Below, piece by piece: positions 1-47,290 of a stretch of DNA of 47,290 nucleotides. Each line of letters opens with the position of its first letter. Positions within the stretch are counted from its first letter, which is position 1. A program made the translations under genes and the position numbers. The stretch comes from a virus, in IMG/VR virus record IMGVR_UViG_3300029319_006496, positions 1 to 47,290 of that record; one strand, 5' to 3'. The notes beneath the pieces were generated by a model. That model was not told the origin of the DNA. It did no database searches and saw only the letters and a program-made list of their open reading frames with translations.

Positions 1-270
1 GATTTAAAACATATATTTTTTGATATGTGTGTGAATCAAGGTAGAGGAACAGCTGTAAAAATACTACAAAGAGCTATAAATGCTAAAGGTGGTGATTTAA
101 CGGTTGATGGTGGATTCGGACCAGGTACAAAAGCTGCTTTAGCAAAACATACACCTGAATTAGATAGAGTTCGTTGTTACAGATTAAAACACTATTATGA
201 TTTAGTGAATAAAAAACCCGAACAAGAGAGATTCATATTCGGTTGGTATAAAAGAGCACTTTCAGTCTAA
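1..270 (+). CDS. C-terminal part of GH108-type phage lysozyme (5' end outside window)
   Basis: The frame is open from base 1, so this is the last 89 residues of a longer gene; the ATG at 25 is internal. The visible part matches the C-terminal peptidoglycan-binding region (PG_binding_3) of glycoside hydrolase 108 lysozymes: FDMCVNQG followed by AVKILQRA, then a VDGGFGPGT motif and a closing YYDLV...FGWYKRAL segment. In this family the N-terminal half carries the catalytic Glu, which is not in view. The expected role is cleavage of host peptidoglycan, either for lysis or as a virion-associated enzyme. It ends 12 bases before the next gene. Family assignment is firm; activity cannot be judged from this fragment. 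Confidence 0.8.
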   Translation, partial: DLKHIFFDMCVNQGRGTAVKILQRAINAKGGDLTVDGGFGPGTKAALAKHTPELDRVRCYRLKHYYDLVNKKPEQERFIFGWYKRALSV

Positions 271-282
271 CAAGGAGTCGTA

Positions 283-3200
283 ATGAAAAAATTAACCGAA
301 TGGTTAGTTAAAGACTTAATCGAAGAAGATATTGAGATACCTGTAAATGTAGGTGATACTATATTGACGGGTAGATTCAAGAATAAAAAAACGATTGTTA
401 AATCAATCGGTAAAGACGAGCACGGTATGCCAACCATCAATGGTAAACAAGCAACTACATTCAGACTCAACAAAAAAGACGATACTAAAATAATCAATGC
501 TAGAAGAAAGAAACAAGAGAATATTAGTGAAGGTGTAAATGACCCAGGTATATTTAAAGCCGTATTCTTAGCTGGGGGTCCAGGTAGTGGTAAGACTTAT
601 GTAACAAAACAACTCTTTGGTATACCTGATAGATTTAATATCAGTATGACAGGTCTGAAGATGGTAAACTCTGATAAAGAGTTGAAATTTCTTTTAAATA
701 AGTTTGGTTTTGGTACCGATTTAGATAAAATGCCTAATGATTTATTTAATCAACTTACAAATCCAAAAGATAAAGATTATAGTGGATTAAGAGATTATAG
801 TAAAGAACTTACAAAACAAAGAATGAAACAATATCAAGATGGTAAGTTGGGTATGATTATAGATGGCACAGGACACGACTATGATAAACTTGCTAAAATG
901 AAAAAAGAACTTGAACAAGATGGTTATGATACATATATGGTTTTTGTAATAACTGATTTAGAAACAGCTCAAAAAAGAAATCAACAAAGAGACAGAATAC
1001 TACCACCAGATTTAGTAAAAAAATCTTGGACTGATGTTATGTCAAATGGTAGAGCTTTCAAGGCATTATTTAAAGGTAATATTTCCTATGTAGATAATAG
1101 TAAAACTTTAAATTATATGCAAGCTATGAGAAAGTTTGAAACGTTGATGAAAAAAGAAATCAGTAAATTTCTTAAAAAACCAATAAAAAATAAAATAGCA
1201 AAGGGTTGGATTAAAAAACAACAAATATTAAAACGAAAAGGTCTTTCAGAAGCACCAAGAGTACCTAGAAAAAAAGGTCAACATAGAGGTTCTAAATCAC
1301 ATTCAGATTTATACACGGATGAAAATCCAAAAGGTACTATAAAAGGTCTAAAGTTTGCTACCGTTAAAGATGCTCAAGCCTCAGTCAGTAAAATTAAAAA
1401 TAGTGGTCGTTCACACGCACATAAGATTCAAGCCGCTGTAGCTATGGAACAAAGAGCTCGAGAGATGGGTAAAACATCTCAAGCCGCTGTTTATCGTAGA
1501 TATATCAATCAAATGAAAAAGAAGACAAAAAAGAAAAACGAACAGGGTTTAGGTTCCAACAAGAAAGTCGTAGGTACAAACACTTATACTTTTGGACCTG
1601 ACTGGATACCTACAAGTCTAGGACAACGTAAAAAGATGAAACGTCTTCATCAAAAACTAAGTAGGTCAATAAGAGAAGATATGAATTATCAAATCGAAGA
1701 GTTTGATTGTGGATGTACTCATTTGTATGAATTAGAAAATATAGATGAAAAATGGACAAAAAAATACAAAAGAAGTATTGATTGTAATAATCCAAAAGGA
1801 TTTAGTCAACGAGCACATTGTCAAGGAAGAAAAAAACGTAAATCTGAATCATTAGTGGCTGCAGACGGAACAATAGCATCACCTAGTAGAAAAATGGTTA
1901 AGAAGATGAAAAAGAGAGGTAACACTTCAGTTCCTTATGGTAGTGGTTACAAAAAAGTAAACGAAGATAGAACTAAGATTAAAAAAGTAGTTGGTATTTA
2001 TGGTGGTAGATTTCAACCATTTGGTCCTCATCATAAAAAAACTTACGATTGGTTAAAGTCAAGAGTTGATGATGCCTATATAACTACATCCGATATAAAA
2101 CAACCACCACGACATCCTATGAACTTCAATGAAAAAGTTCGTCATATGGTAAAAATGGGTATTCCTAAAAATCGCATTGTAAAAGAAAAATCACCTTACG
2201 TGGCTACAAACGTTTTGAAAAAGTATGATGAGAAGACAACAGCTGTTATCTATATATTTGGAGCTAAAGATGCTGGTAGACTTAAAGGTGGTAAATATTT
2301 TAAAGATTATAACAAGAACCTAGGTAACATTTTAGGATACAAAGAACACGGATATATTCTTACAGCTCCTCACGTGTCAGTAAAGGTCGGGGGTAAAGAA
2401 GTGAGTGGAACCGTAATGAGACAATTACTCGGTTCACCTGATTATGAAAAAGACAGAAAAAAATTATTTAAACAAGCTTTCGGTTACTTTAATCAAGGTA
2501 TTTTTAATATGATGACCAACAAGTTTAAAAAACTATTTGAGTCTTTCGATAAGTTTCTTTCTAAAAATAATATACAAGATATAATAAAGGAAAGTAGTCT
2601 GACCGTTGGTTCACCTGTTGATGACGGACCTCCTATTTTCTATAAAGGATTCAATGAATACGAAACTGAAAGTAAAAAATGGATTGAATCGATGTATCAA
2701 GACACTGGTTGGGAAATTGTTGATTATATTTTGAGTCCTAATGCATTAAGTCCTAGTTATGATTATACACTAAAGTATTCGATAGTACCAGCAGTATCAT
2801 TTACAGAAAAATCAAAATACGAACAACACATAAATAACGTAGTGTTACGAAATGTTGGTTATGAAGTAGTAAAGTGGATGGGATTGGATGATAAAGGTGT
2901 ACACGTTGACGCTCCCCCTTTACCTGGTGCTGACGGAGGAACTGAAAATACAGATTTAAAAGAAAGAATTAATCTAAATGATGAAGTATCTTTATTGATT
3001 GAAGGAGGAGCATACGGACATATGGACCATCCTTTTGATGATAAAAATCTTACATTTTCAGATTTAAAACAGATAATTATTAACGGACTCGGTGGTAAAT
3101 TAAACCGAGAAGATAATGTTACAGAGAAACTTGATGGTCAAAACTTAATGGTTTCTTGGGTAAATGGTAAATTGGTTACAGCTAGAAACAAAGGTCAACT

Positions 3201-4224
3201 CAAAAACTTCGGAGCGACAGCAATGGACACTGCAGGTGTAGCGTCTAAGTTTGCTGGTCGTGGTGATATTAAGAATGCTTTTGTTTTTGCTATGAAAGAT
3301 TTAAGTAAGTCTGTCGGTAAGTTATCAGATGCTCAAAAAGAAAAAGTTTTTGGTAATGGTAAACGATGGATGAATTTAGAGGTTATATATCCAAAATCAG
3401 CTAATGTGATTGATTATGATAAATCAGAAATTATATTTCACGGTACTTTAGAGTATGATGAAAGTGGTACTGCAATAGGTCAACCAGCAGACTCAGCTCG
3501 TATGTTAGCAGGTATGATTAAACAAGTGAATCAAAATGTTCAAAAAACTTACAATATTGGAAAACCTCAGTTTTTAACCGTACCAAAAGTACAAAATTTT
3601 GGTAAAAAGAAAAGAGGATATTTAAACCGACTAAATAAATTACAAAAACAATTTAATTTAAAAGACAATGACACATTAGCTAAATATCACCAGTCATTTT
3701 GGGAAGAGTTTATATTTAATGCATCAAAACAATACAATTATAAGATACCAAATAGGGTTTTAATCAATTTAACAAAGAGGTGGGCTTTCTTTGACAAGTC
3801 ATATAAGATACCTACGATGAAAAAAGACATTAAAAACAAAAAATTTCTTGATTGGGCTCTATCATTTGATAAAAATGACCATCAAAAATGGGTAAAAGAC
3901 AATATGAAACCTTTTGAGGTATTGTTTTTCGATGTAGGAGCTGAAATATTAAAAAATATAGGTGGATTTTTATCAGTATCACCAGATAAAGCAGTTCAAC
4001 GTATCAGAAAAGATGTGATAAATGCTATATCAGTAGTGAAAAAGAGTAAAGATGTTAAAAAAATAGAAACTTTAAAGAATCAAGTTGACAAATTGAATAA
4101 AATCGGAGGATTATCTTCGATTGTACCATCAGAGGGAATAGTTTTTAAGTATAAAGGTAAAACATATAAGTTTACAGGTGCTTTTGCACCCATAAATCAA
4201 ATTTTAGGGTTATTAAATTTTTAG
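283..4224 (+). CDS. Multidomain P-loop kinase / HIGH-type nucleotidyltransferase / nucleic-acid ligase-like fusion protein
   Basis: 1313 residues, ATG after AAGGAG. Three nucleotide-handling modules are visible. (1) A P-loop kinase of the zeta-toxin/polynucleotide-kinase type at about 85-290, with Walker A GGPGSGKT at 98-105 and a IIDGTG strand at 192-197. (2) A cytidylyltransferase/NMNAT-like domain at about 567-720, with GRFQPFGPHH (575-584, HIGH motif) and SGTVMR (708-713). (3) A ligase-like domain at about 910-1313, with KLDG (949-952, motif I with candidate adenylated Lys949), NLEVIYP (1031-1037), EGIVFK (1284-1289) and KFTG (1296-1299). The linker at 325-560 is Lys/Arg-rich and contains CNNPKGFSQRAHCQGRKKR, a segment I recognise from other phage and giant-virus proteins. 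Nucleic-acid end healing and sealing is the natural guess; a NAD-linked role is possible. No homologue with proven function is known to me. Confidence 0.8.
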   Translation: MKKLTEWLVKDLIEEDIEIPVNVGDTILTGRFKNKKTIVKSIGKDEHGMPTINGKQATTFRLNKKDDTKIINARRKKQENISEGVNDPGIFKAVFLAGGPGSGKTYVTKQLFGIPDRFNISMTGLKMVNSDKELKFLLNKFGFGTDLDKMPNDLFNQLTNPKDKDYSGLRDYSKELTKQRMKQYQDGKLGMIIDGTGHDYDKLAKMKKELEQDGYDTYMVFVITDLETAQKRNQQRDRILPPDLVKKSWTDVMSNGRAFKALFKGNISYVDNSKTLNYMQAMRKFETLMKKEISKFLKKPIKNKIAKGWIKKQQILKRKGLSEAPRVPRKKGQHRGSKSHSDLYTDENPKGTIKGLKFATVKDAQASVSKIKNSGRSHAHKIQAAVAMEQRAREMGKTSQAAVYRRYINQMKKKTKKKNEQGLGSNKKVVGTNTYTFGPDWIPTSLGQRKKMKRLHQKLSRSIREDMNYQIEEFDCGCTHLYELENIDEKWTKKYKRSIDCNNPKGFSQRAHCQGRKKRKSESLVAADGTIASPSRKMVKKMKKRGNTSVPYGSGYKKVNEDRTKIKKVVGIYGGRFQPFGPHHKKTYDWLKSRVDDAYITTSDIKQPPRHPMNFNEKVRHMVKMGIPKNRIVKEKSPYVATNVLKKYDEKTTAVIYIFGAKDAGRLKGGKYFKDYNKNLGNILGYKEHGYILTAPHVSVKVGGKEVSGTVMRQLLGSPDYEKDRKKLFKQAFGYFNQGIFNMMTNKFKKLFESFDKFLSKNNIQDIIKESSLTVGSPVDDGPPIFYKGFNEYETESKKWIESMYQDTGWEIVDYILSPNALSPSYDYTLKYSIVPAVSFTEKSKYEQHINNVVLRNVGYEVVKWMGLDDKGVHVDAPPLPGADGGTENTDLKERINLNDEVSLLIEGGAYGHMDHPFDDKNLTFSDLKQIIINGLGGKLNREDNVTEKLDGQNLMVSWVNGKLVTARNKGQLKNFGATAMDTAGVASKFAGRGDIKNAFVFAMKDLSKSVGKLSDAQKEKVFGNGKRWMNLEVIYPKSANVIDYDKSEIIFHGTLEYDESGTAIGQPADSARMLAGMIKQVNQNVQKTYNIGKPQFLTVPKVQNFGKKKRGYLNRLNKLQKQFNLKDNDTLAKYHQSFWEEFIFNASKQYNYKIPNRVLINLTKRWAFFDKSYKIPTMKKDIKNKKFLDWALSFDKNDHQKWVKDNMKPFEVLFFDVGAEILKNIGGFLSVSPDKAVQRIRKDVINAISVVKKSKDVKKIETLKNQVDKLNKIGGLSSIVPSEGIVFKYKGKTYKFTGAFAPINQILGLLNF

Positions 4225-4232
4225 GAGTAGTT

Positions 4233-4757
4233 ATGGCAGGCTATAGTAAAGAGAATAAACGTCAAAATGACGCTTTACAATCAATTTTAAGAGGAGGAAC
4301 ACCTGAACAAAAAATTCAAGTAGGTTATACGGGAAAAAAACAGAAATCAGGTGACCAAATAGACAGATTATCTGATATAATGAAGGAAGCTCGGATGCCT
4401 TGGTTCTGTCCTAAGTGTGAAAAGGTTATGAAACATAGAATGGACAACAAAACTTGGGCTCTGTACAATCATTGTTTTGATTGTCAGATAAAATTAGAAA
4501 ATAAGATGAGAATTGATGGAACTTACGATGAATGGAAAGAAAATAACATCAAAGAGAGTAAGTTAGCCTATATTAAAGACCAAAGAGCTCAAATTAAAGA
4601 ATTTAAAGAACAAAATACACCAGAGTTCTTTGAACAATTCAGACCTGACGGATATTCAGTTGATAAAGACAAATGGACAATGAATGCTGAAGAGATGAAC
4701 AAAAAAGCCGATGAATATTTAGAATTTTTAGATAAATTAGAGGAATCTCTAGTTTAA
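4233..4757 (+). CDS. Conserved zinc-ribbon protein, function unknown
   Basis: 174 residues, ATG preceded by GGAG and nine bases after the big fusion gene. A zinc ribbon is formed by CPKC (about residues 59-62) and HCFDC (about 80-84), with the block MPWFCPKCEKVMKHRMD in front. A charged helical segment follows, with coiled-coil-like Glu/Lys content (about 100-170). I recognise the general block from marine T4-like phages but know no function. It sits at the start of the packaging genes, so a small-terminase or packaging-accessory role is possible but unproven. Confidence 0.7.
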   Translation: MAGYSKENKRQNDALQSILRGGTPEQKIQVGYTGKKQKSGDQIDRLSDIMKEARMPWFCPKCEKVMKHRMDNKTWALYNHCFDCQIKLENKMRIDGTYDEWKENNIKESKLAYIKDQRAQIKEFKEQNTPEFFEQFRPDGYSVDKDKWTMNAEEMNKKADEYLEFLDKLEESLV

Positions 4758-4770
4758 CATATTTATATAC
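4758..4770 (+). promoter_or_regulatory. ATATTTAT element, probable late promoter
   Basis: CATATTTATATAC lies in the 23-base gap before the ATG at 4781. It is one of a set of near-identical elements found in intergenic gaps of this window, which suggests a phage sigma-factor (gp55-like) recognition box. Experimental start sites are unknown. Confidence 0.4.
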
Positions 4771-4780
4771 AGGAAGATAG

Positions 4781-5050
4781 ATGATTCAAGATAAAGAAGT
4801 TTACGTAATAAGAGGAAAAGAACTCAAAGACTTAGTTTCATTATTATCTGACCTAAAATTTGTAGCACTTGAGTACGCTAAAACAAATCAAACAGAAATG
4901 GATGAAACTGAAAAAATTTATGACGATATGATTGATAGTATGCTACAATCAAAATTATTTAAGACATTTAATTATGAAGATTTACAACAAGAATTTTCAT
5001 TTAATGAATTACTTAAAAATGCCGGTTTAAAAATACAAAGGAGAAACTAA
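4781..5050 (+). CDS. Small acidic protein upstream of terminase, function unknown
   Basis: 89 residues, start ATG after AGGAAG. It is predicted to be largely helical, with an acidic middle (MDETEKIYDDMIDSML) and no recognisable motif. It lies directly after a probable late promoter and its stop (TAA, 5048-5050) touches the next ATG, so it is co-translated with the following genes. Position just ahead of the large terminase would suit a small terminase subunit, but at 89 residues it is much shorter than T4 gp16 and I see no sequence support. Confidence 0.6.
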   Translation: MIQDKEVYVIRGKELKDLVSLLSDLKFVALEYAKTNQTEMDETEKIYDDMIDSMLQSKLFKTFNYEDLQQEFSFNELLKNAGLKIQRRN

Positions 5051-5344
5051 ATGGCAGAGACAACACGAGGTTCCGGAATAAGAACAGACGTATCAAGTCG
5101 TAGTCCAAGAGCTTTCGTACCAGCAGCTAAATACAATAAAATAGTTGAGTTTGGTGCAGGTGATTACTACCTATCTGGTTCAAATGGAGGTTCACAAGGA
5201 TTCATAGTACAGACAGCAGGTACAACGGTTCTTCATCCAGTCGAAGGTGCCCCAATTAATGCTAGTGCTATAAATGCTAAAGAAGTTTACGAAATAGGAC
5301 TTAGTAGAATCACTGGAAGCGGAACGGTATCTGTATTATACTAA
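5051..5344 (+). CDS. Small Gly/Ser-rich putative virion protein
   Basis: 97 residues, ATG immediately following the previous stop, with AGGAG just upstream. The sequence is rich in Gly, Ser, Ala and Thr and looks beta-structured (GAGDYYLSGSNGG, ITGSGTVSVLY), as in small head-decoration or fibre-like proteins. There are no catalytic motifs. It precedes the large terminase by one base. Structural role is inferred from composition and neighbours only. Confidence 0.6.
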   Translation: MAETTRGSGIRTDVSSRSPRAFVPAAKYNKIVEFGAGDYYLSGSNGGSQGFIVQTAGTTVLHPVEGAPINASAINAKEVYEIGLSRITGSGTVSVLY

Positions 5345-5345
5345 T

Positions 5346-6929
5346 ATGGATAGAAATTCAAAAGGACAACTTAAAGATGTAATCAAACAGGAGTATGTAA
5401 AGTGTGCTTCTGACCCTGTTTACTTTTTAAAAAAGTATTGTATGATACAACACCCTATTAAGGGTAAAGTTCCTTTTTCATTATACGACTTTCAAGAGAA
5501 GACCGTTGGAGAATTTGTAAATAATAGATTTAATATTATTTTGAAAGCTCGTCAGTTAGGTATAAGTACCTTAACAGCTGGTTACTCTTTATGGATGATG
5601 ACGTTTCACCAAGATAAAAACATCTTGGTTATAGCTACAAAACAAGAAGTAGCAAAAAACTTGGTAACAAAGGTTCGTGTAATGCATGCTAACTTACCAA
5701 GTTGGTTAAAACAACCTTGTGTTGAAGATAACAAATTGAGTTTACGATACAAGAATGGTTCTCAGATAAAAGCTGTTTCAAGTGGTGAGGATAGTGGTCG
5801 TTCAGAAGCTCTGTCTTTATTAATACTTGATGAGGCAGCTTTTATTGATAAAATAGATGGTATATGGGCAGCAGCTTCTCAGACTTTATCAACTGGAGGT
5901 CAATGTATCGCTCTCTCAACACCTAATGGTGTTGGTAATTGGTTTCATAGAACTTGGATGGACGCTGAAGACCATTTAAATGATTTTAATTTTATTAAAT
6001 TACACTGGACGGTACATCCTGATAGAGAACAAGAATGGAGAGAAGAACAAGATACACTATTGGGTCCTTCATTAGCTGCTCAAGAATGTGATTGTGATTT
6101 TATCACTTCAGGTCAAAGTGTAGTTGATGGTATTATACTTGAAGAGTATAGAGAAAAACAAGTTAAAGAACCAATTGAAAAACGAGGTATTGACTCAAAT
6201 GTTTGGATATGGGAACCTCCTAACTACACAAAAGATTATGTCGTTTGTGCTGACGTAAGTCGTGGTGATAGTACAGATTACTCAGCCTTTCATATATTGG
6301 ACGTAGAGACTTTAGAACAAGTAGCTGAATACAAAGGTAGAATGTCTACGAGAGATTATGGTAATCTATTAGTTAATATAGCGACTGAATACAATAATGC
6401 TTTATTAGTGATTGAGAACAACAATATAGGTTGGGCTACAATTCAACAAGTCATTGATAGAGAGTATGAAAATTTATTTTATATGAGTAAAGATTTACAA
6501 GTTGTTGATGTACATAGACAAATTAATAATAAAATAAATAGAATGGAAAAACAACTTGTACCAGGATTCACAATCACATCTAAAACGAGACCTTTAGTAG
6601 TCTCTAAGTTAGAAGAATTTTTTAGAGAAAGGGCTGTTACGGTTCATTCTCAAAGATTGATTGATGAATTATTTGTATTTATTTATAATGGTAGCAGAGC
6701 AGAAGCAATGTCAGGATATAATGATGACTTAGTTATGTCTTTTGCTATGGGTTTATGGATAAGAGAGACAGCTCTCAGATTAAGAGCTGAAGGAATAGAA
6801 TTACAAAAGAAAGCAATGAATAGTATATCATCAAACCAAGGTGTATATACACCAACAAATAACCAGAATGATTCTTGGAAATGGGAAACAGGTAAAAAAC
6901 AAGAATCATTAGAGTGGTTAATTAATTAA
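5346..6929 (+). CDS. 17: Large terminase subunit (T4 gp17-like ATPase-nuclease)
   Basis: 527 residues. The packaging motor that pumps DNA into the prohead and cuts the concatemer. ATPase domain: Q-motif DFQ at about 48-50, Walker-A-like ARQLGIST at 68-75, Walker B with catalytic Glu in LLILDEAAF (158-166), and coupling motif STPNG (191-195). Nuclease domain, RNase H fold: acidic residues in CADVSRGDSTDY (Asp303), VIENNN (Glu357) and YNDDLV (Asp460/461). T4 gp17 is 610 residues, so this is a compact version. No convincing Shine-Dalgarno precedes the ATG, which lies one base after the upstream stop; initiation may depend on re-initiation from that gene. Confidence 0.95.
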   Translation: MDRNSKGQLKDVIKQEYVKCASDPVYFLKKYCMIQHPIKGKVPFSLYDFQEKTVGEFVNNRFNIILKARQLGISTLTAGYSLWMMTFHQDKNILVIATKQEVAKNLVTKVRVMHANLPSWLKQPCVEDNKLSLRYKNGSQIKAVSSGEDSGRSEALSLLILDEAAFIDKIDGIWAAASQTLSTGGQCIALSTPNGVGNWFHRTWMDAEDHLNDFNFIKLHWTVHPDREQEWREEQDTLLGPSLAAQECDCDFITSGQSVVDGIILEEYREKQVKEPIEKRGIDSNVWIWEPPNYTKDYVVCADVSRGDSTDYSAFHILDVETLEQVAEYKGRMSTRDYGNLLVNIATEYNNALLVIENNNIGWATIQQVIDREYENLFYMSKDLQVVDVHRQINNKINRMEKQLVPGFTITSKTRPLVVSKLEEFFRERAVTVHSQRLIDELFVFIYNGSRAEAMSGYNDDLVMSFAMGLWIRETALRLRAEGIELQKKAMNSISSNQGVYTPTNNQNDSWKWETGKKQESLEWLIN

Positions 6930-6940
6930 AGAGGTAAAAA

Positions 6941-8782
6941 ATGGCTGACACAGGCTTAAGAAGTAGATTATTAAGACTTTTTTCTACAAACGTAGTAGTG
7001 AGAAATGTAGGAGGTAAAAAACTCAAAGTATCAGACACGAGTCGTACTCAAGCATATCAGAAAAGTAATCTAATCGATAGGTATCAAAAAATATTTACAG
7101 GTGTAGGATTAAGTGGTTACTCAGACGCTCTAATGACTAAGACGATGAGACTGAACTTGTTTAAAGATTATGAGTCTATGGATAGTGATGCTATAATTTC
7201 CTCAGCCCTTGACATTTATGCTGACGAATCTACGATGAAATCAGAATACGGTGATGTTTTAGAAATCAAAACTGATAATGACCAGATAAGAGAAATATTA
7301 CATAATTTGTTTTATGATGTAGTGAATATTGAATTTAATTTATGGCCTTGGGTTCGTAATATGTGTAAGTATGGTGATTTCTTTTTGAAATTAGAGATTG
7401 ATGATAAGTATGGTATTACAAATGTTGTACCTCTTTCAGTTTATGATACATCAAGAATTGAAGGAATCGACCCTGAGAATCCTGAATATGTTAAATTTTT
7501 AGTTGAATCAACTACAAGTGAACATAGATATAAAGCTGAACGTTCCTCAACAAGAACTGAGTATGAAAACTACGAGATAGCTCACTTTAGATTATTATCA
7601 GATTCAAATTATTTACCTTATGGTAAGTCTCAAATCGAGGGAGGTAGAAAAACTTGGAAACAAGTAACATTGATGGAAGACGCTATGATGATTCATAGAA
7701 TTATGAGAGCTCCTGAAAAAAGAATTTTTAAACTTGATATAGGTAATATACCTCCCGCTGAAGTTGATAATTATATGCAAAAGGTTATCAATAAGATGAA
7801 AAAAGCTCCTGTTGTTGATGAAGATACAGGTGATTACAACTTACGATACAATATGCAAAACATTACAGAAGACTTCTTCTTACCCGTTCGAGGTGGTGAT
7901 AGTGGTACAGGTATTGAATCATTACCAGGTTTGACTTATGAGGCTACAGAAGACATTGAGTATCTTAAAAATAAGTTATTATCATCTCTTAGAATACCTA
8001 AAGCGTTTTTAGGATTTGAAGAAAATGTTGGTTCTAAAGCAACTTTAGCTGCTGAAGATGTAAGATTTGCTCGTACAATAGAAAGAATACAAAGAATAGC
8101 TATAAGTGAGTTAACAAAAATGGCTATCGTTCATTTGTATGCTCAAGGGTATCAAGATGCTGATTTAGTTAATTTTGAACTTGCTTTGACAAGTCCCTCA
8201 ACAATATATGAACAAGAAAAGATTGAACTATGGAATAGTAAGACCAGTTTAGCTTCTTCGATGTTACAAGATGGACTTGTGTCTTCAGAATGGATTTATA
8301 AAAATGTATTTGGTTTTACTGAGGAACAAATCAAAGAAGAAGATGATAATATAGCCTTTGATTACAAACAAAAGTTTAGACGTTCTCAGATTGAGAATGA
8401 AGGTAACGACCCAGCTAAATCAGGTGAAGCAAAAGGTACACCATCAGATATGGCAATGGGAAGAACAGGACACGAATTAGACGATAAGGGAGGAGCACCA
8501 GAAGGTGGATTCGAAGGAGCAGGAAGACCGAAAGAACCTAACAAGTATGGAAAAGATAGTGGTGCTCGAGGTAGAGACCCATTAGGAGCTCACGATATGA
8601 AGAAAGGTGGTAGCGGAGCACCTAAATACGGTAGACCACTAGCTCTAGCTCACTATGATGCCTTGAAAAAATCGATGAATTTTAATAAAGTTGATACAAA
8701 AATTATCACGGAAACTTCTGAAGTTGAAAAAGAGTATAAGGATGAGGTAACTTCTTTAACTAAAGACACTTCAAATGAATAA
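6941..8782 (+). CDS. 20: Portal vertex protein (T4 gp20-like)
   Basis: 613 residues, ATG after AGAGG. Forms the dodecameric portal ring through which DNA enters and to which neck and tail bind. Family-typical blocks include DSDAIISSALDIYADES near residue 80, the wing/stem region KTWKQVTLMEDAMMIHRIMRAPEKR (about 238-262) and a LPGLTYEATEDIEYLKNKLL stretch (about 328-347) leading to RIPKAFLGFEE. The last roughly 130 residues form a Gly- and charge-rich, low-complexity tail (about 490-560), longer than in T4 gp20 (524 residues). It stands between the terminase and the prohead protease genes, as expected for a T4-type head module. Confidence 0.93.
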   Translation: MADTGLRSRLLRLFSTNVVVRNVGGKKLKVSDTSRTQAYQKSNLIDRYQKIFTGVGLSGYSDALMTKTMRLNLFKDYESMDSDAIISSALDIYADESTMKSEYGDVLEIKTDNDQIREILHNLFYDVVNIEFNLWPWVRNMCKYGDFFLKLEIDDKYGITNVVPLSVYDTSRIEGIDPENPEYVKFLVESTTSEHRYKAERSSTRTEYENYEIAHFRLLSDSNYLPYGKSQIEGGRKTWKQVTLMEDAMMIHRIMRAPEKRIFKLDIGNIPPAEVDNYMQKVINKMKKAPVVDEDTGDYNLRYNMQNITEDFFLPVRGGDSGTGIESLPGLTYEATEDIEYLKNKLLSSLRIPKAFLGFEENVGSKATLAAEDVRFARTIERIQRIAISELTKMAIVHLYAQGYQDADLVNFELALTSPSTIYEQEKIELWNSKTSLASSMLQDGLVSSEWIYKNVFGFTEEQIKEEDDNIAFDYKQKFRRSQIENEGNDPAKSGEAKGTPSDMAMGRTGHELDDKGGAPEGGFEGAGRPKEPNKYGKDSGARGRDPLGAHDMKKGGSGAPKYGRPLALAHYDALKKSMNFNKVDTKIITETSEVEKEYKDEVTSLTKDTSNE

Positions 8783-8795
8783 TTATTATTTAACT

Positions 8796-8810
8796 TTATA
8801 TTTATTTATG
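8796..8810 (+). promoter_or_regulatory. ATATTTAT element, probable late promoter
   Basis: TTATATTTATTTATG lies in the gap between the portal stop and the next gene and matches the other intergenic ATATTTAT elements. It is placed about 33 bases before the ATG at 8843. Confidence 0.4.
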
Positions 8811-8842
8811 ACAAAATATATAATGAAATGGAGTATTATATA

Positions 8843-9715
8843 ATGGCTCGCAAATTAAAGCATTCTAAAATAAAGAATACAAGTATTCTTTTTGAATTAC
8901 TAACAAGACAAATTACAGCTGATGTTTTAGCAGGAAAAAGTACTAAGTCAGTTAAAATAGTCAAGAAATTTTTTAATGAAGAAACAGAACTAGGTAAAGA
9001 GTTACAACTTTATCGTATTTTATCTGAAAAACATTATCACTCAGAGACAAAAGCTAGAGATTTGTTATCTGCAGTTGTTGAATCAAGAAAAAAACTTAGT
9101 AATGCAAAGTTACGTAATGAAAAATATAATTTAATCAAAGAAATTAAAGAGAATTATAACTCGACAGATTTCTTTAATGGTAGAATTACTAATTACAGAT
9201 TGTTAGCAGCTATCTATAACACTTTTTTATCAGAAAGTGCTACTACCGTATCATTTAATCCGGAACAAACTACAAGTTCCAAACACACGATTTTAGAACA
9301 CATTACAAATAAAAAAATCACAACAAAACAGGTAAAAGATAAAATTCTAAAAGAGTATTCTCAAAATGACAAAGATTTGAGATTACTTACATATCAAATT
9401 TTGGTAGACAAATTTAATACAAAATATAAGTCATTAAATGAATCTCAAAAAAATCTACTTAAAAGTTACATAAATAATATCAGTAATACAAATTCATTAC
9501 GTGAGTTTGTAAATATAGAAGTCAAAAAAATCGAAGGATTACTTGAAAAACACGTTGACCAAGTAAGTGATACAATCACAAAGATAAAATTGACCGAGTC
9601 TATAAATCAAATAGGTAATTTGACAAAAGGAAAAATTGTAAACGAAAAACAAGTTTTGACTTTAATGAGATATTATGAACTTGTCAAGGAGATTGAAAAT
9701 GTCCACTCAAATTGA
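8843..9715 (+). CDS. Head-region protein between portal and protease, function unknown
   Basis: 290 residues from the ATG at 8843, chosen because GGAG (8830-8833) is nine bases upstream; an ATG at 8828 would add five residues but has no ribosome site. The protein is basic and Lys-rich at the start (MARKLKHSKIKN), largely helical, with no motif I can name. In T4 and cyanophages this position holds prohead-core components (gp67/gp68), and core or vertex function is a reasonable inference, though those proteins are much smaller. The 3' end overlaps the next gene by 17 bases. Confidence 0.65.
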   Translation: MARKLKHSKIKNTSILFELLTRQITADVLAGKSTKSVKIVKKFFNEETELGKELQLYRILSEKHYHSETKARDLLSAVVESRKKLSNAKLRNEKYNLIKEIKENYNSTDFFNGRITNYRLLAAIYNTFLSESATTVSFNPEQTTSSKHTILEHITNKKITTKQVKDKILKEYSQNDKDLRLLTYQILVDKFNTKYKSLNESQKNLLKSYINNISNTNSLREFVNIEVKKIEGLLEKHVDQVSDTITKIKLTESINQIGNLTKGKIVNEKQVLTLMRYYELVKEIENVHSN

Positions 9716-10340
9716 ACGACTTAGAGCGTTAGTCCGAGAACTTATTAAAAAAGAATTAGAGGAAGTTTCTGTAACAGGAGCTATTGATGGTGGTGAAGGA
9801 CCTCCTAGAACACCATATGCATTTCAATCTAAACCTAAAAAGAAAAAAGATAAAGAAAAAGAAAAGAAAATAGCTAACGCAGCAGGATATTCTAAAGTAT
9901 CTGAGGCTAGATTTGCTCTTGATATTAAAGATGAGGCAGGTGTCAAGTTAACAATAATGCTTGATGCTGGTTCAGCTTCTGATGCCAAAATGAAAGTAGC
10001 TAGAAAACTCAAAGGTGGAAAAAAGAACATAGTAGCTGTCAGAAGAGTACAAGCTGGTAAAGCAAAACAAGTTGATAAGAAACTTGAAAATGTAACCGAA
10101 GGACGTTATCACGATTACAGAAATGATGAGTCTTTGACACCTAAACAAAAAATTGGTCATTCAATGAGAGAAGTCAGAGACAAATTAAATGAATTAGACA
10201 AACTTGTTAAAATGAATGTCAGACTAAAAAATGAAATAGGTGTTGATTCTACATCATATTGGAAAAGAACACATTCAGCAATGAAAAAAATTAGTGAAAG
10301 ATTAGTAAAACTAGCTAATAAAGTTGGTCAACTTTACTAA
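9699..10340 (+). CDS. Basic head-region protein, possible prohead core component
   Basis: 213 residues from the ATG at 9699, which has AAGGAG (9686-9691) at ideal distance; the ATG at 9675 does not. The N-terminus is a short amphipathic helix (IERLRALVRELIKKELEE) followed by a Gly/Pro stretch ending PYAFQS. Then come a Lys-rich tract (about 42-56), a compact alpha/beta-like part with ASDAKMKVARKLKGGKKNIVAVRRV, and a helical C-terminus. Several small proteins in this region have the same helix-then-linker start. Function not recognised; prohead core or scaffold association is inferred from context. Confidence 0.6.
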   Translation: MSTQIERLRALVRELIKKELEEVSVTGAIDGGEGPPRTPYAFQSKPKKKKDKEKEKKIANAAGYSKVSEARFALDIKDEAGVKLTIMLDAGSASDAKMKVARKLKGGKKNIVAVRRVQAGKAKQVDKKLENVTEGRYHDYRNDESLTPKQKIGHSMREVRDKLNELDKLVKMNVRLKNEIGVDSTSYWKRTHSAMKKISERLVKLANKVGQLY

Positions 10341-10360
10341 ATAAAAAAACGGAGTTTATA

Positions 10361-10975
10361 GTGAAACAATTAATCGTAGATTATTTACCTTTTGAAATTA
10401 AACCTGAACAAATATCAGAATCCATTAGTGAAAATAATGGTAAATTGGTTGTCAGAGGAGTTCTACAAAGAGCTGAAGCTGAAAATCAAAATGGTAGAGT
10501 TTATCCTCGTGAGATTCTACATAGAGAAGCTAAAAAATATACAAAAGAATTTATTAAAGAACGTAGAGCTATGGGTGAGTTAGACCATCCTGATAGTTCA
10601 GTCGTGAATTTACAGAACGTTTCTCACAACATTAAAGAAATGCATTGGGAAGGTGATAATCTGTTAGGTACCGTTGAAGTGTTAAGTACACCGAGTGGTA
10701 ATATATTAAAAGAATTATTTAAGTCTGGTATTAAACTTGGTATTTCTTCTCGTGGTATGGGTTCAGTTGAGACCGTCAATGAGGATGACCGTCAAGTTAC
10801 ACAAGTACAACCTGATTTTGAACTTATAGCATTTGACTTTGTATCAAACCCATCTACACACGGAGCCTTTATGTATCCAATGAATGAGTCAGTAGATAAA
10901 GATTTACCAGCAGGTAGAACTTGTGGAGAATATTGTAAAGTAGAAGCTATCATCAATGATATAATGAGAGGATAA
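10361..10975 (+). CDS. 21: Prohead core protease (T4 gp21-like, peptidase U9 family)
   Basis: 204 residues, GTG start with GGAG nearby. This serine protease sits inside the prohead and trims scaffold and capsid proteins after (L/I)-x-E sites. Catalytic His is in MGELDHPDS (His76) and the nucleophile in the GISSRGMGSV loop (Ser129/130), matching the herpes-protease-like fold of T4 gp21. The block NQNGRVYPREIL (43-54) is also typical. The closing segment, with CGEYC (188-192), is unusual. It is followed three bases later by an acidic protein. Likely substrates here are the scaffold at 15145-16362 and the capsid protein at 16390-18054. Confidence 0.92.
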   Translation: MKQLIVDYLPFEIKPEQISESISENNGKLVVRGVLQRAEAENQNGRVYPREILHREAKKYTKEFIKERRAMGELDHPDSSVVNLQNVSHNIKEMHWEGDNLLGTVEVLSTPSGNILKELFKSGIKLGISSRGMGSVETVNEDDRQVTQVQPDFELIAFDFVSNPSTHGAFMYPMNESVDKDLPAGRTCGEYCKVEAIINDIMRG

Positions 10976-10977
10976 AG

Positions 10978-11460
10978 ATGAAAATTTTAGAATCATATAA
11001 AAAAATGGCTAAAAGTATGTTGACAGAACATGCTTGGGAAAGAAAGTTTGGTGAACCTCTCCCAACATTAGCTGACGTAATGAATGAAGCTTCACAAGAT
11101 GATGATGATTACGTTCATATAGGTTACGGTAAGTACAAAGAAAAGAATATGGTAGATGACCCACAAGCTCCAACTTATTCAAAAAATCCAGCAGGAGCAT
11201 TTGTACAAGATAAAGAAGATGATAAGAAAGATTCAAAAGGTGGTGATGAAAAAGAAACTCCTAAGGGAGCAGGTCTAGGACCAGATGACTTCGAAAGAGA
11301 TTTTGAGGATGATGAAGAAGCTAAAGCAGCAGCTTTCGCTGATATGGAGGATGAATTTGGTGATGATATGGATGAAGGTCATGGTAAAATAATTACAATT
11401 AATGGAAAAAAATATAAAGAAATCGAAAAAGAACCTATAGATGCATCTCACTGCAACTAA
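10978..11460 (+). CDS. Acidic low-complexity head-region protein
   Basis: 160 residues, ATG after GAGG. The N-terminus is a basic helix (MKILESYKKMAKSML); the middle and end are strongly acidic (Asp/Glu runs at about 40-46, 74-90 and 105-133). Near the C-terminus a short beta-hairpin-like unit, KIITINGKKYKEI, resembles GVIEIDGVKYAPV inside the acidic part of the scaffold gene at 15145-16362. Composition and that shared unit suggest an internal, scaffold-like or DNA-mimic head protein. Function not established. Confidence 0.6.
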   Translation: MKILESYKKMAKSMLTEHAWERKFGEPLPTLADVMNEASQDDDDYVHIGYGKYKEKNMVDDPQAPTYSKNPAGAFVQDKEDDKKDSKGGDEKETPKGAGLGPDDFERDFEDDEEAKAAAFADMEDEFGDDMDEGHGKIITINGKKYKEIEKEPIDASHCN

Positions 11461-11478
11461 AAGTTAAGGAGTAAGATT

Positions 11479-11814
11479 ATGAGTCAACCTACACAAAAAA
11501 TGGACAAATACAATAGGTCTGTCCAACATCAATGATTCCATCACGCAACTTGGGGGTCTCCTAAGTATAAGAATGAAGGAATAGGTGAAGTAACTTGGCA
11601 TTCTCTAACAGAAGATGGGAAAGTCGAAGTTTGTAATATTAAATTTGGTGATAAACACTATAAAAATGTTAGTGTTGAACATCTTAATCCAGTTAAAATG
11701 CAAGAACATGCTCACAAAAGAAGTGGTAATGAACTTGATGATAAGAAAAAGAAGAAAGTTAAAAAAGAAGAACTTAACTTTAAAGAAACGTATAAACGTA
11801 TTGGTGGTAAATGA
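11479..11814 (+). pseudogene. 112-codon reading frame interrupted by an in-frame TGA (codon 19)
   Basis: This fills the otherwise empty stretch between 11461 and 11810. An ATG at 11479 follows AAGGAG, and the frame runs to a TGA at 11812-11814 that overlaps the next ATG as ATGA, just like intact neighbours. One in-frame TGA at 11533-11535 interrupts it. The upstream part reads MSQPTQKMDKYNRSVQHQ, and the downstream part starts FHHATWGSPKYKN and ends with a Lys-rich tail and FKETYKRIGGK. Ribosome site, coding-like composition and the coupled end suggest a recent nonsense change (TGG to TGA is one step), stop read-through, or a sequencing error. TGA is a normal stop elsewhere in this phage, so a changed genetic code is unlikely. 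Confidence 0.6.
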
Positions 11815-12089
11815 AACACAACTATAAAGAAATGATGGACCAATGGAAAGATTGGAGACTATCAGAAGATAAAATTAATATGGGTTCAGGAGGATATAAA
11901 GGTGACTTCGATAGTTTAGAAGATGCTATGACCCGTGTTGATAAGTTGTTTAAAAGTTTAATTAAAGAGTTAGCTAAAGATAAAGATGCTAACTACAAAC
12001 CACAAGTAATGGAATTACAACGTCTTTACAAACGAAACTATGTTGAACTCAAGGTTAAATTAGACCAGTTTAAAAGGAAAAACACGTGA
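11811..12089 (+). CDS. Small helical head-region protein, function unknown
   Basis: 92 residues. The ATG overlaps the preceding frame's TGA (ATGA), and its own TGA overlaps the next GTG (GTGA), so it depends on translational coupling. It is charged and mostly helical, with a Gly-rich turn (NMGSGGYKGDFDS, about 23-35). No motif recognised. It belongs to the run of small coupled genes between the prohead protease and the scaffold. Confidence 0.6.
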   Translation: MKHNYKEMMDQWKDWRLSEDKINMGSGGYKGDFDSLEDAMTRVDKLFKSLIKELAKDKDANYKPQVMELQRLYKRNYVELKVKLDQFKRKNT

Positions 12090-12538
12090 TTAAACTTCAA
12101 GAACTTATTGATGATTGTCATTGTGGAGAGTCCTGTTGTTCTACAAAAGAATCTGTTAACGAAAGTGTTGATGATTTAAAAAAGATTGTAGGAGAACTTG
12201 AGAAGGCCTCTAAACTTCACGCCGGTCAATCTCAAGCTTTAGCTAAAGCTTCAAAAATGCACGCTAGTCAAGCTAAAAGAATACAATCACACCTTAGTGA
12301 TATGGATGAATCTCTTTCTGAAGGTCCTCAAGACCAAAGACCTGCTGATAAAGAAGTTCAACGTCTTATAAAATTAGAAGCTCAACTACGTAATCGAATG
12401 ATGAAGTTAGAACAAATATTTTTAAGAGATGGTAATCCTCCAAGTGTAAAGTTAGCTAAAGATTTAACAAAGTCTTATAAACAAAACGTAACTAAGTTTA
12501 TGAGAGAGATGATTTCTATTAGGAAGAAATTCAAGTAA
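12086..12538 (+). CDS. Small helical protein with N-terminal Cys cluster
   Basis: 150 residues, GTG start overlapping the previous stop, with AAGGA upstream. The N-terminus has a CHCGESCC cluster (about 11-18) that could bind metal or form disulphides. The middle carries a heptad-like repeat (LEKASKLHAGQSQALAKASKMHASQAKRI, about 38-66) suggesting a coiled coil, and the C-terminal half is basic and helical. Function unknown; a structural or assembly role is inferred from position. Confidence 0.6.
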   Translation: MIKLQELIDDCHCGESCCSTKESVNESVDDLKKIVGELEKASKLHAGQSQALAKASKMHASQAKRIQSHLSDMDESLSEGPQDQRPADKEVQRLIKLEAQLRNRMMKLEQIFLRDGNPPSVKLAKDLTKSYKQNVTKFMREMISIRKKFK

Positions 12539-13383
12539 TGCCTTCAGTTTCGAAAGCACAACAAAAGTTTATGGGTATTGTTCACGCATACAAAAAAGGT
12601 GATATACCCGCTAGTAAAGTGAGTAAAGCAGTCAAAGATGCTGCTAAATCAATGAAAAAGAAATCTGCTAAAGATTTCGCCTCAACCAAACACAAAGGTC
12701 TACCTAGTAAAGTTAGGAGTGAAAATATGAATGAAGACGGACACACAGACGTAGCTTCTATTGTTAGAAAGTTAAAAACTTCTGCAGAAGATATACGTGA
12801 TATTTTCAACAAAATAAATTCAATGAGTGATGAAGATTCATTGCCTTCTTGGTGGACTGATAAGATTACACTATCTGCTAACTATTTAAATAAAGCTCGT
12901 GATTTTATTCTAAATCCTACTGAAGGTGTCGATGAGGGTTTTGGAGGTGAATTGACTGGTGAGGATAAAAAGAAATTCGAAAAAGCAAGAAAAGAAAATG
13001 CAGAACAACTTGGTTACAAATTGACAGGTACTTCAGATATAAAAGAAGCTACATCTTTAGGAGCTGATATGCTTTTAGGAGGTATAGCTACCGTAATTAA
13101 GAAGGCTGGTATGAGACCCAAGACAGCTAAAATGATGGGTGGAGGATTCAAAGTCAGTAAAAGAGATAAGGTTGGATTTAAAATCGATGTTGAGATTCGT
13201 GGTCTTGATAAAAAGAAAACATTCCCACTACAATTTGAAACTGAAAGAGGTATGTTATACGTAGTTATCAAGAACAAACCAATCAAATTAGGTAAATACA
13301 CAATGGTTACTCAAGCAGCTCAAAACTTAAAAAAAGTTGGAGCAGCTTTGATTGGTGATAAAAATGTTAAAAGGATAGCATAG
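12538..13383 (+). CDS. DUF3008-type protein with extra C-terminal domains
   Basis: 281 residues, ATG overlapping the previous TAA (TAATG). The first 60 residues match the DUF3008 family (MPSVSKAQQKFMGIV ... ASTKHKGLP), a short basic domain often found in phages as a free-standing protein. Next is a second module with LPSWWTDKITLSANYLNKARDFI (about 102-124), also seen in marine myoviruses. Last is a beta-rich region at about 175-281. The fusion of DUF3008 with two further modules is notable. No enzymatic motif is visible; a virion-associated role is inferred. Confidence 0.7.
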   Translation: MPSVSKAQQKFMGIVHAYKKGDIPASKVSKAVKDAAKSMKKKSAKDFASTKHKGLPSKVRSENMNEDGHTDVASIVRKLKTSAEDIRDIFNKINSMSDEDSLPSWWTDKITLSANYLNKARDFILNPTEGVDEGFGGELTGEDKKKFEKARKENAEQLGYKLTGTSDIKEATSLGADMLLGGIATVIKKAGMRPKTAKMMGGGFKVSKRDKVGFKIDVEIRGLDKKKTFPLQFETERGMLYVVIKNKPIKLGKYTMVTQAAQNLKKVGAALIGDKNVKRIA

Positions 13384-13754
13384 TGAAGTTAGCTGTACTA
13401 GAAAATTTAATAAGAGAAGCCTTTGATAATGGATTTTTTGAAGAGGTTACCGAGGATATAATTAATGATGATAAAGAATTTAATCATTTATTAAAGGCCT
13501 TTGTATCTGAACTACGTAAAAAAAGAGTTGTAAGAGGTAAAAAACTATATAAAAAAACCGTTTGTCCTACAAATAAAAGATATGTCCCTGCTTTAAAAAA
13601 ATGTGTTGTAAAAACGGCAGGTGAAAAAATGAAAAAAAGAAGAGCTATGCGAAGAGCTGCCATTAAAAAAAGAGGACAAATGGCTAAAATCATCAGAAAA
13701 CGTAGAAAGTCTATGAAGAAAAGAAAAGCATTCGGGTTGAAGCGAGCAAGATGA
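13383..13754 (+). CDS. Highly basic small head-region protein
   Basis: 123 residues, GTG start overlapping the TAG of the upstream gene (TAGTG), AAGGA upstream. The first 45 residues are acidic-neutral helices. From about residue 46 onward the protein is extremely Lys/Arg-rich, including CPTNKRYVPALKKCVV (61-76) and a tail with RKRRKSMKKRK. Such a tail suggests binding to DNA or to acidic scaffold proteins. Function unknown. It ends with an ATGA overlap into the next gene. Confidence 0.6.
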   Translation: MKLAVLENLIREAFDNGFFEEVTEDIINDDKEFNHLLKAFVSELRKKRVVRGKKLYKKTVCPTNKRYVPALKKCVVKTAGEKMKKRRAMRRAAIKKRGQMAKIIRKRRKSMKKRKAFGLKRAR

Positions 13755-14092
13755 GTAAAGAATCAACATATAAAAACTTAATGAAGGAACTTAATGAGGC
13801 TCCCATCTCTTCACCTTCACAAATGGGTTTTAGTACACCTGAGGCTCAAAAACAAGTTGAACAAGATATTATTAAGATGGGAAAGATTTTAGGTAAGGCA
13901 TCACAACAAGTTGTTAAAACAATGATGGACGGAGTCAAAAGTAAAAAGTATGACGCTTTTGATTTACAAAGAGCAATAATGACAGGTCCAGTTAGAGATA
14001 CAGGTACAGGTCAGAGAACACTTATGAGAGCTTTATGGGGAAGAGTAAGAGACGGATTCAGAAGATACTCAAAAAGAGGAAAACTAAGGTAA
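13751..14092 (+). CDS. Small basic head-region protein, function unknown
   Basis: 113 residues, ATG overlapping the preceding TGA. It begins with a helix and a Pro/Ser linker (EAPISSPSQMGFSTPEA). It then continues as helices and ends in a basic patch (GRVRDGFRRYSKRGKLR). No recognised family. It closes the run of overlapping small genes; a probable promoter element follows at once. Confidence 0.6.
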   Translation: MSKESTYKNLMKELNEAPISSPSQMGFSTPEAQKQVEQDIIKMGKILGKASQQVVKTMMDGVKSKKYDAFDLQRAIMTGPVRDTGTGQRTLMRALWGRVRDGFRRYSKRGKLR

Positions 14093-14110
14093 CTTATATT
14101 TATATATACA
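14093..14110 (+). promoter_or_regulatory. ATATTTAT element, probable late promoter
   Basis: CTTATATTTATATATACA occupies the short gap before the gene starting at 14127 and is a close match to the elements at 14998 and 27885. Confidence 0.45.
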
Positions 14111-14126
14111 TTTAATGGAGACCAAA

Positions 14127-14789
14127 ATGTCTAAGAAAATAAAAATGAAAGATTTATTAGAAGAAAATTTTAGTGGCACAATGATAGGTGGTATCGTTTC
14201 AACTCCCCCTGTAAATCAAATCAGTATGTCCAAAATCGTAAAAGAAAAATACGGTGTAGAGGAAGAAGAGAGTATTGATGTAAAAGGTTTGACTAATGAG
14301 TTAGCAACCTATAACAAACTAGGAGAGTCTATCTTTGGTGAGTCAAACATAATGAAGATAGCTGAGAAACTAAGTTGGATTGCCAATCAAGCTAAAGGTC
14401 ATACATTAAGTGAAACAGAAGATTGGTTTGATAAGATTACCGTAAACCGTAATATGAAAGAATTGACTGGTCTCTCAAAACAATTCGGTAAAATAGCTTC
14501 TGAAGCACAAGGTCTACAACAAAGAATGGGTGCTCTATATGAAGATATGGGTAACATTCTTGGTAGATATTATGAAGTTGGTGAAGGACACGTTGATGGA
14601 CACGATGTAGATGATGATATGACCAAAGAAAAAGAAGTTGAAATCAAAGAAGGTGAATACGAAAAGTTCTTTCAAGCCGCTATGAAAAAATTTGGTATCT
14701 CCTCACCAGATGAATTAGAAGATGACAAGAAAAAAGAATTTTTTAATTACGTTGATAAAAATTACAAAGCTAAAAAAGAGACCGATTAG
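14127..14789 (+). CDS. Head-region protein, function unknown
   Basis: 220 residues from the ATG at 14127, preferred over the ATG at 14115 because GGAG (14117-14120) lies six bases before it. It is helical and acidic overall, with a Gly-rich start (NFSGTMIGGIVSTPPVNQ, about 12-29) and a His/Asp segment GHVDGHDVDDD (about 155-165). The C-terminal helix has EYEKFFQAAMKKFGISS. No catalytic motif found. Its stop codon lies inside the strong ribosome site of the bS21 gene, linking the two in translation. Confidence 0.6.
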   Translation: MSKKIKMKDLLEENFSGTMIGGIVSTPPVNQISMSKIVKEKYGVEEEESIDVKGLTNELATYNKLGESIFGESNIMKIAEKLSWIANQAKGHTLSETEDWFDKITVNRNMKELTGLSKQFGKIASEAQGLQQRMGALYEDMGNILGRYYEVGEGHVDGHDVDDDMTKEKEVEIKEGEYEKFFQAAMKKFGISSPDELEDDKKKEFFNYVDKNYKAKKETD

Positions 14790-14793
14790 GAGG
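14788..14793 (+). promoter_or_regulatory. Full-strength AGGAGG ribosome binding site for the bS21 gene
   Basis: AGGAGG overlaps the upstream TAG stop and lies four bases before the TTG start at 14798. It is the fullest anti-Shine-Dalgarno match I noticed in the window, most genes having only GGAG or AGGA. The combination of a very strong site with a weak TTG start may set or auto-tune bS21 output. Confidence 0.7.
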
Positions 14794-14797
14794 TTAT

Positions 14798-14983
14798 TTG
14801 ATTTACGTAAAAGTTCATAAAGGTAACGTTGAAAAAGCTATCAGTAAATTAAAAAAACAAGTTAAAGAAACTAAATTGATGTTAGAGTTGAGAGAAAATG
14901 AGTTTTATACTAAACCATCAGCTCTCAAACGTGAAAAAAGAGCTAAAGCTCGTTTAAGACAGAAAAAACAATCTTTTAGTTAA
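14798..14983 (+). CDS. rpsU: Phage-encoded ribosomal protein bS21
   Basis: 61 residues, TTG start. The sequence follows the bS21 pattern: a beta-start IYVKVHKGNVEKAI, a basic helix, then LELRENEFYTKPSALKREK, which matches the LAEVRRREFYEKPxxxRKR core of bacterial S21, and a Lys/Arg-rich C-terminal helix. In the ribosome bS21 sits near the 3' end of 16S rRNA, by the anti-Shine-Dalgarno, and helps initiation. Phage copies are known, including in marine myophages, and are proposed to replace or supplement the host protein. Placement just before scaffold and capsid genes would time it with late, high-volume structural translation; that is inference. Confidence 0.85.
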   Translation: MIYVKVHKGNVEKAISKLKKQVKETKLMLELRENEFYTKPSALKREKRAKARLRQKKQSFS

Positions 14984-14997
14984 GTTTTTTTCATATT

Positions 14998-15017
14998 GTA
15001 TATATTTATATATGTAC
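14998..15017 (+). promoter_or_regulatory. ATATTTAT element, probable late promoter for scaffold-capsid genes
   Basis: GTATATATTTATATATGTAC lies about 128 bases upstream of the scaffold start, giving the longest leader in the window. It matches the other intergenic elements and is the nearest candidate to drive the scaffold and the major capsid gene. Confidence 0.45.
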
Positions 15018-15023
15018 AAAAAA

Positions 15024-15054
15024 ACACTACGGCTATATTGCCACCTTGTAGTGT
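15024..15054 (+). other. Leader hairpin 1 upstream of scaffold gene
   Basis: ACACTAC (15024-15030) pairs with GTAGTGT (15048-15054), a perfect seven-base stem. The 17-base loop holds a smaller GGC/GCC pairing. It lies just after the probable promoter, so it would form at the 5' end of the scaffold-capsid transcript, where it could protect mRNA or bind a regulator. There is no T-tract, so it is not a terminator. Confidence 0.5.
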
Positions 15055-15110
15055 ACTCACAAAATGTTAATCACATTATAGTTCCCAATAACTATATTAA
15101 TTCCAAACCG

Positions 15111-15129
15111 ATGATTATTAATTAATCAT
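15111..15129 (+). other. Leader hairpin 2 adjoining the scaffold ribosome site
   Basis: ATGATTA (15111-15117) and TAATCAT (15123-15129) form a perfect seven-base stem with a five-base loop, ending one base before AGGAG (15131-15135). AT-rich and weak, but its position next to the ribosome site suggests an influence on initiation at 15145. Confidence 0.4.
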
Positions 15130-15144
15130 TAGGAGAAAAAAGTA

Positions 15145-16362
15145 ATGGATGACTTATTAAAAGAAGCCATTGCAGATGCAAAAGCAGTTCGTGAAACCGC
15201 TCTTGAAAACGCCAAAATCGCTTTAGAAGAAGCTTTTACTCCTCGCCTACAATCTATGCTTTCTAAAAAGATTCAATCTGAGATTGATGTTGAAGAAGGT
15301 GAAGATATGGACGATGAAGAAGACAAAGAGGAAGGATACCATGAAGATGATATGGACCCAACCGATGATGAACCAGCAGACGAAGGTATGCATGGTGATG
15401 AAGACGATGAGGATAAAGAGGAAGGCGCTCACGAAGGCGTAATCGAAATCGATGGTGTCAAATATGCTCCTGTCGTATCTGAAGAAGATGATGAAGATGA
15501 AGAAGATAAGGAAGAAGGAATGCATGAAGACGAAGTAGTTGAAGGTGAAGATGAAGATGAAGATGATGATATGGATGAAGAACTTGACCTAGAAGCTGTA
15601 CTTCGTGAATTAGAAGAAGACACGGTTGATGAAGTAGAGGAGCCAGTCGAAGAAGGTGAAGACAAAGAAGATGATGAAAAGAAAGATGAAGCTGTTGAAG
15701 TAGTAGACGAAGACGTTGAAGAAGTTGACGAGGACGTTGAAGAAGTTGATGAAGAAGTAGATGCCACAACAGGTATTGGTTCTTCAGACAACAAAAAAGG
15801 TACAGCTGACAAATCTTCAGGTATCGGAACACCTGGTAAAGCAAAACATACTGAGTCTGTTGAAGATTCAAAAGATGTTGTTGTTGAAGGTGATGAAGAC
15901 GAAGTTGAAGAGGAAATCGACCTTGATGAAATCATCGCAGCTCTTTCTGAAGAAGAAAAAGATGATGAAAAGAAAGATGAAGTTGCTGAGTTGAAATCTG
16001 AACTTGACGAGCATCGCAATGTCGTTAAATATCTAAAGTCCAAATTGAATGAAGTTAATTTGTTAAATGCAAAGCTTTTATTCACAAACAAACTTTTCCG
16101 TTCATTTGGTTTAACAAATGACCAGAAAATGAAAGTTGTGGAGAACTTTGATAGAGCACATAACTTACGTGAAGTTAAATTAGTTTACTCTACTTTAGCC
16201 GAATCATTTGGAACAAAAACAAATAAAACCGAAATCAAAGAATCAAAAGGTTCAGCTTCAAAAGCTGTAGCTTCAACAAAATCCGAAAAGCAAGAACAAG
16301 AAGTGATTGCTGAAGGTTCAGAGTTGAGAGACAGATTTAAGAAGTTGGCTGGTATTCTTTAA
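15145..16362 (+). CDS. 22: Prohead scaffold/core protein (T4 gp22-like)
   Basis: 405 residues, ATG after AGGAG. Builds the internal core around which gp23 assembles and is then digested by gp21. The N-terminal helix (to about 48) leads into an extremely acidic low-complexity middle (about 49-270, Asp/Glu runs). A helical C-terminal third follows, with LKSELDEHRNVVKYLKSKLN (about 286-305) and NLLNAKLLFTNKLF, the gp22-typical part, and the protein ends LRDRFKKLAGIL. T4 gp22 is 269 residues; the extra length is the acidic tract, which shows period-like repeats (EEVDEDVEEVDE). Order gp21, gp22, gp23 is conserved with T4. Confidence rests on context plus the C-terminal pattern. Confidence 0.87.
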   Translation: MDDLLKEAIADAKAVRETALENAKIALEEAFTPRLQSMLSKKIQSEIDVEEGEDMDDEEDKEEGYHEDDMDPTDDEPADEGMHGDEDDEDKEEGAHEGVIEIDGVKYAPVVSEEDDEDEEDKEEGMHEDEVVEGEDEDEDDDMDEELDLEAVLRELEEDTVDEVEEPVEEGEDKEDDEKKDEAVEVVDEDVEEVDEDVEEVDEEVDATTGIGSSDNKKGTADKSSGIGTPGKAKHTESVEDSKDVVVEGDEDEVEEEIDLDEIIAALSEEEKDDEKKDEVAELKSELDEHRNVVKYLKSKLNEVNLLNAKLLFTNKLFRSFGLTNDQKMKVVENFDRAHNLREVKLVYSTLAESFGTKTNKTEIKESKGSASKAVASTKSEKQEQEVIAEGSELRDRFKKLAGIL

Positions 16363-16389
16363 TAAAATATATTTTTTGGAGAAAATATA

Positions 16390-18054
16390 ATGTCTAAAAA
16401 TCTTGGAACAATCGAAAAGTTGATGGATGGATACAATCCACACCGTCAACGCATGGAAGAAACCCGTGGATTGGTCAAGAAGTGGGAACCAACCGGACTT
16501 TTAGAAGGTTTAGATACAGAACACAAATCACACGGAATGGCAGTATTGCTTGAGAACCAGGCACGTCAGTTAATTGACGAGTCCTCTCATACAGGTACTT
16601 CCGCTAATTCTGAAGAGTGGTCAGGTGTTGCATTACCATTGGTTAGAAAAATCTTTGGTGAATTAGCAGCACAGGAATTTGTTAGTGTTCAGCCTATGAA
16701 TCTTCCTTCCGGTCTGATTTTCTATCTTGATTTCAAATACGGTACTGCCCAAGCTGGATTCGCTAAGAATCAAGAAGTATTTGGTATTACTTCTGCTTCT
16801 GGCGACCCATCACAGGGTCTTTATGGTGCAGGTACATTTGGATACTCTTCAAATGACTTCACTGGTACTGCCCAGGAAGTTGGACCTTTAACAGGTTCAG
16901 CTGATTGGTCAGACGTTGACTTTGAACCAGACTTGTCTGCTTCACAGGCTTCATCTGCAGTTGGTACACAATTAAAAACTTTTGACATCCCAATATCAAG
17001 TCTTTCAAATCCAGACTTGAGTGGTGCAAGAGCTTTTGAAATTACAGGTTCAACAGCATACACTGCATTCTATCCTGCTTACACCAAAATTCTTGATGGT
17101 GTAGACGGAAACGAAGTTGACCCAGATAGTTCAGCAGCTACTCACATTCGTTTTATTGTGAAAGAGGCTTCACTACCTGGCGCAGGTGGAACAGCTAGTG
17201 TGTTGTATCATAAGCAGCCAACCGATACAACTCGTGGCGACTTTGAAGCAACAAACACACAAGTTGATGCTAATCCTGAAACTGATATTGACATACCTGA
17301 AATCGACATCGCAATGCGTTCAATCGCAATCGTTGCTAAAACTCGTAAGTTGAAAGCTGTTTGGACTCCTGAGCTTGCTCAAGACCTTAACGCTTATCAC
17401 TCAGTTGATGCAGAAGCTGAACTTACTTCACTTCTTAGTGAGTACGTATCAATGGAAATCGACCTTGAAATCCTTGATATGATTCGTTTAGCTGCTAATG
17501 CTAAAACTGAAAGATGGTCAACAAGAGTTGGATATGAGTACGATTCAGGCGAATCATTATTCTTAGAGAAATCTGCTAACTCTAATGCTTACACAAAAGG
17601 TGAGTGGTTCCAAACTCTTGGAAACAAAATACAGAGTGTAAGTAACGCAATTCATCAGAAGACACTCAGAGGTGGAGCTAACTTTATCGTAGTTTCTCCT
17701 GAGACAGCAACAATCCTTGAATCTATTCCTGGATATGCTACTGATTCTAATGGTGATTCAAACAATAAATCCTATGCAATGGGTGTACAAAAAGCTGGTT
17801 TATTAAACAACCGCTTCACCGTATATAAGAACCCATACCAGTTCGAGAACACAATTCTCGTTGGTTTCCGTGGAAGTAACTTCCTAGAAACTGGTGCTGT
17901 GTATGCTCCTTATGTACCGTTGATAATGACACCTCTTGTATACGACCCAAAGAACTTTACTCCACGTAAAGGTGTAATGACCAGATACGCTAAGAAGATG
18001 GTCAGACCTGAATTTTACGGTAAAGTTATTGTTGCTGATATTGACTTAGTCTAA
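16390..18054 (+). CDS. 23: Major capsid protein (T4 gp23-like)
   Basis: 554 residues, ATG after GGAG. HK97-fold shell protein. The N-terminal delta domain includes GMAVLLENQARQLIDESSH; LIDE (61-64) fits the (L/I)-x-E rule of gp21 and lies where T4 gp23 is cut (after Glu65), so maturation after Glu64 is predicted. Family blocks include VALPLVRKIFGELAAQEFVS (80-99), MNLPSGLIFYLDFKYG (103-118) and a C-terminal part with KNPYQFENTILVGFRGSNF. Codon choice is visibly more C-rich than in neighbours (for example TTC, AAC, CGT), as expected for the most abundant virion protein. A strong terminator follows. Confidence 0.96.
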   Translation: MSKNLGTIEKLMDGYNPHRQRMEETRGLVKKWEPTGLLEGLDTEHKSHGMAVLLENQARQLIDESSHTGTSANSEEWSGVALPLVRKIFGELAAQEFVSVQPMNLPSGLIFYLDFKYGTAQAGFAKNQEVFGITSASGDPSQGLYGAGTFGYSSNDFTGTAQEVGPLTGSADWSDVDFEPDLSASQASSAVGTQLKTFDIPISSLSNPDLSGARAFEITGSTAYTAFYPAYTKILDGVDGNEVDPDSSAATHIRFIVKEASLPGAGGTASVLYHKQPTDTTRGDFEATNTQVDANPETDIDIPEIDIAMRSIAIVAKTRKLKAVWTPELAQDLNAYHSVDAEAELTSLLSEYVSMEIDLEILDMIRLAANAKTERWSTRVGYEYDSGESLFLEKSANSNAYTKGEWFQTLGNKIQSVSNAIHQKTLRGGANFIVVSPETATILESIPGYATDSNGDSNNKSYAMGVQKAGLLNNRFTVYKNPYQFENTILVGFRGSNFLETGAVYAPYVPLIMTPLVYDPKNFTPRKGVMTRYAKKMVRPEFYGKVIVADIDLV

Positions 18055-18089
18055 AATCAATAACAAAAGTCGTACTTAGGTACATACTT

Positions 18090-18122
18090 AAAAGGGTGAG
18101 TTTAACGACTCACCCTTTTTTG
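18090..18122 (+). terminator. Intrinsic terminator after the major capsid gene
   Basis: AAAAGGGTGAGT (18090-18101) pairs perfectly with ACTCACCCTTTT (18108-18119) around a TTAACG loop, followed by a T-tract to 18121. Textbook rho-independent structure, 36 bases after the gp23 stop. It should separate head gene transcripts from the neck and tail genes, whose own probable promoter lies at 18140. Confidence 0.93.
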
Positions 18123-18139
18123 TTTATAATTGTTCATTG

Positions 18140-18155
18140 TTATATTTATTAATGA
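18140..18155 (+). promoter_or_regulatory. ATATTTAT element, probable late promoter for neck genes
   Basis: TTATATTTATTAATGA lies just after the gp23 terminator and about 30 bases before the ATG at 18184. Being placed right behind a terminator is good positional support that the ATATTTAT element is a promoter. Confidence 0.5.
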
Positions 18156-18183
18156 GAAAATACATATAATTTAGGAGATTTTT

Positions 18184-19341
18184 ATGGCTCAAGAACCGAT
18201 ATGGGCAGGAAGTAGTTCGTTTCAGGAAGGTGATACCCCCTGGGGATTTTACGATACTGATACTGAATTTACATCTTCTGCTGATAAATTTGCTGATTGG
18301 TGTGCTCGTAGATTAGGTTATCCTATTATGGCAGTAGAACTTCAATCAGGTTCGTTCTATGCTTGTTTTGAAGAGTCAGTAAGTGAATATTCAGCACAAG
18401 TCAATCAATTTAACATTCGAGAAAATTTATTAACTCTACAAGGTCAAGCAACAGGTTCATCTAATAACGTTACTCATAAACGAATCACACCGACTTTAGG
18501 TAGAAGTATTCAGTTATCAAAACAATATGGTACTGAAGCAGGTGTAGGAGGTGATGTTGATATAAAGAAAGGTTCAATCACCATACATAGTGGTTCACAA
18601 GAGTATGATTTGAATGCTTTGTATGCTGATGTATCTGAGAGTGGAGCTATCGAAATCAAAAGAGTGTATTATGAAGGTACACCAGCTATGCAAAGATTTT
18701 TTGACCCATATGCTACAACAGGATATGGTACAATAAATATGGTACAAGGATTCGGTTTCGGAAACTATTCACCTGCAGTTTCTTTCACTTTAATGCCAAT
18801 ATTCGAAGATTTGTTAAGAGTTCAAGCTATCGAATTAAACGACGCAATCAGAAAGTCAGCTTACTCATTTAATCTTGTAAATAATAAAGTTAGAATATTT
18901 CCAGACCCTGAAGAATCAAGTACTTTATATTTCGACTACGTTGTAACAAACGATAGAGATAATCCTTTACAGGCCGATTATAGTGGTTCCGTAAATACTA
19001 TTTCAGATTATTCAAATGTTCCTTATGACAATATGGAATACAAACATATTAATGATGTAGGTAGACAATGGATAAGAAAGTATGGATTAGCTCTTACAAA
19101 AGAATTGTTAGGTATTATTCGTTCTAAATACGGAACTATTCCGATACCTAATGCTGAAACAACGTTGGACGGAGAAACTTTGAGAAGTGAAGCAGCGGCT
19201 GAAAAGGAAGGACTCATTACAGAACTCAGAGAAACTTTAGAGGCAACAAGCAGAAAAGCTATGTTAGAAGCTGACAAAGATGAAGCAGAGTTTCTACAAG
19301 AAAAACTTAATAAAGTTCCCTATCCAATTTACATAGGATAA
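18184..19341 (+). CDS. Neck/head-tail connector structural protein (possibly gp13-like)
   Basis: 385 residues, ATG after AGGAG. It has a beta-rich middle with Gly/Tyr/Phe blocks (FFDPYATTGYGTINMVQGFGFGNYSPA, about 178-204). A helical C-terminal part follows, with VGRQWIRKYGLALTKELLGIIRSKYGTIPIP (about 292-322) and a Glu-rich coiled-coil-like segment (about 335-375). I recognise the RQWIRKY...ELLG block from virion proteins of marine myoviruses and place it as a neck protein by position directly after gp23 and before gp15-like genes. The exact T4 equivalent (gp13 or other) is uncertain. Confidence 0.6.
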   Translation: MAQEPIWAGSSSFQEGDTPWGFYDTDTEFTSSADKFADWCARRLGYPIMAVELQSGSFYACFEESVSEYSAQVNQFNIRENLLTLQGQATGSSNNVTHKRITPTLGRSIQLSKQYGTEAGVGGDVDIKKGSITIHSGSQEYDLNALYADVSESGAIEIKRVYYEGTPAMQRFFDPYATTGYGTINMVQGFGFGNYSPAVSFTLMPIFEDLLRVQAIELNDAIRKSAYSFNLVNNKVRIFPDPEESSTLYFDYVVTNDRDNPLQADYSGSVNTISDYSNVPYDNMEYKHINDVGRQWIRKYGLALTKELLGIIRSKYGTIPIPNAETTLDGETLRSEAAAEKEGLITELRETLEATSRKAMLEADKDEAEFLQEKLNKVPYPIYIG

Positions 19342-19345
19342 TCAA

Positions 19346-19831
19346 ATGGCAAGTCGATACTATCCTCAAAAAGACATAAATACTTTTGATAAGTTCAATA
19401 AAGAACTTGTAGGTAATTTAGTAGCTGAAAAAGACGGAATAATAAATCAGACGGTTGTTATCTACAAAATATCAGCTTATGATACAGAAGTAAATATGTA
19501 TGGTGAAACATCAGGAGGCAAAGTTTTTAAACCTGGAGTTCAAGTAGCTTGTATAGTAAGTGCCGATGAACAAACGACTACAACTGATGAGTTTGGTCCT
19601 GACCTACAACAGACAGCTACATTTTCTTTTATAAGACAAGCTTTACAAGACATAAGTTATGTTGTTGAGATAGGAGATGTAATTGACTGGAATAACGGAT
19701 ACTGGGAAGTTTCTTCTATTAATGAAAATCAACTTATAGGAGGACAAACAGACTTTAACCATTCAGTTGTTTGTACAACGTTCTTAGTGAGAATTTCACA
19801 TCTAAACATTGAAAGAGTGAGAAGTGTATAA
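19346..19831 (+). CDS. Head-tail joining/neck protein (possibly gp14-like)
   Basis: 161 residues, ATG after AGGA. Mostly beta, with KISAYDTEVNMYGETSGGKVF (about 41-61) and the block IGDVIDWNNGYWEVSSINEN (about 115-134), the kind of GD-V-W-x-Y-V pattern seen in head-tail connector/adaptor rings. It overlaps the next gene (TAATG at its stop). Its place between a neck candidate and the tail terminator fits a connector role. Orthology to T4 gp14 is inferred, not shown. Confidence 0.55.
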   Translation: MASRYYPQKDINTFDKFNKELVGNLVAEKDGIINQTVVIYKISAYDTEVNMYGETSGGKVFKPGVQVACIVSADEQTTTTDEFGPDLQQTATFSFIRQALQDISYVVEIGDVIDWNNGYWEVSSINENQLIGGQTDFNHSVVCTTFLVRISHLNIERVRSV

Positions 19832-20610
19832 TGTCATTAAAACCCTTACCCCGAAAACAACGAGTAGAAAATCGTGGTTATCAATACTCAAGGAAAGACA
19901 AAGATAGAACTAAAGACATTTCTGTTACTTTAGAAGACATTGATTCAGCAATCTTTTTTTACTTTGATAATGTAATCAAACCATCTGTAAAAGAAAACGG
20001 AGAACATATTAAAGTTCCTGTAATGTACGGTTCAGTTGAGAGATGGAAATCAATACTCAGAGATGGTTTTTTACGTGATAAGAAAAAACAAATCATTACT
20101 CCATTGATTGTTTTTAAAAGAACAACAATAGGTATAGATGGTTTAGTTCCTCAGGACAAGTTAGATGCAAACAATCCTAATCAATTTTTTCCTTTTCAAA
20201 CAAAATACTCACAAATCAATAGATATGATAACTTGACTACTCAATTAGGAGCTGTACCTCAACGTGAGTACTACAACGTTACTTTTCCTGACTATGTAAC
20301 CGTCTCTTATGAGTTTATAATATGGACTACTTACATTGAACAAATGAACACACTTGTAGAAAGAATAAATTACGCAGATGGAGCTTATTGGGGAAATCCA
20401 GAAAAAATGAGATTTAGAAGTAAAGTTGAAAGTTTTGAAGATGCTACTGAAATATCAGACGCTGAAAGAATTGTTCGAACTAATTTTGAAGTTACAATAA
20501 ATGGATATTTAATAAGTGAAAAAGGAAACGAAAATAAATCTACAACTGAAAAATTTATTACACCTAAAAGACTTAAATTTATAAATGAGGTAGTTACTGA
20601 TGTCGTCTAA
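19831..20610 (+). CDS. 15: Tail terminator / proximal sheath stabiliser (T4 gp15-like), copy 1
   Basis: 259 residues. In T4, gp15 forms the hexameric ring that caps the tail and joins it to the head. Recognisable elements: a FYFDNVIKPSVKENGEHIKVPVMY stretch (about 50-73, compare T4 KFIRVPITYAS), ERWKSILRDGF, a YYNVTFPDYVTVSYEFIIWTTYIEQMNTLVERI segment (about 150-182) equivalent to the T4 MIYELSIFTRYEDDMFQIVEQI segment, and a closing NFEVTINGYLI strand. It overlaps its paralogue at 20600 by 11 bases. Full-length, single-domain version. Confidence 0.8.
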   Translation: MSLKPLPRKQRVENRGYQYSRKDKDRTKDISVTLEDIDSAIFFYFDNVIKPSVKENGEHIKVPVMYGSVERWKSILRDGFLRDKKKQIITPLIVFKRTTIGIDGLVPQDKLDANNPNQFFPFQTKYSQINRYDNLTTQLGAVPQREYYNVTFPDYVTVSYEFIIWTTYIEQMNTLVERINYADGAYWGNPEKMRFRSKVESFEDATEISDAERIVRTNFEVTINGYLISEKGNENKSTTEKFITPKRLKFINEVVTDVV

Positions 20611-22276
20611 ACCGTTACCAAGAAAACAAAGAGTATTAAATAGAGGATTTCTTTACACGAGAACTGGAGATGATGTAGCTGATTTATCAGTAAATTTAAT
20701 TGATATTGATTCCTCTATATTGTATTATTTTGAAAATATTATACAACCTTCAGTTGAAGATAATGGTGAAAATGTTAAAGTACCTATAATGTACGCCTCA
20801 CCAGAACGTTGGAAAGCTATTCAACGTGATGGTTTTATGAGAGATAAAAAAAGACAAATAATAACACCTGTCGTTGTTTATAAAAGAACCTCAGTCGAAA
20901 GAGATGAGACGGTTCCTCAAGATAAATTAGATGCTAACAATCCTAATCTTTTTTACTCATTTGAGAAAAAATATTCACGAGCTCATAGATACGACAACTT
21001 TGGACTACAGCAAGGTCTTCTACCTCAAAAAGAATATTATAATGTTATGTTTCCTGATTATGTTAATATCACGTATGAATTTATAATCTGGACAACATAT
21101 ATGGAACAAATGAATAAGATTGTCGAGAAAGTTATTTATTCAGATGGAGCATACTGGGGTGACCCAGAAAAATTAAGATTTCGTAGTAGAGTAGAAAGTT
21201 TTAGTGATGTAACTGAAGTTTCTGATGCAGAGAGATTAGTCAGAACAAACTTTACGGTATCACTAAGAGGATATTTGTTACCTAAAGGAAACTTTGACCA
21301 TCGTTCAACCACACAAAAATATCTTACTCCTAAAAAAGTTATAATAGGAGAAGAGGTAGATACAGCTGTTACAAAAAATGTAGGTAAAGCAGGTCAGTTT
21401 TTAGAAGACTTACCTAGTGCTACTACACAATTACCCTCAACACCTACTGGTGATGTTTCAGTTTCAGTTACAAACGGAATAATCTTAATAGGAGGAACTG
21501 GTGTAACTCTTTCATCAGATGGTGTATTATTCGATGGTAGTGTGCCTATTACTCAGACGGTCTCAATAGGACAATCTGTAGCTCAAACTGATAATGTAGT
21601 ATTTAATCAAGTATCAGCAAGTTCATTAGTATTGGGAGGTACAACATTTGATAGTGATAGTATTACAGGAAACATAAATATAACTGGTTCTGTAACACTA
21701 GGAAATACAACAATAAATGGAAATGCTGTGATTGAGGGTTCAATAACAGCCCAAGAATTTAAAACCGAGTTTGTTTCAGCTTCTATTTTATTCAGTAGTG
21801 GTTCAACTATTTTTGGTGATACGATAGATGACACTCACAACTTTACAGGTAGTCTTTTAATTTCAGGTTCGAGTTTTTCTCTTAACAATACTTCATTTGA
21901 TGGTATATCTAACGACACAACATTAGGAGATAGTAGTCAAACACAAGTTGTTACAGAGCATGCAGTCAAAAGTTATGTCGATAGTGAAGTAGGTGATGCT
22001 AACACATATTTTAGAAAACAATTTGTAAAAACATCAACTACAATAACGACAGCAACAGCAAGTTTCGCAGCGGCTACAGCTTCAGCACCAACTGGTTTAT
22101 CTGCTACAAACGAAAATGATTTTGTATTTTTTATTAATGGTCAATATATGGAACACGATGCTCTCGAAGTCGAACAAAGTGGGTCAGTATTTTTGTTAAA
22201 AGTCAATAACGATAGTATAGGTTATGATTTAGAGTCCGATGATGAGATTTTAGCTATCGGTAAATTTAACTCATAA
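20600..22276 (+). CDS. gp15-like tail terminator paralogue fused to fibre-like C-terminal region, copy 2
   Basis: 558 residues. Residues 1-245 are a clear paralogue of the preceding protein (shared PLPRKQRV-NRG start, KVPIMYASPERWK, QDKLDANNPN, YEFIIWTTYMEQMNKIVEKV). After a linker, residues about 265-558 are Ser/Gly/Thr-rich beta repeats with SGSTIFGDTIDDTHNFTGS and VTEHAVKSYVDSEVG, closely related to the whole of the next gene. The protein therefore joins a tail-ring domain to a fibre-like arm. It could form a mixed or second ring that displays collar or whisker-like appendages. I do not know a characterised counterpart. ATG 20600 has GAGG upstream. Confidence 0.75.
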   Translation: MSSKPLPRKQRVLNRGFLYTRTGDDVADLSVNLIDIDSSILYYFENIIQPSVEDNGENVKVPIMYASPERWKAIQRDGFMRDKKRQIITPVVVYKRTSVERDETVPQDKLDANNPNLFYSFEKKYSRAHRYDNFGLQQGLLPQKEYYNVMFPDYVNITYEFIIWTTYMEQMNKIVEKVIYSDGAYWGDPEKLRFRSRVESFSDVTEVSDAERLVRTNFTVSLRGYLLPKGNFDHRSTTQKYLTPKKVIIGEEVDTAVTKNVGKAGQFLEDLPSATTQLPSTPTGDVSVSVTNGIILIGGTGVTLSSDGVLFDGSVPITQTVSIGQSVAQTDNVVFNQVSASSLVLGGTTFDSDSITGNINITGSVTLGNTTINGNAVIEGSITAQEFKTEFVSASILFSSGSTIFGDTIDDTHNFTGSLLISGSSFSLNNTSFDGISNDTTLGDSSQTQVVTEHAVKSYVDSEVGDANTYFRKQFVKTSTTITTATASFAAATASAPTGLSATNENDFVFFINGQYMEHDALEVEQSGSVFLLKVNNDSIGYDLESDDEILAIGKFNS

Positions 22277-22285
22277 GTAAATAAA

Positions 22286-23128
22286 ATGGCGAAAGTTTTA
22301 TTCACTAAACCCTTAAAATTTCTTGATGGTACAGGAGTCGATGTCAATCCTAATGAAGATTTAAAGGGTTCGGAAAAACATAGAGTTACTTTTAACATAG
22401 GTCAAGATGTCAATACAGATTCAGATGTTCGATTCAATCAACTAAATATAACCTCAAATACTTTTATTCTTGATGATAGTAGTATGGTTTTGTTTGAAAA
22501 TCAAATTACAGGTTCATTTACACAAACTGGAACTTTTATTGTTTCAGGTGATTTAACTGGTAGTGGTAATTTAACTATATTAGGTTCAATTACAGCAGAT
22601 GAAATTTTTAGTGAGGTATCAGAATCAATCACAATATTTGATAGTGGTTCAACGATATTCGGTGATAGTATCGATGATACTCATAATATTACTGGAAGTG
22701 TATTAGTAAGTGGTTCATTAGTTTTCAACAACTTTACTATTGATGAAATATCATCAGATACCTCATTGACAGATAGTAGTCAAACTTCATTAGTAACTGA
22801 GAACGCTGTCAAAACTTATCTTGATAATGAATTAGCAGGTAGTGGAGGCAAACAAGAGTATTTACGGAAGAGTTTTGTACATACAGGAAGTTTTGTGAAT
22901 AGTGCAACCGCTAGTTTTTCTGCTATCACTGCTTCAGCTCCAACAGGATTTTCAAATACAACTGAAGAAGATTTTATGTTTTTTACAAATGGTATGTTGA
23001 TGGAGTATGATGCTATAAACATACAACAAAGTGGTTCGACTTTATTGTTAAAAGTTAATGCTAATAGTATAGGGTATCAATTACAAACAGATGATGAATT
23101 TGTAGGATTTGGTAAATTTAATTCATAG
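22286..23128 (+). CDS. Fibre/appendage protein paralogous to the C-terminal half of the preceding gene
   Basis: 280 residues. From about residue 85 on, it repeats the layout of the 20600-22276 C-terminus: GSITADEIFSEVS, SGSTIFGDSIDDTHNITGS, TSLVTENAVKTYLDNEL, and a final domain ending IGYQLQTDDEFVGFGKFNS (compare IGYDLESDDEILAIGKFNS). This indicates duplication followed by fusion or fission. The start at 22286 lacks a visible Shine-Dalgarno and lies nine bases after the upstream stop, so re-initiation is likely. Adhesive or appendage role inferred. Confidence 0.7.
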   Translation: MAKVLFTKPLKFLDGTGVDVNPNEDLKGSEKHRVTFNIGQDVNTDSDVRFNQLNITSNTFILDDSSMVLFENQITGSFTQTGTFIVSGDLTGSGNLTILGSITADEIFSEVSESITIFDSGSTIFGDSIDDTHNITGSVLVSGSLVFNNFTIDEISSDTSLTDSSQTSLVTENAVKTYLDNELAGSGGKQEYLRKSFVHTGSFVNSATASFSAITASAPTGFSNTTEEDFMFFTNGMLMEYDAINIQQSGSTLLLKVNANSIGYQLQTDDEFVGFGKFNS

Positions 23129-23153
23129 ATACCACTTTTCTTTTACCATTTTT

Positions 23154-23170
23154 AGATATTTATATGTATG
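23154..23170 (+). promoter_or_regulatory. ATATTTAT element next to the NUMOD3 fragment
   Basis: AGATATTTATATGTATG matches the intergenic element but ends inside the start codon at 23168, so a transcript begun here might lack that ATG. It may instead serve the fibre gene at 23427. Confidence 0.35.
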
Positions 23171-23461
23171 AGAAAACGAAGTTGGCCCAACAGAAAGAAT
23201 CGTCCTTGTCCTGATTGTGGAAAGATGTTAACCTACACGAGAAAAGATACATTTGATAGGGCTGTTGGTAATAATTCAGTATGTAAATCTTGTGCTCAAA
23301 TGGATAGAAAACTTACGTTAGAAACGATTGAAAAAATGAAACAACCAAAAACTATCGAACACAAGAAGAAGATTTCAAAATCAATTACAAATTGGTGGGA
23401 AGACAGAAAACAGAAAGATATAGAGTATGGCTTTAATAGACAGCAAGCAGTTAAATCCTAG
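23168..23461 (+). CDS. Zinc-ribbon/NUMOD3 protein, probable homing-endonuclease remnant
   Basis: 97 residues. N-terminal zinc ribbon (CPDC at about 12-15, CKSC at about 39-42), then a NUMOD3-type DNA-binding segment (TLETIEKMKQPKTIEHKKKISKSI). This order is common at the start of free-standing phage homing endonucleases, but no nuclease domain follows: the frame stops after overlapping the next gene by 35 bases. There is no ribosome site at the ATG. I read it as a decayed or truncated mobile endonuclease inserted between fibre genes; a small DNA-binding protein is the alternative. Confidence 0.55.
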   Translation: MRKRSWPNRKNRPCPDCGKMLTYTRKDTFDRAVGNNSVCKSCAQMDRKLTLETIEKMKQPKTIEHKKKISKSITNWWEDRKQKDIEYGFNRQQAVKS

Positions 23462-25934
23462 ATTTACTGGTTCGTTTATATTGTCTGGTTCAACCCAGAC
23501 ATTTATAGGTAGTTCCGACTTTCAAGGAAGCGTAACTGCTAGTGGCGACATTAGTGCAAGCGGTACTATATTTGCTGACAAATTTCAATCAGCAGGTAGC
23601 AACAATGAAATATCTTTTGATGATGATTTATTCGTAACAGGGAATATAAGTGGTTCATCAACATCCACAGGTTCATTCGGTCTTCTTCAAGGTGATGGAA
23701 GTGGTATAACTAATATACAAAAAAGTTCTATTGTTGGACAATTAGGAATCTTTGCTCAGACTGGTTCTGCTCAAGCCACAACTAACGATTTACAAGTAAG
23801 TGGTTCACTTAAAATTTCAGGGTCAACTCTAACCGTAAACACATTATTAACATCATCAACTGCTATCAGTACAAATAATATCACAAATGGTTATCCTACT
23901 TCGAATGCTTGGGGAGAAAGTTTAGAAGGTAGTTATTTTAACAATTTTGATAATACAACTCACGTAAGTGAAATACTTAGATTTATGTCTGGTGTTTTGA
24001 GTCATTCATTAGATGTAGCTGATGCTTCTCCTAACACGAAAACATTTGGAAGTATAGATACAAATGAAAATAGTTTAGGTTCGACTGATACCGTAGATGG
24101 TTACATTCCTACAAATTATACTGCTTTAAACAAACCTACTCTAAATTATTTAGTAACAAAGGGATGGGGAAGTGTAGGTTCAACAATCTTTTCTGGTATT
24201 TCAGTTTATCACGATAACGGTTCTACCTATTCTGTCGATTTTGATTCGAATAGTGGAGGTTCAACAAACGTAAGTTCATCAGCGGATAGTGAATTATTCG
24301 GTTTGGGAGGCTTGACTGGAGGTTCAGCTACTGAATTTAAAGTACGAGTGGTAGCAACACAATCTTTTAGTGATATACCTAGTGTCCCTAATCCTTCTTC
24401 TTCAAACACATTTACTACACAATCGAATTTAGATTTAACGATAAGTTCATTTGGAACATCAGACGGATTAACATTAGCTAAAATCAACACATCTCAACCA
24501 GCTGTGATACCAGCAGCTTTTCAAGATGGTAAATTTGCTAACGTAGGAGGTTCCTCAATGACAGGTTCTCTTACGAGAAAATATCACGCATCAGAAACAA
24601 GTTTTACGAGTGTTTCTTCAAGTGGATATTATAATTTTCACGGTTTAAAAGTTGGTATAGCTACTGGTTCAGGATTGTTTAGTTTCAAAGATGGAGCAGA
24701 TACAAACAGATTTTATGCGCCTGTGGACCAAATAGAAAGTGATATAGGAACAAACTCTTTAGCGGATGTAGCCACGACACATAGACCCTTGACCGCTACA
24801 TCTCGTAGTCTTAGTGGAGCTCCTTATCTGTTAGATTCTACTTTTGAAGTTTCAACTAAAATAACCGGATTGTTTAATCCTTTATATGCAGCTTCTTCAA
24901 CTTTAGTCGATATGACAGCTGGTTCAGTAGGCGTTGGTAGTGTTTCAATAAGTAATGATACATTATCTACAAGTGGAGGAACAATACAAACAAGTGGAAA
25001 AGTTTTTCAAAGTGATGGTACAACAGCTGTAAATAGTGGTGTACCAAGATACAACGACATAGCTATCATTACTGGTTCAGTATCATTTGATAGTGGTAAT
25101 GGTGAGAATATAAATCAAACAGGACTCGGTGATACTACATTTACGGTAGCAACAAAAGCTAGAAATAAAAATAGTTCACAATCTACTTTGGATACTCAAA
25201 CAATACTTTATCATTCAGCAAGTACATTTGACCAACCTCACCAGAGTGGTAGTTTAGGAGTGTATGGAAGAGCTCAAGGATATGATGGAGGAGCTTTAAC
25301 AGGAACAAGTGAGGCTTTCTCAGGTGAAGATTTTAGAATCGTACTTGATAATAACGTGTTAGGATTCAATGGTTCAGCTTTCAACACGAGTTATGCTATC
25401 AATACTTTAGGAATATATGATTTACAAGTAAAACCAGGTTTCTTAGTAGACCCAGGAGGAACTTATAGATACTGGTATTCATCAGGATTCGGTGCCGCTG
25501 CTACTTACAAATACTACATTAGAAGATTTCAAACAAGTGGTACCAAATCATCAATGACACTCGATGTAGGTAAGACGTTAGTAAATTGGAACTCATCAAC
25601 GAGTGGTGTAGCTGTAGGATTAATATTTAAGAGTGCTGCTAGTGGTAGTGGAGCTAATACTACACAAAGCACAGCTAGATTGTATGACCCAAGTCCTCTA
25701 ACGAGTAATTTAATCGAAGCTGGTGTAAGTGCTGATAACTTTAAAAATCCATTTACAGACGACTTAGATTTATACGGAAATACTGGAGGAAGTTTATCCA
25801 CAACTCAATATACAATACCAATAAGAAATGCTGACGGAATGTTTTTAGATAATTCAGATAATGAATTGTATGTAATAATAAGATACAAAGGTGACCAAGT
25901 ACCTGTAACATCAATAAGTTTAGGATTTAGTTAG
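23427..25934 (+). CDS. Large fibre/adhesin-like virion protein
   Basis: 835 residues. It starts MALIDSKQ; related MALI/MGLI starts occur in four other fibre genes here, suggesting a common attachment peptide. Residues up to about 160 are the STGSFG/SGS-type beta repeats shared by its neighbours. The remainder is a unique beta-rich region (for example YNDIAIITGSVSFDSGN at about 538-554 and YRYWYSSGFGAAATYKYYIRRF at about 676-697) that may be the receptor-binding end. No enzymatic motif. Only a weak purine-rich site precedes the ATG, which overlaps the NUMOD3 fragment. Confidence 0.7.
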   Translation: MALIDSKQLNPRFTGSFILSGSTQTFIGSSDFQGSVTASGDISASGTIFADKFQSAGSNNEISFDDDLFVTGNISGSSTSTGSFGLLQGDGSGITNIQKSSIVGQLGIFAQTGSAQATTNDLQVSGSLKISGSTLTVNTLLTSSTAISTNNITNGYPTSNAWGESLEGSYFNNFDNTTHVSEILRFMSGVLSHSLDVADASPNTKTFGSIDTNENSLGSTDTVDGYIPTNYTALNKPTLNYLVTKGWGSVGSTIFSGISVYHDNGSTYSVDFDSNSGGSTNVSSSADSELFGLGGLTGGSATEFKVRVVATQSFSDIPSVPNPSSSNTFTTQSNLDLTISSFGTSDGLTLAKINTSQPAVIPAAFQDGKFANVGGSSMTGSLTRKYHASETSFTSVSSSGYYNFHGLKVGIATGSGLFSFKDGADTNRFYAPVDQIESDIGTNSLADVATTHRPLTATSRSLSGAPYLLDSTFEVSTKITGLFNPLYAASSTLVDMTAGSVGVGSVSISNDTLSTSGGTIQTSGKVFQSDGTTAVNSGVPRYNDIAIITGSVSFDSGNGENINQTGLGDTTFTVATKARNKNSSQSTLDTQTILYHSASTFDQPHQSGSLGVYGRAQGYDGGALTGTSEAFSGEDFRIVLDNNVLGFNGSAFNTSYAINTLGIYDLQVKPGFLVDPGGTYRYWYSSGFGAAATYKYYIRRFQTSGTKSSMTLDVGKTLVNWNSSTSGVAVGLIFKSAASGSGANTTQSTARLYDPSPLTSNLIEAGVSADNFKNPFTDDLDLYGNTGGSLSTTQYTIPIRNADGMFLDNSDNELYVIIRYKGDQVPVTSISLGFS

Positions 25935-25936
25935 AT

Positions 25937-27871
25937 ATGGGATTAATAGATTCAGGTTCAAAATCAAATAGACTACTCGCGAGTAGAAGATTTACGAGTA
26001 CAGATATTAAGACTGCTCAAGAAGCATTTACCTCTGTACTAGATATACAAGCGTCTGAAGTTTATACTCAGGGTGATAAAGTTCCATCATCTGGTTTACC
26101 TTTTAGTGGTAGTTCACAACAACGTTCCTATTATTCAGATGGTGATAATATTTTACTATATTATTATCGACAAAGATTAACTAAATCAAATGTTGATAGT
26201 GATGTATTTTTCTTTATGGACCCAACTGGTAGTAACTCTGGTGTAACACCTCAGTTGATTCAAGATGACCAACAAACTAATTTTATATCACCTAAATATT
26301 CTGTATCATCATTAGCTAACTCTACGACAGAAGATTCTCCTCCAGGATACGGTGTTAAAGTATTTAAATCAACCTCTACTGATAGTGGTTCTCTTGGAGA
26401 TGATGATGTAGTATCTGGTAATGATTACCAGTTTGATTACAAAACTGGTGTATTACAATTTGATGCCAATAAACCTGGTTCGAGTGATATAGTTTATATG
26501 ACAGCCTACCAGTATGTAGGTACCACATTAGAGAGTGGTGTCAATATATCTGGTGATGTTAGTTCCTCATTCTCAAGTACAGGTTCATTTGGTAAAATAA
26601 TTATTGGAGAAATGAGTAATCAAGATGTAACAAGTGTCTCATCTTCTCTTTCAACACGACTTACTACTGCTGAATCTGAATTAGGAAATACACTAATATC
26701 AAGTTCAGCTCAAATTGCAGCTGATATTAGTGGTTCATTTGGAAATCAAAGAGTAGGAACTTCTGATGACGTAACCTTTGCAAGTGTAACCACAACAGGA
26801 AATGTACTTATTGGAGGTAATTTAGATGTAGATGGAACAACAACAACTATCGATTCAGCCACTCTTAACATAGGAGATAAGAATATAACAATCGGTAGTG
26901 GTAGTACATCTTCAGCTCAACTGAACGGTAGTGGGTTAGATTTTGGTTTAGGAGGAACGGTAGCTAATTTAAGATACCGAGACTCAGATACATCAATAAC
27001 ATCAAGTGTAGATTTTAGAGCTCCTACTTTCCATGGAATATTTAGTGGAGCAATATCAAGTTCAGCTCAAATAGCTGAAAATATTTCAGGTTCATTCACA
27101 GCTGCTAGTTCAAGTTTCTCAACACGAGTTACAACAGCAGAGACAGAATTATCAAACACTCTTATTTCAAGTTCAGCTCAAATAGCTACAGATATAAGTG
27201 GTTCATTCACAGCTGCTAGTTCAAGTTTATCTTCTCGTATCACTACGAACGAAACGAGTCATTCAGAAAATATAAATCAAGATGTTAAAACAACAGCTTC
27301 ACCGACATTTGTAGGAGGAACTTTTAGTGGAGACGTGTCAGTAGCTGCAACAGCATCACTAGGAAAAGTTGTAGCAGGTGATTTGACAGAAGAATTGTAT
27401 GTATCAGTAATAAGTACTGATGCAGGTAATAGATACGCTTTTGAAGGTGAAGTAGCTCCTAACTTTAGTGTAGATGAAGGTAAATCTTATCGATTTGATT
27501 TATCAGCAGCCTCAGTCAATGGTCACCCATTTAAATTCAGTCAGACTGAAAATGGAATACATGGAGGAGGAAGTGAATACACGACAGGAGTATATTCGAG
27601 TTCAGTAGACCCTGGTTCAGCTGGTTCATTTATCGAGTTAAGAGTTGACAAAAACACACCAAATCATTTGTATTACTATTGTGTAAATCACTCGGGAATG
27701 GGTAGTAATGCTTTAATTTTAAAAAATGATATGACAAACTTACATTTAGTAAGTGGTTCTTCCATATCAACTGGTTCATTTGGTAAATTAATAGGTGATG
27801 GTTCTGAAATAACAAACATTAACGAGGAAGACCCGAATGCTATAGCTTTTGCGTTAGCTTTAGGAGGATAA
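25937..27871 (+). CDS. Fibre protein with a cupredoxin-like domain
   Basis: 644 residues, starts MGLIDSGSKS. The middle contains repeats of the form SSSxSxRxTTAExEL...LISSSAQIAxDISGSF (about 231-268, 386-424 and a degraded third at about 424-445). Residues about 500-597 resemble a cupredoxin fold with NGHPFKF (His530), HGGGSEYTTGV and LYYYCVNHSGMG (Cys582, His585, Met588), the set of ligands used by blue-copper proteins. The domain is common in marine phage structural proteins, but metal binding is unproven. The C-terminus returns to the STGSFGKLIGDGSEITNIN repeat. Role: tail or fibre structure, likely host contact. Confidence 0.75.
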   Translation: MGLIDSGSKSNRLLASRRFTSTDIKTAQEAFTSVLDIQASEVYTQGDKVPSSGLPFSGSSQQRSYYSDGDNILLYYYRQRLTKSNVDSDVFFFMDPTGSNSGVTPQLIQDDQQTNFISPKYSVSSLANSTTEDSPPGYGVKVFKSTSTDSGSLGDDDVVSGNDYQFDYKTGVLQFDANKPGSSDIVYMTAYQYVGTTLESGVNISGDVSSSFSSTGSFGKIIIGEMSNQDVTSVSSSLSTRLTTAESELGNTLISSSAQIAADISGSFGNQRVGTSDDVTFASVTTTGNVLIGGNLDVDGTTTTIDSATLNIGDKNITIGSGSTSSAQLNGSGLDFGLGGTVANLRYRDSDTSITSSVDFRAPTFHGIFSGAISSSAQIAENISGSFTAASSSFSTRVTTAETELSNTLISSSAQIATDISGSFTAASSSLSSRITTNETSHSENINQDVKTTASPTFVGGTFSGDVSVAATASLGKVVAGDLTEELYVSVISTDAGNRYAFEGEVAPNFSVDEGKSYRFDLSAASVNGHPFKFSQTENGIHGGGSEYTTGVYSSSVDPGSAGSFIELRVDKNTPNHLYYYCVNHSGMGSNALILKNDMTNLHLVSGSSISTGSFGKLIGDGSEITNINEEDPNAIAFALALGG

Positions 27872-27884
27872 GATTTATGAAAAA

Positions 27885-27905
27885 TGTATATTTATATATG
27901 ATAAA
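27885..27905 (+). promoter_or_regulatory. ATATTTAT element, probable late promoter
   Basis: The element TGTATATTTATATATGAT followed by AAA occupies the gap before 27921. It closely resembles the sequence at 32763-32780 near the end of the giant fibre gene. Confidence 0.45.
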
Positions 27906-27920
27906 CTTTAGGAAATTTTA

Positions 27921-28247
27921 ATGGCTAATACATTCAAAAATGCCACCGTAGTAGCTGCTTCAAAGGATGTAGATAATTATTTATACACTACACCGGCCGG
28001 AACAACTTCTATTGCTCACGCTGTGTTTATCTCGAATACAGGTGATGAAACAATACAAGCTGATTTAAAACTATATGATGCTTCAGCAGCTACAACTTCG
28101 AGTATTGTTACGAACGCTCCAATATTACCTGGAGGAACTTTTGTATTAGATAAACCTTTAAACTTAGAAGCAGCAGACACAATCGTAGTACAACCTAATA
28201 TATCAGGAAGTACAGAAGCTATAGCTTCTATATTGGAAATTACTTAA
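27921..28247 (+). CDS. Small virion structural protein
   Basis: 108 residues, ATG after AGGA. It starts MANTFKNATVVAASKDVDNYLYTTPAGTTS and has a beta-sandwich-like pattern through GGTFVLDKPLNLEAADTIVV. Proteins with this MANTFKNA start are familiar among marine T4-like phage virion genes, where they lie in fibre clusters. I know no specific function. Probably a small fibre, collar or decoration component. Confidence 0.65.
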   Translation: MANTFKNATVVAASKDVDNYLYTTPAGTTSIAHAVFISNTGDETIQADLKLYDASAATTSSIVTNAPILPGGTFVLDKPLNLEAADTIVVQPNISGSTEAIASILEIT

Positions 28248-28259
28248 TAGGAGACTTAA

Positions 28260-28505
28260 ATGGGATACTTAGGACAAGACCCAAGGTTTAAACCAATTCC
28301 ATTATTTGAATTTAATGATGATAATGATTTAACACCTACGGATAGATTTTTTCCCATTGAAGACCCTCATTTTGAATTATTAGAAAATGGTCAAGATATT
28401 ACTTTTAAAGTAAGTAATTATTTTAAAAGTGCAGGTGAGGTGGGTGATTTATCATTAGACCCTGTAACTGGTGACCACGAAGCTGAAGATTTAATCGTAT
28501 TTTAA
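28260..28505 (+). CDS. Small acidic protein between fibre genes, function unknown
   Basis: 81 residues, ATG after GGAG. Acidic, with two FxxxDP-type turns (GQDPRFKPIPLFEF, IEDPHFELL) and no known motif. It lies 12 bases before the giant fibre gene with the same spacing style as its neighbours, so it may be a fibre-associated structural or chaperone protein. Confidence 0.6.
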   Translation: MGYLGQDPRFKPIPLFEFNDDNDLTPTDRFFPIEDPHFELLENGQDITFKVSNYFKSAGEVGDLSLDPVTGDHEAEDLIVF

Positions 28506-28517
28506 TTAGGAAATAAA

Positions 28518-31500
28518 ATGGCAACAAAAAATATAGTCCCCAGAATTACTAACGAAGGAAAGTTAGGTAAACCAGATAAACGGTGGGCACAAGGAAATTT
28601 TTCAACAGGAAGTTTTGGACTCATAAGTGGTTCATTGATTCCGGACGCTAAAGAGTCTCACGACTTAGGTACAGCAGCAAGACCTTGGAAAGAAATATTT
28701 GTCTCGACAAGTTCATTAAACTTTGTTAATCCTGCTAATGATAGTGTTATACAAACATTAGCAGCTACAGAAGATGGTTTCGACTTTGGAGGAGCAGACG
28801 TAAGTGGTTCTACAATTAGTGGTTCGAAACTACACGTTACTGGAGATGCTTTCATTGGAGGTAATCTTACTTTAGGTGACGCTAATACTGATTCGATAGA
28901 AATCACTGCCGATTTAACTTCAGACTTGATTCCTAATGCAAGTGATAGTTTTAATCTAGGAAGTGAAACTCAAAGATGGAATGATTTATTTTTAAGTGGT
29001 TCAATTTCAGCTAGTGGAGGACCAGTAGATATTGATAGTGCTACAACCGTTGCCATAAATAGTACTACAACAACAACTATTGAAGCCACTACAACATTGA
29101 GTGCTAAAGGAAATGGGGGAGCATCATTCGGTGATGATACAGGTACTTGGGAGTTTGATGGAGCAGGAGCTGTATCAGAAACAGGTATAACATCATTTAG
29201 TCTTACACCTTCTAGTACGGTTGATGTTGACGCTGGAGGCGCAATCACGATAGATGGTACATCATTAACAATAGGAGGTGATGGTGATACAGGAGCTGTC
29301 AACATAACAAGTACAGATGGTGTTAGTGTAACAGGAGCTATTACTGGTTCAACTCATATAAGTGCTAGTGGTAATTTATCAGCAACAGGTAATTTAGATA
29401 TTGATGGTACAGGTAACATTCAAGGTGTTGTAACTCTACAAGATGAATTATCAGTAAGTGGAGCTATCACAGGTTCAGCCATAAGTGGTTCCACTGGAGC
29501 CTTTACATCAATCAACGTTGATGGAGGTACTATTGATGGTATCACTTCATTAACAGCAGCAGGTAACTTAGATATAGGTTCTCACGATTTGAGAGCAGCA
29601 ACAATTACAGCTGATGGATTAACAGATGGTAGAGTTGTGTTTGCAGGAAGTAACGGAGTGTTATCAGACGATTCTGATTTATCATTTAGTGGTGATACTC
29701 TTACAGCTACAAAGATTGGAGCATTTGAAGCCGCAGGAGCTATCGATTTCTCAGATGAGAATATGACTAACGTAAATATTGATAGTGGAGCCATAGATGC
29801 TGTTACTTTAGGTACTAATTCAGCCATAACTGAAGCTCAAATTGATAGTATTAATATCAATGGTACTACAATAAAAGATTTTGCCACATTAAGTGGTTCA
29901 GCAGCCGCTACGATTTCAGTAGGAGGAAACGTTACAGCAGGAGGTGGTACTTTAGGAGATATTAAAGTAGGAGTTACAGCTGACGGAGAAATTGATTCAA
30001 CAGGAGCTATCACAATAGATGGTGGTACTGGTGTTACAATTCAAGAAGACGGTACTGATGTCATAGCTATTGATACTAATCAAGATGTGTTGTTTAGTCG
30101 AACAGGAGGTTCATCTTCAGACCCTGATGTCGAGTTTGACGGATATACAAAGTTTGATGGTATATCAGAATTTACAGCTGATGTTACATCAAGTGCTAAT
30201 ATAAGTGGTTCAAATTCAGGTGTGTTGACGTTTGGTAATGCTACAATTAATAATGCATCAATCGGTTCATTATCAGCCGCTTTAGATGCTAATAATCAAA
30301 ACATAACAAATATTGATATTGATAGTGGTACAATAGACGGAACAGACGTAACGGTAGGTACAGGTAAAACACTTGACGTTAGTGGTGGTACTCTCACATT
30401 AGCTAATGACCAAATAAGTGGTGATAAGATAAACGGAGGTACAATCGGTTCAGTAACTATCTCACAATTAGCAGGAGCATTAGATGCTAACAATCAAAAT
30501 ATCACTAATATAAATGTTGATAGTGGAGCTATAGATGCTGTAACACTTGGTACTAACTCTGCTATTACAGAGGCTCAAATCGATAGTATAAATATTAATG
30601 GCACAACTATTAAAGATTTTGCTACATTGAGTGGTTCATCATCAAGTACGATTTCTGTAGGAGGAACAATCAGTGCTAATCAATTAGGTACCGATGATGA
30701 CCCTGTTACAGCTTTCATCAACAATGGTGAAATCGATGGAACGGTAATCGGAAGTGAATCAGCAGCAGCAGGTACATTTACAACGATAAATGCTTCAGGA
30801 GATATTAGAACTGAAGGAAACGTCATAGCTGAAAATTATATCGTGAGTTCTTCTGTAACGCATATGACACAATCATTTAGTGAAGGTTCAACGATATTCG
30901 GTGATACAATAAGTGATTCACATCAATTTACAGGTTCAGTTGAGATAACAGGTAGTTTTGTAGTTAACCCTCACGGGTCAAATTTAATCACGGGTTCAAA
31001 ACTTACAATAGATGCAGCAGGAGGATATAGTGGTTCTTCAACTTCAATAGGTTCATTTGGAAAAGTAAATATATTTAACGATACTTTAAAATTAGGTGTT
31101 GATGCAGTTAGAGAAATATCTTCAGATGGAGAACTTGTGATTGATGGTGCTACAGGTGTTAAGGTACAAGAAGGTGGAACTGATATTATAGCTATCGACA
31201 CTAACCAAGATGTTCTATTTAGTAGAACTGGTGGTTCAACATCTGACCCTGATGTTGAGTTTGATGGTTATGTGAGATTCGATGGTTCAGTAGAAGCTGA
31301 TTCAGGTATAAATGTAGATGGTAATATAACGGTAGACGGAAACATTACAGGTGACCACGGTTCAAACAATTTACAAATTGTATCTACAAACGCAGCTGTA
31401 TTAATTGAAGGTATTACATTCGATGGTAATGACGTAACTATTCCAGGAAACTTAACGGTTCAAGGAGAACAGACAGCTGCTTCTAACGCAGAGTTAGTTG

Positions 31501-32828
31501 TTTCATCCTCAACGATAACGGTTGCTAGTGGTAGTACTGCTAGTGCTGATTTAGACGGAGCAGGATTAAACTTTGGTGATAATGGTACTACAGCTAACCT
31601 ACGATATGTACACTCAGGTACACAAATAACTTCTAGTGTTCCTTTCCAAGCACCTTCAGCTACATTTGATGGTGGTGTTGATATTGATAATTTCAATATT
31701 GATGGTACAGAGGTGGCACTATCAAGTGGAGACTTCACGTTAAACGTAGCAGGTGATGTCAATTTCGACGCAGATGGAGGAGACTTTACTTTTACAGATA
31801 ATAGTGTTCCTTTAGCAACTATAAATGCTAACTTAATAAGTGGTTCACATGCAGCAGACTTACAAGTAGGTGGTAATGTATCAGCCTCAAATGCAATATT
31901 CACGGGTCGTGTTGATATAAACGGAGTAGTTGATATTGATGGAACGGTAGATGTAGATAACGATACCTTCTCAGTAGATTCAAGTGGAGCAGTCTCAATC
32001 GACGCAGGAGCAGCTTCAAACATCACAACGAGTGATGGAACACTTACTATCGAGGCAGGAGGAGCTGACGATAAACTTGTCTTGAAAGGTGACCACACAG
32101 GAGGAACAGCTATTCATATTGATGGTAATGAGAATGCTAACTCAATCATCGATATAGATGGAGGAAGTATTGATATAGATGCGGCAGCAAGTACAACTAT
32201 TGACTCAGCTGTAACAAGTTCAATTACATCACCTAGAATAGACCTTCACGGTACCGTTCTTGAAATGAGTGCTTCAAGTTTCACAACTATTACAGGTAAC
32301 TCTAGTGTTACTATTGGAACTGGAGGAGCAGGTGATATTAATTTAAATGCAACTGGTGATGTAAATATACCGAATGGTGTTGGTGTAACTTTTGGTGATG
32401 ATGGTGAAAAAATTGAAGGAGATGGAACAGATTTAACCATTAATTCAAGCGCTGATATAAACTTAACTGCAACTTCTGATATTAACATTCCTGCTCAAGT
32501 TGGTCTTACTTTCGGAGCTGATACTGAAAAGATAGAAGTTGATGGTAGTAACAATATGTCAATCATAGCCAATGGTGATATAACATTACACCCAGGAGGC
32601 AACAATGTGTTACCAGGTGGTGATAATGAAGACGACTTGGGAGCACCTGCTACGAGATGGAGAAACATCTACACCGCCGATATGCACTTCAGTAATATGG
32701 GAACTGAAGGAAACGATGTTGATGGCTCAACCGGAAATTGGACACTACAAGAGGGTGAGAATGATATTTATATGATAAACAACAACACTGGAAAAAAATA
32801 TAAAATAGGATTAATCGAAGTTGAATAA
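28518..32828 (+). CDS. Giant repetitive tail-fibre protein
   Basis: 1436 residues, ATG after AGGA. Almost entirely Ser/Thr/Asp/Gly/Ile-rich short beta repeats of the GxLTVxGxxT/IDIDGxxx kind, consistent with a long beta-helical shaft. There are longer internal duplications: a 40-residue block is present twice with identical residues, and DTNQDVLFSRTGGS-SDPDVEFDGY also occurs twice. The last 90 residues (WRNIYTADMHFSNMGTEG ... NDIYMINNNTGKKYKIG) form a tip domain I recognise from other marine phage fibres. Strand-loop-strand Ser/Thr repeats are the kind of acceptor used by TibC-like heptosyltransferases, one of which is encoded at 36723-39173. Confidence 0.82.
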   Translation: MATKNIVPRITNEGKLGKPDKRWAQGNFSTGSFGLISGSLIPDAKESHDLGTAARPWKEIFVSTSSLNFVNPANDSVIQTLAATEDGFDFGGADVSGSTISGSKLHVTGDAFIGGNLTLGDANTDSIEITADLTSDLIPNASDSFNLGSETQRWNDLFLSGSISASGGPVDIDSATTVAINSTTTTTIEATTTLSAKGNGGASFGDDTGTWEFDGAGAVSETGITSFSLTPSSTVDVDAGGAITIDGTSLTIGGDGDTGAVNITSTDGVSVTGAITGSTHISASGNLSATGNLDIDGTGNIQGVVTLQDELSVSGAITGSAISGSTGAFTSINVDGGTIDGITSLTAAGNLDIGSHDLRAATITADGLTDGRVVFAGSNGVLSDDSDLSFSGDTLTATKIGAFEAAGAIDFSDENMTNVNIDSGAIDAVTLGTNSAITEAQIDSININGTTIKDFATLSGSAAATISVGGNVTAGGGTLGDIKVGVTADGEIDSTGAITIDGGTGVTIQEDGTDVIAIDTNQDVLFSRTGGSSSDPDVEFDGYTKFDGISEFTADVTSSANISGSNSGVLTFGNATINNASIGSLSAALDANNQNITNIDIDSGTIDGTDVTVGTGKTLDVSGGTLTLANDQISGDKINGGTIGSVTISQLAGALDANNQNITNINVDSGAIDAVTLGTNSAITEAQIDSININGTTIKDFATLSGSSSSTISVGGTISANQLGTDDDPVTAFINNGEIDGTVIGSESAAAGTFTTINASGDIRTEGNVIAENYIVSSSVTHMTQSFSEGSTIFGDTISDSHQFTGSVEITGSFVVNPHGSNLITGSKLTIDAAGGYSGSSTSIGSFGKVNIFNDTLKLGVDAVREISSDGELVIDGATGVKVQEGGTDIIAIDTNQDVLFSRTGGSTSDPDVEFDGYVRFDGSVEADSGINVDGNITVDGNITGDHGSNNLQIVSTNAAVLIEGITFDGNDVTIPGNLTVQGEQTAASNAELVVSSSTITVASGSTASADLDGAGLNFGDNGTTANLRYVHSGTQITSSVPFQAPSATFDGGVDIDNFNIDGTEVALSSGDFTLNVAGDVNFDADGGDFTFTDNSVPLATINANLISGSHAADLQVGGNVSASNAIFTGRVDINGVVDIDGTVDVDNDTFSVDSSGAVSIDAGAASNITTSDGTLTIEAGGADDKLVLKGDHTGGTAIHIDGNENANSIIDIDGGSIDIDAAASTTIDSAVTSSITSPRIDLHGTVLEMSASSFTTITGNSSVTIGTGGAGDINLNATGDVNIPNGVGVTFGDDGEKIEGDGTDLTINSSADINLTATSDINIPAQVGLTFGADTEKIEVDGSNNMSIIANGDITLHPGGNNVLPGGDNEDDLGAPATRWRNIYTADMHFSNMGTEGNDVDGSTGNWTLQEGENDIYMINNNTGKKYKIGLIEVE
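29781..29900 (+). repeat. Internal fibre duplication, copy 1
   Basis: Encodes 40 residues starting DSGAIDAVTLGTNSAITEAQ and ending DFATLSGS. The same 40 residues are encoded again at 30519-30638, with many synonymous differences. Confidence 0.9.
30519..30638 (+). repeat. Internal fibre duplication, copy 2
   Basis: Protein-identical to 29781-29900 while differing at many third codon positions, which indicates an old duplication held by selection at the protein level. Confidence 0.9.
32763..32780 (+). promoter_or_regulatory. ATATTTAT element inside the end of the giant fibre gene
   Basis: GATATTTATATGATAAAC lies within codons for NDIYMIN, about 70 bases before the first collagen-like fibre gene. 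It shares ATATTTATAT and GATAAAC with the 27885 element. It could serve the three collagen-like genes, but coding constraint may explain it. Confidence 0.3.
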
Positions 32829-32850
32829 TCAAGTTATTGGAGAAATTTAA

Positions 32851-34137
32851 ATGGCTTTAATTACTTCTTCTGTATCATCTAGTTTTGCAGAAACTGGTAG
32901 TTTCGGACACCTTAAAATTACAGGTGACCTTGACCAAGACCAACACGGAACATTGTTTGGTACAGGTTCTTTTGGCAAAATCATAGCCAACGAGACAGCT
33001 ATTGGAGGTCCTACAGGAATAGCTTTGGCAGCTAAAACAAGTGGTACTTCAGGAGTTCAAGGTGGTACGGGAGCAGGTGGTGGTACAGGAGGAACAGGCG
33101 GAGCTGGCGGAGCCGGAGGAACTGGAGCTGCTGGAGGTACTGGTGGTACAGGTTCAAAAGGAAGTCAAGGAGCAGAAGGACCTCAAGGTGACCAAGGACC
33201 TCAAGGAGGCACAGGCGGTACTGGAGCGGCAGGCGGTACTGGTGGTACAGGTTCAGCTGGTAGTAAAGGAGCACAAGGTGGTCAGGGAGGTCAAGGTGGT
33301 ACTGGTGGTATCGGAGCACAAGGTGGGTCAGGCGGTACAGGAGGAACTGGTGGTACGGGTGGTAAAGGACCACAAGGACCACAAGGACCACAAGGTGGGA
33401 CAGGCGGTACTGGAGGAACTGGAGCTAAAGGAGCAACTGGTCCACAGGGTCCAGCAGGTCCACAAGGTCCCTCAGGAACTTCACCCTACTGGACAACAAA
33501 TGCCACGTTGAGTTGGGCAGGTACAAAAACAATCAGAGGTTCAGGTAACTATGTCTACACAACACGAATCAGAAATTCAGGAGCAAATGGTTGGGGACTC
33601 GTTGTAAAATCTGGTTCTACAAACGTACAACTTCAAAATAGTAGTGGTACAGCTATTTTCCAAATGTATTCAAATGGAAACGTTACACCTAGTCCTATGT
33701 CAGACAGAAGAACTAAAACAAATATCACACCATTTCCCTCTCATAGTATAAGTAACTCGGGTAGTGCGTTATCTGAGATTATGAAATTAGATGGATTAGC
33801 CAAAACATTTGTTGCTAATATGGAAGATACAGGTTCGTGGCCTGCTTCACTTAAAGCTACAGAACCTAATCCTAATTTACCCTGGAACACTCTTACTGGT
33901 TATATAGCACAAGATGTAATGGAAATTACAGGTTCAGACGGAGTTTCAGGGTCAGCTCACGTAAATAAATTTGTCCAAAGAATCAGAGAAGATATTAATG
34001 ATGTTTTAGCAGATGATACTGAAACTTATTTTAGTTTTGATTACGATGGTTTAGCAAGTTTAAAAGCTCAAGCCACAATAGATTTAATGAAAGAAGTCGA
34101 AGGACTTAAAACAAGAGTACAGGCGTTAGAGGGTTAA
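32851..34137 (+). CDS. Collagen-like fibre protein with S74 chaperone, copy 1
   Basis: 428 residues, ATG after GGAG. Layout: MALI start and an STGSFG-like beta segment (1-60), a collagen-like G-x-y tract (about 66-209, rich in GGT, GPQ and GAQ triplets), and a short knob (about 213-282). It ends in an intramolecular chaperone of the endosialidase type (peptidase S74) from SDRRTKTN (284 on) to a coiled-coil end. In this family the chaperone trimerises the fibre and usually cuts itself off at the conserved Ser, with the Lys of the SDRRxK motif as partner. The Thr-rich G-x-y tract is a plausible glycosylation target. Confidence 0.88.
   Translation: MALITSSVSSSFAETGSFGHLKITGDLDQDQHGTLFGTGSFGKIIANETAIGGPTGIALAAKTSGTSGVQGGTGAGGGTGGTGGAGGAGGTGAAGGTGGTGSKGSQGAEGPQGDQGPQGGTGGTGAAGGTGGTGSAGSKGAQGGQGGQGGTGGIGAQGGSGGTGGTGGTGGKGPQGPQGPQGGTGGTGGTGAKGATGPQGPAGPQGPSGTSPYWTTNATLSWAGTKTIRGSGNYVYTTRIRNSGANGWGLVVKSGSTNVQLQNSSGTAIFQMYSNGNVTPSPMSDRRTKTNITPFPSHSISNSGSALSEIMKLDGLAKTFVANMEDTGSWPASLKATEPNPNLPWNTLTGYIAQDVMEITGSDGVSGSAHVNKFVQRIREDINDVLADDTETYFSFDYDGLASLKAQATIDLMKEVEGLKTRVQALEG
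33046..33477 (+). repeat. Collagen-like G-x-y coding tract, copy 1
   Basis: About 48 consecutive Gly-x-y triplets, dominated by GGT, GPQ, GAQ and GAG. Base composition is clearly richer in G and C than the flanking genes because of Gly codons. Repeat-rich DNA here can change length by slippage or recombination. Confidence 0.9.
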
Positions 34138-34140
34138 GAT

Positions 34141-35370
34141 ATGGCATTAATAGGTACAATATCAGGTAGTTTTGATTCAACAGGAAGTTTCGGTTCTGTA
34201 TTTGTTACAGGTGAAGTTACTTCCTCTACACCTAACGTAGCAACAATAGGTAGAGTTGAGGCCAAAACACAAATTGTAGCAGGAGGAGTAACTTTTAATT
34301 CTTTCACAAGTGGTACCTCTGGAACTTCAGGAGCAACTGGAGGACAAGGTGCTCAAGGAGGTACTGGAGGTATCGGAGCACAAGGTGCTCAAGGAGGTAC
34401 TGGAGCTGCCGGCGGCACAGGCGGTACTGGTTCTACTGGTAGTCAAGGTTCACTCGGGGGAGATGGACCAAAAGGAGCTCAAGGCGGAACTGGTGGTATC
34501 GGAGCACAAGGTGGTACAGGTGGAGCAGGTGCTCAAGGACCCACTGGTTCGACTGGTTCGACTGGTGCAACTGGAGGGACTGGTTCATCAGGTCCCCAAG
34601 GTGGGACAGGCGGTACTGGCGGAACTGGCGGTACAGGTTCAGCAGGTTCACAAGGAGGTGGAGGTGGTACTGGTGGAACAGGTGGTACAGGAGGTGGCGG
34701 AGCAACCGGTAACCAAGGAGGCCAGGGACCAACAGGACCAACAGGAACAGATGGTTTAACTATTTGGGATGATAACCAGACATTGAGTTGGAGTGGAATG
34801 AAAATGTTGACTGGAACTGGTGTTGGTTTCAAACTAAAATTTGATGGTATTGCAACTTACAACTACGGATTAGTCGTAAGAAGTAAAGATAGACCTCTTC
34901 ATACACAAAACTACGGAGGAACTGGTAGAATTTGGTTCTATGGTAGTGGTAATACTTATCCTACTTCAATTTCTGATAGAAGGTCTAAGAAGTATTTAAA
35001 ACCTATCAGTGGTACTCTTGATGCTAAAAAAGAACTTGAGTATCTTGATGGTAAGTTGACAACCTTTTCGAAAATAAATTATGATTCTGCTTCATTTAGT
35101 GGTTCAGACCCAGTTATAGCAGGACCAGATATAATGGATTGGAACATTCATACTGGTTATGTAGCACAAGAAGTTCTTGAGTTGACTGGTTCAGCACACG
35201 CTCGAAACTTTGTTCATAGAATCAATCAAGATGAAAATAAAGTAGATGAGGAACACGGTTATTACAGATTTGATTATAATGGTCTCAATACACTTTCAAC
35301 TCAGGCTCTTATAGACATTGAAAAAGACGTAACAGATTTGGAGGCAAGGGTAACGACCCTTGAAGGATAA
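34141..35370 (+). CDS. Collagen-like fibre protein with S74 chaperone, copy 2
   Basis: 409 residues, three bases after copy 1. Same layout: MALIGTISGS start, a G-x-y tract at about 58-204, a distinct knob (IWDDNQTLSWSGMKML and on), and an S74 chaperone from SDRRSKKY (278). The knob differs from copies 1 and 3 while the scaffold is kept, as if a shared stalk and chaperone carry different tips. Assembly as a self-processing homotrimer is expected from the family. Confidence 0.88.
   Translation: MALIGTISGSFDSTGSFGSVFVTGEVTSSTPNVATIGRVEAKTQIVAGGVTFNSFTSGTSGTSGATGGQGAQGGTGGIGAQGAQGGTGAAGGTGGTGSTGSQGSLGGDGPKGAQGGTGGIGAQGGTGGAGAQGPTGSTGSTGATGGTGSSGPQGGTGGTGGTGGTGSAGSQGGGGGTGGTGGTGGGGATGNQGGQGPTGPTGTDGLTIWDDNQTLSWSGMKMLTGTGVGFKLKFDGIATYNYGLVVRSKDRPLHTQNYGGTGRIWFYGSGNTYPTSISDRRSKKYLKPISGTLDAKKELEYLDGKLTTFSKINYDSASFSGSDPVIAGPDIMDWNIHTGYVAQEVLELTGSAHARNFVHRINQDENKVDEEHGYYRFDYNGLNTLSTQALIDIEKDVTDLEARVTTLEG
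34312..34752 (+). repeat. Collagen-like G-x-y coding tract, copy 2
   Basis: About 49 Gly-x-y triplets with GGT, GAQ and GST units. Similar but not identical in unit order to copies 1 and 3. Confidence 0.9.
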
Positions 35371-36666
35371 ATGGCATTAATAGGTTCAGTATCATCAAGT
35401 GCACTAGACATTGATAATATGTCAACTACCGGAAGTTTCGGTAATTTCGTAGTAGCTACCAGAATATCAGGTTCAAGTCCTAACTCTGTTTTACGTGTTA
35501 AGAAATTGATAGTTGAGGACAGAATTACTCTAGCCGGTACAGAACAGGCAGCTCAAAGTTCTGGCACAAGTGGGGAAGCAGGAGGAACTGGAGCGGTAGG
35601 AGGAACTGGCGGTACAGGTTCAGCAGGAAGTACTGGAGCTACTGGAGGACAAGGTGCTCAAGGAGGTACTGGAGGAATAGGAACTCAAGGTCCACAAGGA
35701 GGTCAAGGATTCGCAGGTGGTGGAGGAAATACAGGTGGTACTGGTTCAGCGGGTAGTCAAGGTGGTACTGGAGGAAAAGGTGGTCAAGGACCACAAGGAC
35801 CAACTGGCCCTGGAGGTGGAACTGGTGGTACAGGTGGTGCCGGAGGAGGCGGTGGCACAGGTGGCACTGGAGCAACTGGTGGAGCAGGAGGTCAAGGCGG
35901 CGGCGGTGGCGGCGGTGGTACAGGTGGTACTGGCGGAACAGGAGGTCAAGGCAGCCAAGGTGGTCAAGGACCAGCAGGTCCCCAGGGAGGTGCAGGTGAT
36001 ACTCGTTGGAATGACAATGAAACACTAACTTGGTCAGGTCAAAAAGAACTTTTATCTGCAGGTAATTATAATTACGCTATGTCAATCAACAATGCTGATA
36101 GTGGATTTATCAGTAAATCACCTCAAGTCCCGTTACACTTACAGAATAGTAGTGGTACAGGGTTGTTCTGGTGGTATCACAATGGAAACACAACCCCACC
36201 AGTTATGTCTGATAGAAGATTAAAAACAAATATTCAACCTCTTGAGGCTTCATTAAGTCAAAGTGCTTTAGAAGAAATTAAAAAAATAGATGGTTTGGCT
36301 CATACTTTTACTTATGATAATTTACCCACACGTTCTCTTGATGATGGTACTATAACGACAGATTCATATAAGATTGGACAATCTATTAGTGAGTCTTTTG
36401 ATTGGAATCTACACACTGGTTTAGTAGCTCAAGACATCAGAGATATTACAGGTTCAGGTGATTTTATTAATAAATTAGTTTTGAGAACACAAGAAGATGA
36501 AAGTGTAGTGAGAGGAGATGAAAGTATAAAAGCAGGAGCTCCTGTCTCGGGTTCTTATTACGGACTCGATTATGCCGGTTTAGCTACAATCTCGACACAA
36601 GCTCTGATTGACCTTACTAAAAGAGTTCAAACTCTAAAATCCAGGATAGCTACTCTCGAAGGATAA
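35371..36666 (+). CDS. Collagen-like fibre protein with S74 chaperone, copy 3
   Basis: 431 residues, its ATG directly abutting the stop of copy 2. MALIGSVSSS start, G-x-y tract at about 63-209 including a long all-Gly-rich part (about 171-184), a knob with WNDNETLTWSGQKELLSAGNYNYAM, and an S74 chaperone from SDRRLKTNI (280), the closest of the three to the family consensus. It is the last structural gene before the modification operon. Trimerisation and self-cleavage are inferred from the family. Confidence 0.88.
   Translation: MALIGSVSSSALDIDNMSTTGSFGNFVVATRISGSSPNSVLRVKKLIVEDRITLAGTEQAAQSSGTSGEAGGTGAVGGTGGTGSAGSTGATGGQGAQGGTGGIGTQGPQGGQGFAGGGGNTGGTGSAGSQGGTGGKGGQGPQGPTGPGGGTGGTGGAGGGGGTGGTGATGGAGGQGGGGGGGGTGGTGGTGGQGSQGGQGPAGPQGGAGDTRWNDNETLTWSGQKELLSAGNYNYAMSINNADSGFISKSPQVPLHLQNSSGTGLFWWYHNGNTTPPVMSDRRLKTNIQPLEASLSQSALEEIKKIDGLAHTFTYDNLPTRSLDDGTITTDSYKIGQSISESFDWNLHTGLVAQDIRDITGSGDFINKLVLRTQEDESVVRGDESIKAGAPVSGSYYGLDYAGLATISTQALIDLTKRVQTLKSRIATLEG
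35557..35997 (+). repeat. Collagen-like G-x-y coding tract, copy 3
   Basis: About 49 Gly-x-y triplets, with GGQGGGGGGGG-type stretches giving the most G-rich DNA of the window. Confidence 0.9.
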
Positions 36667-36691
36667 AAAAATTATGTTTTAGTAATATGTT

Positions 36692-36707
36692 TTATATTTA
36701 TTACTGG
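36692..36707 (+). promoter_or_regulatory. ATATTTAT element, probable promoter of the modification operon
   Basis: TTATATTTATTACTGG lies in the gap between the fibre genes and the glycosyltransferase. It overlaps the right arm of a possible hairpin (AGTAATA 36681-36687 with TATTACT 36699-36705). If real, it would switch on the modification genes together with the late structural genes. Confidence 0.45.
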
Positions 36708-36722
36708 TAAATAGGTTACTGA

Positions 36723-39173
36723 ATGAAAATAAAAGTCCATACAAGTGTTATTGGTGATGCTGGTTATAATGTTCACGCTCGTGAGTTTTTGACCTCGTTA
36801 AACAAATTAACACCTTTAAAAATAAGAAATTATAGTGTCGGTAAAACATGGAACGGCATTAGTGATTCACCTCACGATGAAGAGCCGTATATGACAGACG
36901 ACCTAAAATCAATGCTATCAGAACAAACTTTGATAGATGAAAATGGTGAACAACAAGAATGGTCAATTTATTCGTATGATAAAAATTTTAATCAAGACAT
37001 CAATATAGTTCTAGTATCAGAATCACACAATTATTATTATCAAAATTATTTAGGTTACAATATCGCATATTGTGTTACAGAATCCACTACATTAAAAAAA
37101 CATTTCAAAGAAACACTCAAAAGATTTAATCAAATTTGGGTAGCTAGTCAATGGCAAAAAAGATGTTTTATTCAACAAGGGTTAGATGAAACAAAAATTA
37201 AAGTTGTAAATGAAGGTGTAAATACAAGTATATTCAAATCTTCAGATGTTCCTATTGTCAATAGTAGATTTTCATTTATTGTTGTTGGTAGATGGGAACA
37301 TAGAAAATCTACTTATGAAATAGTAAAAACGTTTCTAAAAACATTCGATACTCAGGAACCAGTTGACCTTGTTTTACTTACTGATAATAGTTTTGATGAA
37401 AAATATCACAATACAGACAAAACATTAAGTGATTTAAATATTAGTGATTTTAGAATAAAAACTTTTTCACATTTAGATATTAAAGATTACGTAAAACAAT
37501 TACAATCGAATCACGTTTTTTTATCTTGTTCGAGAAGTGAAGGTTGGAATCTTCCCTTGATTGAAGCTATGTCATGCGGTATACCCTCGATTTATTCTGA
37601 TTGTAGTGGACAACTTGAGTTTGCTAACAATAAAGGAATTCCTGTTAGAGTTTTAGGAAAGAAAAAATTCGATGAAGAAGAATATTACGAACCCGACTTT
37701 GAAGATTTATCTACTAAGATGAGACTTGTAAAATCAAATTACGAAAGTTTTTTATCGAAAGCTAAAAAAGAAGCAAAATTAATACAAGAAGAGTTTGATT
37801 GGGATAATGTAGCAAAAAAAGCTTATGATATTTTATCAAATATAGATTACAATGTTGACAAAGAAAAACAGATAGTTGATTTGATACAATGTGATGGTAA
37901 ACATTTACAAAATATAACAAGTCAAAATTATAAAGATGGTTTTAAAGTCAGAATAAATAGTTATGTAAACGGAGAGAATGATTTATATCAAATAAATCTT
38001 ACAGATACTTCAACAGATGAACTGATATATAGTAACCAAATTCGTCCAGGGTACTTTGTCTCAACTGATAGAAAATGGTTTACTCCTTGGAAAGTTGAAA
38101 TATTTGATGTAAAGTCAAAAAAGTTAATATTTGAATATACACTCGACTTAAAAGATAAAAAAGTTTTAGTTGTATTAGATTCGAGTTCTTTGGGAGATGC
38201 TATAGCCTGGTTTCCTCAAATAGAAAGATTTAGAAAAATTAGTCAAAGTAATGTGATTTGTTGGACTACCGATAAATATACAAAACTATGGCAAGATAAT
38301 TATCCCGAAGTCGAATTTGTTACCGATGTTCTAAATGTTGAGGCTCATATAAAATATGTGTTGTCGTGGGAGGGATGGAGCCACGATAGTCAAACAGAAG
38401 AAAGACGTAATGATAAAACTTTCGATTACAATGTAAGTCCGATTAATTATCAGACGATACCCTTACCTAAAGGTCCTGCTGAAATATTAGGAATTGATTT
38501 TAAAATTGAAAGACCTATCGTAAATTTAAGTAAATACAAAAGAAATATTCAAGAACGATATGTATGTATTAATACAATGTCAACAGCTCAATCAAAATTT
38601 TGGAATTATGGGTACGAACGAGGAAAAGAAACAGATTATGGTTTAGGTTGGCAACTATTGATTTATTATCTTAATTCTATTAATTATAAGGTTGTTGTGT
38701 TAAATAGAGATAATGTTTATGGATATGGAGGAGAAGAATGGGATAAAAGAATTATGTGGAATGAACACAAATTTAATGGTGTTATAGATAAAACAGGAAG
38801 ACAATACGATATTGAAAGTAGAATTAATGACTTAAAATATGCTGATTTTTTTATAGGACTTAATTCAGGTATGAGTTGGTTATCTTGGATGATTGGAACA
38901 CCTACCATAAGTATTGTTAATCTACAACCTCCTGAACTACTGATACCTGCTGATAAAATTGTTTCTAGGTCTAAAAATCATCAATATAATGAAAATATTT
39001 GTACTGATTGTTGTTTAGAGTATCCGTTCAAAAGAGATATGTGGTTATTTTGTCCGAGACACAATAATACTGAGAGAGAATTTGAATGCAGTACAACTAT
39101 CACTCCTAAGATGGTAATAAGTAAAGTAAAAGAATATATGGATGAAAATAACTTGTGGAAGGGATTATCGTGA
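36723..39173 (+). CDS. Fusion of GT4-type glycosyltransferase and TibC/AAH-like protein O-heptosyltransferase
   Basis: 816 residues. N-terminal half (about 1-375): GT-B glycosyltransferase with FIVVGRWEHRKS (186-196) and the EX7E motif (Glu273-Glu281) in SEGWNLPLIEAMSCGIPSI. C-terminal half (about 385-812) matches the autotransporter strand-loop-strand O-heptosyltransferase family: a beta entry domain with YFVSTDRKWFTPWKVEIFD, then SSLGDAIAWFPQIERFR (488-504) and IGLNSGMSWLSWMIGTP (711-727). The metal-binding finger is CTDCC (760-764), WLFCPRH (Cys777) and FECSTTIT (Cys789), equivalent to the iron site of TibC. Family enzymes add heptose from ADP-heptose to Ser/Thr of proteins. Having both activities in one chain suggests building a disaccharide or two linkages. 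Confidence 0.85.
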   Translation: MKIKVHTSVIGDAGYNVHAREFLTSLNKLTPLKIRNYSVGKTWNGISDSPHDEEPYMTDDLKSMLSEQTLIDENGEQQEWSIYSYDKNFNQDINIVLVSESHNYYYQNYLGYNIAYCVTESTTLKKHFKETLKRFNQIWVASQWQKRCFIQQGLDETKIKVVNEGVNTSIFKSSDVPIVNSRFSFIVVGRWEHRKSTYEIVKTFLKTFDTQEPVDLVLLTDNSFDEKYHNTDKTLSDLNISDFRIKTFSHLDIKDYVKQLQSNHVFLSCSRSEGWNLPLIEAMSCGIPSIYSDCSGQLEFANNKGIPVRVLGKKKFDEEEYYEPDFEDLSTKMRLVKSNYESFLSKAKKEAKLIQEEFDWDNVAKKAYDILSNIDYNVDKEKQIVDLIQCDGKHLQNITSQNYKDGFKVRINSYVNGENDLYQINLTDTSTDELIYSNQIRPGYFVSTDRKWFTPWKVEIFDVKSKKLIFEYTLDLKDKKVLVVLDSSSLGDAIAWFPQIERFRKISQSNVICWTTDKYTKLWQDNYPEVEFVTDVLNVEAHIKYVLSWEGWSHDSQTEERRNDKTFDYNVSPINYQTIPLPKGPAEILGIDFKIERPIVNLSKYKRNIQERYVCINTMSTAQSKFWNYGYERGKETDYGLGWQLLIYYLNSINYKVVVLNRDNVYGYGGEEWDKRIMWNEHKFNGVIDKTGRQYDIESRINDLKYADFFIGLNSGMSWLSWMIGTPTISIVNLQPPELLIPADKIVSRSKNHQYNENICTDCCLEYPFKRDMWLFCPRHNNTEREFECSTTITPKMVISKVKEYMDENNLWKGLS

Positions 39174-40309
39174 AAGATAGTAGAACAAATGATATGAACC
39201 TACAAAAACGTATTGAATCAGTTTTGAAAAAAAATCAAGCTCGTAATACGATGAAAAATTTTATTAAAAATTCAAAAATCAAACTTGAACCACTCAAGTA
39301 TATTTCAATTATGACAACTTCAGTATGTACTTCTAATTGTGTGTATTGCCCTTATCCTTATGCTTGGACAACAAAAAATCCCGGATATATGAGTGATGAA
39401 CTATATCAAAAAATAGTTTTAGATATAAAAAATACTTATCCAGGATTTGGAGGACATTATAGTTATCAAAACGGAAACGAACCGACAGCTGACCCAAAAT
39501 TTATAGAAAGAATGGAATATTTTTATCAACAATTACCTAACGCAAGGATAAATTTTCCTACAAATGCTAATCTATTGACCCCCGAACGTTCGAAACAACT
39601 GATTGATTTAATGTTGAGATATGAAGATTTCAATGACGGTCGAATACATTATGGTATACTTGTACACTTCGCTGGTACAGATAAAGAGTCTTGGAACGAA
39701 ATTATGGGAAGTAGATACGAATATGAAGATGTTGTACACAATATTCAATCTTTACTTAAATATAATAATCAACGAGACAATATTATTCCTATTGATATAA
39801 TGGGTTATCACGGGGCTGACCCTCACGGCAGTACTTTGTTTGATATGAATGAAGAAGTAGCATATACAAAAGAAAATCTTGATTTGTGGTTCTATGACCC
39901 CGAAGATTACGAAAAACATTTACGTAGTCTTTTTGATGGTATAGCCCCTTATAGTTGGAATACTATGTTGTTCCAAAACAGAGCAGGTGATTTAAGATTA
40001 TTTGATGAATGGAGGGGTAATAGACAAGTAAGAGAGATAGGACCTGATAATGAGTTTACGTGTGCTAGATTCTTTGATGGTAAAGGTCTGCATGTTCTGT
40101 ATGATGGGAGTGTAACGGTTTGTTGTAATGATTGGCAGAAAAGAAATATTTTAGGTAATTTATCCTCTCAAACAATATCAGAGTTATTTGATAGTGAAGA
40201 GTATAAAGAATTTATGTATATGGGACACGGTTACATTAGTAGTCCTCCTGATTTTATATGTAAACTTTGTACTGATATGCAAGCTATACAAGATGAGGGA
40301 ATGTCGTGA
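39170..40309 (+). CDS. Radical SAM protein with SPASM-like C-terminal cluster region
   Basis: 379 residues from a GTG at 39170, chosen because it overlaps the previous stop as GTGA, like other genes in the operon, and has a GGAAGGG site. The radical SAM motif CTSNCVYC (Cys53, Cys57, Cys60) is intact. The C-terminal region has CARFFDGKGLHVLYDGSVTVCCNDW and a final CKLC, the pattern of a SPASM domain holding extra iron-sulphur clusters. Such enzymes modify peptides, proteins or sugars by radical chemistry. The substrate is not evident; a fibre protein or a sugar in this pathway is inferred from position. Confidence 0.85.
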   Translation: MKDSRTNDMNLQKRIESVLKKNQARNTMKNFIKNSKIKLEPLKYISIMTTSVCTSNCVYCPYPYAWTTKNPGYMSDELYQKIVLDIKNTYPGFGGHYSYQNGNEPTADPKFIERMEYFYQQLPNARINFPTNANLLTPERSKQLIDLMLRYEDFNDGRIHYGILVHFAGTDKESWNEIMGSRYEYEDVVHNIQSLLKYNNQRDNIIPIDIMGYHGADPHGSTLFDMNEEVAYTKENLDLWFYDPEDYEKHLRSLFDGIAPYSWNTMLFQNRAGDLRLFDEWRGNRQVREIGPDNEFTCARFFDGKGLHVLYDGSVTVCCNDWQKRNILGNLSSQTISELFDSEEYKEFMYMGHGYISSPPDFICKLCTDMQAIQDEGMS

Positions 40310-41940
40310 GTAAAATTATAGGAATATATGGAGGTTCCTGTGCTCACGATGCATGTTCTGTTTATATGGTTGATGGAGAAATCAAATCAATTATTCAGGA
40401 AGAGAGACCAAGAAGAGTAAAGGTATATAAAGACCAATATGCAAGTCCGATATTGAGTCTACACAGGATTGAAAAAGAATTTGATGTTAAACTTAAAGAC
40501 GTTGATTGGGTCTGTACAGCATCACCTATGGGAATAGATTCACAATTTTTATATCCACATTCTGTACCTAAAGAAAAATTATTTATAGTGAATCATCACG
40601 AATCACATTGTACAGGAGCTTATTATACATCAGGATTCAATGAAAAGACTATTGTGTTCTCTTATGATGCCGGAGGTCTTTCAAAATCAAAAGGATACAA
40701 AACTACTTTTGGTCATACGTACTTAGCTGAAAATAATAAAATGACATTGATAAATACGTTTCCTATGGGATACACAGCAAGTATTCCCTGTATGTATGCT
40801 GCTGTTACTAGGTATTTAGGTTGGTTAGTACATAAAGACGAAGGTAAAGTTACAGGTCTTGCAGGCCACGGAGAGTATAGAGATGAAATTTATAAATCAT
40901 TTGAAACAATCTGTTGGTATGATAAGAGTATGAAAAGATTTCTTCCTAATGGTCAGGCTGAAAGTGCTACTGGAATAAATCAAGTACTGAATAGTCTTAT
41001 TAGTGATAAGATTATAGATGTCGAAGATGAAAAGTCAAGAGCTGATTTAGCCTTTAATATGCAACATTTTTTAGAAAATAAGGTATGTGAATATTTAAAT
41101 CACTTAAATGAATTATATCCTGACTATAAAAAAATAGCTTTAGCTGGTGGAGTGTTTGCTAATGTTAAATTAAATCAAAGAATAAACGAATTAGATTGGG
41201 TCGATGAAACATACGTATATCCGGCAATGAATGATGCTGGAAATGCTTTGGGTAGTGTATTGAGTAAAGCTGTAGAGTTAGGAGAATGGAAGACTCAAAG
41301 ATTCGAACATTTATTTTATGGTACAAAATTTAGTCAAGATTATATTGATGATATAATACAAGGAGTTACAATGGATAACAAAAAGATTAAAAGAGACAAA
41401 GCTGATATGAAGTCTGTTGCTAAATATCTTAACGATGGTAATATTATAGGTTGGTTTAAAGGTAGATTTGAGTTTGGTCCTAGAGCTTTAGGAGCACGTA
41501 GTGTATTAGTCAGACCTACTGATGCTGAAACACACGAAAAACTAAATAAAAGACTAGGAAGAAATGAAGTGATGCCTTTCGCACCTATCGTTTTAGGAGA
41601 AAGAGCTAACGATATATTTGTTACAAATAACAAATCACACTACACAGCCGAGTTTATGACAATGTGTTATGATACAAGAGAGGAGTGGATAGATAAGATA
41701 CCTGCTGTAGTTCATAAAGTAGATAAAAGTGCAAGACCTCAGTTAGTATTCGATTACAACCCGTTTTATGAAGTTCTTGTTGAGTATGATAAACTATCAG
41801 ATATACCAGTTCTTCTCAATACTTCTTTTAATGTTCACGGTGAACCTATTATCGATGGACCTGACCAGGCTATCAAACATCTTGTTGATGGTGTTGTAGA
41901 TTATTTAGTAATGGAGGATTACGTTTACTATGTTGAGTAA
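40306..41940 (+). CDS. Full-length O-carbamoyltransferase (NodU/CmcH/TobZ family)
   Basis: 544 residues, GTG start overlapping the previous TGA. N-terminal Kae1-like (ASKHA) domain, about 1-350: IYGGSCAHDA, IQEERPRRVK, the metal-site motif NHHESH and SYDAGGL, then KDEGKVTGLAGHG and LAGGVFANVKLNQ. C-terminal YrdC-like domain, about 365-544: WFKGRFEFGPRALGARS, MPFAPIVL and LLNTSFNVHGEPI. In TobZ the C-terminal domain makes carbamoyl-adenylate from carbamoyl phosphate and ATP, and the N-terminal domain moves the carbamoyl to a hydroxyl, usually on a sugar. All major motifs look intact. It is the first half of a duplicated two-gene cassette. Confidence 0.92.
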   Translation: MSKIIGIYGGSCAHDACSVYMVDGEIKSIIQEERPRRVKVYKDQYASPILSLHRIEKEFDVKLKDVDWVCTASPMGIDSQFLYPHSVPKEKLFIVNHHESHCTGAYYTSGFNEKTIVFSYDAGGLSKSKGYKTTFGHTYLAENNKMTLINTFPMGYTASIPCMYAAVTRYLGWLVHKDEGKVTGLAGHGEYRDEIYKSFETICWYDKSMKRFLPNGQAESATGINQVLNSLISDKIIDVEDEKSRADLAFNMQHFLENKVCEYLNHLNELYPDYKKIALAGGVFANVKLNQRINELDWVDETYVYPAMNDAGNALGSVLSKAVELGEWKTQRFEHLFYGTKFSQDYIDDIIQGVTMDNKKIKRDKADMKSVAKYLNDGNIIGWFKGRFEFGPRALGARSVLVRPTDAETHEKLNKRLGRNEVMPFAPIVLGERANDIFVTNNKSHYTAEFMTMCYDTREEWIDKIPAVVHKVDKSARPQLVFDYNPFYEVLVEYDKLSDIPVLLNTSFNVHGEPIIDGPDQAIKHLVDGVVDYLVMEDYVYYVE

Positions 41941-42673
41941 TATCTTAGCTCGAAATCTGTATTTTCAATATACGTTTAATTCTACACCTAAAGTAGAAAT
42001 ATCAAATCGAACAGAGAAATATCCTTACGAAGGATTTCTAAAAATAGATTTTGGTATTCTTGATAGCAAAAGACAACAAACTAACTTAGTAATGAGTAAA
42101 ATGGCAAACCCTCCTTGTTGGTATGGGACTCAGATGTTTTCATTTTATGTACCCTGGGTCATTCAAGTTACGACTTGGGATTCCCAAGACGGATTTCAGA
42201 TTTTAAGTTATCATCAATATAATGATTATAATAGAGATGTTCAAATAAAGTTATATACTGATGATTGGGAACAAATGTGCACTTGGATAAAAGTTTGTTT
42301 CGAATACAGAAATCTTCATAGATGTCATTTAAACTTTGCTGTAAATAATAAAGATTTACAAAGAAGAGCAGCAAAAGATTTCGGTGTATCGTTTTTAGAT
42401 ATGGATGATGAAATGTTTAGTGTTTATAAAACTTACAATATAGGTAGATTTGAACAACCAGAAGATTCAGGAAACACGATAAAAATTTTAGATGAAAATC
42501 AAAAAGAAACACAAATACCCAATCCTTATCCTGAATCATCACCTGCAGGTAAGAGATTTGTTGAGACTAATATGTTTTACTCAATGAAAAATCCTAGAGA
42601 CCCATTTCAGTTAGGTGATGAAGATGTAGCTAAAGATATTCTAGGATTATCAGATTTGGAGATGTTTAGATGA
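41930..42673 (+). CDS. Carbamoyltransferase partner protein of unknown function, copy 1
   Basis: 247 residues, ATG overlapping the carbamoyltransferase end by 11 bases. Aromatic-rich beta/alpha pattern: FSFYVPWVIQV, then DVQIKLYTDDWE, a HRCHLNF strand, YKTYNIGRFE and a C-terminal KNPRDPFQLGDEDVAKDILGLSD. It is clearly related to the gene at 43748-44533. It matches no family I know. Always placed here directly after a carbamoyltransferase, it may be a partner, acceptor-specificity factor or further modifying enzyme. Confidence 0.75.
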   Translation: MLSNILARNLYFQYTFNSTPKVEISNRTEKYPYEGFLKIDFGILDSKRQQTNLVMSKMANPPCWYGTQMFSFYVPWVIQVTTWDSQDGFQILSYHQYNDYNRDVQIKLYTDDWEQMCTWIKVCFEYRNLHRCHLNFAVNNKDLQRRAAKDFGVSFLDMDDEMFSVYKTYNIGRFEQPEDSGNTIKILDENQKETQIPNPYPESSPAGKRFVETNMFYSMKNPRDPFQLGDEDVAKDILGLSDLEMFR

Positions 42674-43755
42674 GTAGTTTATTCGGAGTTTATGGAGGAC
42701 CAAGTTCTCACGATGCGGGAGCTGTTTTAGTTAAAGACGGAAAAATATTATCAGCTATTCAAGAAGAAAGACCGAAACGAATTAAAGTTTGTGATGATTT
42801 AGATGCTATTGCTGACTTTTCTATTCAGAGAATTGAAAACGAATTTAAAATGAAACTTAATCAAGCTGACTACGTTTGTACAGCCACTCCGTTAAGTGCT
42901 GTCTCTTCATTTTGGAATGAAACACATAACGTACCAAAGGAAAAAATTTATATTGTAAATCATCACGATGCACATTGTTATGGAGCATATTATACATCAG
43001 GTTTTAATGAACCAACATTAGTTATTTCGTATGATGGAGGAGGACTTGGACATTTATACGGACACGAAAACACTTATGGTAAATTGTATCTAGCTGAAGA
43101 TAACACAATGAAACATCTCAATACAATGGCATTTAGTAAGAGTTCGACTATTCCTTGTGCTTATGCTTATACAACACGTTGGTTAGGTTGGAGAATCCAT
43201 AAAGATGAGGGAAAAGTAACAGGTCTAGCAGGTCATGGTGTATATGATGAAACAATTTATAAAAGTTTTGAATTTTTATGTCAGTACGATAAACACACGA
43301 TGACATTTACACCTCCAGGACTTTCAACTTCAGACTTAGGAATACATTTAGTTTTTGAGTATTTAGAAGATATGAAAGTTATTCCTACACGTTACACAAG
43401 AGATGATGAACAGAAAGCAGCTAACTTAGCTTATAATATGCAATTGTTTTTAGAAAACAGAATGAAAGAATATTTAAATCATTTACACGAAGTCTATCCT
43501 GAATACACAAGAGTGGTAGTTGCAGGAGGAGTATTTTCAAATGTAAAACTAAATCAAAAACTTAACGAACTAGATTGGGTAGAAGAAATGTATGTGTATC
43601 CGGCAATGACAGATGCAGGACTAGCTTTAGGAGCTACTCTCAAAAAAGCTGTAGAACTAGGAGAGTGGAAGACACAAAGATTTAATGACGTGTTTTTAGG
43701 TACAAAATATACACAACAAGAAATAGATTCAATTATAGGATGGTCTGATGAATAA
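42670..43755 (+). CDS. Truncated carbamoyltransferase: Kae1-like domain only
   Basis: 361 residues, ATGA overlap with the previous gene. Closely similar to residues 1-350 of the enzyme at 40306-41940 (VYGGPSSHDAG, IQEERPKRIK, NHHDAH, SYDGGGL, KDEGKVTGLAGHG, VAGGVFSNVKLNQ, YPAMTDAG). It ends at GTKYTQQEIDSIIGWSDE, the exact place where the full-length copy passes into the YrdC-like domain. That domain, which makes carbamoyl-adenylate, is absent. The N-terminal motifs are conserved, so this looks like a kept transferase half that may take its donor from the other copy, rather than junk. Confidence 0.88.
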   Translation: MSSLFGVYGGPSSHDAGAVLVKDGKILSAIQEERPKRIKVCDDLDAIADFSIQRIENEFKMKLNQADYVCTATPLSAVSSFWNETHNVPKEKIYIVNHHDAHCYGAYYTSGFNEPTLVISYDGGGLGHLYGHENTYGKLYLAEDNTMKHLNTMAFSKSSTIPCAYAYTTRWLGWRIHKDEGKVTGLAGHGVYDETIYKSFEFLCQYDKHTMTFTPPGLSTSDLGIHLVFEYLEDMKVIPTRYTRDDEQKAANLAYNMQLFLENRMKEYLNHLHEVYPEYTRVVVAGGVFSNVKLNQKLNELDWVEEMYVYPAMTDAGLALGATLKKAVELGEWKTQRFNDVFLGTKYTQQEIDSIIGWSDE

Positions 43756-44533
43756 TAATATACAACGTATGGATGAGGGATTCTTTAGAAGTGTAGGTCC
43801 TAGAATAGAATTAACATTTAACTTAGGACCTAAATTAAAGATTTTTGGTGAAAAAACAACAACAAAAAAATATAAAAATCAAGATGTTAGAAAAAACTAT
43901 TTAGTTTTATTCAATCACATAACTAAATCACAACAAAGACATTGGTTGACTTCAGGAGTTGTTCCAGCTCAAGAAGTGGGTTTTGATTATTATCAGAATG
44001 CTTTCGCTACTTTTTATGTCGATTGGTTTATAGAAGTAAAAGAATTTAATCCAGATTATGGATTTCATAGTATTTTTAGTCAACGGATAAATTTGATAGG
44101 AAAAAATGTAATAGTCAAACTCAATACAAATGATGATGAGGAAGCAGATATATGGGCTCAAGTAGCTGTCGATTTTCAAAAGAAACACGATTGTAATTTG
44201 ATAATCCAATCAAAGTCTGATTATGTAATCAGAAAATATCAAGATGGTACAATACCCTATGTAATCACTGCTCAGTGGAATGAAAGACTACAAAATATAT
44301 ATGCTACTTATGATATAGGTCGTTATCAGTTTGAAGAGTTTGGTTCTAATCTGTCGGGTAATGCTATACATTATGATATAATGGATGAAGCTAATTTACC
44401 TAATCAAATAGGTAACAGGTATCCTACAACAAATTTATTTGCTTCTTTTAAGAATCCTCGTAATTATAATAATCAAACGAGTGAAGAGATTGCAAAAGAC
44501 ATATTAGGTCTTTCAGATTGGAGTATAATATGA
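43748..44533 (+). CDS. Carbamoyltransferase partner protein of unknown function, copy 2
   Basis: 261 residues, overlapping the preceding gene by eight bases. Paralogue of 41930-42673: shared TFNxxPK-x-I start, FATFYVDWFIEV, NVIVKLNTND, HDCNLII, YATYDIGRYQ and the terminal SFKNPRN...EEIAKDILGLSDW. The pair repeats the order carbamoyltransferase then partner, indicating duplication of a two-gene cassette. Conserved Trp, Tyr, Asp and Arg positions suggest an enzyme or sugar-binding fold, but I see no known signature. Confidence 0.75.
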   Translation: MNNNIQRMDEGFFRSVGPRIELTFNLGPKLKIFGEKTTTKKYKNQDVRKNYLVLFNHITKSQQRHWLTSGVVPAQEVGFDYYQNAFATFYVDWFIEVKEFNPDYGFHSIFSQRINLIGKNVIVKLNTNDDEEADIWAQVAVDFQKKHDCNLIIQSKSDYVIRKYQDGTIPYVITAQWNERLQNIYATYDIGRYQFEEFGSNLSGNAIHYDIMDEANLPNQIGNRYPTTNLFASFKNPRNYNNQTSEEIAKDILGLSDWSII

Positions 44534-45090
44534 ACTTAGACGTGATAACAATTAATAATTTCTACACTAACCCTGATGAAGTTAGACGAGACGCTCTTGC
44601 TTTACCTTTTACAAAAGAAGGAAACTATCCGGGTAGTAGAACTGAACCTTATTTAAACGATTCTATTAAAAATGTAATACAAGATATAATTTATCCTTAT
44701 GGGGGTAAAATAAGTAATTTTTCTGAGGACGTCAACGGGGCATTTCAAATAACATATGCTTGGGAGAAATCCTGGATACACGCAGATACCAATAACACGT
44801 GGGCTGGCTTATGTTATTTGACCCCTGACGCTCCTCCATCATCAGGAACTGGTTTCTATAAACACAGAGAAACTGGAATATCGAATACTAGACAAGATGA
44901 AGAGATGTCAAAAGAAATAGAGGCCCATGGTCAAGAATATTTTAGATGGGAATTAGTTCAAAAAGTCTCAAATGAATATAATAAATTAGTTTTATACGAC
45001 GGACAATTATTTCATAAGAGTTTAGATTATTTCGGTCATAATTTAGAAAATGGTCGATTAACACAAGTATTTTTCTTTGATACAGAATGA
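44530..45090 (+). CDS. 2-oxoglutarate/Fe(II) oxygenase-like protein (DUF6445-like)
   Basis: 186 residues from the ATG at 44530, with GGAG six bases upstream and an ATGA overlap with the previous gene; a TTG at 44518 is less likely. The sequence shows ITINNFYTNPDEVRRDALAL, YPGSRTEPY, SWIHADTNNTWAGLCYLTPDAP, SGTGFYKHRE, VLYDGQLFHKS and GRLTQVFFF. HxD in WIHAD, the distal His in LFHKS and the Arg of GRLTQ fit the iron and 2-oxoglutarate ligands of the double-stranded beta-helix oxygenases that include prolyl hydroxylases. The substrate is unknown; hydroxylation of a fibre residue or sugar is an inference. Confidence 0.7.
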   Translation: MNLDVITINNFYTNPDEVRRDALALPFTKEGNYPGSRTEPYLNDSIKNVIQDIIYPYGGKISNFSEDVNGAFQITYAWEKSWIHADTNNTWAGLCYLTPDAPPSSGTGFYKHRETGISNTRQDEEMSKEIEAHGQEYFRWELVQKVSNEYNKLVLYDGQLFHKSLDYFGHNLENGRLTQVFFFDTE

Positions 45091-45881
45091 AGATAGTATT
45101 AACAGGCTGGAACGGTTTTATCGGTCGAAATATAATGAAAACATTGATTGATGTTCACGATATAGATGAACTTATTTTGATAGAGAGTGATTTTACATCA
45201 AAACCCTCTTGGGAGAGAAATTTAGAAGTTGGTATCGATAGTTGTGATTCAATAATTCATTTAGGAGCTAACGTTGATACCACTGATAATAATGTAGACT
45301 CAATGTTAAAATCAAATTATTTGATGAGTAAAAAAATATTTGATTTAGCTAAAAAATACGATAAACAAGTAATTTATAGTTCATCTGCTGCTAATTACGG
45401 AACAGATGGAACACCTTCAAATATATACGGTTGGTCTAAATTGTTAGCTGAACAATATGGATTAGCTTTAGGAATAGATTTTGTAGCTCTCAGATACTTT
45501 AATGTATATGGTCCTGGTGAAGAAAGAAAAGGAAAAATGGCTTCAGTAGCTTATCAAGCATGGAAATTAGGTTCATTTAGAATATTTCCTAAAAAAGCTA
45601 CACGAGATTTCGTTTACGTAAAAGATATTGTATCCGCGACAATTTATCCACTATTTAATAATGTCGAACCTGGTGTTTATGATGTAGGTTGTGGTGAATC
45701 GAGATTGTTCGAAGATGTTTTAGATTTAATGGAAATACCTTATGAATATACATCAGATTATGAAATACCTAGTTGGTATCAGTTTTATACAAAGTCAGAT
45801 AAATCAAAATGGATACCTGGTTGGGAACCTGAATATAATTTAGAATCAGGAATAAAAGATTACAAGGAATATTTAAAATGA
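45087..45881 (+). CDS. hldD: HldD-like ADP-heptose 6-epimerase / extended SDR sugar epimerase
   Basis: 264 residues, ATGA overlap. Extended short-chain dehydrogenase fold: NAD-binding GWNGFIG (7-13), catalytic SSSAANYG and YxxxK in YGWSKLL. The block [23 protein letters not shown] and [10 protein letters not shown] correspond closely to the E. coli HldD blocks [20 protein letters not shown] and RDFVYVGDV. The C-terminal [12 protein letters not shown]...GIKDYKEYL also matches. HldD converts ADP-D-glycero- to ADP-L-glycero-D-manno-heptose. It is about 45 residues shorter than E. coli HldD (310), so a trimmed or altered-specificity enzyme is possible. The heptose kinase next door supports the call. 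Confidence 0.8.
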   Translation: [264 protein letters not shown]

Positions 45882-46636
45882 AAATCTTGGTTATAGGTGA
45901 TAGTTGTAAAGACAAATATATATACGGATTATGTGAAAGAATGTGTCCTGAAGCACCAGTACCAGTATTTCAACCCATAAAAGAGAAGACTAATATGGGA
46001 ATGGCAGGAAACGTAGCTGCTAACGTTATATCTTTAGGATATGAGTGTGATATTATCACAAACGATAATACTATCGAAAAGGTAAGGTATGTTGACTCAA
46101 GAACACACCAAATGATAATAAGAGTGGATAATAATGATTTCGTCAAAGACAAGTATAAACACGATGAAAGTAAACTTTTAGGTTATGATGGTATCATTAT
46201 TTCAGATTATGACAAAGGTTTTTTGAGTTCAAATGATATAAAACAAATTCTAAAAACAGAAACACCTACTTTTCTTCAATCTAATAAATTACTAGGTGAA
46301 TGGTGTGTGAACGCTGACATTATCAAGTTAAACGAGTATGAATATCAAAAAACAAAACACTTACTCGAAAGTCTTTATTATTCAAACTATCCTGGTATTG
46401 ATAATAAGTTAATCGTTACATTGGGTGATAAAGGTTGTACTTTTAGAAATAAAGAATATCCTGTTACAACAAAAGTAGAAGTCAGAGATGTTTCAGGAGC
46501 AGGAGATACTTTTTTAGCTGCTTTTACGTTGTCATATTTATCAAATAATAATCCCGACACGTCAATCAAGTTTGCTCAAGAGTGTTCAGCTGAAGTAATT
46601 CAAAAACACGGAGTTGAGGTCGTTACAACGAAATGA
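45878..46636 (+). CDS. HldE-type heptose-phosphate kinase (PfkB family), kinase domain only
   Basis: 252 residues, ATGA overlap at both ends. PfkB/ribokinase fold with the HldE N-terminal signature GDSCKDKYIYG and CPEAPVPVF, then GMAGNVAANVISLG, RYVDSRTHQMIIRVD and the catalytic DVSGAGDTFLAAF near the end. HldE kinase makes D-glycero-D-manno-heptose 1,7-bisphosphate. The usual kinase domain is about 315 residues, so this copy is short, and the C-terminal adenylyltransferase domain of bifunctional HldE is missing; that step must come from another phage gene or the host. Confidence 0.8.
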   Translation: MKILVIGDSCKDKYIYGLCERMCPEAPVPVFQPIKEKTNMGMAGNVAANVISLGYECDIITNDNTIEKVRYVDSRTHQMIIRVDNNDFVKDKYKHDESKLLGYDGIIISDYDKGFLSSNDIKQILKTETPTFLQSNKLLGEWCVNADIIKLNEYEYQKTKHLLESLYYSNYPGIDNKLIVTLGDKGCTFRNKEYPVTTKVEVRDVSGAGDTFLAAFTLSYLSNNNPDTSIKFAQECSAEVIQKHGVEVVTTK

Positions 46637-47290
46637 AAGCAGCTGTAATATATAATTTTAATGAACCCTTAGTAGTTGAAAAACTTAACTTAAAACACAA
46701 ATGTCAAGTAGGACAAGTGTTAGTAGAGGTTCGTAGTAGTGGTATATGTGGAGCTCAACTAGGTCATATTTCAGGTGTTAAAATAAAAAAAGAGTTTTTA
46801 CCTTGTTTACTTGGACACGAAGGAGGAGCTAAAGTACTTGAAGTTGGTGAAGGAGTAACAACGGTAAGTCCAGGCGATAGAGTAGTGATGCACTGGAGAA
46901 AAGGAGATGGGATAGAATCAGAGTTTCCGAAGTATGTTTCAGAGAGTAGTGGTAAAATTGTAGGAGGAGGATTAGTTACAACATTCAATGAGATGGCTAT
47001 AGTCTCAGAGAACAGAGTAACAAAAATAGATGATGATATTCCATATGATGTTGCTGCTTTGATGGGTTGTAGTGTTACGACAGGTTTAGGTATTATTAAT
47101 AATGAAGCTAAATTAAAAATAGGTCAATCAATAGCTATATTTGGGTCAGGAGGAGTAGGATTAAATGTTGTTCAAGGAGCCTCACTCGTATCAGGAAATC
47201 CTATTATAGCCATAGATGTTCACGACAATAAACTTGAGTTAGCCAAAGAGTTCGGAGCTACTCATACAATAAACACAAGTAAAGAAGATG
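46633..47290 (+). CDS. Zinc-type medium-chain alcohol dehydrogenase, 3' end outside window
   Basis: At least 219 residues, ATGA overlap with the kinase, open to the last base. N-terminal GroES-like domain with the catalytic zinc region SGICGAQLGHISG and LLGHEGG, followed by PGDRVVMHWRKGDGIESEF. The Rossmann start is IFGSGGVGLNVVQGA, with the acidic NAD site in AIDVHDNKLELAKEFGA. The four-Cys structural zinc lobe of classical ADHs is missing, replaced by ESSGKIVGGG. In the catalytic motif the usual CGSD is CGAQ. I associate dehydrogenases with HWRKG-x-GI-S with bacterial polysaccharide gene clusters, so a sugar-oxidation role is inferred. Confidence 0.8.
   Translation, partial: MKAAVIYNFNEPLVVEKLNLKHKCQVGQVLVEVRSSGICGAQLGHISGVKIKKEFLPCLLGHEGGAKVLEVGEGVTTVSPGDRVVMHWRKGDGIESEFPKYVSESSGKIVGGGLVTTFNEMAIVSENRVTKIDDDIPYDVAALMGCSVTTGLGIINNEAKLKIGQSIAIFGSGGVGLNVVQGASLVSGNPIIAIDVHDNKLELAKEFGATHTINTSKED

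Follow-up and report, generated by a model that had tools for sequence, protein, structure and literature searches.

Three tandem S74-type tail fibers with glycine-repeat stalks as a probable receptor-binding set in a T4-like phage contig

Known multi-fiber systems and the three-gene locus

More than one fiber gene with predicted autocleavage before a C-terminal chaperone has been described in the T5-like phages DT57C and DT571/2, where LtfA and LtfB each carry a receptor recognition domain and the double-gene locus was called genetically unstable (PMC4728585). Among the side-tail proteins EPclA and EPclB of an E. coli O157:H7 prophage, EPclA is a trimeric dumbbell with a Gly-x-y stalk and a C-terminal trimerization domain (PMC3368898). 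In the pelagimyophages, a host recognition cluster bounded by VrlC and gp14 combines the T4-like fiber region with glycosyltransferases and, in some, radical SAM cassettes, and collagen repeats are found among the putative receptor-binding proteins; the available part of that paper describes no triple S74 fiber set (PMC7029224).

The locus described here lies in a contig of 47,290 nucleotides (the window) from environmental DNA, the sole source of this tailed phage, and consists of three genes, F1 (428 aa, 32851-34137), F2 (409 aa, 34141-35370) and F3 (431 aa, 35371-36666), as defined by ORF calling. Like LtfA and LtfB, these are adjacent fiber genes that each end in an S74 domain (F2 by identity, not by profile), and they share the stalk and C-terminal domain design of EPclA. 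Unlike them, LtfA and LtfB are two genes of siphophages, one fiber is thought to be attached through the other, and the available part of the paper mentions no Gly-x-y stalk (PMC4728585), whereas EPclA and EPclB were shown to form a true collagen triple helix and their trimerization domain is named PfC (PMC3368898). F1, F2 and F3 all start with the residues MALI, are separated by 3 nt (F1/F2) and 0 nt (F2/F3), and have the same segment order, namely a MALI anchor, a Gly-x-y tract, a tip of 68-72 aa and an S74-type chaperone. The first-pass annotation had proposed three tandem fibers with MALI starts, Gly-x-y tracts, SDRR motifs and S74 chaperones, and the three ORFs confirm this with exact coordinates. 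The features are as follows, all on the plus strand:

27889-27895, +, TATTTAT in the gap before a 108-aa gene, a candidate late promoter
28518-32828, +, 1436-aa shaft-like protein directly upstream of F1, without an S74 match
32765-32771, +, TATTTAT 86 nt before F1, still within the shaft-like gene (3' end), a possible F1-F3 promoter
32851-33042, +, F1 N-terminal anchor, MALI...TGSFG, 64 aa (ORF, segmentation)
33043-33483, +, F1 Gly-x-y stalk, 49 triplets without interruption
33484-33699, +, F1 tip (knob), 72 aa, 33-46% identity to the F2 and F3 tips
33700-34137, +, F1 S74 chaperone, 145 aa plus stop, Ser284/Lys289, predicted cut just before Ser284 (PF13884 over cut-off, dyad; cleavage rule from the available part of PMC8326128)
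34141-34311, +, F2 N-terminal anchor, 57 aa (ORF, segmentation)
34312-34761, +, F2 Gly-x-y stalk, 50 triplets
34336-34370, +, 35-nt stretch of the F2 tract, an exact match to 35641-35675
34762-34971, +, F2 tip (knob), 70 aa, by homology to the F1 and F3 tips
34972-35370, +, F2 S74-type chaperone, 132 aa plus stop, Ser278/Lys283 (44-46% identity to the F1 and F3 S74 parts, dyad; PF13884 below cut-off)
35371-35562, +, F3 N-terminal anchor, 64 aa (ORF, segmentation)
35563-36003, +, F3 Gly-x-y stalk, 49 triplets
35641-35675, +, 35-nt stretch of the F3 tract, an exact match to 34336-34370
36004-36207, +, F3 tip (knob), 68 aa, by homology; 85.3% identity in L096
36208-36666, +, F3 S74 chaperone, 152 aa plus stop, Ser280/Lys285 (PF13884 over cut-off, dyad; 84.8% identity in L096 and L099)
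36695-36701, +, TATTTAT between F3 and the glycosyltransferase gene, a candidate late promoter
36723-39173, +, glycosyltransferase (Glycos_transf_1 domain) whose gene opens the sugar-modification cassette

The three genes are located in the fiber region of a T4-like phage contig, between the shaft-like gene and the sugar-modification cassette. The TGSFG of the F1 anchor recurs in the shaft-like protein, a similarly placed counterpart of which ends in S74 in another locus (L007). The 108-aa gene is common to both (62% identity). Downstream of the shaft-like gene in L007 come a small gene, then a tail sheath gene with a Pfam score above the cut-off and a gp19-like tube protein that scores below it. 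PHROGs tail-fiber families matched all three fibers, and a PDB search gave a weak match to 6f45, a long tail fiber distal subunit (whole-sequence E 0.041, best single stretch 10.8 bits). An AlphaFold monomer of the F3 tip and S74 part, computed from five sequences, had a mean pLDDT of 35, too low for a tip fold to be read from it. "Anchor" and "small tip exposed" are used here as inferred labels, with no domain matches behind them.

Stalks, chaperones and tips

The longest Gly-x-y runs obtained by shuffling residues within each tract (2000 shuffles each) were at most 18 (F1), 14 (F2) and 19 (F3) triplets, as compared to the 49, 50 and 49 triplets observed. The tracts are rich in glycine and threonine and poor in proline, with Pro at 18, 10 and 12% of the x positions and 0% of the y positions, and Gly at 49, 44 and 57% of the x positions in F1, F2 and F3, respectively. 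The Pfam Collagen model (PF01391) matched none of the three whole proteins at E 0.1, and against the tracts alone it gave 10 bits and E 0.75 for F2 (cut-off 27.2) and no match for F1 and F3; the earlier description "collagen-like" is therefore apt for the periodicity but is not backed by the profile. The same model matched six of eight other Gly-x-y proteins scanned (L222, two in L226, L224, L005 and L016) and missed the two with proline-free tracts (L019, L025), in a set that left out L004, L088, L179 and L223. Low proline alone is not decisive, since L016, L224 and one of the L226 proteins (L226a) are also proline-poor and were matched, and the composition correction in HMMER may contribute to the misses. 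Together with L019 and L025, whose tracts are proline-free, the Gly-Thr-rich stalks of F1-F3 represent a sequence class that the Collagen model misses and whose fold can be tested. Tract lengths had also been suggested to vary, but free change is not favored, because the tracts hold 49, 50 and 49 triplets although the other segments differ by more than half.

The chaperones form the extreme C-terminus, corresponding to the last 145 (F1), 132 (F2) and 152 (F3) residues. Over two scans, PF13884 scored 24.7-27.9 bits for F1, 31.5-33.3 for F3 and 13.8-15.7 for F2 against a cut-off of 22, which places two of the three above it. We take the F2 domain to be S74-type because it is 46.1% identical to that of F1 (128 aligned residues) and 43.9% to that of F3 (132), and not because of its profile score; pairwise identities range from 43.9 to 46.7% with 20-23 gap columns. 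The SDRR motif is found at residues 284, 278 and 280 of F1, F2 and F3, and each of the three has the Ser at i and Lys at i+5 of the catalytic dyad. The spacing is that of S587/K592 in MyRF, where changing either residue to alanine abolished cleavage, and of S911/K916 in endosialidase NF, according to the available part of that source (PMC8326128).

The segments between stalk and chaperone had been called different knobs. They have indeed diverged in sequence, with pairwise identities of 32.9-45.6%, but they align with only 2-4 gap columns and are not unrelated. Given the corresponding values for the anchors (31.1-38.3%) and the S74 parts, we regard the tips as one diverged family. The idea that they represent different folds was dropped; the three tips align.

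Expression, relatives and competing explanations

We consider it probable that F1-F3 are three S74-matured, probably homotrimeric receptor-binding fibers, made together and derived by tandem duplication within the tail-fiber (host-recognition) region. By analogy with known S74 fibers, three chains would be joined in register by their C-terminal S74 domains, most likely as a homotrimer, with the tip and the stalk folding upstream. The Ser-Lys dyad would then cut just before the SDRR serine and free a helper of 132-152 aa, leaving a mature fiber of 277-283 aa per chain with the small tip exposed. The related MALI/TGSFG anchors may dock the fibers at similar virion sites, and the diverged tips may widen or diversify receptor binding. 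The earlier suggestion of a multi-receptor set is upheld as to several fibers by the repeated stalk-tip-S74 architecture, whereas separate receptors are plausible only, tip divergence being no proof; that the three tips may bind different receptors is the least certain part of the interpretation.

Joint production is suggested by the spacing and motifs. TATTTAT is absent from 32851-36666, and a purine-rich GAGGG or GAAGG precedes the F2 and F3 starts. Across the window and on both strands, TATTTAT is not in excess (28 found, 25.2 expected), and it is its placement and orientation alone, not its number, that are unusual. Nor was the promoter motif TATAAATA enriched (10 found, 6.8 expected). A point against joint production is a sigma-70-like site within F2 (35056-35085) that agrees at 11 of 12 positions, although such sites are rarer in the region than in shuffles (13 versus 26.1). 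Terminator-like sites do not exceed shuffles.

The two nearest relatives with F3 are L098 and L099, the contigs of which align from window positions 35956, inside the F3 tract, and 36073, 70 nt past it, respectively. The dyad spacing is kept in both F3 relatives, with the sequence SDSRLK. Against L096, the F3 tip had a dN of 0.108 and a dS of 0.85, and the S74 part a dN of 0.111 and a dS of 0.57, by a simple counting method in which the relatives' S74 segments started a codon too late; both segments are under purifying selection. Selection was measured for F3 only, because the viral-sequence scans, with F1 and the C-terminal parts of F2 and F3 among the queries, gave no separate relative of either F1 or F2 among the matches listed. 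The two F1 matches, L004 and L005, were rejected as relatives; they matched through the Gly-x-y region, and the matching ORFs have no S74-like motif.

Several other explanations can be considered. F1-F3 could be redundant duplicates that bind one receptor and differ by drift, as the tips are one family just somewhat more diverged than the chaperones; we find this unlikely, since three intact and strongly diverged copies would suggest separate roles and since F3 is under purifying selection. A further hypothesis is the switching reservoir raised by the first-pass annotation; a single fiber would be in use at any time, and tips would be swapped by recombination through the stalks. An exact 35-nt match links the F2 and F3 tracts at an offset of six triplets. 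It is the longest among the three pairs, exceeded each of three nulls (0 of 2000; p 0.007; p 0.0005) and points to past exchange; the 26-nt match between F1 and F2 is marginal (p 0.016, 0.135 and 0.031), and the longest stretch common to F1 and F3, 18 nt, is at chance level. The available part of a report on thermophilus phages (PMC5601072) was also counted in favor. However, all three ORFs are intact, each with its own start, the longest exact match between copies outside the tracts is 16 nt, the raw count of inverted repeats in 32700-36750 is four imperfect pairs of 14-22 nt, and no recombinase was found among the part of the window ORFs that was scanned. While the F2/F3 match lends recombination some weak support, no signature of switching is seen, and we regard a reservoir as quite improbable.

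Yet another hypothesis is that one fiber is built from the chains of F1, F2 and F3 together, which would require matched stalk lengths. Complement C1q has three chains in one molecule. Stalks of nearly equal length, tight tandem genes with no candidate promoter between them and three chaperones from one family would all fit such a heterotrimer. However, mixed interfaces are less likely, because the tips are only 33-46% and the S74 parts 44-47% identical, the latter with 20-23 gap columns. Equal length is also expected from duplication, because the tracts are more similar near register than shuffled ones; F1/F3 match best exactly in register, F1/F2 with a shift of one triplet and F2/F3 with a shift of six. 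Moreover, pb1, the S74-type fiber of T5, is a homotrimer according to the available part of that source (PMC4690869). We therefore give the heterotrimer little credence, and still less a C1q-like version with three different tips on a mixed three-chain stalk, a proline-poor, glycine-rich Gly-Gly-Thr rod unlike the classical collagen triple helix, the threonines of which would perhaps be glycosylated by the neighboring glycosyltransferase cassette.

If, as we favor, the genes encode three separate S74-matured fibers, they would provide a compact natural set of three related fibers on stalks of one length, useful for studying how several receptor binders are maintained side by side in one phage and how each S74 chaperone remains with its own copy. 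If not, this would be an ordinary tail-fiber locus.

Comparison with other fibers of this design

In the search for similar sets, copies of window stretches (L001-L003) were excluded from the locus tallies. The junction pattern (LEG, stop, MALI) occurred in at least 119 stretches; among the 80 listed as loci, a Gly-x-y run and an S74 motif never occurred together in one ORF. L179 had a run without the motif and L168 a motif without the run; the remaining motif matches were chance-like. An S74 alignment scan recovered at least three viral loci and 17 bacterial-genome loci, with no triple set by run and motif among the matches listed. A tblastn search of 50,697 phage records with the C-terminal parts of F1, F2 and F3 gave no match at E 1e-5; for F3, 48 records were obtained at E up to 10, and Synechococcus phage S-8S56 was the best of the 30 listed (E 0.006).

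The nearest in shape among the S74-scan loci listed is L226 (IMG/VR 3300032326_000453), which encodes a 314-aa protein with an anchor of about 62 aa, a stalk of 39 triplets, a short tip and S74, adjoining an 867-aa Gly-x-y protein. Unlike F1-F3, it is a single short S74 fiber of this shape, and its Pro-rich stalk is matched by the Pfam Collagen model. The S-8S56 protein (OQ504984, "similar to tail fiber protein") likewise has a Gly-x-y stalk (55 triplets), a tip and a C-terminal S74 part with SDRRLK that can be aligned to the F1-F3 type at 36% identity. It differs in that the stretch examined contains one fiber, truncated by the record end, the tip is longer, and the stalk is rich in Pro and charged residues and matches the Collagen model. 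The fiber design itself, with an anchor, a glycine-repeat stalk, a small tip and a self-cutting folding helper, is already known in phages; the presence of three copies with proline-poor stalks of equal length seems to be an unusual variant of it.

Three fibre genes sharing one layout

The window consists of a single virus record of 47,290 bases and is a fragment of a T4-like phage, with genes for terminase, portal, head maturation protease, major head protein, head-tail adaptor and fibre-like proteins, and with all main ORFs on the + strand. Among phage records, the portal protein is most similar to those of Microcystis phage Mel-JY01 (55% identity) and Flavobacterium phage immuto (51%); in the latter, annotated fibre genes likewise lie between a putative head completion gene and the tail sheath gene. 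Cross-matches with L006, a related viral locus, also revealed two adjoining related genes (19831-20610 and 20600-22276, about 70% nucleotide identity), the second with a match under the cut-off to the T4 gp15-type tail sheath stabiliser.

The first-pass annotation placed the three tandem fibre ORFs exactly, and these share one layout of putative anchor, Gly-x-y tract, tip and C-terminal S74 chaperone part.

Segments of the three fibre ORFs
32851-34137, + strand: F1, anchor 64 aa, 49 uninterrupted triplets, tip 72 aa, S74 part 145 aa
34141-35370, + strand: F2, anchor 57 aa, 50 uninterrupted triplets, tip 70 aa, S74 part 132 aa
35371-36666, + strand: F3, anchor 64 aa, 49 uninterrupted triplets, tip 68 aa, S74 part 152 aa

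When residues were shuffled within each tract (2000 shuffles per tract), the longest runs reached at most 18 (F1), 14 (F2) and 19 (F3) triplets, as compared to the 49-50 observed. The stalks had been described as collagen-like, which holds for the Gly-x-y periodicity only; none of the three fibres scored over the cut-off of the Pfam Collagen model, and they are not filed here as collagen. The x position is occupied by Gly in 44-57% and by Pro in 10-18% of the triplets, whereas Pro never occurs at y, where Thr accounts for 37-48%. Of eight other Gly-x-y proteins from phages that were scanned, the model matched six; the exceptions, in the compared viral loci L019 and L025, have the same Gly-Gly-Thr bias and no proline in their tracts. 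A shortage of proline does not by itself account for the misses, since the model did match the proline-poor proteins of L016 and L224 and one of L226. In the tracts compared, the distinguishing mark of F1-F3, L019 and L025 is instead Gly at x. The stalks of F1-F3 may nevertheless form a trimeric rod.

F1 and F3 pass the curated cut-off of the S74 profile (PF13884). F2 falls short of it, with a domain 44-46% identical to the other two. A Ser and a Lys five residues apart are kept in all three copies. Such a pair is reported to be indispensable to self-cleavage in MyRF, which is cut between P586 and S587, and an equivalent pair is present in endosialidase NF (PMC8326128). By analogy with MyRF, the predicted cut site in F1-F3 is immediately before the dyad serine.

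Divergence and probable exchange among the copies

Pairwise identities among F1-F3 are 31-38% for the anchors, 33-46% for the tips and 44-47% for the S74 parts, with 58-65% for the tracts, a figure inflated by glycine. The knobs had been called different, and the tips have indeed diverged; judged from their identities, however, they are versions of one domain rather than unrelated. Within three triplets of register, the observed likeness of the tracts was reached by 0 (F1/F2), 0 (F1/F3) and 8 (F2/F3) of 1000 shuffled tracts, and the equal stalk length can therefore be explained by common descent. The best overall registers are 1, 0 and 6 triplets for the same pairs.

The tracts of F2 and F3 have an exact 35-nt stretch in common that coincides with their six-triplet offset and exceeds expectation under three nulls (0 of 2000, 0.007 and 0.0005), so that past exchange between tracts is likely; the F1/F2 match of 26 nt is borderline, and the tracts of F1 and F3 share no more than expected by chance. 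Exchange is the part of the proposed recombination-driven switching reservoir that finds support. A switching of modules does not. Outside the tracts, no exact stretch longer than 16 nt is common to the fibre copies. The inverted repeats found comprise four pairs of 14-22 nt, all imperfect.

Two related contigs show about 80% nucleotide identity to the window up to its end, L098 from position 35956, in the F3 tract, and L099 from position 36073, shortly after that tract. L006 is 88-94% identical in long pieces and ends inside the shaft-like gene. L096 belongs to the contig of L098; compared with it, the tip and S74 part of F3 are 85% identical, with dN of 0.108 and 0.111 and dS of 0.85 and 0.57. 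By these measures, they are conserved and not hypervariable.

The three products might alternatively be subunits of a heterotrimer, serve as a switching reservoir, or represent plain redundancy. The most likely interpretation is that F1, F2 and F3 are three homotrimeric fibres, whose S74 parts would help them fold and then be cut off, such that the mature fibres would expose three related yet different tips. Trimerisation, cleavage and presence in the virion are here extrapolated from known S74 fibres.

Candidate transcription signals and neighbouring genes

TATTTAT is not in excess in the window as a whole, but it is concentrated in the gaps between genes: 9 of its 17 + strand copies fall within the 1,237 bases of intergenic sequence analysed, where the null gave a mean of 1.1 and at most 6 in 2000, as compared to none of the 11 copies in reverse orientation. 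Most of the intergenic + strand copies stand a short way ahead of a start codon.

TATTTAT copies, + strand
4760, 8799, 8803, 14097, 15003, 18143, 23157: intergenic
27889: intergenic, before the 108-aa gene
32765: within the shaft-like gene near its end, 86 nt upstream of F1
36695: intergenic, before the glycosyltransferase gene
L007 (compared locus) 9961, 15600, 15987, 18613, 19363: coding strand

In L007, five of six + strand copies of TATTTATA lie 36-60 nt ahead of a start. TATTTAT is proposed as a late-promoter motif for this group of phages and differs from that of T4, TATAAATA. The copies before the 108-aa gene, F1 and the glycosyltransferase gene, with none within 32851-36666, suggest that F1-F3 may be transcribed together. 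GAGGG (34129-34133) and GAAGG (35362-35366), in the LEG codons ending F1 and F2, are at the position expected of a ribosome-binding site for the next fibre gene.

Upstream of F1, the S74 profile had no match in the 1436-aa shaft-like protein (28518-32828, + strand). The 108-aa gene of L007 is 62% identical to that of the window, and the protein at the shaft-like position there has its own S74; next come a small gene and then genes for a tail sheath and a gp19-like protein. In other loci chosen via the 108-aa gene, what follows it are very long proteins of the Gly-x-y type, with 874 (L016), 395 (L019) and 429 (L025) triplets; S74 was matched in those of L016 and L019, and the ORFs of L016 and L025 extend past the locus end. 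The L016 ORF (10334-20320, at least 3329 aa, longest run 384) matched both Collagen and S74. In L019 (10326-18440) and L025 (10329-16892), Gly takes about half of the x positions and Thr 70-74% of the y positions.

Downstream of F3 are genes for a glycosyltransferase, a radical SAM protein, two carbamoyltransferase-type proteins, a DUF6445 protein, an epimerase and a pfkB kinase, comparable to the pelagimyophage host recognition cluster (PMC7029224). The carbamoyltransferase-type genes (40306-41940 and 42670-43755) alternate with two unassigned genes (41930-42673 and 43748-44533), the products of which have AKDILGLSD in common near the C-terminus; a gene pair in this sugar cassette is apparently tandemly duplicated. 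A 2OG-Fe(II) oxygenase gene directly follows a Gly-x-y/S74 fibre in the compared locus L226, and lies one small gene beyond such a fibre in cyanophage S-8S56. The HAD stretch of the window DUF6445 protein could be an HxD iron-binding motif, and a link between oxygenase-type neighbours and hydroxylation of the stalks is possible.

Stretches of the oxygenase/DUF6445 observation
L222 (compared locus) 1787-2967
L226 8330-8920
Window 44518-45090

Comparison with known fibre systems

Among the titles and abstract openings listed in a limited search of the open-licence literature, and in the text consulted, no set of three S74 fibres in tandem with stalks of this kind was described, which does not prove absence. 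Cyanophage S-8S56 combines a Gly-x-y stalk with S74. T5-like DT57C is described as having two fibre proteins, for which autocleavage of a chaperone is predicted and which carry separate domains for receptor recognition (PMC4728585), and E. coli prophages as having trimeric Gly-x-y side-tail proteins (PMC3368898). The Gly-x-y/S74 architecture and multiple fibres with predicted autocleavage are already known, and the triple tandem set with such stalks is a variant.
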